A stretch of 64,000 nucleotides of DNA from NCBI RefSeq assembly GCF_000003815.2, contig NC_049986.1:22617976-22681975 (forward strand), in the 5' to 3' direction. The notes under the pieces are model-generated. The model ran no database searches. It saw only the letters and a list, made by a program, of their open reading frames with translations, and had not been told where the DNA came from. The stretch comes from Branchiostoma floridae. Its lineage: Eukaryota > Chordata > Leptocardii > Amphioxiformes > Branchiostomatidae. The translations under genes and the position numbers were made by a program. This document shows, in pieces, positions 1 through 64,000 of this stretch. How positions within the stretch are numbered: position 1 is the first letter of the stretch; every line of letters begins with the position of its first letter.

Positions 1-1047
1 TAGCTCATATTATAGAATTAGACACAACTGATTACACAGCGATTAATCCTTGTAGCCTCTTGTGCCACTGCCTTCCCCCAAAACGTCGGCTTTCATGTGC
101 CTCACCATATGCCTATGCTGAAAACTATTACCAGGAAGTTCTTTAATTCGGGGCGGGCCATTTTATTTGTAATGTTACAGTAGTAATGGCGCCACCGTTC
201 GATGATCCAAGAATGCTTTCTTCATGAAAGGAATATCACTCTGCTAGTGTGTCTTGACGTAACGATATTTCTAACGAAAGCTAAGACCGAGTTCAAGGTT
301 GCCTCGAAAGGGTTTTGGTCTTGCTCAACGTAGATTCAAAAGGAACGAACACAGACCTTTGTATTTTTACAGACAGTGATATATGGCCAGTGGTACACTG
401 TTGCCTATTAACGGTGTTACGCCCATTGTTTCTGTTGAACGCCAACGTTTTAAAGTAGTCCCTTTTGTTGTCTGAGCCGATGTTTATTTCTTATTATTGT
501 ATATTGCAATCCTAGCAGTTGGTTGTTTATGTTACGCGCCAATGAGTGGCTGTTGCTCGCGGGGTCATCCGAAGGGTCATGTTGACTACAAAACACGACA
601 GGTGTTGGCACTGTCCAAGCAGAGGTTCAGCTCCGGCTGTTGTACAGTTCCTTTTTACATGTTTTAAACATTTTATTGGGCTTTCTATTTTGTGCAGTTT
701 TCTTCATGTCTCATGGCTAAACATCACGAAAAATGTACAGATTAGAAAGCCCGGTAAAAACACGTCAACGAACAGCTGGAGCCGAACCTCAACTTAGAGA
801 GTAAGTTGTTGGCATTCTGCCAAACTCAGCGCATTCACTGTTGAACAATTTCATTGACTGATGTGAAGTAGACATGTAATAAGCTTAGTATATATAGACC
901 GAGTTATCAGTACCGCAATAAATCACAAAACACAAAAATATTATACATGAGCTAATAGAATCAATTTCATTGTGTTATCAGTTTGATCATAACCATATAC
1001 CAATGCCAAGTGCTTTATGATGGCGTCCATTGATTGCCGTTCTGCAG
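1..1047 (+). promoter_or_regulatory. Upstream/5' leader region of OAS-like copy 1
   Basis: No open coding exon is recognised here. The stretch is a diverged duplicate of the regions upstream of copy 2 (about 6780-7480) and copy 5 (about 23857-24600). They share a GGGGCGGG(T/C)CAT-like motif (near 149-160), a CCAAT box inside ACGCGCCAATGAG (539-543) and the following CTCGCGGGGTCAT stretch. Relative to copy 5 a 13-14 base segment holding TATAAAA is missing after CTCGCG. A splice acceptor (tctgcag, ending 1047) precedes the first coding exon, so the 5' UTR is probably spliced. Promoter function is inferred from conservation and position only. Confidence 0.5.
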
Positions 1048-1059
1048 ATAAGGAGGACT

Positions 1060-2634
1060 ATGGCGGGATACTCGTGCCCCTCTTGCACCTTGAGTGGTAC
1101 ACTTGAGGAGGTGGTAAAACACAACAGGATAGTGCATGTCTCTGACAAGCACCAGCAAACGTTCTGTTGCATCTGCAGTAAAAGCTATGCCGCACGTCAA
1201 ATCCGACGTCACATCCGCCGTAAGCATCCCAGTCACTGCACCGTCCGCTGTGCTACCTGCAACGAGCCGTTCGTTGCAAACATTGACATGAGTAATCATG
1301 TCAGAAATGGAAGCTGTAAACCTAGCAAAAGGTAATTAACAGACATTACGTTTCAAGTTGGTGGTGTTTGGTAGGTTTTCTTTGTCGGGTATCTGAAAAT
1401 AGATAGTGGTAAGTTGTAAATCTACGACCATCCAACACAAATGTGTAAGCAATGTAGCCTCTACCAGGCTTCGTGGTTTGGTGGTCTAATTGTAGAAATT
1501 GGTCAAATAGAGTNNNNNNNNNNNNNNNNNNNNNNNNNNNNNNNNNNNNNNNNNNNNNNNNNNNNNNNNNNNNNNNNNNNNNNNNNNNNNNNNNNNNNNN
1601 NNNNNNNNNNNNNNNNNNNNNNNNNNNNNNNNNNNNNNNNNNNNNNNNNNNNNNNNNNNNNNNNNNNNNNNNNNNNNNNNNNNNNNNNNNNNNNNNNNNN
1701 NNNNNNNNNNNNNNNNNNNNNNNNNNNNNNNNNNNNNNNNNNNNNNNNNNNNNNNNNNNNNNNNNNNNNNNNNNNNNNNNNNNNNNNNNNNNNNNNNNNN
1801 NNNNNNNNNNNNNNNNNNNNNNNNNNNNNNNNNNNNNNNNNNNNNNNNNNNNNNNNNNNNNNNNNNNNNNNNNNNNNNNNNNNNNNNNNNNNNNNNNNNN
1901 NNNNNNNNNNNNNNNNNNNNNNNNNNNNNNNNNNNNNNNNNNNNNNNNNNNNNNNNNNNNNNNNNNNNNNNNNNNNNNNNNNNNNNNNNNNNNNNNNNNN
2001 NNNNNNNNNNNNNNNNNNNNNNNNNNNNNNNNNNNNNNNNNNNNNNNNNNNNNNNNNNNNNNNNNNNNNNNNNNNNNNNNNNNNNNNNNNNNNNNNNNNN
2101 NNNNNNNNNNNNNNNNNNNNNNNNNNNNNNNNNNNNNNNNNNNNNNNNNNNNNNNNNNNNNNNNNNNNNNNNNNNNNNNNNNNNNNNNNNNNNNNNNNNN
2201 NNNNNNNNNNNNNNNNNNNNNNNNNNNNNNNNNNNNNNNNNNNNNNNNNNNNNNNNNNNNNNNNNNNNNNNNNNNNNNNNNNNNNNNNNNNNNNNNNNNN
2301 NNNNNNNNNNNNNNNNNNNNNNNNNNNNNNNNNNNNNNNNNNNNNNNNNNNNNNNNNNNNNNNNNNNNNNNNNNNNNNNNNNNNNNNNNNNNNNNNNNNN
2401 NNNNNNNNNNNNNNNNNNNNNNNNNNNNNNNNNNNNNNNNNNNNNNNNNNNNNNNNNNNNNNNNNNNNNNNNNNAGCTAGTTGTCGCTATGGGCTGTGTG
2501 AGTGTGTGTGCGTATGTGTTTGTGTGTGTTAGTGACGGTGAGTGTGTTTGTGTGCGTGTGTGTGTTTGTTTGTGTGTATGTGACTCTGTGTGTGTGTGTG
2601 TGTGAGTGTGTGTGTGTGAGTGTGTGTGTGAGTG

Positions 2635-2672
<38 letters not shown>

Positions 2673-4723
2673 TGTGTGTGTGAGTGACTGAGTGTGTGTG
2701 TGTTTGTGTGTGTGCTACCCCTCCCAATAAGGAGGTTAAACCTGCTGAAGAAAACAAGTTCAATATCGATAACGTTACCCATGTAACAAAATGGACTAAT
2801 AAGTGGATTCCCTCATATTTACAGCATCGCCTACGACTTTGTTGTGGAGGACCGAACCAAACACGCCGTCAAACTGAGCATGCGGACCCAGAAGAAGGAT
2901 CACGAGTCACATGACGTGGACCTACTGCTGGCCAAGGATATACTGGGGCCTAGTCCTACTGCTTGTAAGTCATTATCTCCGTAAAGAAGTTCTCTGGTGC
3001 TACATGTATTTGTTACCAAAAAAAAAAAAAAACTCAAGCAATGATTATTGGATTGCGATGATTCTCGGTATGTGCATACATCTGAAAGGGTGATGCTGGT
3101 GATGCTGGCCTCTACCAGGCTACGGAGACCGCTGGACAAATGTTTCGTCAGCAACTTTCTTTAAGATTGCAGTTACCTGTTGTGAATAGGATATTTGTGT
3201 AAAATCTAAATGACAGCAGTAGGCCAAGTTAGCCCCCATATATAGAACCAGCGATATGTAGACCTTTATTACAATGTAGTCACATGATTTACAATGGTGA
3301 TATTTATGATCTGAAGCCTGTTTGTCTCCCAAACTCGATGTTTGTGTTTCCATTTTTACTAGACAAGAAGGCACAGGTGTACGCCATGATGGACAGAATG
3401 GACGCCCGTTCCAGGGAGAACTGTTCCGCGGCGCTGGTGGAGCTGCAGCGGGACTTCGTGAGGAAGCAGGCCACCACAGATATGAAGAACCTGATTCTGC
3501 TGGTCAAGATGTGGAAGTGAGTAGAAAACAACACATAAAACAACTCCAGCTTTGCTTATAGGGGCGCTTTGTTGATGCAGTAATATAGGAGGCGGGGTGG
3601 GGGGCAGAAGATCCACGCAAGTCTTGACCTAGTTCTCGCAACTCTCGCGAGACCTAGGTCACTCCGTGAGCAAGATGGACTGATAGCCATCGAAAATTTG
3701 GAGGTACGTTAGCTTACCTTTAATAACAGTCACTGATTGATGAAATCCTATTAACTGTGAACATAAGTGACTAATGAATCTCTTCAACAGCAATAATATA
3801 CATCGTGAAAAATAAGTTTATCAATTGATTGGTTTGGCTGTTCAGCACACACAACCAGGGCTGCCCAACTGGCGTGTGGTTGTTACAAAGGCTCAGCCCT
3901 GCTGACAGAGACGATAAAAATAAAACTTGGCAAGGGTAGGATAACAAGAAACAGTAAAAAGTATTTTCATGGTAAGCCTTCCTTGACCAAATTCTATTCA
4001 AAGCATTCTCACAATATGAAATTAACAAGTGCATTACTGCACTGTGACAAGGTAGAGACGTGCCTGGAAAAAAGGCTCTCTATCATGAAAGACTGAAGTT
4101 TATCACATTTTCTGGGACAGGAAATCTTCTGTAGCGGTGACCACCCTCAAGTCCTACCAACTGGAGCTGCTGTGCATCCACGTCTGGAATTCCCTACCGA
4201 TCTTCCCTAGGAGTGTGGCCACTGCATTCGAGGCTGTACTGAGGAAGCTGAGCGACTACAACAGCATCTGTGCCTGCTGGACCGAAAACTACTCCATGGA
4301 TCAAGTGCCAACAGGCATTGCCATTGCACGGTTCGTCTCACAAATTATCTTTCTCGATATAAAGGACCTTAGTCTTGTTGATATCACTAAACAGATAAAA
4401 TCGTTGAGAATTTTTCATTTTTTCATGTCATAGTTCCATCTATAACATAAAACGTTACACTAGCATAACTGTGGTCATGGAACTCACTTTAACCCTATCA
4501 TTGTGGTATTTACAGGCTAGGTGCAACGTACTTGCTAGGTATATGGCACCTGCCAAAGAGCCTGTAACTCAGAATGATCCTGATCATGTATACATCTCTG
4601 TGTTTCAGACCCCTGATCCTGGACCCGGCCAACCCCTACAACAACGTGGCTGACGTTTGCAAGAACTGGCCTGACGTAGCAGCTGCCGCCAAGAGGACTC
4701 TGCAGAAACCATTCTTCAAGTAG
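1060..4723 (+). CDS. OAS-like copy 1: zinc-finger/2'-5'-oligoadenylate synthetase-like protein (interrupted by assembly gap)
   Basis: Visible exons are 1060-1331, 2825-2964, 3363-3516, 4121-4330 and 4609-4723. The exons for the N-terminal helices and the GS/P-loop are hidden by the 1514-2474 gap. Exon 1 encodes three zinc fingers: C6/C9/H21/H26, C36/C39/H51/H56 and C64/C67/H80/C86. The exon at 2825 carries HDVDLLLAKD, which holds the third catalytic Asp of OAS enzymes. The exon at 3363 matches the OAS stretch before the C-terminal domain (ALVELQRDFVRKQ, LVKMWK). The last two exons give the OAS1 C-terminal signature ([24 protein letters not shown]). OAS proteins bind dsRNA and polymerise ATP into 2'-5' oligoadenylate; this one may do so, but its first two catalytic residues are not visible. 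ATG 1060 is chosen because the exon begins at 1048 and the paralogues start at the same place. Introns have GT-AG ends and phases match copy 2. Confidence 0.85.
1514..2474. other. Assembly gap (run of N, 961 bases)
   Basis: All bases are N. By comparison with copy 2 the gap should contain two exons of copy 1, the helical exon and the GGS-GKGT/DxD exon. Reading frames spanning it are meaningless. Confidence 0.99.
2490..2716. repeat. GT-rich microsatellite in intron 3 of copy 1
   Basis: An imperfect (GT)n tract with interspersed GA and TT steps, lying just before the exon with the third catalytic Asp. The His/Thr or Cys/Val repeat peptides read from it are artefacts. Confidence 0.95.
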
Positions 4724-6900
4724 AAAAAGTTGCCGTTCACTGGGACACTCGCCACAACACTTTTTTCATGTTTAGTCAGATTACCTTAGGAATGTCAGAA
4801 GTCAGACACTAATATGTTAACTTCACTTGCAGTGCCCGTAAAACTCTCTCTTATCAACCTATTTTAAAACAATTCAGATCTTTATCTTAGCATGCATCTA
4901 TCCAATGTACACTAAAGGATCTGTTAGAATTCAAACTATTGTACTTACTGGTTTGTATAGATCATCTCATCTTGATTTATGGTTAGGACGAGTTTTGAAA
5001 AGTTTGTATGCTCAAGACATTTTAAAAATGCTTACTATGATACTATCTGGACATTCAGAACACTTTATATTTTCTTCACAGACTGAGAGATTGTCTGAAC
5101 AGATTGCGGTTGCTGTAAGAGTGCAGTGTTATGATAATGAATGTTCAGAACAGGAGTTGATAGATTGGTTGGCAGGAAACTTGACATAAATGTCAGAAGT
5201 AAGGCCTTGTGTGTGTAGCCTTAAACGCTTTTAAGGAAAATAGAATTGTGCATTAGATTTGTCCGATAAAGGTTAATACTAATGCTACCGATTGAAAGGA
5301 CCAAGCCTATTTTTCTCATGAAATTCATAAATCACACATTAATGTTGCCCCCTATCAAAATAATGTTGTCATGCTATCTTTATAAGCTGACGTCTTTTTT
5401 GTTTTACTGAATTAATGATTGATAAGTTGTTAAATTAGCATTCTTTTCCTGCCTTCAAATGTTAATCAATAAACCATAATTGTTGTCAATGGACCTGGCG
5501 GTGTCATTCTTATGATTCTTCTACTCATTAGGTACTACAACTTCTGCTCTAAAATCCAGTTTGTGAATCTAAGTCTTCATATTGTTAGTGAGCTTTCAGA
5601 AACAAATTTACCCCCACCAATAATAGTAACCATGGCAATGCGTTCTGATTCATGTCACAATATTGCTGTTAGCGGTTATGTGGATCACATGACAGACTGA
5701 CCCCGTGTAAGGTATTCCGACCAGATACTTGTTTTTACATCACCGTTATCACACCGTTATATTGGCTTTCTTGATTAGCTGTCATCAATCGGACTCTCCT
5801 ATTGGCTTATTGTGTTCAAACGCGAATATATTGCTGACTATACGAAACCAAGTTGGTTTCGGTGACGTCGTAGGGAATTGGGAGTCATCGCCGGCTGTGG
5901 ATGCTGTGCGTAACGTGTTATTGCTGTCGTCCGGTTTTAGGTAAGACAGTTAAGCAATACCTGCTTTATTTCTTTAGACAGGTCAAGCCTATTTCTATAT
6001 CTGACTGAGATGCATTGTTCAAATCTAGATGATTACTACTTGAAAAATTTCTGCTCAGATCTGGTTAAAGCGGTTAAAATCTCGTTTTAAATTTTTACAA
6101 AGACGCGTGAGGGGATAGATAAGTTTTATAGATGAAAGACTAAAAACTTTCAAAATCCTTGCAGATTAGTCAGTTTCAACAAAAACAAATGCTTATTAAT
6201 ACATGTAAATCGTATATGTTGGTGGCATTGTATTTACGGCTTACCAGTCCACCAAACGACTAGGTATCGTTTGGTGGAGTCTACACAGTCATGTTGGCAC
6301 ATTTTTTCCACGCCTTGAAGGCCCTATTGTGTACAATCAGCCAGTACAAACACCTGGACTTAAGAAAATCACGATTCACAATTCCTTCTACTTAGAGGCT
6401 GGCAGGACTCTTCGAAACCTTTGGTCCCGTCCCAAAGTGCACTTTGATTATTCCTTATCTTTACTATTTGCTTTGCATGTAGGCGTCTAGCCACCGAAAG
6501 GTTAAATATTTCATCCAGACTTTATTTAGGTAGAAGGACAGCTGCAGTGTTATACATAATGATCCACAATGTTCCCTGGATCGCAGATCGTCATTATTCG
6601 GAAGATAATGCTGATACATGCTGTTGTACATAGACAATTTTGTGCAGTCGCTTTAAGTCATGATCTCCACGAGGAAAGAGAAATAATAGAGGGTTGCGAT
6701 ATTATATCATGAGCACTGCTATTGCTAGTTACTGTATATTCGGTTATGATTAAAATAGCCACATCTGCAATTTAGTCTCATTTTATGGGGTTGAGCAGTG
6801 TTGATAACACAATTATGCAGCACTCACGCTCAGTGTAGTCGTCATCCTTTGATGTTCGTGGTTACATGTCATGTGCACGAGTCTGTGCTATGAAGTAAAC
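4724..6900. other. 3' flank of copy 1 and intergenic region
   Basis: No gene is recognised. An AATAAA at 5468-5473 is a plausible poly(A) signal. About 5150-5600 is similar to 44715-45135, the 3' flank of gene 7 (shared runs such as TGTCAGAA, AAGGAAAATA and the words around the poly(A) signal). About 6390-6540 is similar to 18664-18822 (GGTCCCGTCC...CTTTACTATTTGC). Confidence 0.6.
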
Positions 6901-7641
6901 GAGGTGGTTCGTATTTCGGGGCGGGTCATTTCCTTTTCAGTAAGCTATAAGTAATGGCATCGGCGTTGGCTAATAAGAACATGATCATGAATAATTCACA
7001 AATTCCATCTCACAAAGAAGGAATCCCATTTTACTACTGTCTTGACGTGACTTACGTTTTAGCCAAGGTACGAAGGTGTCACAAAAGGGCTTTAGTCCCG
7101 CCCAGCGTTGCTTCAAAAGGTATGACCTTTGCATTTTGGAGTCAGTGATATAGGGCTTGTGGTACACTGAGGTATGCCTAACAATGGGTGTTTATCTGGG
7201 GTTTGAAGTACCACCGTTTGTTGTCTGACCCGATGTTTATACATGTACTAGTAGCTTGATTTTATATATTTGAATTGAAGCAGTTTGGTGTTTGTGCTAC
7301 GCGCCAATGAGATGCAGTTCCTCGCGGGTATACATGTAAACACCTTGTCCGGGGTCATCGAAGGGGTCATAGTGACTACAACATTGAATAGGTATTGGCA
7401 CACGGCCAAACTCAAACCACAAATCCAGTAGCAAGGACCCATGGGGAAATTGTAAAATCTTGACCTTTCGACATGCTATTTCGTACATTGTAAGGTCACA
7501 CTTTGGTATACTAGGCTAAGTTTTGGTATACAAGCATGTTGTTAACTAGCAGAATCGTTATCATTCTTACTACGTCACACGTGAACGCTGATCATGACAC
7601 TAATGTTCAATCTTGATTCTGCAGGAGAAATTTGGAGAATC
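6901..7641 (+). promoter_or_regulatory. Promoter block and 5' leader of OAS-like copy 2
   Basis: Duplicate of the copy 1 and copy 5 upstream blocks. It has GGGGCGGGTCAT (about 6917-6929), a CCAAT box in ACGCGCCAATGA (7304-7308), then CTCGCGGGTATACATG where copy 5 has a TATAAAA box. A splice acceptor (ttctgcag, ending 7623) precedes the first coding exon, so ATGs upstream of 7624 are intronic. Confidence 0.5.
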
Positions 7642-9517
7642 ATGGCGAGCTACACCTGTTGCTTCTGCGACTTCAAGAACACAGTGCTGGAGGTAGTGGT
7701 AAAACACCACAGCAGCGTGCATAAGTCTTCATATACCTGTTGTATTTGCAGTAAATTTGTTCACTCGCTTCAAGTCAGGCAGCATATCCGTCGTCATCAT
7801 CCCAACGACTGCACTGTTCATTGTTCTTCTTGCAATGGACCCTTTGTTGCAGAGGATGATATGCGTCGTCATCGCCATGCTGGTTGCAAAAGGGCGAAAA
7901 GGTAACGCGAATCGTAATTCATTCTATACTCAGTCTGATACAAACAGAAACTTTGTATAGGCATTTAAAGTATCATTTGCAGTTGTACAGCTAGTCCCCA
8001 TGCTCAAGATCAGGATAGTACAACTTGAAGGTGAAGATAGCAAATAAAACCGATAAAATACTGTAACATTTGACATATCAGATCAATCTGATCAGAAATC
8101 AGAGCGCATGGTAGAAGGAATATTGACTGTTTCAATACTTTGTCTACAGCTCATAGTTAAAACTGTCGTTCTCTCCGGTTTAAATCTGTGCCTACTCTGA
8201 AATAGATGTTGATATCACCATATCTATCATAAATTGCCATGCTTTAATCCTGTTCTTTCTGTATCTAGGCTTTTAGTTTCTGGAAATGGAGTGTTCAGTG
8301 TCCAGCATCTCTGTAAGTACATCTATGAGAAACAGGGAGTGTTTGGAGAAAATGATTCTATTCATACAATGATACTTTCTCGAACGATCAATTATGTCAT
8401 TCCGCTCTTTCTCATGATACTGATCATGAACACCACTGTTCTAAATTTCCTTCATTAACAAACTTGAATATCTCTTTTTCCTTTACCTTGTTTGTAGCTC
8501 CAGGACCCACTGAAAAACGATATGCGATATGTAGTTGCCTGAACAAATAAGAAATAAACAATTATATAGTAAAAGAAATTGAGATATTCTGATGCTGATC
8601 AATGATCAGAATGGTGTTTACATACACATGTAAAGCTAAACCACTTTTATTTTCGGCAATTTGTAGTCAGCACCTCGTTCTCCTTGGGACCAACGGCTAC
8701 AACAGTTCCCGCTGATTTCAACGACTTCCTGAACGACTGCCGTCTCAAGGACGTCCACAGCTACATCTCCCAACACCTGCAGACGGACGAGTCGTTCCGT
8801 GATGAGTGCAGCAGCGCGGTGGACCATTTGGCCGACTTCTTCAAAAGACGCCCATTGTTCACCGTTTGCAGGTTTATCAAGGTGATTATACTAGTTCAAT
8901 GCCCATATCTCGTCTCGCCTCTGGCCAGTCTCCATGTCTCTTCAGATCATGTCATGATGTTACATGAAGTCTGGTACGCTAATAACGTTTCTTTGACTCT
9001 ACCTGACTTGACTAAACAGGACATGAGATAAAAAAGATTTGTTTAGAAAATTCATTGAGCAGCGGAGCAAAAAAACAAAATTTCCCTGCCCTAACTGATT
9101 GAGGAAGATTTACCATTCGTACCTGCCAAAATAAGTATTTTTTAAAAATCTAATGCAAGTTTTAAAAATCTGTTGTTAGGCTAGAGCATTTCACTGATGC
9201 ATAATTGTGCGTATACTTTTAGGGTGGATCACTTGGGAAGGGCACTGCCATTAAGTCCAAGTCTGACATCGACTGTGTGATGTTCATTGATGAGCTACCA
9301 CAAATTGACGACAGTGGCTACTCCAGGGCCCTAAAGCGCTATCTTGATCAGATGGAAGAGACCCTCCGTATGTCAAGGAGAAGGTAAGATAGCTTTGGCA
9401 TATTGATAATGATGTTTCTTTTATTTTTTTGTGTCCGTGCGTGCCTCTCTCTGTTTCTCTGTATGTATATATGTATGTATGTTTGTGTGAGTGTATGTGT
9501 TTATTTGTGTGTGTTTA

Positions 9518-9567
<50 letters not shown>

Positions 9568-11607
9568 GGGGCGCCAGCCCTCCTAATCAGGACGTTATAA
9601 CGGCTGAAGAAAACAAGTTCAATATCGATACCCATATAACAAAATGGAAAAATAAATGGATTCCCTTATATTTACAGCATCGCCTACGACTTTGTTGTGG
9701 AGGACCGAACCAAACACGCGGTAAAACTGAGCATGCAGACCCAGAAGAAGGATCACGAGTCACATGACGTGGACCTACTGCTGGCCAAAGATATACTGGG
9801 GCCTCAACCTACCGGTTGTATGTCAATTTTACCGTAAAGAAGTTCTCTGGTCCTATTTGTTAACAAAATAACTCCAGCAATGATTAATTGATTGTGATGA
9901 TTCTGGGTATGTGTGGTCATATTTCAATGGGTGAGGCTGGTTCTCAGGTAGCCTCTACCAGGCTCCGCGGATCGCTGGACAAGTATTTCTCCAGCAACTT
10001 TCTTTAGAATTGCAGTTAACGTTTACTTGTCGTAAATAGGATTTTTGTGTGATATCAGCATCATATCATAATGGCAGAAGTAGGACAAGTTTAGGTCCCC
10101 TATATATAGAACCAGTATATGAAATGTAAACCTGAATCTGTTTAGTACAATGTAATTGCAAGATTTACAATGGTAATATTCATGATATAATTGAATGAAG
10201 ACCTTTATTGCACATTTTGCCACACCGGGCTAAGTACAGGTCACAACAAGACATGTTGAAAAGATACAATTCACAGATACAAAATGAGACTATTGCTGGA
10301 TAAATTCAACTTCTCCTCGCTTTTCTGTTATAGCGGAGATGAAATAGCAGATATGTTTTATGATCGATGGTTTGTCTAGTTGCATTAGGAATATGAATTT
10401 TTGTACAGAACTTAGGTGAATGAAATAAGGAAATTGGTTTTATATAACCTTATACAGTTCATTTCTCTCTACGGTATAAAGCATGTCTGTGTCCCAAACT
10501 CCGACGTTTGTGTTTCCATTTTTACCAGACAAGAAGGCAGAGGTGTACGCCATGATGGGCAGAATGACCCCCAGTGGCAGGGAGAACTGTTCCGCAGCGC
10601 TGGTGGAGCTGCAGCGGGATTTTGTGAAACATCAGTCCACCACAGACGTGAAGAACCTCATTTTGCTGGTCAAGATGTGGAAGTGAGTAGAATACACGTA
10701 AAAAATCTCCAGTTGTACTTATCGGGGCGCTTTGTTGATGCAATTATATGCACCGTGAAAAATAAGTTCATTTATTGATTGGTTTGCTGTTCAGCGCTCA
10801 CAGCCAGGGCTCCCAAGCAAGCTAGCATGTAGCTGTTACAAAGGGCTAGTCTTGCTGGTAGAGATGAGAAAAATAACATTTGACAAGGGTAGGATACAAG
10901 AGACAGTAAAAAGTGTATTGATAGTAAGCCTCCCTTGAACAAATTCTATTCAGATCATTCTCACAATACGAAATTAACAAGGGCATTACTGTACAACGGA
11001 GAGACGTGCCTGGAAAAAGTCTCTATCTTGAAAGGCTGAAGTTTATATTTCTTGCGACAGGAAATCTTCTGTAGCGGTGACCACCCTCAAGTCCTACCAA
11101 CTGGAGCTGCTATGCATCCACGTCTGGAATTCCCTACCGATCTACTGCAGGCATGTGGCCACTGCGTTCGGGGCCGTGTTGAGGAAGCTGTGTGACTACA
11201 ACAGCATCTGTGCCTGCTGGACCGACAACTACTCCATTGATCGAGTGCCAAGGGACATTGCCATTGCACGGTTCGTCTTACGAATTATCTTTTTCGATAT
11301 GAAGGACCATAGATTGATTGGTAGTCTTGTTGATATCACTGAACAGATAAAATCGTTGACAATTTTTTATTTTCATTCTTTAACCCTATCATTGTGATAT
11401 TCGCAGGCTAGGCGTAAGGTACCTGCTAGGTATAAGGCACCTGCCAAAGAGCCTGTAACTCAGAATGATCCTGATCATGATCTGTGTTTTAGGCCCCTGA
11501 TCCTGGACCCCGCCAACCCCTACAACAACGTGGCTGACGTTTGTAAGAACTGGCCTGAAGTAGCTGCGGCCGCCAAGAGGACGCTGCAGAAACAATTCTT
11601 CAAGTGA
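7642..11607 (+). CDS. OAS-like copy 2: three-zinc-finger 2'-5'-oligoadenylate synthetase-like protein (416 aa)
   Basis: Exons: 7642-7901, 8671-8881, 9223-9383, 9678-9817, 10529-10682, 11061-11270, 11493-11607 (1251 bases, in frame, ending TGA). Residues 1-86 hold three CxxC-type zinc fingers. Residues 87-157 are the N-terminal helical part of the fold. Exon 3 has the P-loop GGSLGKGT (158-165) and the metal ligands D172 and D174 (SDIDCVMF). Exon 4 has D243 (HDVDLLLAKD). The triad is therefore complete. The rest matches the OAS1 C-terminal domain ([29 protein letters not shown]). The predicted activity is synthesis of 2'-5'-linked oligonucleotides on a nucleic-acid ligand; the fingers may add nucleic-acid binding or localisation (inference). 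This is the cleanest template for the whole array. Confidence 0.9.
9421..9567. repeat. GT microsatellite in intron 3 of copy 2
   Basis: Degenerate TG-rich sequence becoming an uninterrupted (GT)n run from about 9520 to 9566, in the same intron as the repeat in copy 1. Confidence 0.95.
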
Positions 11608-14270
11608 AAAAGTCGTCCTTTCGTGGGGCACCCAACACTTTATATGTAATATCTGGTTTACATGAAATATTTCAGACGTCAGAAATTAGTATGATCACTC
11701 GAAGCTGTACCTCTTCAATATCTACCCCTTTAAAACGATTCAAACTATGGTACTTGCATGTATTTGTCCCTATAGTGATTCGATAAAATTATCTAGTCTC
11801 GCAGTTACTGTTTTTTATTCGCTTAATGGACGAGTGTAAAACGTTAAATTACAATGGTGTATGTTCAAGAGATTGTAAAGAACGTAGAAATACGCTCACT
11901 CGCTCACTGAACACCTCGAGCACCTTACCTTACGTGTCATTGTAACTTTATAAGTAATTTTTTTTTTCTTTTAAGTGTAAGTCGGTTACCGAACTTTGCA
12001 GATAGCAACGGGTCTCTAACACTGTTTCCAATTTTTAATCTATGCATGTTGCAGTAAATGTATTCTATGCTATTGTCCAAAATAACATCTGTCAATCATC
12101 AAAACGGATATATGATAGCAAATAAGGAACATGAAGTAGCCATTTCTGCATGTCAAGACCAAAAATAAAGCATAATGTTCTTAGCTTAATTAAAAGTTGA
12201 AATAGTAAGTACTCACAACACATTTTGAAACCTCATCACTAACACGCTGTCCGGAAAATCGTACTTCTTCATCCTTTGCTGTCTTTATACTGCTAGTCGA
12301 AAGATTAAATAAATAAATGCTGTTTGTCGATGATTTGTTCCATTTGTCGGATAGGATGAGAATTTATAAGGGAATGTAAAAAGTAAAGAGGCGTATTGGT
12401 AGAAAGCCTGAAGAACATACCAGAAGTTCTATGCTGAACATTGTTTGTAAAAGTATAAATAGAGCTATGGCAAATAAATGTTCACACCCTCTACTCGGAA
12501 TGTTTTTCGATGTGTAATAAAGATAATCTTTCGTGGAAAAGGGACGTTAAGTTTAAACTTCCTCTCTTTAGAATCAGTGGCACACAGTATCTGCAGTTTC
12601 TGGAGTTATATTTGTTCCCAATGACACCGGCTTTGCAAACACGTCGCTCCTTTAATACTACAATTACCTTTTAGTCTGATGGCGCTGAGTACAAAGGTCA
12701 AGTCTGCTTGATATTTCCATCGTCCGGGAGGGAGGGCACTAATAGGTACTTTGCGATTCCTTATTATATTTCAGCCATACCATAGGTATGGTGAAATATA
12801 TTGTATTCGTAATGTTTCTTTCTTTCTTCTTCTTTCTTTCTTTCTTTCTCCTGTCAAATCTTCAAATCGAATCAACTCCGTCGTTCCTGGACCGAATGAC
12901 TTGAAATTTGGCACAAGGGTAGAGTGGGCCAATACCCTTAGGTGTTTTTTTTCATTTTATTCATATCTGCTTCTAAAATGATTTTATTGAGGTTTTATTG
13001 CAATTTTTGGACCACAACTTTATATTTAGGCCCCCTGTACCATGGTATTACATCCAAATGACCTGAAATTTAGCACAGAGTTGCCCTAGGTACTTATTCA
13101 AAGGATCCATGCATAATATTTGGTATAAATCACTTCAAAATGGCTCATTATGGAGGTTTTTGTGGGAGAATTTTGGATTTGTGAGGTGGAAGTGCCGAGG
13201 TCAACGACCTCTAGGTCATTCTGGAAGCCACAGGTGTTTCTGGTAGATCCAATCATCTACATACCTACCTAGTCCATGTTCCTCCAGGTGGTTGGGGGGA
13301 CAAGGTAAATCTAATTAATTATTAGCCAATGAGCAAGGTTATTTTGCTGGAAGAGCCCATTGTTGGTCAGGGGGGTGTTTTTTAAAATTTACTTTAAGAC
13401 TTTGGTGATAATGCCAATGCTTTTTTTAGCGGAAGTGTTTTTGCACTGATCCACTTGACATAAGGCTACTGCTGGGACAGTCCATTTTTGCACATAGGGG
13501 GGATTTTAAAAAAATTCATTTTTGGACATGGGTGATGATTCCGAATTCCATTTGTTGAATGGAACTTGACCCCACCTGAAGACTGTACCTGAGGATTCGG
13601 CAGCCAATCAGCAAGCCTGATGTAATATGGATGAGTCCATTCATGCACAGGGGACTATTAAAAAAATTCAGTTTTGGACTGGGTTGCTTATTATAGAAAA
13701 GGCCATGTATTTCTGGACTTTGGTGATTATGTCAAAGTCCTATTTTAGCGGATGTATTTTTGGATCGCTCCACTTTGCACAGGGGTATAACAGGTAGAGT
13801 CCATTCTTGCAAAGGGGGGGGGGGATTTCTTTCAAATTCAGTTTTGGACGGCTGATGATTCAAAATTCCATTTCTTAGCGGAAGTGTTTTTGGACTGGTC
13901 TATCTTACCCTTCTACATTGGGTGCACTTGAGTCCATTCTTGCAGGGAAGGGGGTTGTACGATTCATTTTTGCTCATACGTGTAATTAGTAGCTTAGGAT
14001 GCTTAGTCATCTTAAGCAGAAGAGTTCCATTTTTGCACATGGGTGATTTTGGAATAGTCCATTGTTGCTTGGGGAAGGAGATGGCTGAAATATGCTGTAT
14101 TTGCTCTCAAGCAAATGTCGGCCTTTCTAGTTACGTTTAATGCCAATATCATGCTCAATTATGTAATATACAACATGTCGTTTTCAAAATTGTGGACGCC
14201 TATTCGACAAGATGATTGCACATGCACTTGGAAACCTCCTTGGTTAAACTACGAATGGGGCTTTCCATTT
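11608..14270. other. Intergenic, repeat-rich region between copies 2 and 3
   Basis: No coding exon is supported. Possible poly(A) signals AATAAA lie at 12164-12169 and 12516-12521. About 12820-12850 is a TTTC-rich tract. About 12870-13110 has two related stretches around ACTTGAAATTTGGCACA / ACCTGAAATTTAGCACA, and about 13380-14060 is a degenerate tandem repeat (listed separately). Confidence 0.6.
13380..14060. repeat. Degenerate tandem repeat
   Basis: Several irregular copies of a block with the words GAGTCCATT(C/T)TTGCA, a G-run, ATTCA(G/T)TTTTGGAC, GATGATTC and AGCGGAAGTGTTTTTG recur at roughly 150-350 base intervals. No coding potential is seen. Confidence 0.55.
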
Positions 14271-14279
14271 TCCCCTGGT

Positions 14280-14345
14280 GCCGTGGAATCATGGGTAAGT
14301 TGGTAACCTGAGTGATGAATGACGTCACGGGGATTCCCCAGTAGC
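14280..14345 (+). promoter_or_regulatory. CRE-NF-kB composite promoter module upstream of OAS-like copy 3
   Basis: TGACGTCA (14320-14327, a full CRE/ATF palindrome) is followed one base later by GGGGATTCCCC (14329-14339, a perfect palindromic kB site). The surrounding GTGGAATCATGGGTAA...GGTAACCTGAGTGA is conserved at 23370-23440 and 31454-31520. It lies about 600 bases before the copy 3 start codon. Binding is inferred from motif match and conservation. Confidence 0.65.
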
Positions 14346-14939
14346 TACTTGTTTACAACTACCCGACCGGTAACTTTACCCTTGTCGCGAGTTGTGCAAT
14401 CAATAGAACGTTCTCGAATCGACTTCTGACGTATGTGGGGCATTCACGGCGACCACTTGGGTGAACAACGCCTGTTTTTTGGTCATGTGATAGCAGACCT
14501 GCCTCAAGGAACGACGTAGCAAGCTGGCATGCACTCGTCGACGTTGCACCTATTCAAATCACATACTTAAAACTTCAACAGGTAAGACTCATAAGTCATG
14601 TACTCTTTACAATTACTTAACCTCACGATTTTGAGGGTCTATTGCTCCATAAACGATGCTTAGCCATTTGTTTAAATGACAAAGTGTACGGTATTTAACT
14701 CAAGTCTATGATTGATATAAGATGATTAGATATCATTAGGCACACCACAATCCTAACTGAGCGGACTTTATGCACTACAAATCCATTCCTATTTCCTCCA
14801 TATCGCCTCCATATTGTTAAAATGTTTGTCTTTTACAGACGTCTACAAGTCAATAATTAACGCCATTTAATTCTCTTTAGCCCGTATCTAGGCTACAGCA
14901 AAAAGACTCACAGCTCTCGACGTTATCAGTGAAACTGCG

Positions 14940-16266
14940 ATGGCGTTCTGCGACAAATGCCCCAAAAAGTGCGATACGAAATTGGGTCTCCTGCAGCACA
15001 AGTATGACAAACACGGTGTAGGGAAATCTTCGCACACCTCATGGAGATGTGATCGGTGTAGGAAATCCTTCTCGGCTGAGCATATTTTGCTGGGACACAA
15101 GGAATACAGAATACACGGTAGACAAGCATCTTTTCACAATTTCCTGATGAATTCAATCAGTCTGATTACGAATTACCAAAGTGAAAGCCAACATGGCACC
15201 TTGATGAGGTATCATGCGGTACCTTGTTTGGCTTATGTTAAGGATCCCAATATACAAGGGAAATATTTCCAGTTTTAATCCTCTAATAATGCACTGGGTG
15301 CGAGTAGTCTTGTCGGCTTTTACATCTGTGACATGTGTCGTAATAACAACTTTATCGATATCGATATCAAACCAAATGGCAAGCATGGTCTTTGTACCGA
15401 AAAAAAGACTCTCTTTCCTGATCCACATGCAGATTTGGAGGACTTGCTGGACAACTTCAAGCCAGATGACATCAATAGGTACATCTCCGGACACCTGCAG
15501 ATGGGGTGGAGTTACAATTATGGCTGCGGGGGTGTGAGCGATAATCTTGCATACTTCTTCCAAAGAATAAACCCTTTGTTCAAGATTATCAGGATCATCA
15601 AGGTACCGATGAATCATACCGATTGTTATAACATTGTTTCCGCTGATTTAGAGAAGAACTTAATACTTTTCATTTCAACATTTGATTCTATAGATAATAT
15701 GATATCAAAGGTTCGTAGTTTTGCACAAAAGCCAAGAAGGCAATGATAACACTGGTCGAAGCCAATCGTGAAATGGCAAAACGGAAACAGTGACATTTAT
15801 TCAACTTTCACAGGAATTCACGTTGATTTATTGCATTTCCGTCTGGTTATCTATTTTAGGGAGGTTCTCTACAAAAGGGTACAGCAATTAGGCCCAAGTC
15901 CGGCATCGATCTTGTGATGTTCATCTCCGAACTACCATCTGTTGATAGCCCAAACTACAGCAGGCAACTAGAGCACCATCTCGAGCAAGTGAAAGACGCT
16001 CTAATTGCAACGAAGAAAGCGAAGAAAAGGTTTGGTAATGCACTTGTCGATAAGCATGTCTCCGTTCAAATCCTTCCTATGGTCAACGTTACCTGTATCA
16101 GAATAAACAGTAAATAATAAACAGTAAACAATAAATTGCGAATGAGATTATCAATCTAATACATTTCTAGTATGGGCTTTGGAGCGTGTTATATCCGTCA
16201 CGCAGACAATACTTTTAGGTAGCGTTCATGTGAGTAAGTATCTCTCTCTCTGTCTCTGTCTGTGTA

Positions 16267-16298
<32 letters not shown>

Positions 16299-18486
16299 TG
16301 TGTGTGTGTATGTGTGTGTGTGTGTGTGTGTGCGTGGGTGCGCGTGTGTGTGCGTGTGTGTGTGAGTGTGCGTGCGTGCGCGTGCGCGCGTGTCTGTCTG
16401 TCTGTTGGTCGCCAAGATAACCCAAGTGCAGCTGCTTGGATTTGAGTTTGGTTGGTACGTAGGTAGCTTGTGACAATTATGTTGCCAACAATGGCCTCGT
16501 GATTGATGAGGAAATGCTACAAAAGCCCTCTTGTCTAAGATGTGTCATACTTTCATAATTTGTGTTATTCGAAGGGAGAATATGATTGACTCATTTATGC
16601 AAATCAGAAACTCATTTGCTTAAAACAATGAGAAACATTTATATGTATTACATGATTCGTCGCTCGTTTTAATATAATTCATTGTAAAGTGATGTTTGTC
16701 GTACATTATTTCAGAGACAGTGTATTGTTAAGGAATGACTTGGTTCAAGAAAAAAAGCAACCACCATAACGTCTCAAGGGCATAATAACCAATACAGATA
16801 TCATGTCGATAGAGGTGTAATTTTATACCTTGATCATTTACCCCTTGTTGATTTCTCTTTTCAACATTTAGCGCACTGACCAGCACAGGTAGTAAACGTC
16901 GCCGTCGGCAGCCGAGAGAGATAAGCTTTATCAAACGGAGAGTTGAGGTGGTGGGTCGCAGTAACCATGCCGTAAAGCTGAGAGTCTATAGCTGGGAGCG
17001 AAAACATGCCGCACATGATGTGGAGATACTACTGGCGAAGGACCTGCTGGAAGCAGACCGTCGTAAGTATAGCCTTCCTGATTGGTTGCAATAAACTGTG
17101 TATAAGTATATGTATTAAGTTGATGACGTAACGTGTATATCCCAGCGGTATCATTTAGAATAACATTAATACGTGCCCTTTGTCTTGGTTTTCATGTGGC
17201 TAATAGATGATGACAAATAGCCAAATAGAATCATGAATATCTTGAGACCACATGATATCGTTTCTGACTACAACTTAGAACACTCCTCTGTCTTGGGCTA
17301 GAGGTGAGCTAATTAACCAGTCGCCCTCTTGATCAACTTCGGGGTCCTAGCAGGAGTCTATTTAGGCCTATAACAAAGAAGCTGATTTGAGGCCTCAGGG
17401 TACAATGAAATCATTTCGGTGGGCAGGGTATATCTACGTATAAAACCTACCTAAACGGTCCCTACCTATCACACGGTAGTGTCATCGCCTATTTATCACT
17501 GTGTACTTTGGCTAAAGATTGGATCGCACCAGGCAAGAAAGAGGAAGTGTACACTATGATGGGTAGAATGAGCAGCAGTGCCAGGGAGAACTGTTCCGCA
17601 GCGCTGGTGGAGCTGCAGGTGGCTTTTGTGGAGAAGCAGCCCAAAGACGTTAAGGACCTCATCCGGATGGTCAAGATGTGGAAGTGAGTAGAATATTTCA
17701 CAACAAAGTTTAAAAGTTAGTACTTGTTGTGTAGGTTTAGGCATCTCCTTTAGGTCATTTTAGACAAAAAGGCTGCAACACATAGAATTTTGTGGGATCC
17801 ATTCCTTCAGGCTTCATTCTGTGTATTTCCTTATTTCCAAATAAGGAGATCTTACGTCGAAGAACACGACCTCACGTCCTACTTACTGGAACTTCTATGC
17901 ATCCATATTCTGCCATCCGGTTTGCTTGGTCATGTGTATATGGCAACTGCATTCAAGAAAGTTTTGGAGATGTTACGCGATTACAACAGCATCTGCGCTT
18001 ATTGGATCGACAACTACTCTTACAGTCGAGTGGTGGCAATGTTGGGGAAACGGTGTGTACATCTATGATGTTTGTCTGTGGTAGAACGTGGATTACAAAA
18101 ATTACATATATATGATTTTGGTCCTGTATCATTTTTATGAAACCTTGTGTCCGTTGCTAATGAGCTAATTTTGAAGCCCAGAATACATTCTATTTCCAGT
18201 TTGCTCCCGGATCCCCAATACAGCAGTGATAATTTTTACTAAATCTCGACATTCATGAATGGCGTAAACTGTTTTAATGTCTGGCAGGCAATCAGAGAAT
18301 TTAGAATAGTAATAATTTCAATGATACTAGTAATAGTATTGACATGTTTATTTCTACACATCATGCAGGCCCCTGATCCTGGACCCGGCCAACCCCTACA
18401 ACAACGTGGCTGACTGCTGTAGGGACTGGGATGCGGTGGCTCGGGCTGCTGAGGATACCCTGAGGAAACCGTTCTTCTCTCGCTAG
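14940..18486 (+). CDS. OAS-like copy 3: two-zinc-finger OAS-like protein with degenerate active site (394 aa, likely pseudoenzyme)
   Basis: Exons: 14940-15117, 15433-15602, 15860-16029, 16872-17062, 17533-17683, 17846-18052, 18369-18486 (1185 bases, in frame, ending TAG). Exon 1 encodes two C2H2 fingers (C4/C7/H20/H25, and one with CDRC...HKEYRIH). The P-loop reads GGSLQKGT and the next motif is [10 protein letters not shown], so the first catalytic Asp is G131 while D133 remains. The third position is E224 ([10 protein letters not shown]) in place of Asp. A basic insert, [10 protein letters not shown] (179-188), is unique to this copy. The C-terminal OAS domain is intact ([12 protein letters not shown]). 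All splice sites and the frame are preserved, so the gene is probably expressed but not a normal synthetase; a dsRNA-binding decoy or scaffold is possible (inference). The closing exon shares the usual SR-stop end. Confidence 0.85.
16240..16402. repeat. GT/GA microsatellite in intron 3 of copy 3
   Basis: (TC)n, (TG)n, (AG)n, (TG)n and (CGTG)n segments in succession, in the intron between the P-loop exon and the third-acidic-residue exon. Confidence 0.93.
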
Positions 18487-19299
18487 TAAGCGTCTTCTTA
18501 CAGTGAGTTCAGAGTGCAGTAATAATGATCAGATCAAGAGATTCAAGATTACTGCTGTTAGCAGGGCTCGACACTATTGTCGCAAAGATTTTTGTATGTG
18601 CTGTACACTATCCCCACCCGCCTCTTATGGTATCGTCAAAGGAAATCACAACACACGTTTACATTTCTTACTTTCTTTATGGCAGGCTAAAATGTTGCGA
18701 AACATTTGGTCCCGTCCTAAGTTGCACCTTGATTTATCCTAATCTTTACTATTTGCCTTTGAATTTGTCTAGCCACTGAAAGTATAAAGATTGATAACAT
18801 CATATCATAGACTTTATTTAGGCCGAAGTATAGCAGCCTTTCACGCAACGTTATCATAGGTTCAGCGAGAAGCCTTTGACTTCCGCACGGTGATCTTGCA
18901 CAGTGTTTTCAATATTCTTCCAGCAATCTTATAGAACCATCTCTGTGGCATGGGATTCGTGTACATGAAAAGTCAGGTACGTGTACGCTTTACGTTTATT
19001 TCTCTCAAACTTTCTCTCCTTTGACAGCCAGAAGTATCAGAGGTATATAAGAAAGTAAAATAGTTTTGTATGTATTAATGTAATTGTTTTACTTAACTTC
19101 GATTTTTAACATCGATATGTAACAGCTATGGCATTCCTAGATGCATACTTTATGCATATGTCTTCATTCATGATTATACGGTAGCTTTATATATCCGTGT
19201 TCTATGTGCACAAGTTATATTCTGAACTTAAAACAGACTAATGATACTTTCATAGACCACCACGTGATAAACTGACTCTTCTTGTTACTCAATACACAG
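18487..19299. other. Intergenic region between copies 3 and 4; 5' exon of copy 4 expected here but not found
   Basis: No zinc-finger exon and no CRE-kB module are visible. An ATG-led open stretch ending at 18974-18980 (CAGGTACGT donor) would end in phase 0, which does not fit the phase-1 acceptor of the next exon, so it is not adopted. About 18664-18822 repeats 6390-6540. Confidence 0.5.
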
Positions 19300-22154
19300 A
19301 CTTAATCGACTTTCTGAGCCGCTATTGGTCTTCTCCGCTTGACGTTCACATTTACATCTCACAACATCTGCAACCGGACGATTCATTCAGGAAAGAATGT
19401 AGCGATGTTGTGGACCGCTTGGCAGACTTCTTCAAAAGAAGCTCTTTGTTCACGGTTAACAGGTTCATCAAGGTGATGGTGCTTGTCACTCCCTTTAAAT
19501 TCTTGTTATTCTGAATTTGTAGTGACAAAGGGTTTCTTTAGATATCATAAACCAGGAGCATACGATGATATTATCTTTTGAATTATGTGTTGAAGGGTGC
19601 ACAGGTAAGTGCATGACGCCTTGTATTCTAAAACTTTACATTTAGCATGGAAGAATCTTTAAGGAGACTTAAAATGACTACCGCTCAACCTAAGACGAAA
19701 TTGATCTCGAATACAATTGGCAAACGACCCGTAACCTTTACTTTTGATTTGATCTGATTTATTGAGATTGCCACATGTGTATGTAAGATGACCTGCTGAA
19801 CACCATTGTCGTGCTGTTGTGTTTTGACTAATCAGAGCGGTTCTCTGGGGAAGGGTACTGCCATTAAGTCCAAGTCTGACATCGATCTTGTGATGCTCAT
19901 ATCAGAGCTGCCACCCATCGACAGCCATGACTACTACCGCCAGTTGCAGTACTATCTTGAGCAGATGGAAAGAGCGATGATAACATCGAAGGACAGGTGA
20001 AGTACATTTTGACAATAATGTTCTTCACGTAATACCATCACATACATTATCATGATATGGTGTCTTTTGGTGGCCCATAATGAACAGAAAATGCAATTTG
20101 CAAGGTTAACATAACACAAAGAATAAAGCACTGATTAACTTTCAAGTTGATAACATTCTGAAGTTCACTGCCCTCATATCTTCGCCAAATGATGTTTAAC
20201 CTTTGAGGCTAACGTACTATAAATGTTTTTCACTGATTATATATACATAGGGTCCACATTCACACACACATAGACACAGACAACCACACACACATACGCA
20301 CACACATACACACTGACACACACACACAACCACACACACACACACACACATACACAGGTACACACACACAGACACACACATACGTATATATACAAAGGTG
20401 TATACACAAACACAAACACACACACAAACGATAACATGGCTTTCTGAAATGTAATTTAGCATCGCCTACAACCTTGAAGTGTTGGGCCGCACTAGCCATG
20501 CCGTAAAACTGCGGGTGAAGACCCAGAAGAGGGACCACGAGTCACATGATGTGGACCTTCTGTTGGCCACAGACCTACTAGGACCTGATCCCACTAGTGG
20601 TGAGTTTCATACTACTTGACGGTCATGTCTTTCCGTTACCAAAAAAAAAAATACTAGTAGAAGTAGATGAATTTGTAAACGTGTCGTAGTTATAGACTTC
20701 TTTATTCTTATCTTATTCATCCAGGGGATACACATATCGCCTATGCTAGCGTTTTTCGATGTGCTCTTGGTGGAAACTGACATCAACATCATAAAATAAA
20801 ATAGTAACAAAAGATAATAACCAAGTTTACAAGAAATATATACCCCCCTCCCACCAATGACATAAATAAAATGAATGTATCTTTGGTCTATCGATGTTTG
20901 TGCTTTAAACTTTGCCAGCTAGGAAGACAGAAGTGTACGCCCTGATGGGCAGCATGAGCAGCAGGATGAGGGAGAGCTGTTCCGCAGCGCTGGTGGAACT
21001 ACAGCGGGACTTCGTGAAGAAGCAGCCCGCAGAAGTGAAGGACCTCATCCGGCTGGTCAAGATGTGGAAGTGCGTAAGAGTTTGGACTTAATTGTGAGAC
21101 CGAGACTTGTCGTTTGATATCTACCAAGAATGTTCTGCTTTGCGCACGTTTGGTGACTTTATCTTGAGACATCTTCCTATGTTGCTTGAATCTTATAGAT
21201 TTATATCTACTGCAAATGTTTGATGTGTACATTTGATTAATGTATTTTCCATGGGATTGACATTTCTACTCTTGTGTTGAACAAGGAAATCATGTGTCAG
21301 AGAAAAAAGCCTGACGTCCTACCCACTGGAGCTGCTCTGCATCCACACCTGGCGCTACAACATGAGCGTGACAGATGCATTCAAGACCGTTCTGGAGCAG
21401 CTGTGTAACTACAGGAGCATCAAGGCCAGCTGGGCCGAAAACTACACTACAGCAAGGAAACAAATTTTGGATCAAAGGTTTGTGTCTCTAAGATCTTTCA
21501 ATTATTCTGTGATAGTGCAACCTTTCAATATATCAATTTCCTAATTGCACCAACATGATTGTCATTGATATTTTGTTGAATAATTCTGGGTGGTCTTGGC
21601 ACTAAGGATATAATTGACATGTAATCACGGTAATATGGGCATGAATGAAGAGCTTAATTACATATTTTGCAACACTGGTAAAAGGACTAGCATTGAATAC
21701 ATGCAACTTCCCCTCGCTTTTTAGTTATAGCTGGTATAAAAGAATTGATATATTTTTGGTTTCGAGTTTTTTTACTTGCATTTGGAATATGTATTTTTCT
21801 AAAGTACTTATCAAGTAGACGAAATATGGAATCGTTGTTTGTACAATCCTACACAATGAATTTCTATATGCGATGTATACAGTCATTATATCACAAAATG
21901 GCAATCGTCATCTTTTCTATTCAAATTACAAGATTTAGATTATTGATGTTCTATGAACCGAACACAGAACTTTTCATGTCTGGTAGTGTGTCAGATAATG
22001 TAACGTCATCCCGATTTTTACTTCTCCATATCACAGGCCCCTGATCCTGGACCCTGCCAACCCCTACAACAACGTGGCTGACCGCTGTAGGGGCTGGCCT
22101 TCGGTGGCTCGGGCTGCTGAGGAGACCCTGCAGAAACCGTTCTTCTCTCGCTAA
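19300..22154 (+). CDS. OAS-like copy 4: OAS-like synthetase, N-terminal exon not identified (at least 310 aa)
   Basis: Exons: 19300-19472, 19836-19996, 20460-20599, 20919-21069, 21286-21477, 22037-22154 (ending TAA). The first listed exon starts in phase 1 and contains no Met, so an upstream coding exon must exist; it was not recognised between 18487 and 19299. The P-loop reads SGSLGKGT (Gly to Ser at the first position, otherwise conserved), then SDIDLVML with both Asp ligands; the third Asp is in HDVDLLLATD. The donor of the 20919 exon is GTGCGT, weaker than the GTGAGT of the other copies. The C-terminal OAS signature is complete ([21 protein letters not shown]). It is predicted to be active. 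Confidence 0.82.
20252..20429. repeat. CA microsatellite in intron 3 of copy 4
   Basis: An imperfect (CA)n tract on the + strand, i.e. the opposite strand sense to the GT tracts in copies 1-3, but in the equivalent intron. Confidence 0.95.
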
Positions 22155-23369
22155 TGAAAATCATCCTCTCTTTGGCACAAGGCCACAACAAAGAGGCAAC
22201 TGTTGAAACTGTTTGATAACAAGCATTCCTCATGATTTGTTATATCTGTCCCAGCATTGCTAGTGATTTCTTGAACTTCTAACATGTTGGATTGCCTTTT
22301 TTTCGCATGTCATTCTGTTCTCTGAAATATCTTACAAATCTACATTTCTCAATTTTCTTTATATATTATGTTTTTATGGTGTGAAGGCTCTACGAAGATT
22401 GTGTTCAGAGTGCAGTGGAACAATGCTGAATGTTTATACGATTCTGTTCGGTGTGTTGGTTGCAATGTATTTACAGAACATAATAGAATCTAGCATGACA
22501 TTGAAGATAAATTTACTTGTGTCTGAGAGGTGTGAACTGAAATATACTCAAAGTTACTGTCAGCAAGGCTCAACAATATTTTCAGTAATTTCAAAGGATG
22601 GTCAGTAATTCAAACTACACAGTTATGTTACCCCCGTTGAACATCAAATTATATCATACTTTTGTAAGTCTTTTCTTGTTTGAATAAATTAAGGTGCTTG
22701 TTATACATTTTTCACCCGAGGTACATCTGACAATTAGATTGATTGATTGATTGATTGGTTGGTTGATGTGATAAACATAAGGTGGTAATCGTATCCGGCA
22801 ACGACAAACAATAAAAACATAGTGCTTTAATCAGATAGGAAATTTTCAACCCTATCTTATGATCCTTATATATTCATATCGAGATTGTCATATTCTTATT
22901 GATATGTAGGTTAAAAATTCAGAGAATTCAGAGTGCTGGTCTAAGATGTCAAAGTTAGGGTTCATGTTATGTTTTAGGTCAAAGCTGTTGAGATCACAGA
23001 AGATTTGCTCTAGCTTTGATCAACTGATTTGAAAATGGGACGTAGGCACTTTATGGCGACAAAAGGTTCTATCTTATTGCCGGTTATGCAAATAAGGTCC
23101 AGAACACGAGATATCGAGTCTGGAAGCTGCATTGCAATACCATACCAAGCCACAGAAGGGTTTAAATTTTCATTTGTTTGAGCCTTTGTTTATTCATGAA
23201 AGCTCAAATCGTCCTGCAGGCTGATTTTCATTGAGGTCAAGAGGCAAAATGCAAGGGTCAAAGTACACGTACGGTTTACTTGAAATGCCAAGTTAAGTAA
23301 CCTCAATTGCTTCAATGCTCAACGCCAAAAAAGAAGCTCAGCAAAGCGAGCACGAGCTTTTCCTTCACG
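22155..23369. other. 3' flank of copy 4 (duplicated downstream of copy 5)
   Basis: No gene is recognised. The sequence from about 22141 to 23450 aligns by eye with about 30303-31530, the 3' flank of copy 5 (for example GTGTTCAGAGTGCAGTG, AACTACACAGTTATGTTACC, AACACGAGATATC). A possible poly(A) signal AATAAA lies at 22683-22688. Confidence 0.6.
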
Positions 23370-23440
23370 CCGTGGAATCATGGGTAATTTGGTAACCTGA
23401 GTGAAGAATGACGTCATGGGGATTCCCCCAGTCTACCTGT
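23370..23440 (+). promoter_or_regulatory. CRE-NF-kB composite module upstream of OAS-like copy 5
   Basis: TGACGTCA at 23409-23416 and GGGGATTCCCC at 23418-23428, again one base apart, within the same conserved block as at 14280 and 31454. It is followed about 900 bases later by the CCAAT/TATA promoter block, so the gene may have two promoters or a distal enhancer-like module (inference). Confidence 0.65.
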
Positions 23441-24339
23441 TTGTAGCTTCCTGCACGGTACATTAACCTGCGGGGCTTCCCACCAATCCCACGGCGCGAG
23501 TTGCGCATGGGAAGGTTCTCGAATCATGAGAAGGTTCTCGAAGCCAGGAATAATATACCTGGGACTTTCCAGGCAGCAGCTTGGTATATACACACCTGCG
23601 GTGCTGACTGCGTCTCTTTCCGTTAGAAGACCCGCCCTAACAGGTAAAGACGTGTTTGTGACTGTTTTCTGGATCGCAGACTGAACATTTCAACAGGTAA
23701 GACTGACAGTTACTGTTGTTCATTTACCGTTTTCCGTGACTTAATAAATAAAAGACGGTTGCGAAAGTATGCCATGACCACTGCTAGTGCCAGTTACATG
23801 TACATGTAGTTACATGATTGAAATAGCCACAACGGCAGTTTAGCCTCATTTTGTAGACTTGGACAGAGCTGATTACACCGTGATTAATCCTTGGCATCTT
23901 ATACGGTCGGCATTGATGTGCCTTACCAACAATGTCTGCTGAAAACTAAACGAGGAAGTTCGTAATTTGGGGCGGGTCATTTTTTCGTAATATAGTAATG
24001 GCGCCACCGTTCGATGATCCAAGAATGCTTTCTTCTTGAAAGGAATATCACTCTGCTAGTGTCTTTAAGCAACTGTATTTCTAACGAAAGCTAAGACCGA
24101 GTACACGGTTGCCTCAAAAGGGGTTTGGTCTTGCTCAACGTAGATTCAAAAGGAACGAACACAGACCTTTGTATTTTTACAGACAGTGATATATGGCCAG
24201 TGGTACACAGTTGCCTATAAATTGTGTTACGCCAATTGTTTCTGTTGGACGCCAACGTTTTGAAGTACTTTCATTTGTTGCCTGAGCCGATGTTTATAAC
24301 TTGTCATTGTATATCGCAATCGAAGCAGTTGGTTGTTTA

Positions 24340-24470
24340 TGTTACGCGCCAATGAGAGGCTGTTGCTCGCGGGTATAAAAGCCCGGGGTCATCCAAAGGG
24401 TCATGTTGACTACAAAACACGACGGGTGTCGGTAGTCTCCAAGCAGAGATTTGGCTCGGGCTGTGTTTTT
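24340..24470 (+). promoter_or_regulatory. Core promoter of OAS-like copy 5 (CCAAT and TATA boxes)
   Basis: CCAAT at 24349-24353 within ACGCGCCAATGAG and a consensus TATAAAA at 24374-24380. Transcription would be expected to start about 30 bases downstream. The block is conserved at copy 1 (CCAAT kept, TATA segment absent) and copy 2 (TATACATG in place of TATAAAA). Confidence 0.6.
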
Positions 24471-24884
24471 TACGTGTTTTTAGGCGTCTTAATCGGGCTT
24501 TTTACTTTATGTAATTTTCTTCATGTCTCGCAGCTAAAAAGTACAAAATACAAAGCCCAATAAAAACGTCAAAAAGACGTCAAACCTCGCACCCCGAACC
24601 TCTGCTGAGGGAGTAAGGTGTTGGCACTCTGCCACACTCAGCACATAAGGCCACATTGACTGACGAACAATTTCTTGGACTAACGTGACGAAGACACGTG
24701 ATAAACTTAGTGTATACATGTACATAGATCGAACTATTATTACTCAGTACGGTACTAAGTCAACACAACAAATGTTATTCATGAGGTCATACAGTCACTC
24801 TTATTGTATCATTTATTTGAACACCATCATATATCAATGTTTAGTGCTTGATGATAGCGTCGATCAATTGCCGTTCCGCAGAAA

Positions 24885-30313
<5,429 letters not shown>

Positions 30314-31453
30314 GAATCATCCTCTCTTTGGCACACTCACAACACAGAGACAAACAAATGCATTGTTTGACAACAAAGCGTCCTCATGAACCAGCATTTG
30401 GTAGTGATCTTTTTTAATTTCTAATATCTTTTTCCACGATTTGAATAAATCCTGTTCTCTTTTGATAGCGTCTAAAAGAGCTTATAGATCCAATGTTTTT
30501 ATATGTGTTTTCTGATGTGACATCTCTGTGGAAATTGTGTTCAGAGTGCAGTGAAACAATGCTGAATGTTTAGGTGATTCTATTCAGTGTATTGGTTGCA
30601 ATACAGGACATGTATGTAATGTAGCCTGACATTGTAGATATGTATTTTGTTGTGTCTGAGAGGTGTGAAATGAAGTTACCGTCAGCAAAGTTCAGCACTA
30701 GTTTTAAAGGAATAAGTCCGGAATTCAAACTACACAGTTATGTTACCCCCGTTGAACATCAAATTATATTATACTTTTCCAAGTCTTTTCTTGTTTGAAT
30801 AAGTCAATATGCTTCTTATGCATTTTTCACCGAAACATATGAATGTTAATCTGATAATGAGATTGATTGATTGATAAACATAAAGTGTAATCTTATCCTA
30901 CACAGACAAACAATAAAACATTCTGCTTTATTTAGATTTTTGACCCCATCTTATTATCCTTATCTATTCAGAATGTAGCTTGTCATAAGCTTAAAACTAT
31001 TCAAATGTAGGTTGAAATCCTTAAAATTCAGAGTGTGGGTTTAAGATGTCAAAGTTCGGGTCCGTAAATGTTTAAGCTCAAAGGTGCTTATATCACAGAA
31101 TATTTGCTCTATGACCAACTACTTCAAACGTTGGACGTATGCACTTTAATAATAGTTCTACCCTATTGCATTATGCAGACCAGAACACGAGATATCAAGT
31201 CTGGAAGTTCCATCGCAATACCGTAACAAGTCTCTAGTGGGTTCAAAAGTTGAGGTCACTTAAAAAAATTATATTGAATTTCATACACTGTACATACATA
31301 CATACATACCGAGATACATATGAGAAATTGCAACTGAAAACAAAACCTTTTTGGTGAAGGTAAAAATAAACAGTGGACCTGTCTGCCAAGTAACCTCAAT
31401 TGCTTTGATACACAAAGGCCATAAACGAAGCTCAACAAAGGGAACTTTTCATT
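30314..31453. other. 3' flank of copy 5
   Basis: No gene is recognised. It is a duplicate of the 3' flank of copy 4 (about 22141-23450). A candidate poly(A) signal AATAAA lies at 30912-30917. A short CATA-rich stretch is at about 31287-31310. Confidence 0.6.
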
Positions 31454-31520
31454 GACACCGTGGGTAAGTTGGTAACCTGAGTGATGAATGACGTCACGGG
31501 GATTCCCCAGCGGCTACCTG
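31454..31520 (+). promoter_or_regulatory. CRE-NF-kB composite module upstream of OAS-like copy 6
   Basis: TGACGTCA at 31489-31496 and GGGGATTCCCC at 31498-31508, the third copy of the conserved block, with the same one-base spacing. Confidence 0.65.
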
Positions 31521-31680
31521 TTGTAGCAACCTGTGCAATAGTTGTGCAATCAGGAGAAGCTTCTAGAAGCCAAGGTTTGCGTACCTGCAGGGGGCTTTCG
31601 AGACGACTACGAGAAAGCCAAGGAGAGAGGTTCATACGAATGTGACATTCTTTTCTGACGGCTTTTGCACTGAACGTAGG

Positions 31681-34600
31681 ATGCTACAACACCGGAGAGG
31701 CATGTACAGCAGCAGTGCTCCGAGTTTGGGTGGGTATTCCTGCGCTGGTGGGCGATGCCTTTGTCGCTTTAGATTAGAGGGTCAATCTGATTATTGCTGC
31801 CTTATAGGTCCTCATAAAATGATTGCAATCGTCTTATGTTTATTATCCGTTCCCTGAGTGGTTCCTTGTTCCCTGAAGGCTCAGGCATAGTCCATTTGTG
31901 ACCTTCGTGTATTCTGATTCTAATTTAGTAAGATTTTATTGTATAAGTTATGAAATTTTGTGTTGAAATATTATACGATGGATTTTAATTAACATGCACA
32001 GAGATAACTGACGTACTAGATACATGTTTTGTCTTTTAACAGCGCGTTTTAAATCCAGCTATAATCAGTTCCTTTTGTAACCATCGGGAATTAATATGTA
32101 ACGTATTGTCAGTGTACTCTAACATAGTAAGTACATCCGTCTTTTTGGCGACGCCTGATGGGCGAGCCTAATAGTATAGTGTGCGACCGTTTGCAAAGAA
32201 TTCCAAAAACTGTACAGCAATGTCAGGAATGCCAAAGTCCGCGCGTGCGTAGTTGCATCATGCCGGACTGAACCATTACCTCCACGAGTAAGCTTTCCAG
32301 TCGCAGGGCACATACCGATATAAAGCCCGATATACGTGTGCACAGCAGTGTTTTCCGTATTCGCGCATTGCGATTTTTGACTGATCGTCGTGCAAAATTG
32401 AAAAAGCCTAGGACTTCAGACGTACCAGAATTGTAGTATGTAGTATGGTGGCAATGGAAATGTAAACATTTGAAACAGGGGATAAAAGATTGTTGAAACA
32501 TGTTCCTCGGAAAATGACCCGTGAGTCGTAGAAATCACTTCCGGGTTCGTTCCTGGTTTGTGTTCAGGAGTTTGGATTTTGAAACGTTTGGTGGCCTTCT
32601 TCACCCTTGATATCTTTGTTTCAAAAATGCAAACCGATGTGTGAAACAAGCATTGTTTGAGCTTAAATGATGTATAACATGTGGGGTTGTGAGATAGCGA
32701 TGTCGCTAAGAACGTTAGATTTTGGGTAACGTTTGTATTTGTGTGTTTTTCTAGAATACCACCATAACTCGAGAACGCCTGGATGAATTGTATTGATATT
32801 CGGTATGTGGGTAGGTCTTGTTGGGACCTGGAAACGATTAGATTTTGCGTCCCCCAGCGGCCTGTTCCGGTACTGCAGCGGAACTTCCTGGTTTGATATC
32901 TCGAGTTTTGGACATGCTGCGGCTATGAATTTTAAGTGGTAGACAACTCTTGATGCCATGAGTAAGTGGTACAGGCTTGGGCCCCCTAGCGGCTTATTTT
33001 GGAACTGCAGGACAGGTTTAGTGTCAGACTTTGAAAGGGAATAACTGAAGAAGGGGTTGACAGATTGTTATGATTTTTGGTATGTGGATAGGTTACGTGA
33101 TGCTTCATATAATTGCATATCAATTATGCAGATTGGAAGCTAATTTGCATAATTAATTGGGAAATTGTCTAAACATGCTCAGTTCAATTATAGGACCATT
33201 GCAACATGTGAAATTTGTAACTGAGTAAGAGAATATTGATGGATATATATTATGCAAAATAAAGACAAAATTTGCATAATTAATGAGAAAATGCGGTTAT
33301 TGTGTCATTGTGGTAAGCTAGAGAGGATGTTCAACTGATATAATTTATGTAAATGAGGGTCTGATTTGTAAAATCGATGAGAAGCATTTACATTATTAGT
33401 TCACCCTTCACTCACAAGACTACCCCTTTTGACAGCAATGCGAATGGAATACGACTATTAAAACCCATTAATAACAACAATCCTTAATACTTATAAATAA
33501 TAAAACCGTCGCCATGGCAATAATCTTAATTGCCACACTTTTTTTATTTTCGCGCGCGTCTGCAGACATCAAGGACTTCCTAGACAGCTGCAAACCAGCC
33601 GATGTCCACAGGTACATCTCAGACCATCTGCAGCCGGACGAGTCATACCGCAATGAGTGCAGCAGTGTCGTGGATCATCTGGCGCGCTTCTTCAAAACAG
33701 GCTCGGATTTCACCGTTAACAGGTTTATCAAGGTAATTTGTTTTGGTTATTCGGTGCAAATGAGGTATCAAATGGACTGTCTAGTATATGGCAGAGATCA
33801 TCATGCAATGTGGTGCAGGGTTTAGATATAGTGCAGACTTTAGGTGCAAATTGACAACAAGGCACGTACAAGAAATAGACATGTTCCACAGCTTTAGGTA
33901 TATTGTATTGTATTGTTTTGTAAGTTTAAGCGTTAATTTTGTTGTTATTTTATATTTGTAGTGACGTAATGCAGTTGTTGTATAAGTCGTAATTCCTTGC
34001 AGTCGCTGTGGCCCGTCACGTACATGTATTTGCATGCACCAGTAAGCGTATTTATGGTAAAATTAAGGCCCCATTTTTATAGCTGTATTCATGTGAAATA
34101 TACTTCCAGGGTGGTTCTCTGGGCAAGGGCACAGCGCTTAAGTCCAAGTCTGACGTCGATGTTGTGATGTTTATCTCTGAGCTGCCTGCGATCAGAAGCT
34201 TTAACTACAGCGATAAGCTGCGGATGCAATTGGATGCACTGGAGAGTACACTGCAAAGACCATGGCAAAGGTTAGTTCCATTTTCTTGCCCGGACGTTCA
34301 TTCCCACGATACATTGATAAAATAGGCGCCATCTTTCTTTCACGTGATCACGTACTTCTTGGCATCCAGTGAATAACATAAAATGCAAGCGAGTTTGTAT
34401 ACAGTGTATTCTGTATGTAGATGACATTGTATGCGCAAGCTACAGAGCAAGCGTCTTGGATCATGACTGAATGGCATTGACTTGTTGAAATTTAAACATT
34501 TCTATGTCTTCAGCATTCGCAATGCCGCCATTGGCATTGGCTTCAGGGTTGCAGTGGTGGGTCGTACAAACTATGCCGTTAAACTGAGGGTACAGAGTTT

Positions 34601-35729
34601 GAAGCCAGACCACAAACCACATGATGTCGACTTGTTGTTGACTAGTGACCTTTTGGGACCTACTCCTTCGAATAGTGAGTATCAAATGACTTTTCTTTTG
34701 AAAAAGTATAAGTAAATATAATTTTTGTGTATTGTTTTGTTCTTTCATATATCACAATTCAATTAAAACAATGCGACAGATTAAGTATAATTATATATAA
34801 TAACTATATTCTTAACTATTTTATCCATACCCAAATTGTGCATGTATGTTATGTACATTCTCTGTCAGGTAAAATAAAGGACGTTTACGAAATGATGGCA
34901 ACAATGAACTTCTATGGCTATGCAAGGGAGAATTGTTCCGCAGCGCTGGTGGCTTTTGTGAAGAAGCAGCCCGCAGAAGTGAAGGACCTCATCCGGCTGG
35001 TCAAGATGTGGAAGTGAGTAAATACCATAGCAAAGAATGAGTAAAAATGAAGTCACCCTATGAAGATGACTGTGATTGTTGTACACAAGTCGTACTTAAC
35101 TGGTTTGCCTTGTCTAAGAAAGGTTTGTTACGAGATTGATTTTTTTTCTTTACGCTTGGAACAAGGTCATCTTGTGTGAGAGAACCCAGCCTGACGTCCT
35201 ACCCACTGGAGCTTCTCTGTATCCACACCTGGCCATCCTGTGGGACGGTGGCAGGTGCTTTTAAGGCCGTTCTGGAGAAGCTGAGTGACCACAAGCGCAT
35301 CTGTGCCTACTGGACTGACAACTACCCATTTGATCGAATGCTAACAATGTTAAGGAGACAGTACGTGTGTCTTTCAGATGTTTAAATTCTTTTATTCGAT
35401 CATACCTTTTGCACACATGATTGTTATCCATTTTCTTTTTAACATTGATTCATGGTGCTGGTGCTTGGGATCTTTTTATGATCTTAACTGCTTATCAGAA
35501 CGGTAACATTTAATTATACTAATCCTACTACTTATGAAATTCAACGATAAAGAATCTGTGAATGTCAGGGAGTTTGAATAATTGTGAGTCTTTCTCTATA
35601 TATTCCAGCCCCCTGATCCTGGATCCCGCCAACCCCTACAACAACGTGGCTGACCGCTGTAGGGACTGGGATGCAGTGGCTCGGGCTGCGCGGGAGACAC
35701 TGCAGAAACCGTTCTTTCGCTACGTGTAG
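31681..35729 (+). CDS. OAS-like copy 6: OAS-like synthetase with degenerate or absent zinc-finger N-terminus (about 332 aa)
   Basis: Well-supported exons: 33566-33732, 34110-34270, 34514-34674, 34869-35013, 35166-35360, 35609-35729 (ending TAG). The first of these starts in phase 1 and lacks Met. A tentative first exon, 31681-31729 (ATG CTA CAA CAC..., donor GTGGGT, phase 1), would close the frame at 999 bases. It sits just after the CRE-kB module and its peptide (MLQHRRGMY) looks like a relic of the LQHxxxxH half of a C2H2 finger. The P-loop is GGSLGKGT, followed by SDVDVVMF with both Asp ligands; the third Asp is in HDVDLLLTSD. The exon at 34869 lacks the residues ELQRD present in the other copies (in-frame loss of two residues overall versus copy 4). 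The synthetase is predicted to be active. The first exon has only about 0.3 confidence; the rest is high. Confidence 0.75.
31730..33565. other. Long intron/intergenic stretch before the copy 6 OAS exons
   Basis: No further exon is recognised. About 32740-33080 has repeat-like sequence (for example CCCCCAGCGGCCTGTTCCGGTACTG and CCCCCTAGCGGCTTATTTTGGAACTG, and two related TGTATTGATATTCGGTATGTGG/TGTTATGATTTTTGGTATGTGG stretches). About 33100-33300 is AT-rich with repeated TTTGCATAATTAAT words. Confidence 0.5.
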
Positions 35730-36779
35730 AAAGGCTGCCCTACTATTCACGCCACAAAATAGGGTGCTGTGTAGGCGACATGTACTATTGACAAACTGAA
35801 GCAGACGTTGCTAATGAATTTAACTTCTTGTACTGCTTTTTATTTCTTATATCAGTATTATTCTGCGCCATTAAGCTTTAAGAAAAATTAACGAAATTTT
35901 TATGTGTTTTTTCCTAGAGGTTTAATATCTGATGTGACGTGTTTGATTTCGGTTGTTGTCAGAGTGCAGTGAAGCAATAGTGTATGCTCAGATCATAAGA
36001 TTGATGATTGATGTATTCGCAGGAAAAATTGGACGTAATATATCAGTAACAAAGCATTTAAGTTTTAAGGATTTATGAAAGAAAAGTTGATAGTTATCAT
36101 TTAAAAGTGCTATCGTTAGAAAGTATCAACACTGTTGGATAGTCAGACGTTGCACAGTATTGTTACACATTATTAAACATCTTTGTAAGCGGAAGTATTT
36201 TTCAGTTTTCTTCTGTAAAGAACTACTGATTGCTAGTCTTTTCTTCACCATGCCTTCTGTCATTCGATGTGAATTTATCTTAGATAACCATATATCAATA
36301 AACAGAAATGTGACCAGTTCTGCAATTCCACGCAAACCAATAAAACATTTTATGCTGCCATTGCTCATGACGTTGTCATTCCTACGTTACGATTTCAAAT
36401 TGTGGCGGTGTTGTGAATACAAAGTTACGCAGGCCTTAGAAATGTTAAGGTCACCACCATTTAAGTAACCTTTGTGCATTGATCCATAACTATTTACTAA
36501 AGGACAGATCAAGTTAGAACAATACATCATTGACAAACGAGAGCAAACTACCTTGTTAATATATGTTCACTGCTAAAGAGCTTGAAAGACTACCCAAATT
36601 TTTAGCGACTACATGCGGTGCATGGACTACAAAAGTCACTTACGGACTGAACTTCGGAACATAATGACAAGGTGCTAGGTGTTGCCAAACCTCTTTTATG
36701 CTGTAAATGACAGAAACCCGTGGGTTATTAGTCTACATTATCTTCATTTAAGTATGATCCATCGGTCTGTGAACGGCAG
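35730..36779. other. 3' flank of copy 6
   Basis: No gene is recognised. The words AGAGTGCAGTG recur as in the other copies' 3' flanks. A candidate poly(A) signal AATAAA lies at 36339-36344. Confidence 0.5.
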
Positions 36780-37766
36780 GGGCAAAGTATTTTCTTGGGT
36801 CGCTCTAGTTTATAAGCTTAAGTTCCCTAGCGGAGCGTGATTGAAGTACACCTGTTTACCTGTAACATGAACTTTAACCCCTCACCTTAAACTATTGTTC
36901 CGCGTCCCCGTGCTCAGGTAACGCTAAACCAGGCGCAGGCTGCTCTTAAGATTCTAATTAAGATGTAATCTAGTTGAAGGGCCTCGTGTACGTTCTATGT
37001 TCACCAACGTCCTGTGTGCCTTAAGGATGAAGAACTGTAAAACCTAAGTGTGACGTAGGACCTCCAGATCTCCGTCTTAAGTTACGGGAGGGGTGCAACG
37101 GCACAGGTGAGTTATACAAAAGTGACGCTGTCGTGAATGTTAGTATTGCGCAAGCTAAACCTGAGATTGCCTCAGAGGCGGAGCTATAGTGTAGACTTCA
37201 TGAATACAAGTGAAGAGGGTGATAGAATATTTCACCAATTAAGTTTTATATGTTTAAACTCTATTGGAAAATAAAACTTGAAAGGTTTTCTAAAATAGCT
37301 TGCTGTGTTCTGTTGACACAGGGTCTTACTTCCGGGTGGGAGGGGGGCACGGTCAGTTTTGTTCATTGTGTCTTAGGCAATCACACATAGATACTAATTA
37401 GGAGAGACGAATGGAATCTTATGAAGAGCTATTTTAACGAAGTCTGTTTTATCGAAGCCTGTTGGAGCAGTTAATGTAATGTTTTTGCTTTTCAGTCGCA
37501 AATACAAGCATTTTAGCTTCATATCGAATTACATATCACCTGGTCACTCTTGTGAGGTCACGTATGAAGTTGCCCGAGACTAAATGTGGTTCAAATATTT
37601 CAACGTTCAATTTCGTCTATGGTATAACACTCTAATTACGTTTATATATGGATATCGAGAGATTTGTAGGTAGAAGTCAAGCAGGGATATGACAATCGGC
37701 TCCTATAAGTTATCTACCGTATTACATGTCGACTGCCATTTCATCATATTTTGTTTTTATTCACAG
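36780..37766 (+). promoter_or_regulatory. Duplicated upstream region of TIR-OAS gene 7
   Basis: About 36823-37390 aligns with about 45170-45700 upstream of gene 8 (GCGGAGCGTGA(T/G)TGAAGTACACCTG, CCTGTAACATGAACTTTAACCC, CTTACTTCCGGGTGGGAGGGGGGCACGGT). About 37500-37640 aligns with 46080-46240. The two TIR genes therefore share their upstream region. The transcription start is not located. A splice acceptor at 37765-37766 opens the exon holding the start codon. Confidence 0.55.
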
Positions 37767-37858
37767 GAACAGTTCTGCAGGCCAAACGTTTTGTGTGTAG
37801 ATGAAACATTACACATGAAACTGTTTCTACGCCACTGAGTGACGTAAATCATGAGAGA

Positions 37859-40800
37859 ATGGCTGCATCACATCAATGTACGTATCCGTTTATAGTTTTA
37901 GGTGTGATTAACAAAACAATAATATGTTGTACTGTAATATCATGTACAGAATCTTTTGTACAGTCCGAGCTGCAGATCTTCAGCTCAAAGATTGTTATCA
38001 TCACGTAAGTTTATAATTTATGACCTTCTCTGTTTCATCAACATTTGCTCCTTTTCCTTTCATTAGGCCAAACTGTCTTCATATGCCATGCCGGAGAAAG
38101 CAAGCCATTTGTGCGACAACTTGTCGATCGCCTTAAAACCGACGGTCTGGAGGAGGACCAGATTTTCTTTGATGAGAGGTCTTTAGACACCGGTGATGAA
38201 TTAGACAGCATCGTCAAAGTCATAGAGAGCCCCTCCCTGAAACTATTTGTATTTGTGGTCAGCAAGTACTGTTTTGATGTCGATAGAACTTGGATCCGTA
38301 CAGAATGGGAAGCGGCGCTCGAGAACAACAAACAAATCTTCCCAATTTGGCTTGATGACAACAATGATGATTTTAAGGCATTTGGCAACCTTGTCAGGAA
38401 GTTTTCAAACAAGCTGAGGAAGATGATTGCACAGAGGGTGAACCCGCAGGAAATTTCTACCACCCTCTCCGGCCTTTCTGAAAAAATCTGCTCACTTGTT
38501 TGTGGTACGTATGTCTACTCTAGTGATACTTCTAAATCGTCACCTAAAGCCTCGAAATTCAAAGTTATGTATGTAACGTCGATTATGTAACGCTAGACTT
38601 CCAGGTAATGCGCAGTGGGTGCTATCTGAAATGTTTGGCCGGTTTTGACATCTATTTAGGTGATTGAATAAATTAAAATTACATATTTTTTATCTATGTA
38701 TGTTAATTAGAAATTCACTGAAATGATTTTGTAAATTTGAAGAAGTATCATTACTATTAGTAATCATGGTTTAAGCCGCGTGTCATTTTGAGAGGCCAAG
38801 CAATGGTAATGGACTATTGCTTATTAGAAACTGGTAAATACTAGTAGTCGATTGTTTATCTGTGGACAATTTTCGATATTTCAAAATAAATTTTCCAACA
38901 ACCAGGTGATCAGCCCTCCCAACAGAGGCCCACGCGCACTGCTGACAATGCTGTGGTCGCCACAAGACAAAACATTATGCCAGGTAAGTTTCTTATCAAT
39001 TGCTTGTATAAAATAACACCAACGATTTTCACCAGGCGTACATAATCCAATAGCTTGATAATACCGAAGGTTTCAAGACAACAAAATCCACTTTTGGGGC
39101 ATTCAAAGTGCGAAGACCCGTGTAAATGCGAGCCCAGGACAGATTGAGAAGCCAATTGATTCAAAGACTTATGTGTTTTGTCTTTCAGAAGTCCTCCCTG
39201 CAAAGCTGACGCTGGAGTTTGTCCAGAAATCAAAGAGCCAGTTGCTGGACAAGGCCGATGCTCTTTTTGACAAAGAGGTTTTTAAGGATGAAGAAAGTTT
39301 TAAGAAAGCTGAGAAACTGTTTGACAGGTACAAGGCCACAATTGAATCTATTATCGGGGGTTGCTTCATCTTCAACCTACGATTCTTCCAGCCATGTAAC
39401 GTGGATGAGTTCTATCACGATCACTTCCGTCTCGGCCCAGAGAGTCTGTCCACAGCCTTAACAAACCTCCTCATCACCGACGAGATGCAAGCTGCTGCCG
39501 GAGGAGAGGAGTTGATGGTCCGGGTGGAGGTCCGGTATGACGACTACATCAGGGTGAGAAGGCAGCTCTGCGTTACAGGTATGTCTTTATTCCACAAGAT
39601 TTAGTTGTAATTGCAGAGTTATGTCAATGGCACTTAAAATTTTAAAGTTCTTTGCCAGTAATATTCGAGCTGTAAAATAGCAATTGATTTTTTTACTCCC
39701 AATATGTTTGTATCGAGCATTTCTCATGCATTAAGATATCAACGGTTTTGTATGTTCTTTCAGGGATTCTGAAAGCAACCTCTGTGGACAACCTGTCAAC
39801 CTTGGTGCACCCTAGTACCGAGAGGAGTCTCATCGGTTCCAAACTGGAAAGTCTGGACCTAGCCATCACGGGCACCCAAGATTCAAGTGTCACGGAATGG
39901 GCGGCTCATCCTTGCACAAAGCATCTGACTAGGTGTGTGAAATGGAAGTCAAAACAGGTGGTTTCTCTTACAAGGGGACTCGAGATTCAGCAGAATATTG
40001 TGCGGAGTCTCCATCACCAAGTTTCACATCTCAATAAAGAAAATGAAAAAGCTCAGCAGGTTGTGATGAGTAACACGGAAGAAATGAATCAATTCAAAGA
40101 TGAGAATACAAATCTGAAAGCTATAATCGAAGCACTGATGACTGCTAAGACAAAAGTGGCCGTTCAAAGACCTGAAGAAAACAATGAAGTCAGAGCGCCG
40201 AACGTACTGGAAACTGCACCTAGCGGAGTAGAAGGCGGAGCTCCGGCGGAACCAAAAACTCCATCAAGCGGAGTTGAAGGGGGAGCACCGGAGGAACCGG
40301 AAACTCCACTAAGCGGGGTGGAAGGCGGAGCACCGGAGGAACCGGAAACTCCATTAAGCGGAGTGGAAGGCGGAGCACCGGAGGAACCGGAAGCTCCACT
40401 AAGCGGAGTGGAAGGCGGAGCAGCGGAGGAACTGGAAACTCCACTAAGCGGAGTGGAAGGCGGAGCACCGGAGGAACCGGAAACAGCACTAGTAGGTAAG
40501 CTGTATCGTGGCTTGTTATTTAACTGTTAAAATTGTTTTTCAAACTTAAAGACGAATAGAATAAACGAAATTAAAATCAATCGAGTTTTTAACCTGTACC
40601 ATTGATGTTGATGTTGATCCGTTGTTAAAAGAAAGACCAATGGCATAAAAATGCCATGAATTACAGCATTTTGATGATGCTTTTTTGTCTTAGCTCATGA
40701 GAGGCTTGAAATGGCCAAACACCAACCTGTGATTCAGGACTTTATTGTGAAGAGTCTCCAGAAGCAAGTCGCTCGTCTCATGAAGAAAGATGAGGAGGCG

Positions 40801-43800
40801 CAAAATGTTTTGATGAGTAAAACAGAAGAAAACCAACAGCTTAAGGAAAACAATAAAAGCCTGCAAGCCTTAATTGAGTCGCTACTGGGTGCCAAGAAAA
40901 AGGCTGCCATTCCTAGTCCTACCAAAGAGGATGCACCAATGAGTACTGAAGATAGAGAATCGGAGGAACCGGACTTTCCACTATTGGGAGCTTACGGCGG
41001 AGCATCAGAGGAATTCGAACCATTCACTCCTCTATGGAGAGCTAATAAAGGTCTCATTCCAGAGGTCAGGATTCCCCCGCGGCCGGGTAAGCTGATACTG
41101 TTTTTCCACGTTCCTTGTTTACATTTAAATGTAGGCATCAGTTTTTACTACATTAAAGTCCATTTAAGTCAAAGCGTTTTCCTAGGTCAGCTGCAATTCT
41201 GTAGAATAATATTTCAGTAGTTACTTTCATTGCTTTAGTTTCTGGATATTCTACTAAGTGTGGTATTTGTTTTGTTTCATGTACAAAATTGTGTTCATAG
41301 GACCAATACCACGGAATAAAGCACCAGGTACTTGGCCGTGTGATGCATGTTCAAAACTTTTGAGATCGAGGCAAGGTGTCGACGATCACAAGAGAGCTGT
41401 ACATGGATATTCTGCTTTAGGTATGTTACACCGGTTTGATGATCAGTTGTAAAGGCTATCTGATTTAAACAGCATCCATTGTGTGTACAACATCATCTTT
41501 ATTTCGCACACAAACATTTTGAAAAAGAACCCGTTTAAAAACACGAATACAAGGTGAAGGTTAAAGATACACCTCGGACGTACGAGCAGATACACAAAGA
41601 TCTGCAGGGCGCAAGGTTAACGAAAAAATGGTGGGTACATCAGCCTTTCAACATTGCAATTGTATGCACAGATGTCATCATAAACTACACATATATTGCA
41701 AAAGTAATCAGGTGTATAATATTATGATATCATCGGCTGGAAAATAGCCCGGACGGCGACTCCCATACAGGGTTGTTCCTTGCACAGTATATTGCGTACG
41801 ATGTGCAGAGGGCACAGTGTCCTAACCTGCGCTTTACTTTACTCAGTGAAATATTTATTACAATGTCTGCGTAACATTCTTCTTGTAAAGCAAATGATTT
41901 ACAAAGCTATCAAGTAAGCAAAAGCACATGTCAACACCCCCACCCCCCCAAAGCAACCCACAACAACAAATGAACCATGACCATGACCTCTGAACCCTAT
42001 TCTGATTTACACATTAGGCTACTCAGAAGGCTGGCGCTCCTTTACCGTTCCGGCTGGATTCAACACATTTCTGGACCACTGCCGTCCCGGAGACGTCCAC
42101 AGCTACATCTCCCAACACCTGCAGACGGACGAGTCGTTCCGAGATGAGTGCAGCGATGTGGTGGATCGTGTGGCAAGCTTCTTCAAGAGAAGCTCTTTGT
42201 TCACGGTTACCAGGTTCATCAAGGTGACTGTTCTGATCATTCAGTGTACATGTTCACTCATTATTGTGTAGCACATTCAAGTTCTCTTACAACGAAGGAA
42301 ATGGGAATAGAGGAAAGGGCATTAAAAACTTGATAAACTAGTAGTTGCTTGCACTTGATGCTAGTTCACCTTATTCCGTGTTATTTGAAAATAGGATATG
42401 TCAAGTCGACGGACGTTGCTTTCAAATTGCAATATTTGTTTTTCAAATATTGCAGTTTGAAACCACCTTCGTCGACTTGATATTCCTAAAGACATTAATA
42501 CCATGATTTTCAATCTGCAGATAAATTCAAAAGTGAAGTAATGTGGCGTTTATTAGCCCTTGCATGGCTAGGCTTGCAGCACATAAGTGACATTTTTGTT
42601 GTTCGCGTTTAGGGTGGCTCCCTGGGCAAGGGCACTGCCATAAAATCCAAGTCTGACATCGACTGTGTGATGTTCATCTCCGAGCTGCCTCCCATCGACA
42701 GTGATGACTACTACCGCCAGTTGCAGCGCCATCTTGAGCGGATGGAAAGAGGCCTAATAAGATCGAAGAACAGGTGAAGTGCTTTTTGACAAGCAGTGTC
42801 GTCACTTATATGATACATGTCTGTCGCCATGTTGTTATGAGATTAGGCCTCACAATATCATTTATGCCTCTCAGTATTGTGTGACCATAAACACAAATGA
42901 AACAGTTATTGTGACGTTAAATTAACATTACACAATGAAATTCCTTTAGCATCGCCTACAACTTTGAAGTAGTGGGCCGTACCAGCTATGCCGTACAACT
43001 GAGGGTGAAGACCCAGAAGAGGGACCACGAGTCACATGACGTGGACCTCCTATTGGCCACAGATCTACTCGGACCTGTTCTCTCTAGTAGTAAGTATGCA
43101 AAAACACATAAGTCTACATACATAAATGGTAATTTAAAATTGTTTCATGACTTGCAAAACTGGTTATTTAGCAATTTTCAATGTTTCCATGTCAAAGTTG
43201 TATTTTTTTACCTTGCTAGTTAAGAAAGAAGAAGTGTACAGAATGATGGGCCGAATGGACGCCCGTTCCAGGGAGAACTGTTCCGCAGCGCTGGTGGAAC
43301 TGCAGCGGGACTTTGTGAAGAAGCAGCCCGCAGAAGTGAAGAACCTCATCAGGCTGGTCAAGATGTGGAAGTGAGTAAGAGTTGTGGGACTAAGAGTATC
43401 ATCTTGTCCAATCGATCGTATCATTTTAATGATTGCCATTGTTGTTATTCATCAGGTACAAGATTCCTGCTAAGATCGTTGGCTTAGTCTACAAGAATAA
43501 CAGCGGATTTGCTGAGGTTAATAATTTTTGTGTACACTTGAAACAAGGTCATCTTGTGTGACCGAAACCAGCCTCACGTCCTACCCACTGGAACTTCTCT
43601 GCATCCACACTTGGTCATCCTATGGGACTGTGTCAGCTGCATTCCAGGCCGTTCTGCAAAAGCTAAGAGACTACAGCAGCATCTGTGCCTACTGGACCGA
43701 CAACTACTCTTTCCATCGAGTGCAAACAATGTTGGGAAAACGGTTTGTGTTTTAATTGTTCTATGACAGTAACATTTTTGACCATATGGAGCTCGAGTGC

Positions 43801-44222
43801 ACACACGTCGTTGTCAGTCAGCTCCTGTTGCCAATCATGTTCTTAGCTGCTTGTCCACCAGGACAGTTACTGGAAATTGTACTGAAATATGAAACTAAAA
43901 AGACTTCTTTACTATCAGAAAAAACTCATGATTATCCCCAGTTAATTGCTAACACTATATAAATAAAACTTTTGTTAGCCCCCCGTTTTTTTTTTAATTT
44001 TAAAGTTTTATTCTACACCTCTATTTTGTACTACGTCTAATAACTGTTGCCAATTGTTAAGGAGTTAGAAATAATCCTAAGTCCATATCTCTATATTGCA
44101 GACCCCTGATCCTTGACCCGGCCAACCCCTACAACAACGTGGCTGACCGCTGTAGGAACTGGGATGCAGTGGCTGAGGCTGCTAAGAAGACCCTGCAGAC
44201 ACCGTTCTTCTCTCGCTACTGA
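37859..44222 (+). CDS. Gene 7: TIR - TRADD-N-like - coiled coil - zinc finger - OAS fusion protein (1047 aa)
   Basis: Exons: 37859-37877, 38067-38504, 38906-38983, 39189-39578, 39764-40495, 40694-41086, 41301-41420, 42018-42223, 42613-42773, 42950-43089, 43220-43370, 43548-43742, 44102-44222; 3144 bases, frame closed, ending TGA. Residues 7-152 are a TIR domain (FICHAGES, FFDERSLDTGDEL, WIRTEWEAAL) with E86 in the position of the NADase glutamate. Residues 179-308 resemble the TRADD N-terminal domain (moderate confidence). Residues 309-683 are charged coiled coil with six 15-residue repeats (458-547). Residues 684-723 carry one C2H2 finger (CDAC...HKRAVH). Residues 724-1047 are a full OAS fold with GGSLGKGT, D807, D809 and D878 plus the C-terminal domain. 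All exon junctions through the OAS join are phase 1. The OAS exons have no Met before the active site, which argues against a separate OAS gene. The predicted role is a cytosolic receptor or enzyme combining TIR signalling and oligonucleotide synthesis (inference). Confidence 0.78.
40210..40479 (+). repeat. Six 45-bp tandem repeats inside gene 7 coding sequence
   Basis: Each unit encodes 15 residues, consensus ETPLSGVEGGAPEEP. The frame is kept and there are few substitutions, so expansion is recent. Gene 8 has only about one and a half units at the matching place. Confidence 0.95.
41301..44222 (+). other. Zinc-finger plus OAS module of gene 7
   Basis: This is the part that a gene predictor might annotate as an independent OAS gene. 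The finger exon (41301-41420) and the first OAS exon (42018-42223) are open in one frame but contain no ATG in that frame. The first Met falls inside the catalytic motif (CVMFI). The intron from the coiled coil to the finger is only 214 bases, with no poly(A) signal or promoter motif noticed. The short finger exon and the joining introns are all phase 1, which permits insertion of the module. Confidence 0.75.
42394..42487. repeat. Foldback (hairpin) element in intron of gene 7
   Basis: GGATATGTCAAGTCGACG... is mirrored by ...CGTCGACTTGATATTCC with a short loop around CAAATATTG/TTTTT/CAAATATTG. It is an inverted repeat with arms of about 42 bases and some mismatches. Confidence 0.75.
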
Positions 44223-45129
44223 GGATTCTACAACTGTGTGTGCAAAGTCAAACTCTAGCTCTGTTTGATGGACGGCGTGCAGTATGATCCCTTTAACTCC
44301 AGATATCTTGGATTAACAGTGTTTTAATCTTTACAAGTGTATCACTTTTCGCGTCTGAAAAGTCTAATGCATAGAGATTGTCTGATCTGATGTTTTCAAA
44401 TGAGTTCATTGTGGTGAAACATGCATGTTAAGATCAAGAACTTTAGACAGAATATAGTACTGATAGGAATACTGACGTTATGTCTTGAAGTCTTTTAAGG
44501 AACACAGGGAATCCTTATAACGTTTGATTCCTTGCCTTGCCTCTTAGTCCAGTATAACTCTGCGCACTTCGGTGTCTGAAAAATCTGAAATATCCAGTTC
44601 TTTTTATAGTAATTTTCTTCACAGAGGTTTCCTGAACAGGCGTTTTCGATTGCAAGTTTGTTACCAGAGTGCAGTGATAATGTGTGATGTTGAGATCAGG
44701 TGATATGGGAGAGTGGCCAGCAGGGAAATTGACGTAAATGTCAGAAAAGAAGGCTTAGAAGCCATTTAAGGAAAATACAATTGTGCATCAAATTTGTGCA
44801 AGAAAGGTTAATACTAATACTACCGATTGAAACACGCAAGCCTATTTTCTTATAAAATTGATAAATCACACAGTTATGTTACCCATTACCAAACATGTTA
44901 GTGCCATACCTCTATGGGCCGTGAGTAAGGGACTTTTTCAGTTGGAGTCTTTCTTGTTTCACAAATTAATGATTAATAGTTGTTTTGGCATGCCCAGCGT
45001 CTAATGTTAATCAATATTCGCCAACTAATAAAACATAATGTTGTCAATGGGTCTGACGGTGCTATTCTTATGATTCTTTTACTCATAGGTAGATATACAA
45101 CTTCTGCTCTCAAATCCAGTTTGTGAATC
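44223..45129. other. 3' flank of gene 7
   Basis: No gene is recognised. About 44715-45135 resembles 5150-5600 (3' flank of copy 1), including a shared AATAAA (45027-45032). Confidence 0.55.
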
Positions 45130-46359
45130 TAAGTCATTCTTGTTTACTTGAAGAGCAAGATCCCTTGCGGAGCGTGAGTGAAGTACACCTGGTTTGCTTA
45201 CCTGTAACATGAACCTTAACCCTTCACCTTAAACCCTTGTTCCGTGTCACCGTGCTCAGGCAACGTTACAGCTAGCGCGGACTTCTTAAGATTCTACTTG
45301 TAATTTCTTAGTTGGAGGCGTAAGTTCACCAACTTTCCGTGTGCCTCAATAATGAAGAAATGTAAACTCTAAGTGTGACATCTGGACTTCAGATCTTCGC
45401 CTATATTATACGGTAGGTGTGTATAACGGTGCATGTGAGTTATACAAAAGTGTACGTTACCGTGAATGCTAGTATGATGCAGGCTTAAACTTGAGATTGC
45501 TCTGAAGGAAGAGCTATAGTGCAGGGACTAGATTTTATACAAGTTTACGCCGTTGATTCCCAGTGAAGAGGGGGGGGGGGGAATGTTTCATTAACTTGAA
45601 GCTTTCATTGTTTTGTTGACTCAAGATCTTACTTCCGGGTGGGAGGGGGGCACGGTTTGACTTTTGTTAGTTGAGTCTTTGGCAATCGCACATATCTACC
45701 AAAAAGATAGACGAAATAAGTTCTAATGTTTGTTTCAACGGAGTCTGTTGTGACATAAACGGTAGTTCCACTTCCTGTCGGAGTACACGTGGGCCACCCC
45801 CTACCCCCTTACTAATGCATTCCATCCCCTCGCTCTCTCCTCACATCCCCTATCACCATCCCAGCTCATTCGTAGCCTCGACTTCTCGCTTACGGGCTGC
45901 ATTACTAACCCACCCGCCAATACTGCTATCACATAAGGTTGTTTTCATCAGAGAGGGCAATAAATGCCAGCCGTGTGCTGACGGTGGTAACTACCATTTC
46001 CGTGTTGTTGTGTACCGTGATAGACAGGAAGTGGGGTTTTCTTCGGAGCTTGCGAAGAAGAGAATTTCGTTGCTTTATAGTTGTAAATACAAGCATTTTT
46101 TTTAGCTCCGTATCGAATTCTACAACTACATAAATCAATTTTGTAACTCGTCTCTCTTTGTGGTTACGTATGAAGCTACCCAAGACTAACGTGGTTCAAG
46201 TGTTTCAACGTTCAATGTATTTATTCTGTGGTATGACCTGATTACGTTTTTACATGGATATTGATATATTTGTACATCACAACCTGCTCCTATTATCACA
46301 TCTACCTTCAACCTGCCAATTGTCATTGCAATAACATCAGATTTTGTTTCTATTTACAG
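45130..46359 (+). promoter_or_regulatory. Duplicated upstream region of TIR-IRF gene 8
   Basis: About 45170-45700 and 46080-46240 match the gene 7 upstream region. Between them lies about 350 bases (about 45710-46070) not seen upstream of gene 7, with a C-rich stretch (45790-45930), probably an insertion here or a deletion there. An open frame across it has no domain I recognise and is not annotated. Confidence 0.5.
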
Positions 46360-46452
46360 GAACAGTTCTACAGGCCAAACGTGCCGTGTGTAGATGGAAC
46401 ATTATACATGACAACTGTTTCTAAGTCACAGAGCGACGTAAATATTGGGAAA

Positions 46453-49400
46453 ATGACTGCATCACATCAAGGTATGTATGTATTTAGTTTATAGTTTTAG
46501 GTGTGATGAACAAAACTACGGAACAGTATCTTTTGTACAGTCAGTTGCAGATCTCCAGCTCTTATGTCTTTTTCTCAGTTTTGATCACCACTTCACCTTC
46601 TTAATGTCATTTATGCTTTTCTCTGTTCAACATTATTAAGAAAGTGTGCTCATCAACCTTTGCTTCTTTCCCCATCATTAGGGAAAACCGTCTTCATTTG
46701 CCATGCCGGAGAAAGCAAGCCTTTTGTGCGGCAACTCGTTGATCTCCTCAAAACCGACGGCCTAGAGGAGAACCAGATCTTCTTCGATGAGAGGTCTTTA
46801 GAGACCGGCGATGAGCTAGACAGTATCGTCAAAGTCATAGAGAGTTCCTCTCTGAAACTGTTTGTATTTGTGGTCAGCAAGTACTGTTTTGATAACGATA
46901 GAACTTGGATCCGTACAGAATGGGAAGCTGCGCTCGAGAACAACAAACAAATCTTCCCCATTTGGTTAGATGACAACAACGATGATTTCAAGGCATTCGG
47001 CAACCTTGTCAGGAAGTTTTCATACAAGCTGAGGAAGCTGATTGCACAGAGGGTGAACCCGCAGGAAATTTCGACCAGCCTTCCCGGCCTTTCTGAAAAG
47101 ATCTGCTCACTTGTTTGTGGTACGTATGAATATGTTACCTTAGTCTTGCTTATGTGTTCTGATTGGTAAGGTCAGTCAAGGTTTTTTTAGATTCAAGAAA
47201 GATTATTTGAAAGGCGAAAAAGTTCTCATTTGGAAAATTAACATGTATTTGCAAACAATTAGGTGCTGAGCTCTCCACACAGAGACAACCATCTAATGCT
47301 GACAATGCTGTGCCGACCACAAGGCAAAACATTATGCCAGGTAAGATTTGAGCTAAATCTTTTCAGTACCTTTTCTTAAAATTTGTTTGCAACAATTTCA
47401 CAATATACATGGTCGTTGATAAATCTACACCTACTTCCTTGAAAATTATATCTTATATAATTCAATGCAACTTTCCTGATTTAACATTCATCAACTATGC
47501 TGATTTGCTGGTACCTTGAATATGTATGACGTCATTTGGTGACGTCAATTTGGCCTCATTTTGGTTAACATTGCGAACAGAAGTCTAAACAGGCGTTAAT
47601 ATTCTGTTATACTATTATACTCTCAAGTTTTCTTTGCATATCTTAAAGGTTTCTGGTAAAATTTTTTTCCAACTGTTTCACCCAAGAACCTCACTTAAAT
47701 GACGTCATAATTATTTAAAACTACCTCATAATGATGTCGAATGACGCGTTTTCATTACTATAATAGGTAAATTATATATTTCATTTTGTTTCAGATGTCC
47801 TCCCTGCCAAGTTGAAGCTGGAGTTCGTCCAGAAATCATACAACCAGCTTGTTGACAAGGCTGATGCCCTGTTTGACAATGAGATTTTTAAGGACGAGGA
47901 CCGTTTTCAGAAAGCAGAGAAACTGTTTGACAGATACAAGGCCACAATTGAATCCATTATCAAGGGTTGTCTCATCTTCAACCTACGATTCTTCCAGCCA
48001 TGTAACGTAGATGAGTTCTATCATGATCACTTCCGCCTGGGCCCAGACAGCCTGTCAGCAGCCCTATCAAACCTCCTCATCACCGACCAGATGCGAGCTG
48101 CGGCCGGAGGGGAGGAGCTAATGGTCAGGGTGGATGTTCGGTATGATGACTACATCAGGGTGAGAAGGCAGCTCTGCATGGCAGGTATGTGTAGCCAATT
48201 AATTTGCACCATCTTAGTCTCGACTTTGTCTAACTTTTGTTTCTCGTTGGACTGTCTAAATATTGTAGTCGACTCCTATACATAGCAATCAATAGATAGG
48301 GTATAAAACCTGATTTCAAAAAGATCTCCTTTATGTCACTGCCGAAAGATAGTGGATGTTATTTGAAACGTCTGGCCGTTTCCAAAAATTACATCCAGTT
48401 GCTTGTGTAATTGTTATTTGACGTAGCATTTTTGTTAGTACTTCCATGTCTATTTGTAGCGGGTGTTTTTCACACAGCACAATATCGAACATTTCAACCT
48501 CTCATTTCATGTTCTATCAGGAATTCTAAAATCAAGCTCAGTGGACAACCTGTCAACCTTAGTGCGCCCTCGTACTGACAGGAACCTGAGCGAATCTAAC
48601 CTGGAGTCAATGGACCTGGCCAACACCAGTGCTCATGATTCAAGCGTCACAGAATGGGCGGCCAATCCTTACACACGGCGTCTGACTAGGTGTGTGAAGA
48701 GGAAGTCACAGGAGGTAGCTGTTCTCAAAAGGGAACGTGAGATTCAGGGCAATATTGTGTGGAGTCTCCACGGGGAAATTACTTATCTCAATAAGAGAGA
48801 TGAAGCCGCTCAGAGGGTTTTGATGACTAAAACGGAAGAAATCAACCAGTTTCAAGAAGAGAATAAAAACCTGAAAGCTATAATCGAGGCACTGGTGGCT
48901 GCGAAGACAAAAGTGGCCGTTCACAGTTCTGAAGAAGACAATGAAGTCAGTGCGCCGGATGTACCAGAAACACCACTAAGCGGAGTGGAAGTCGGAGCAG
49001 CGGAGGAACCGGAAACTCCACTAAGTGGATTGAAAAGTCCCCATGAGGAAGTCACTCGTCTCATGAAGAAAGACGAGGAGGCGCAGAAGGTTTTAATGAA
49101 TAAAACAGACGAGATCCAACAGCTTAAGGAAAACAATAAAAGCCTGGAAGCCAGAATTGAGGCGCTAATGGCTGCCAAGACAAAGGTGGGCATTCCCAGT
49201 ACTGACGATGACGATGCACCGAGGGGTACTGAAGATAGAGCATTGGAGGAACGCGATAGAGCATTGGAGGAACGTGATAGAGCATTGGGGGGACGTAATA
49301 GAGCATTGGGGGAACGTGATAGAGCATTGGAGGAACGTGATAGAACGTCGAGGGAACGTGATAGAGCATCGAGGGAACTGGGTAGAACATTGGATGAACA

Positions 49401-52400
49401 TCTTAGAGCATTGGGGGAACTGGACACCCTACAAAGGGGAGCTGAAGGTGTCTCTCCAGAGCTCAGGAGTAACCCGAGTAAGATGATACTGTTTATACTT
49501 TCACGTTTTAAAAAAATGTTTGCATTCAATGGTAGGTACAAGTTGTATAGAATGCATCAGAAGTTATCATTATTTTACCTTTTGGATATATTACATCAAT
49601 GCTGCATTTGCTTCGTTTGATAAATAAAATTGTGCTAATCTTTTTAATGAAATTGATGAAATGTCAGCATCTATACGTCTATGTTTTTTTACTAACTTCC
49701 TATTTTATCGTTTTCTTTCCTTACACAGCGAACTCACCGGTCGCAGTTCCGGACAACACTCCTGACCTGCTCCGGCCCTGGCTGTACGGCATGATCGACC
49801 GCGGCGAGGTCCCGGGCGTGGAGTGGCTCGACGCCGACAAAAAGAAGTTCAAGATCCCCTGGGAGCACACCGGCAAGCGCGAGTACGACCTAGATAGCTT
49901 CAAGCTGTTTAAGGTAGGTAATTGCGTTATTGGCCCAGACTTTGAAGCACAGCCCCCCTAAACTTCGCATTTCCCAAAATACTTTTCCGTGTATAGTGGG
50001 TCTTATTCCTGTTAATCTTATCATCAATCAAAGGGCATCATAGGAAAGGTCAGCTGTTAAAGTGACTTGCCCTCCCCAAGGGGTTATGACTAACTTTTGT
50101 TCACCGTTTTGCAATATCCTAGTAAATATGTTCACTATGGAAAAGGGTTCAGCTTATACATTCTATTGCACAACATTAATTCGAAGGCGATGTAAAAGTA
50201 GGAAGCCTGTTCGTTTGTACACAAGGATTTGTCACCCAATAGCAATGTTTTGACCTTTCTGGCTACTTTTGTCGGTAGGAATGGAACCGAAATGTGGACA
50301 ATGTTCCAACGTTCATGCCCGTATGAAAGAAGCCAAGCACATTGACAGGTTTCGCCTCATAACGGCTATACTTGTTTTGCTGTAGGAATGGGCTGTACAT
50401 ACGTATATATATACCGACAAATTTCGTTCGGCGATCTACGACACTATCCTGTTAGAATGCTGCCGTTGAGGTAGCAATCTTTAAGTCTAATGTTTTTGGC
50501 GATGGCAATAAGTTTCACCTAATGTTGGCAACCTCTATGCCTTTTTTTTCTAGGAATGGTCCATCCATACCGGCAAATTTCGCCCAGAGATCGACGAGCC
50601 CGAGCCGGCCGTGTGGAAGACCAGGCTGCGGGTCGCCCTGAGCAATCATCCGAAAATCCACGAGGTAAAGAACGAGAGCCAGCCAAAAGACCCCATCAAC
50701 CCGTACAAGGTCTATGTGTTCTCCGACAAACCACGTAAGCTTTACATATAATGATCTCTCTCTGTCTCCTTTCTCTCTCTCTCTCTCTCTCTTTCCGCCC
50801 ACTCTCTCATACGTATATTTTTGTAGTTTAATCAGGATTTTATTCTTCAGTTGTATTTTACGGTGTTCCCCTAAAACGTGTGTTTAAGGTACTTACTATG
50901 GTTATGCACATCAATACTTAAAATACAATTATTATAATTCTTAGTTCGCATTCATTTCTCCATACGACCTAAATCATATAACACCAATGGTAGAAATTTA
51001 GCACTGTATTCAGAGGGTCAATACAGTTTCATGTCAAAGTCAAAAGCGGGTTGTTCGGTAATGTTCCGTCCGTTTGTAGCACCCTTACCTAGTAACCAAT
51101 AAGTGTTTCTTTTGCGGTTGGTAGAGCTGTCGTGTTTTCCGTTACAATAGCAATAAAACGTTTTGAAACATTGAATAGAATTTTTCATCAAGCAGTGACT
51201 ACGGTTTTGAAACCATATTTTACAGAGGACTCCCTCCAGAAGATCCTGCAGGACCTGCTGAGCCAGCCGGGCCGCGGGGACGGAGACCAGACCATGCAGG
51301 AGCTGCTGCAGGGCATGCAGGAGCTGCTGCAGGGCATGCAGGCCGCGCCCGGGCTGTGTCCGTCGGGCGAGTTCACCATACAGGAGGTCGCCTTGCCCAT
51401 GGACGTCACCACTGCCGCGGATAACCCTGCCGTCATCACGGAGCCGCTCTACACTAACGCGCCCATTAAGGTGAGATCATAACCTTTCCTCTAGACGGGA
51501 CTGACAAGATTTTTTTTACTTGTCGACAGCATAGCGTTAGCTGTTGTAGATGGCATTTTATGATACAAAGCAATGATCATTTAGTTTTCTTACATGTCAT
51601 ATTATTATTTTTTCATGACAAAATATTGTGACATGTAAGAAAAGTAAAGGCAATATACGTGACATTTCATCAGAACATTTTCAGGTAATGTCATCATCGC
51701 GCCATGCCATGGAGGTGCCAACGTTTCTGACAGCTCCACAAGGCCTGAGCCGATGGCATGTGTCTGCGACTCCTCTAACATACTCGACAAGAGATACCAC
51801 ACGCTGAGAAGGCTTCAGAAAGACCTCGAGCTCCTGGCACATACTGTACATTTTATTTAGTATTGATTCATTTCACTTCTGGCAGTACGAAACGAGACGA
51901 TGTCAGACTGTGACAAAAAGAGCTGAGCCGATGAAGTGATTCCTTAAAATCTTCTGGTCCTTCTGGGTGGAATACTAAAAAGATATACATACGTATGTAC
52001 ACTGTATTCAGTTTTGTTTATGTAAACCTTTTCCACAGATGGAGACCCAGCCGCTTGCTAACGTGGACATGACCCAACTATGGGTAGGGGCGGAGGCAGA
52101 CACAAGTGACGAGGACGTTATGGACCGACCTGTCGCTACTGTCGCCCCAGAACTCAGGATCTACCCGGGTGAGTGCATATATATGTAAACAAGTCCAATT
52201 CAGGCAAGTTATCTATTTATCACAATAATGTACCATAAAAAGAACAATCAAACAAATCAATTTTCATCTATGGTTAATGATGTTTTTGTTTTATGTTGAT
52301 AGCTCATGAGTTGGATATCGAGGTCGTTTACTACAAAGCCGGGAAGGTCCTCCAGCATCACGTGACCAACAGGAAAGGCTGTCGTCTGTGGTTCGGCGAC

Positions 52401-52976
52401 CGGAACCAGCCCAACCTGTCCCCTTACCTGTACGGGCCTGCAAACGCGGAACAGATCCTGTTGCCGCCGCGCCAGCCCTCAGGCAGGCAAAAGGACGACG
52501 CGGTCGTGCAAGGTCTGCTGGACAACATGGAGCGAGGGCTCGTCCTTACCACGGAAAATGGCAATATCTCCGCCACCCGCCTCTGCAAGACCAAAGTCTT
52601 CTGGAAGAGCAACGACAACCGCAACAAGCAGGCAGAACGCTTGGAGAGGGAACAGGTGGTGCCGGTGTTTGACTATCAGAACTACCTGCGGGAGCTGAGC
52701 GCCTACGGCAACAGCGGAGGTCCCAGACCCAAGTGTGAGGTCATCTTCAGCTTCGGGAAGAGCTGGAGCGACGAAAGCCCGCTGGAGAACACTCCCATCT
52801 ACGTCATTGTGCGCAGCCGCACTGCGCAACACCTGATGATGGCTGTCGACAAGGGCGAGGCCGACCACGATGCGCAGAACACACTGCGCAGCATCGAAGA
52901 CATGATATCCCACGAAAACGAGTTTGGCAAACTGGCAGTGGACGTGAAAGAATACGTCAAAGCCAAGGACTTTTAG
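46453..52976 (+). CDS. Gene 8: TIR - TRADD-N-like - coiled coil - IRF fusion protein (1098 aa)
   Basis: Exons: 46453-46471, 46682-47119, 47263-47340, 47795-48184, 48521-49477, 49729-49913, 50554-50734, 51226-51470, 52039-52168, 52303-52976; 3297 bases, frame closed, ending TAG. Residues 7-152 are a TIR domain with E86, and 179-308 a TRADD-N-like region. Residues 309-627 are coiled coil ending in nine heptads (ALEERDR type, 49240-49428). Residues 628-750 are an IRF DNA-binding domain with five tryptophans (RPWLYG, VEWLD, IPWEH, EWSIH, AVWKT) and the recognition-helix motif WKTRLRVALSNHP. A Gln/Leu-rich linker follows. Residues 876-1098 are the IRF-association domain (LDIEVVYYKAGKVL, RLCKTKVFW, FDYQNYLRELSAYG). 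The 49477/49729 junction is phase 1 on both sides, and the first IRF exon has no Met before the first DNA-contact Trp, so a separate IRF start is not evident. An in-frame ATG at 46408 could add 15 residues. The predicted role is coupling TIR input directly to IRF-type transcription (inference). AATAAA at 53859-53864 is a candidate poly(A) signal. Confidence 0.78.
49240..49428 (+). repeat. Nine 21-bp heptad repeats inside gene 8 coding sequence
   Basis: Units encode ALEERDR and variants (ALGERDR, TSRERDR, TLDEHLR). The first five are nearly identical at DNA level. They would extend a charged helix or coiled coil. Confidence 0.93.
49729..52976 (+). other. IRF: Interferon regulatory factor module of gene 8
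   Basis: This part alone would be called an IRF gene: DNA-binding domain in exons 49729-49913 and 50554-50734, linker exons 51226-51470 and 52039-52168 (with MQELLQG repeats), and the IRF-association domain in 52303-52976. IRFs bind GAAA-type interferon response elements and dimerise through the association domain after phosphorylation. Which vertebrate IRF it is closest to cannot be judged by eye. If the fusion model is wrong, a short unseen 5' exon between 49478 and 49728 or further upstream must supply the start codon. Confidence 0.9.
50757..50792. repeat. TC-rich simple repeat in IRF intron
   Basis: CTCTCTCTGTCTCCTTTCTC(TC)n tract. Confidence 0.85.
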
Positions 52977-54038
52977 ATGCTGATACCTAATAATTGCCAC
53001 GTTTGGAATCATGGTGTTCAACTGAAACGATTTCCACAGACCAGAGGCAAACTGGAGAGAATCTTTGATCGTGATGCTTAGTCAACATAACATTCCATTC
53101 TAATCTATCTGGGAGCTTGCCAATATTTTCAACAAAAATTATAGTATCAATTCCTGTATAATGCTGCATAGCAGTGACACATGGAAGGTATCATAAAAGA
53201 ATAATTATTGTGTGAAGTAAAGTTATAGATATGGTGTACATATGAAATTATTGTTATCAAATATACATTTTGACACCTTTGTCAACACAGAACAAAAATT
53301 CATTTGTTCATTCCTTGACAAAGACTGATGCTGTACAGTCGAAAATTTGGGTGAGTCCAATTTTGGTGTTGGAAATTACAGTTCAACTATTTCAAGAAGA
53401 CAGAACAGAAATATTTTGCATGAAATGAATATAGCGAGCTATTATCGACACAAAAGCAATCAAACAGTCACTGTAGCATGCTTCTACTGTTACAATAGTT
53501 GTTCTAGCAATTGACAACTCAAACAATGCGCTATCATAGATATTGTGCATATACATTAAGTATAAATTGTTTGTCAAATACTCGATGTCAATGTGTTCAT
53601 GTACAACTGGAAATGTTCGATATTTTAATTCATGGTATTGTTACTTTATTATTTCACTTCTGAGCTTGTCCGGCTTATATCTATGGGTGTGCTGATGGTA
53701 TTGTAATTTTTTCGCACGTATCTCAAATTGACAAACGAGGCTGAACAGTCACTTTGTAGATTGAAATTATGGAAAGACGCAAACTGTTAATACTTAGCGT
53801 GGCTATTTTGTTCTTACATGCAGGCCCATATCATTTTACACATCATGATACATATTCCAATAAAGGAGTCCAAAGCTGATGACTAGCCTTTGAGATTTAT
53901 GTTGTAATCTATCTGGGACATCGAGTAATCAGAACAAGATAGTTATACAATATTAAACGTAAAGATCATTATCGTACCATCAATTGTATTGCAAAAAGTT
54001 TCAAGTTAATTTTACTCTTTTTATCTAATGGTTACTCT
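52977..54038. other. 3' UTR of gene 8 and convergent intergenic space
   Basis: AT-rich, no coding exon. AATAAA at 53859-53864 fits a 3' UTR of about 900 bases. The next gene converges from the minus strand. Confidence 0.6.
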
Positions 54039-57000
54039 TTAAACCATCAATTGAAGAATGTAAGTTAACGTTGCCATAGCGACGGTTGCCAGAATGCTGA
54101 CTGAAGCGGTGGTTGCGTCACTCTTGAATGACGTCACGGCGTTACACGCGTCTCCTTGGCAACACTGGAGACATCCGGACACGCTCTGAGATAAGTATAG
54201 TGGGTGAAAGCACACAGTTTGAGCAACACGGTATAAGATTCGAAAAAAAGATACTGTATGAAAACAGACCAGCTCGAGAATGGGGCGATTTTACGGTGTA
54301 CATTGTGCGCTTTCCTGCATATTCCATATCATGGCAGGCTATTTACAAAGGCATTTGCTTTCAAATATTTTCTCCAAATTTCATCCAACTTAAGAGCGCA
54401 CCATGTTGCAATATTTGCATTTGTGTACAGTAAACTTCAACATGCAATGTGTACCAAAGAGCATTCTTCGCTACTTCAGACCGACCTGTGAACCCGCCTT
54501 GCAGGTAGTTTCCGCCGCTGACCAGCTCAGCCTCTCGCAGTTCGCTTTCAAGCCGCAGGACTTGGTAATGGTCTTCAGGCTCCCCGATTCTACAATAAGT
54601 AAAAAAAAAAGCTTATCATCATCTTGTAATTAGGAAAACACATCATGCCCCTTTAAAATATCTACTTGTAAATTATGACACAAGTAGACGAAATATCTTA
54701 TAAAATCACATAGATGATCCGATACCAATTATTTTAATTAATTGTTGGATTTCAGTTGACAAAACACAGTATTTTCCAAGGAAAACATGATGATGGTAAC
54801 TTCTTAATCCCGGTGCACACCATGTACTGTATATGAACTTACTGGCAGACAACGTTGTGCAGGTGTCCGCGCCATCACTATCACACTGGGTGGGCCCGCG
54901 GCTGTTGCAGTTGGCGTCCGAGTCCTTCAACGAACACTGGTAGCATTTCAGAGCCGCGGCTGTAATTATAGATGATGGAAAAAAATGTTAGTACCAAAGC
55001 AACTGTTTAGAGGCAAGAGCGTTACGTTTCCAGGTATGATGGCAGTTTGGAATTGGTTGACACAAAACCAAACAATCGGGCTAATTATGTACCTTAATTA
55101 TAAGCCCCGGGCACCTGAGCTTTCGTGTAAAAGAACCTAACACACTTATCTTAAGGATTTTGTATGACCCCGTGTGTTAAGCTAAAACGTCATCCTCCCA
55201 ACGTCTGCTTGTAAATTATGACGGACTGTCCGTTTGGATCACCATAAAATAGCACAGCAGTAGCTTTAAAAAGAATATGTGGCTGAGATGTGATCAACGC
55301 CAGACTCAACGTCACTTTTTTTTTACAATATGACGTATGTGAGACCAAGGACGTACATATTAATAAGGTCTTGTTCGAAGTTGAATAAACACAATACCTG
55401 TAACACCGGTGTCGATTTGCATCGACACCGGCACCAGTGTCGATGCTAATCGACACCGGTGCGATTCATTTTGACCAATCAAAAGTAGCCTTACACACAA
55501 GAAAGTAAGGTATATGCAGGCATTGACCAATGAAAAGGAGCAAAACATATGCCAGAGCAGAGGGAATAAGTACAGACTGCAAGGGGGAATGGCTCCTTCT
55601 AACATTGATAATGAGTTTTGTTGTTCTAAAAAGCCTGCAATGTTTCGAATATTTTCTGTAGAAATTTTTGGTTTCAAAATGCAATGTGTAATCTCCTTAC
55701 ATATGCATGTACCAAAGAACAAATGTGAATTTTCAGAAATTTGACAAAGGAATTCACACGTATAGTACCAAGAGATCTATGCGTCATACAGGAGTTTGCA
55801 AGTTTGGGTGGGCTATATGATAATAACGTTAATGACCCGCCTGTTCCTCGGTGTACATGGTGTCATAACGCCTGGTCCTTTGCTATAACCACCAGGTCCT
55901 TCGCTCACATCGGTGGTTTATTCGGTGGTTATAGCAAAGGACCAGGCGTTATGACACCATATACACCTCGGGGCGGGTCATTAACCCTTAACTATCATAT
56001 ATATAAGCGCCGATGATTCCCTAACTGAACAACAAAAACAACAACAGCAACTCTCACAACAACAGTCTCCGTCGCTGACAAAATTGACAATGGTCAGCCC
56101 CTGAGCTTCAATTATGGTTAAACAGTCCTATACGAGGATGACATTTTCTGCCACATAGAGCACATCAAAAACAACAAAAACGCTTATTCAGAACAATTGA
56201 CAGTAACAAAAGGACTTGTCGTCAGTGACACAGGCGTAATTTGAAGTGCTAGATGCTGTGACGATAACATCGGGATAATCACCCGGACTCCCGCCCATTA
56301 TCAAGTCAAGCGGTGACCCAAGATGTGAACTATGATTACCAGATCTGCGCACGCAGGGTCTTATGTTGTTTGTCTGTGGGTGGGTTTCTGTGTTTAAAGT
56401 TTCGTTACTTTCTATCTGCATCTTGCCACCAAAACAACACTGAATCACGACAAAATACAGAGTCATGTGCCAAAAACATGATTGTTAAGCTGACGTGTTA
56501 GGTAGTCTAAAGCCTAGCTAAAATGTTGAAGCAAACTCCATGACCATGAATATAATATATGTAATTATTAATTAAATACGCGTAGACATGGAATGTATAT
56601 AACACACACAAAGCACTAGCTACGTCATGTGTCAAACACAAGACGTGTTGAGCCAATATGTTCGAGTATCAATGGTAGACTATCAGATAGACTCCACGCA
56701 CAATGTAATGTCATTATAGGTTAGCCACACATAAAATCACACACATAAAATACAGATAGCCAACTTGGGACAATATTTACTAGTCTAAACATTGGAACTG
56801 GAGACCTTAATGAAAGAAGCTAGACGTAACTACATGCTTGAAGATGACAAAAATTTGCAAAGAGAAAAAATGGACTGCAAATTGCTGACACATAACCAGG
56901 TAAGTACAGCGCTATCATTCCACTCAACCAACCGACTTAAATCTACCTTCCGACACTTGTACAGTAGTAGGGCAGACACAGCAACAACAGCAAAAACAGA

Positions 57001-57351
57001 ATTTTTCATGTTAACTTTGTAAAACTGTTGTGGTCGCAGTAATTATCTTAACAAATCCTTATACTGATCCAGACGAATAATGTTTAATAATGTGCATGTG
57101 AGAGTTCTTGCCACCGACCGAACTTTACCTACCTTCCCACATTTGCATAGTAGAGCAGACATGGTAATTACAGCAAGAAACAAACTTTTTCATGTTGACT
57201 TTGTAAGACTGTTGTGGTCGTAACCAATCTTTACACAGCTCCAGTTGAATAACTTTACAGTTTTTGCCACCAAGCAACCTTTACCGACTAACATAAACTT
57301 ACCTCCCGCCAGTAGAACAGACAAGGTCACAACAACAAGAATGATCTTCAT
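54039..57351 (-). CDS. Ly6/uPAR (three-finger) domain protein, secreted and probably GPI-anchored (138 aa)
   Basis: Minus-strand exons in transcript order: 57303-57351, 54843-54959, 54486-54589, 54039-54185 (417 bases, frame closed, stop TAA). Exon 1 gives a signal peptide (MKIILVVVTLSVLLAG). The mature part starts ALKCYQCS, a typical LU-domain opening, and closes with CLQCCQGDACN, matching the CC-x4-CN signature. The tail ends in a hydrophobic segment (VSILATVAMATLTYILQLMV) suited to a GPI-attachment signal. Junction phases are 1, 1 and 0. A read-through of exon 3 past the CAG/GTCGGT donor would stop at 54471 and lose the CCxxxxCN end; this could be an intron-retention isoform. LU proteins act at the cell surface as receptors, co-receptors or protease-system modulators; the partner here is unknown. 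The first intron contains a foldback element. Confidence 0.78.
55409..55462. repeat. Inverted/direct short repeat cluster
   Basis: Four alternating copies of GTGTCGAT / ATCGACAC form nested hairpins (CACCGGTGTCGAT...ATCGACACCGGTG). It lies in the first intron of the Ly6 gene. Confidence 0.8.
55828..55985. mobile_element. Foldback MITE-like element
   Basis: Long near-perfect palindrome with arms of about 65-70 bases from GTTAATGACCCGCC to GGCGGGTCATTAAC, and a central stretch of about 20 bases around 55893-55912. It encodes nothing. Outer words match the GGGGCGGGTCAT motif upstream of OAS copies 2 and 5. Confidence 0.75.
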
Positions 57352-58073
57352 GGTGAACTTGTAAGACTCCTGTAGTCGTAATATCGTCTTAATAGATTCT
57401 TTTCCCGCTCCTTGTGTCAACAGCAATGTCTTAAACGTTAGTAAACTGTAGCGTAGGTCATGCTCAAACCAAAGCCCGGCCCTCAGTGTAGTGATCTAGA
57501 CTATAGGCGTGGTCATTTCCACTTCAGTGACTGCTCAGAACCATTACAACCAATTTCGGAGCTCTGAAAAGGTCAGGTGTGATAATATGTTGTACTACCG
57601 GTTATGGAGCATGAATGGCAGTTACATACATGACATTTTGTAGATAACGTACTATTAGCAGAACAAGAAGATAACAACGTTAGCTTGTTAAATTAGATCT
57701 TTATTTGATATATAGTTAAAAAAGAAGTGTGAAAATATACCATGAACTCTTTGATTTTTGTTGTTGCAAAGGATTGCCTACTTAAAATCACGCCATCAGG
57801 AAATGCGGTGAAGTTTTGCAGTCTGATTTAAAACAATCAAACAGAATAAAATAAAACTAGAATAAAGGAGTAGTTTAGATAGATATATGTGATATGATAT
57901 AACGATGGTAAAGCAATAGACTTCTCCTGGTTAAACCAAAACCGTTTCTTCTAGCCGTGATCTCACTAAGTAGTAAGTTTACAGTATGATATACACAAAA
58001 CATGTAAAATCTGAGATTTACGTATTATTTATGTCTAAGAATTTCCAAAGCACTTGTGACTTCATCTAATGTT
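57352..58073. other. Intergenic region between the two Ly6/uPAR genes
   Basis: No coding exon is seen. It holds the presumed promoter of the first Ly6 gene and the 3' end of the second, AT-rich from about 57650. Confidence 0.5.
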
Positions 58074-60336
58074 TTATTTAAGAGTGATAGCCAATACGGT
58101 GATTAGCAATAACACTTTACTCTCCCTAGTAACCGTTGCTGTACTGTTTCTAGTTGTCATGGCAACACTGGTTGCCATGGCAACGCCCGCGACTTCGTTG
58201 CATCCGTCGTCTTGGCAACAGTGGATGTCCATGGTGAAGTTTTTGCCCAGCGCCCGCTGGAAGTAGGCAAGGTTGGTGCTGTTGTGGTAGAGCTGTTGTG
58301 CCGTCTGGCAGTTTGAGTACAAACTGCACTGCCTCCGCTCCAGCTTCATCGTGGTACCTGAAGAATGAAATAAATATTTTGTGATGTTTAATGTGATAGA
58401 TATTTGGCAAAGATTACATACTTATAAGGTGTGTGATAGGCCCCAAATCCTATATGATAGATATTTGGCAAAGATTACATACTTATAAGTGTGTGATAGG
58501 CCCCAAATCCTATATGATCAAATGGTAGACAATGTTATCATAAAAGAATGTTTAAACTTATACATTGGAATGCCACACCGTTTTGCACGACTGCAATAGA
58601 AGAGAACAAGGTTTTTGCTTTATGCATTTTTCTACATTGTATATAAGCATAGACAGTATATAAGAAAATGCACACAAAATGCATTTGTCGCATCAGAGTT
58701 TGGTTGTGATCTTTTTACTGAAAGCATAGAAAATGGCGAAATTATTATTAACGTCATGCAACTGCAAATTAAGAACACTGATATCACCACTGAAAAACTC
58801 TAATAAGATACTGTAGCTGCCAAATTCAATGACTGAGAATTTTATCATATTTACCGTTTCCAGTGAAGCGATGCTCCGTACTCAGAATGCACGCGTCATC
58901 TTCTTCTGCACACGTCATCAAGAACATGACGTCACAGGTCGGCGGGACGGCCAGGATGTCGCCATACTCCGCGTAGTCGCCAGGAGGTGCTCCTTCGGAG
59001 AGGTCGGAACAATGGTAACAGCTCAGAGCAGATACTGGAAGATGAAATATTGTTTAGTTGTTGCCATGCATTATGCCATGTCCAATTGTCGAGCAATTCA
59101 TTCATTCATTCATTTATACATTCGTTCATTTATTTATTTATTCATTCATTCGTTCGTTCGTTCATTCATTCATTCATTCATTGTGATCTCAATCAAATGT
59201 TGGTTTTGGCCTGGTTTATCAGTTTTAGCCTAACGTCCGCTGTTTTATATGTCAAAAACTTATGAGCACAATTGACATGTTCTTCATTCGTGGATCAGCT
59301 ACTGCTTCACTTATTTGACGGCGTGTGCGAGCTACAACTCTGGTTCTTCCCAGACACTGGCCGGGACCTCAATTCAACGTCCCTAGCCGAGGGACATCCC
59401 TAGCCGAAGTTTGGTACACATTTACACCAAAGTTGAATATCAAGAAACATTTGATGTTAAGTGCCTTTCTCAAGCTTAAGGGCACAACATTGGAGCTTTC
59501 AATGATTCGAACTAAGTATATGACTGTTCTAAGTTAATAAATCTAACCACAATGCCCATGTACCACGTGCAACATGCAAGGTAGAGTATCAAACAGTCCC
59601 AGTCTTGTTGCGTGACTACCCCTATCAGTGTCCTTGCAGCTGCGTGATAGATATGTCTACCTCATACCAACGCAGCGCCACGGTCGGAGGTAGGGTTGTA
59701 GAGTGGTTATCAGTCAAACTTATCAGGAAACAGTCAAACTGAACTTCAGTGAAATGAGTGGTGCGTGAGAAAGCTAGGCGTACCAAACGTTTTCATAAAA
59801 ACGGACATGTTGAGAGTCCCACCAAGAAAAAGTAGAGAGAAAAGGAAGAAAGAATTAAAATTCCCATGATTTCCATATGCGTCAAATGCAAGACAGCGAT
59901 TACTAGACCACAGATACAAGATTAAAAGCATCTGTTCCTAACTTACAAGCAAACCAAGTAATGGCCTCGTGAATAAAAACAAATAAACAAGCAAACTTAA
60001 CACAACCAACACTAACAAAATACCTAATAGAATTACCTAAATTTTCACGGAATAAGTCTCAACTATTTTCAGTGTTAGTTTTAGATAAAATCTATTTGCC
60101 TAAATGTCGTCTAACAGCACATATGAACTTTCACACTAAGAAATGGTCTTGTTAAGTTCAAGACGAAATGAAACAGACGTCAAAACCGCTGTGCATTATA
60201 TTGTACAGGGTTGCATTGACAATACAAACTGTTTTGCTGAATGAAATTAAGACTTTGATCGAGTTTTACCTTGCATCAGTCCAGAAGACGCCCAAAGGAC
60301 CAGCAGGCCCATAGAGACAGAGGAAAGACACAACAT
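58074..60336 (-). CDS. Ly6/uPAR (three-finger) domain protein, secreted and probably GPI-anchored (176 aa)
   Basis: Minus-strand exons in transcript order: 60270-60336, 58855-59034, 58074-58357 (531 bases, frame closed, stop TAA). Exon 1 encodes a signal peptide (MLCLSSVSMGLLVLWASSG). The mature chain opens VSALSCYHCS and closes HCCQDDGCNEV, the LU-domain CC-x4-CN signature. A Thr/Ser-rich stem follows, then a hydrophobic C-terminus (KVLLLITVLAITLK) fitting a GPI signal. Phases are 1 and 1. It is a neighbour and probable paralogue of the upstream minus-strand Ly6 gene, with a longer loop (YSNCQTAQQLYHNSTNL, containing an N-glycosylation sequon). Function beyond a surface LU protein is not predictable. 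Confidence 0.82.
58395..58520. repeat. Two-copy 63-64 bp tandem duplication in Ly6 intron
   Basis: TAGATATTTGGCAAAGATTACATACTTATAAG...CCCCAAATCCTATATGAT occurs twice in a row, differing by one base insertion. Confidence 0.9.
59092..59183. repeat. (TTCA)n microsatellite
   Basis: TTCA units with TTTA and TTCG variants, in the first intron of the second Ly6 gene. The Ile/His/Ser repeat peptide is an artefact. Confidence 0.93.
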
Positions 60337-61395
60337 CGCCGTGGTAGTGACAACACGGGGAGCTTCACTGCCACTGCAGCCCTTACGCGCTGTAGCTGAG
60401 TAAAGAGTTTGGGACTTTTGAGAGTGGATGTCACCAAACTCTTATTAGAATCACGTGCATGGGAAGAAATGACTTAGCACTGTCACGTCTTTCTGTATGT
60501 TGACGTAAGCCAGAAGCATCGATGCGATTGGTGAAAACTGTAAATAGCACAACCTGATTGGCTGAATGGAAATTATGAGCTACAATTGTGCCTGCAGTAA
60601 GTGGAAATTAGACTCTAAATTTTCTACAGTGACTATGGTAGAAATAAATTGGACAAACAGTAAGTTTGTACATGATAGGCTGGATACATAACACAACAGT
60701 CATATCTAGTATTAAGATAAAAGTTGGACGTGCAGGTAGTTGGATATCAATTCACTGACAAAAGATAGTCGACACCTGACCGTTTAGAAAACTTATGCAG
60801 TTGCTTAAGTAACTGTTATGTTGCGTTTCATACATTCATATTGTTTGCCCATCTATAATTCTATGTAACATGTCATGAAAAAAATTGAATTTACGACTCA
60901 ACTAAATATACACAACAGATATAGCAAGAAATTCACGAAAACTGCCANNNNNNNNNNNNNNNNNNNNNNNNNNNNNNNNNNNNNNNNNNNNNNNNNNNNN
61001 NNNNNNNNNNNNNNNNNNNNNNNNNNNNNNNNNNNNNNNNNNNNNNNAGAAGAGAGAGTAAATCAAAGAGTTGGAGGAAGAAAAGTATACTTCTACGGAG
61101 TGGATGTTTGATGATTGCGTGTTGTCGCTAAGGATATATCTTTCACTATTTGTCGTTCACAGACAACGATCACTTTCTGTTACGTGTAGAGACTGTTATT
61201 GCAAATATACAAATAAAAGATTATGAAATATCAAACCCGTAAAACTATTGTTGAAAAATAAGACTCCGGAACAAGACGCGACACGGTGCCTACGGTATCC
61301 ATTTAAGGATAAAGCCACACGACAGAGAACAATGGCTTTCATCCTTGACCTATGAGTGACACCTGCGTCACGTGTCGCAGGTGTCAGAGGTTACC
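60337..61395. other. Divergent intergenic region with assembly gap
   Basis: Lies between the minus-strand Ly6 start and the + strand cGAS-like start, so it should hold both promoters. Exactly 100 N at 60948-61047 mark a gap of unknown size. No clear TATA box was identified. Confidence 0.6.
60948..61047. other. Assembly gap (100 N)
   Basis: A run of exactly 100 N, the usual placeholder for a scaffold gap of unknown length. Confidence 0.98.
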
Positions 61396-64000
61396 ATGAT
61401 GGCGGCGGGGCTGATAGAACAGCTGGGGGACCGTGCGGCGCTCCAGGACCCAGAGGAGACAGCTGCGATACGACAGGCCGTGGAGACCACCGTGCAGGCC
61501 TTGGCACGAGGGGTCGCACAGAAGGACGCCAGGTGGGCCCGAGTACTTTTTTTAGCCTTAAAAGGCTAAGTCTCCCTCTCGACTTGTATAGGCTTCGTAC
61601 CGTCTGACAAGAACGCACTTGTTTCGACGACGATCCGTGACGGTCCTAAATTGTAAAGCTTTATTTTTTTGCGAATATTCTATGTCAAAGTAGACTAGCC
61701 TTTCAGCTGTCTCAGAATCGTGAAAGGTAGTTCGTTTGGGAAGGTTTTTATTTATTGTTCGAACGCTTATCGAATCAGGAAGTACCAAACAAAACTTTAA
61801 ACCTTGATAAGATAGTCGTATATCTTCCCCACTTGTAATGTCTACAGGCTGTCTGACTTGTATTTGAACTTTTGTGTGAACGAAGCTAAGGCTATGGTTC
61901 TGGTTAACATTCTTTAAGATAAGACAATAGGCTGTTTCTTCTGATAAACTAGCTATATAGCCTTTGCGTCAAATAGCTGCGTTTATCGAAACGGGAAGTA
62001 ACAGAACCCGGAAGTTGAGAGCCGTGCCCCGTGTGAAACTGGAGATACGCTGCCCCTAACATGTTTACTTTACATGCGATACAATATTACGGCAACCAAC
62101 CAATTGGTTAATTCAACACAGGGACAATACATATTCTGCCCCCGCACTACGTTTCCTCTGTATAAGATTTTAAGATATTAATCTTGATGAAAGAAGGATT
62201 TCTCAATGTCGATCAGTTGATATTTTTCGTTGGCTGATGTGTTGTGATTCGTTTATTGGCATATATAACAATGTGTAACAATATATAATATGGCATGGCA
62301 CAACAATAAAAAAAAACATGATTATACAGGAGAAAAAAATGCAGAGGGGGCAGAAATACATAATATTTTGATTAGGTTACATCCTCAACATCAATAATGA
62401 CAGCACCCAGTGCTCTGGCAACTTTAGATTTTCCCTTTTTTTCAAAGGTTTGAGTGTGAAGTGATCCCCAGCGGAAGCTTCTACGAGGGGACGAAGATCG
62501 TCCGAGCGGACGAGTTTGACTACATGTTGTGTCTGAAGACTCTGAGCGTGGGGACAACATCCAGCAGTACTACTCCTACCCAGGCTGGTACTGAGGATGT
62601 GGAGATGTACAGGGCTAGCAGAGAGGCCACGGATCCTTATGTTTATCTCAGGTTAGGCCTTGACTATTAGATAGTATGGATGGTATCTCTTTAAGTTCTC
62701 GAACAAAAAACTGACGCCAGCGTGCAAAAAAAAGTTTGACAAAAAAGTTGCCTTTATTATCATTGACATCTAAGCGGTCAAGAATGTAAAACAAATGACC
62801 AATCACACAGAGTATGACAAGCAAAACAATAGATTCTTCATTTTGTATGTTCTTTTACATCTTCTTTGACTTTAAAATTGACTCTGGCATTTTACCACAT
62901 AAAGTATCCTCTTCCTCTTTTGAAATCTACACGTGTGGATTCAGGCATATCAGAAATGAATTTCCCATTGGCAGACGGACAAAAGAAAAACCTAAGGAAA
63001 TAGAATGCCCAATAGAAACGAGCTCAAAAGACGTCCAAAACTAACCAGGTCTAACCTCTGCTTGGAGAGTAATACAGTGCAAAACCATCAGATATTTACC
63101 AAATAAACAACTTATCTATCCTAAAGGTTGGTGAAGCCGGAACTGCAGGTGATGTGGAAAGACTGTCTCGTGAAGAAAGACATGGCGGCCACCATCTTTA
63201 AGCAGATGTTCGGAGAAGACATCGGCATATCACTGCTAAACGGAGGCAAGTTGAAGGCGACGTTCTATCACCACTTGAAGACAATTCTACCAGAGGTTCG
63301 GCACGAGAAGCTGACATGGCTGAGCTCGAGTTTGAAGACGTTAGAGCACATCACAGGAGAGGAGGGAGGGGAGATGAGAGGTGTGCCGGAGACGATGGAG
63401 TTTGCCTGGGATGGAGACAAGAGCAGGCGCATCTCTGTAGATGTCTGTCTGACGCTGCACGTGAACCGGTGGAGCCGCTTGTCTGATGTAGATCGCAGGT
63501 ACTTGACCAGTTGCCAGTCCGCACTGTACGATAGTCTAAGAGCCAACTTCCTTACCTTGTCCAGCTCTTGAATAGCACATTGTAATCAGAACGGTCAACG
63601 TACCTTTTAATGTACAGGACATGTAATTCAGCAATCCGGCTGCTAAGTAGTGTTCTTTCAATAAAACCCATTTACATTATAGGTACGGCCTCTCCCATCC
63701 GCACGGCGACATCATCGCAGAAGCAGTCGGACAGGGTTTCCACGTGGTCCCGAAGTTTCAGTTCTTTTGGCGCTTGTCTTGGTCCAGCGCTGAATTCAGC
63801 CTCCTCAAAAACGTCTTCAGGAAAGCTCCTTCCGCGAGACAGATCTACAGAGTTGCCAAGTTTATCAACGAGAACAAGTTCTTAGACCACTACAAGTTAC
63901 CGAGCAAGATCTGCGACAGCTACACTTTAAAGACCGTCTTGCTTCATGTGTGGTTCGACACAGAAGAAAAAGAGTGGGCAGACGTCGGGTCAGCTTTCAT
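61396..64000 (+). CDS. cGAS-like/Mab-21 family nucleotidyltransferase (3' end beyond window)
   Basis: Exons seen: 61396-61532, 62448-62651, 63127-63498, 63683->64000; junctions all phase 2 and in frame. ATG 61396 opens a short helical N-terminus of 45 residues with no long disordered tail as in vertebrate cGAS. The GS motif is PSGSFYEGTK (53-62), followed by E68 and D70 (DEFDYML). The third acidic residue is D219 (RISVDVCLTL). All three metal ligands of the cGAS type are present. Later residues match the Mab-21 signature (FFWRLSWSSAEFSLL, LKTVLLHVWF). Active cGAS-like receptors make cyclic dinucleotides on binding nucleic acid, and this one looks competent for catalysis. The zinc-ribbon region would lie near the exon 3/exon 4 join, and no HxxxxxCC ribbon is obvious there, so a dsDNA ligand should not be assumed. 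Confidence 0.85.

Follow-up and report, generated by a model that had tools for sequence, protein, structure and literature searches.

The stretch of DNA analysed here (64,000 nucleotides of the Branchiostoma floridae contig NC_049986.1, positions 22,617,976 to 22,681,975 of the forward strand; hereinafter, the window) contains on its plus strand a predicted gene of 13 exons (TIR1, 37859..44222) that join into a single open frame of 3144 nucleotides, that is, 1047 amino acids and a stop codon. In this model, AG/GT is found at every splice border and the phases of adjoining exons match, and runs of N are absent across 2475-60947 of the window. Joining the exons with attention to phase reproduces the span, the length of 3144 bases and the three named junctions of a first-pass annotation made from the sequence alone. 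A version of exon 12 that uses the acceptor at 43456 was rejected because it breaks the frame; the acceptor at 43548, with a counterpart in seven of the seven OAS copies, restores it.

Exon 1 (37859..37877) carries the start codon (MAASHQ; A at -3, G at +4) and has a counterpart in the neighboring gene TIR2 (46453-46471). It is followed by exons for the TIR domain with W82 and E86 (exon 2, 38067..38504), a short linker with a similar exon in TIR2 and, by eye, in L012 (exon 3, 38906..38983), a TRADD-N-like domain (exon 4, 39189..39578), a linker and coiled coil with 15-residue repeats, for which relatives of linker and coil were found (exon 5, 39764..40495), a second coil that ends in a phase-1 GTAAG donor corresponding to the TIR2 donor at 49477 (exon 6, 40694..41086), and a single C2H2 finger behind a weak acceptor (exon 7, 41301..41420). 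The OAS core and C-terminal domain, copy G, are encoded by exons 8-13 within 42018..44222 (42018-42223, 42613-42773, 42950-43089, 43220-43370, 43548-43742 and 44102-44222). Most of the intron separating the finger from the first OAS exon is an interspersed repeat (41475..41836, no strand assigned) with matches at 39 other places in the genome.

The exon 2 product belongs to the TIR family by profile (Pfam TIR_2, E 1.3e-11, 45.4 bits at a cut-off of 28). A profile of 20 aligned TIR sequences, drawn from 51 places found in the genome, retrieves bacterial TIR domains in PDB, including AbTIR, deposited as an NAD+ hydrolase (1.8e-14), compared with a best value of 9e-4 for the window TIR alone against PDB TIR domains. 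The W-x3-E motif (W82, E86) is invariant in all 20 sequences, two of them from the window, and E86 is presumably the catalytic glutamate of NAD+-cleaving TIR domains. The domain carries the W/E motif of that class, with cleavage itself a putative activity. The TIR exon has a 93%-identical copy and the TRADD-N exon an 85%-identical copy, both ~8.6 kb away; given these homologs and the six additional OAS copies, the parts of the gene are not chance assignments. The dN/dS values relative to TIR2, 0.09 for TIR and 0.17 for TRADD-N, indicate purifying selection.

Exon 4 itself has no TRADD model match in Pfam; TRADD-like_N is matched by four of 22 aligned relatives (best E 6.1e-5), chosen out of 44 genome places, and a PDB profile search with these 22 TRADD-N-like sequences returned no TRADD structure. 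A paralog at C18 (L041), with one in-frame TAA in the TRADD-N exon, was left out of one alignment (A4). AlphaFold runs on two-sequence alignments gave poor mean pLDDT values of 43.4 and 43.5 for the TIR and TRADD-N exons, respectively, and are uninformative on the fold. Of the parts claimed by the first-pass annotation, TIR, coil, finger and intact OAS are all recovered, whereas the TRADD-N identity of exon 4, which does form an exon of its own, is supported indirectly, through its relatives. A similar qualification applies to the coiled coil with 15-residue repeats: both elements are present, but the repeats, encoded by a 45-base tandem array of 6.3 copies (40209-40491), appear by eye to be an acidic linker separating two coil stretches and not coil. 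The exon 5 stretch shows clear heptad periodicity (reached by 3 of 5000 shuffles) and the exon 6 stretch marginal periodicity (255 of 5000), compared with 1635 of 5000 for a control stretch from OAS.

The finger has the spacing C-X2-C-X12-H-X4-H (C697, C700, H713, H718), but the closest Pfam finger model gives no better than E 0.08; its exon is weakly similar to the one encoding the finger of OAS copy C (E 0.018-0.024). Copy G matches Pfam OAS1_C (1.1e-30), falls just below the cut-off of 21 bits for NTP_transf_2 (E 0.0014, 19.4 bits) and retrieves OAS2 (8.3e-50) and OAS1 (2.2e-33) from PDB. Alignment to OAS1 bears out the positions previously given for D807, D809 and D878, which we take to be the catalytic residues, and the GGS motif is present as well. 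At the positions of K60, R195 and K199, which we assume to be the dsRNA contacts of OAS, copy G has K, R and K. The domains, the core and the three aspartates place copy G, by sequence, within the OAS family, and dsRNA-dependent 2'-5' synthesis is its putative activity.

The window holds six further OAS copies (A-F), of which A lies partly within an assembly gap and C has lost catalytic residues. The dN/dS of G against these six is 0.30-0.46, again in keeping with purifying selection, and the sites where G alone departs from B, D, E and F, small in number, comprise three synonymous changes and one nonsynonymous. The nearest relative of G changes exon by exon, so that the pattern looks as if the OAS copies exchange sequence. 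Finger exons with an ATG of their own, all on the plus strand, precede copies A (1048..1331, ATG 1060), B (7625..7901, ATG 7642), C (14940..15117, where the assumed donor scores badly) and E (24882..25153, ATG 24885); copy F has an ATG within its OAS exon, and the first-exon frame of copy D lacks a Met. Duplication of an OAS-TIR unit would show as homology of the flank 35717-36820 to the flank 44222-45157, and none was found.

The gene TIR2 (46453..52976, plus strand) starts 2.2 kb downstream of the TIR-OAS gene and combines TIR, TRADD-N-like and coil parts with IRF DNA-binding and IRF-associated domains (Pfam TIR_2 3.5e-12, IRF 2.4e-29, IRF-3 2.7e-41). Its exons are 46453-46471, 46682-47119, 47263-47340, 47795-48184, 48521-49477, 49729-49913, 50554-50734, 51226-51470, 52039-52168 and 52303-52976, with the end of the last one taken from the open reading frame. 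TIR1 and TIR2 appear to be sister genes derived from a duplicated TIR-TRADD-N-coil front. They have in common the donor of exon 6 and a portion of the intron that follows, up to 41293 and 49634, respectively, which suggests that onward splicing at this point is older than the duplication. The nearest in-frame Met lies 8-27 residues before the IRF domain in all seven other IRF exons examined, and the closest IRF paralog (C6) has an ATG where the window IRF exon has none; in the window copy, this Met is 38 residues before the domain, beyond a good acceptor. A stronger argument from the IRF start codon was dropped because in-frame ATGs do occur upstream of the acceptor in this frame.

The same coil core continues, in this genome, into IRF, Death, FN3-like or NHL parts, and every candidate donor (GT[AG]A) is in phase 1 in each of the seven coil tails inspected. 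At C7:24493988, a Death domain (Pfam Death, E 1.2e-5) with a phase-1 donor and acceptor lies ~0.85 kb from the coil, in a frame without Met from the preceding stop to exon residue 71, and the two exons are likely to be spliced together. At C16, splicing is not in doubt because NHL and coil share one open frame (L079, NHL 6.4e-30; L081 and L083 by eye), and the FN3-like partner at C18 scores below the cut-off. Near the core or in frame with it are GT4-conflict (1.5e-33), Death (1e-15), NHL (6.4e-30) and CARD (2e-15) domains, the GT4 and Death partners being assigned by adjacency. A shared core with differing flanks matches the constant and variable regions of the TRADD-N family of Kaur et al., and the TIR-OAS fusion is likely to be real because it is part of such a series.

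The junction between coil and finger is where other readings have to be weighed. The claim that the finger exon contains no in-frame Met holds if the exon begins at 41301, past which the first Met is the residue following the second catalytic Asp region; it fails upstream, where a stop-free frame runs back through ATG 41279, so that a separate OAS start is conceivable. The missing Met alone is no proof of fusion because copy D, too, lacks one in its first exon. Given a separate OAS start, two adjoining genes would be present: a TIR-TRADD-N-coil gene that ends after exon 6, either in an unseen last exon or by reading through as far as the stop at 41218-41220, and a zinc-finger OAS gene starting with the leader 41279..41300 (plus strand), which shares the frame of finger and OAS and is the sole alternative first exon found to read into OAS. 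In favor of this arrangement are the weak acceptor at 41301 (score 0.26, equalled by 38% of the AG sites in the window), the polyA-like signals in the region and the self-starting finger exons of copies A, B, C and E. We nevertheless consider it quite unlikely: ATG 41279 has a poor context, with T at -3 and +4, and lies within sequence resembling the TIR2 intron (41214-41293, 72% over 81 columns, E 6e-4), a promoter would be required inside exon 6 or the following 192 bases, the exon 6 donor, despite a low score from a training set of 18 donors, has its TIR2 counterpart, and the series of IRF, Death, FN3-like and NHL partners suggests a core that is, as a rule, attached to something. The weak acceptor could also mean that one gene makes several products, a fused transcript and shorter ones that arise downstream of the coil through alternative splicing or intronic polyadenylation, that is, a TIR-coil adaptor along with the TIR-OAS chain. 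Transcript ends after the coil are conceivable because AATAAA occurs both at 41315 and, in TIR2, at 49623, and the frame past exon 6 stays open for 134 bases, stop included, although such hexamers are common by chance; this variant, which overlaps with the favored explanation, is somewhat unlikely.

A decayed or never-translated chimera produced by unequal crossing-over in the tandem array would fit the repetitive array, the exon-by-exon change in the nearest relative of G and the loss of catalytic residues in copy C; it is very unlikely in view of the 1047 codons without a stop, the three intact aspartates, the TIR and TRADD-N dN/dS of 0.09-0.17 and the three synonymous changes against one in G alone, small as these numbers are. 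The first-pass annotation had further compared the chain with bacterial defence systems that pair TIR effectors with nucleotidyltransferases. On one such reading, the gene would be a CBASS-like unit in cis, the nucleotide from the OAS part activating the TIR domain of the same chain, and a TIR domain and a CD-NTase-fold enzyme do occur in one frame, with residues 39-93 of the OAS query matching a PDB chain from bacteria that bears the name NucC or CdnC (2.4e-9). The likeness to CBASS operons with TIR effectors lies in the linkage of TIR and a CD-NTase-fold synthase at one locus. In CBASS, however, synthase and effector are separate proteins, and the effector has a nucleotide-binding domain; bacterial TIR effectors of this kind carry a SAVED or STING receptor domain. 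A Pfam search of the lancelet chain at E up to 1 found no nucleotide-receptor domain, whether SAVED, STING or another, so the analogy is weak and a CBASS-like unit is highly improbable.

The joining of TIR to OAS in one gene, as originally annotated, is the most likely reading, favored by evidence beyond that of the annotation, namely the genomic series, the phase-1 coil tails and the conserved exon 6 donor. A single gene, whether or not it also makes short transcripts, is probable; that it is a single fused gene that acts in nucleic-acid sensing is moderately likely. Under this fused-gene reading, the duplicated front would have been joined via phase-1 introns once to a resident zinc-finger OAS gene and once to an IRF gene. 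The OAS part and the finger would bind viral double-stranded RNA, the coil and the TRADD-N domain would assemble chains, and the clustered TIR domains might then bring in further TIR proteins, the first candidate being the TIR-IRF neighbor, whose TIR and TRADD-N domains are nearly identical, or else cleave NAD+; in addition, 2'-5' oligomers acting in trans may come from the OAS part. Given one gene, an RNA sensor with TIR as the output is reasonably likely and, given such a sensor, the chance that the output is NAD+ cleavage falls somewhat short of even. Counting against the RNA sensor, early animal OAS are held, in the portion of PMC6307210 drawn on here, to have acted without dsRNA. A two-gene circuit created by exon shuffling, in which the TIR-TRADD-N-coil-OAS sensor switches on or binds TIR-TRADD-N-coil-IRF directly through the shared TIR, TRADD-N and coil parts, without receptors, adaptors or kinases, is a tentative and rather unlikely extension.

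Copy G resembles animal OAS1, OAS2, OAS3 and OASL in the complete core, three aspartates, OAS1_C and GGS motif, but those proteins lack the N-terminal finger, coil, TRADD-N-like and TIR parts of the lancelet chain, and OASL has ubiquitin-like domains at the C-terminus. The animal TRADD-N family (Kaur et al. 2021, PMC8195603) seems to be a closer parallel than the bacterial systems. In DEDD2-clade proteins, according to the sections of that paper used here, TRADD-N is flanked by a constant region on one side and a variable one on the other, with GT4, Death-like and oligoadenylate synthase partners, so that its text already names the last of these, and cephalochordates have 46-71 TRADD-N copies by its count. 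The OAS fusion of Kaur et al. could be this very gene because the main text names no species for it; sections 10-12 do not name TIR as an animal TRADD-N partner, and the main text contains no 'irf'. A 2008 study (PMC2575513) counts 28 TIR domain combinations in amphioxus and assigns 20 of these to amphioxus exclusively; its text, with the partner list in a separate file, contains 'oas' and 'oligoadenylate' 0 times and 'irf' once, in a legend on human signalling. The TIR-STING proteins of oyster and bacteria, as described in the part of PMC10732462 cited, similarly fuse TIR to a component of a nucleotide-signalling pathway, but there the partner is a receptor whereas in the lancelet chain it is a synthase. 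In the literature searched by title and opening of the abstract, neither a TIR-OAS nor a TIR-IRF fusion is named.

Three places in this genome match the RNase L/IRE1 nuclease domain. The best of them is, by eye, an IRE1-like frame that includes a membrane segment; the second is a kinase-nuclease frame, with no ankyrin repeat noticed by eye in the ~5 kb upstream that were fetched. If true, the fusion would bear on the roles of OAS outside vertebrates, where the receptor of 2'-5' oligomers is uncertain. If transcribed as modelled, the gene would mean that an animal couples an RNA-sensing nucleotidyltransferase to TIR, with the neighbor coupling the same front to IRF. Because the neighbor joins the same front half to IRF, the adjacency of TIR-OAS and TIR-IRF suggests that virus sensing may be linked directly to the response, which, if real, would be a testable case of immune-pathway rewiring by exon shuffling.

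The frame at 37859-44222, previously described in the first-pass annotation as a chain of TIR, TRADD-N-like, coiled coil, C2H2 finger and OAS domains, is reproduced in span, length and all named junctions in the searched genome (513 Mb in 431 contigs, with the window at C8:22617976-22681975). Its 13 exons make up a single frame of 3144 nt that encodes 1047 amino acids, and the OAS aspartates that had been claimed, D807, D809 and D878, are all in place. In this chain, TIR_2 and OAS1_C score far above the Pfam cut-offs and the nucleotidyltransferase core slightly below; the relatives of the OAS part in PDB are OAS2, OAS1, OASL and OAS3.

The TIR part is present twice, as exons 1-6 of this frame (TIR1) and as TIR2 (46453-49477) in the adjoining TIR-TRADD-N-coil-IRF frame (46453-52976). 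The similarity between the two comes in blocks, from ∼36820/45157 to 41293/49634, that is, from 5' of exon 1 through to the intron past exon 6, and the final block (41214-41293; 72%, E 6e-4) ends just ahead of the finger exon (41301-41420). TIR2 continues in frame, over a 251-base intron whose acceptor has a good score, into the IRF DNA-binding and IRF-associated domains, with the stop codon at 52974-52976. In all seven of the other IRF exons compared (an eighth, partial IRF on contig C3 was left out), the nearest in-frame Met is 8-27 residues 5' of the domain; in the window, it is found 38 residues before the domain, 5' of the acceptor. At the point where the closest IRF paralog carries an ATG, the IRF exon of the window lacks one and, for this reason, the TIR-IRF frame is possibly the more surprising of the two. 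The pairwise dN/dS values for TIR1 and TIR2 are 0.09 for TIR, 0.17 for TRADD-N and 0.46 for the exon 5 part.

The OAS part belongs to a tandem array of seven copies, A to G, with G located in the TIR-OAS frame and A partly missing in a run of N. The dN/dS values of G against each of the other six (0.30 to 0.46) are pairwise and do not isolate its own branch; among the four codons in which G is the only differing copy, three differ synonymously and one nonsynonymously. Finger exons with their own ATG precede copies A, B, C and E and, judging from this order, appear to be parts of those OAS genes; F has a Met within its first OAS exon, and none was seen in the first exon of D. A finger ahead of OAS is thus common in the window, and the finger of G probably arrived together with its OAS. 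A DNA search of the genome detected an interspersed repeat of ∼360 bases (41475-41836) in the intron between the finger and the first OAS exon of G, which recurs elsewhere in the genome at 39 places (67-94% identity), and found no second copy of this finger exon. Copy C (15429-18483) is probably inactive given the replacement of two of the three aspartates, the first catalytic one by Gly and the third by Glu. At the start of copy F is a hydrophobic leader, MAIILIATLFLFSRASA (33514-33732), that resembles a signal peptide. A Mab-21/cGAS-like stretch 3' of the IRF (62428-62667; Pfam Mab-21 E 0.012, below the cut-off) may represent another type of nucleotidyltransferase in this neighbourhood.

It is fairly likely that TIR-OAS is one gene, with or without extra short forms, and the locus may well give rise to fused as well as short transcripts. 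In favor of one gene are the series of partners joined to the TRADD-N/coil core and the phases of the splice sites, both set out below, together with the positions of the start codons. Against a single gene, the finger acceptor is weak, with an equal or better score in 38% of the AG sites, the donor scoring was trained on 18 sites, AATAAA is present at two positions (41315 and 49623), and the OAS and IRF partners each have an in-frame ATG somewhere 5' of the acceptor. The only alternative OAS start found, ATG 41279, is probably not the ancestral one because the surrounding sequence resembles the TIR2 intron.

A genome search with the linker-coil stretch gave 16 matches, of which 4 lie within the window. 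At the loci examined, the domains that precede the TRADD-N/coil core, or lie close 5' of it, are TIR, CARD, Death or GT4. Behind the core lie a Death domain on contig C7, an FN3-like stretch that scores below the cut-off on C18, and NHL repeats on C16 (L079 by Pfam, L081 and L083 by eye), where coil and NHL have one open frame in common. The Death frame contains no Met between the preceding stop and mid-domain, so that this exon must be spliced from something upstream. Candidate GT[AG]A donors are all in phase 1 in each of the seven coil tails compared (TIR1, TIR2, C7, two on C18, L077 and L082), and phase 1 is also the start of all four partner exons seen (finger, IRF and, by eye, Death and FN3-like). 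The CARD-TRADD-N-coil paralog with the FN3-like stretch behind it (C18:7154638-7155024) has one in-frame TAA in the TRADD-N exon. On C7 (24521700-24529123), a TIR 78% identical to that of the TIR-OAS frame lies 5' of a PARP14-like KH/macro frame (Pfam Macro 1.8e-26), and the two may form a single gene.

The TIR family has 51 matches in the genome; a profile built from 20 of these matches bacterial TIR domains in PDB (best 1.4e-15), including AbTIR (1.8e-14), whose entry was deposited there as that of an NAD+ hydrolase, and the W and E of the TIR motif are invariant in all 20 aligned sequences. The TIR sequence of the window, used as a single query, reached only 9e-4 in PDB. The OAS part retains residues at positions known as RNA contacts. 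A frame that combines a kinase, with an altered DFG-like motif, and an RNase L/IRE1 nuclease is located at C5:17895278-17903400; inspection by eye noticed no ankyrin repeat upstream. Early animal OAS is held in one paper (PMC6307210) to have worked without dsRNA, which argues against a simple RNA switch. In Kaur et al. 2021 (PMC8195603), TRADD-N is proposed to keep its neighbors inactive until a signal rearranges them, a restraint that would fit the TIR-OAS chain, and the adjacency of the TIR-IRF frame suggests that its product may be a direct partner of this chain. The same paper lists oligoadenylate synthase among the TRADD-N partners, with no species given in its text, and amphioxus-specific TIR combinations have been on record since 2008 (PMC2575513); the passages and sections consulted name neither the TIR-TRADD-N-OAS order nor the TIR-TRADD-N-IRF sister. 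Thus, TIR-OAS is a variation on a known scheme, and its TIR-IRF neighbor is unusual.
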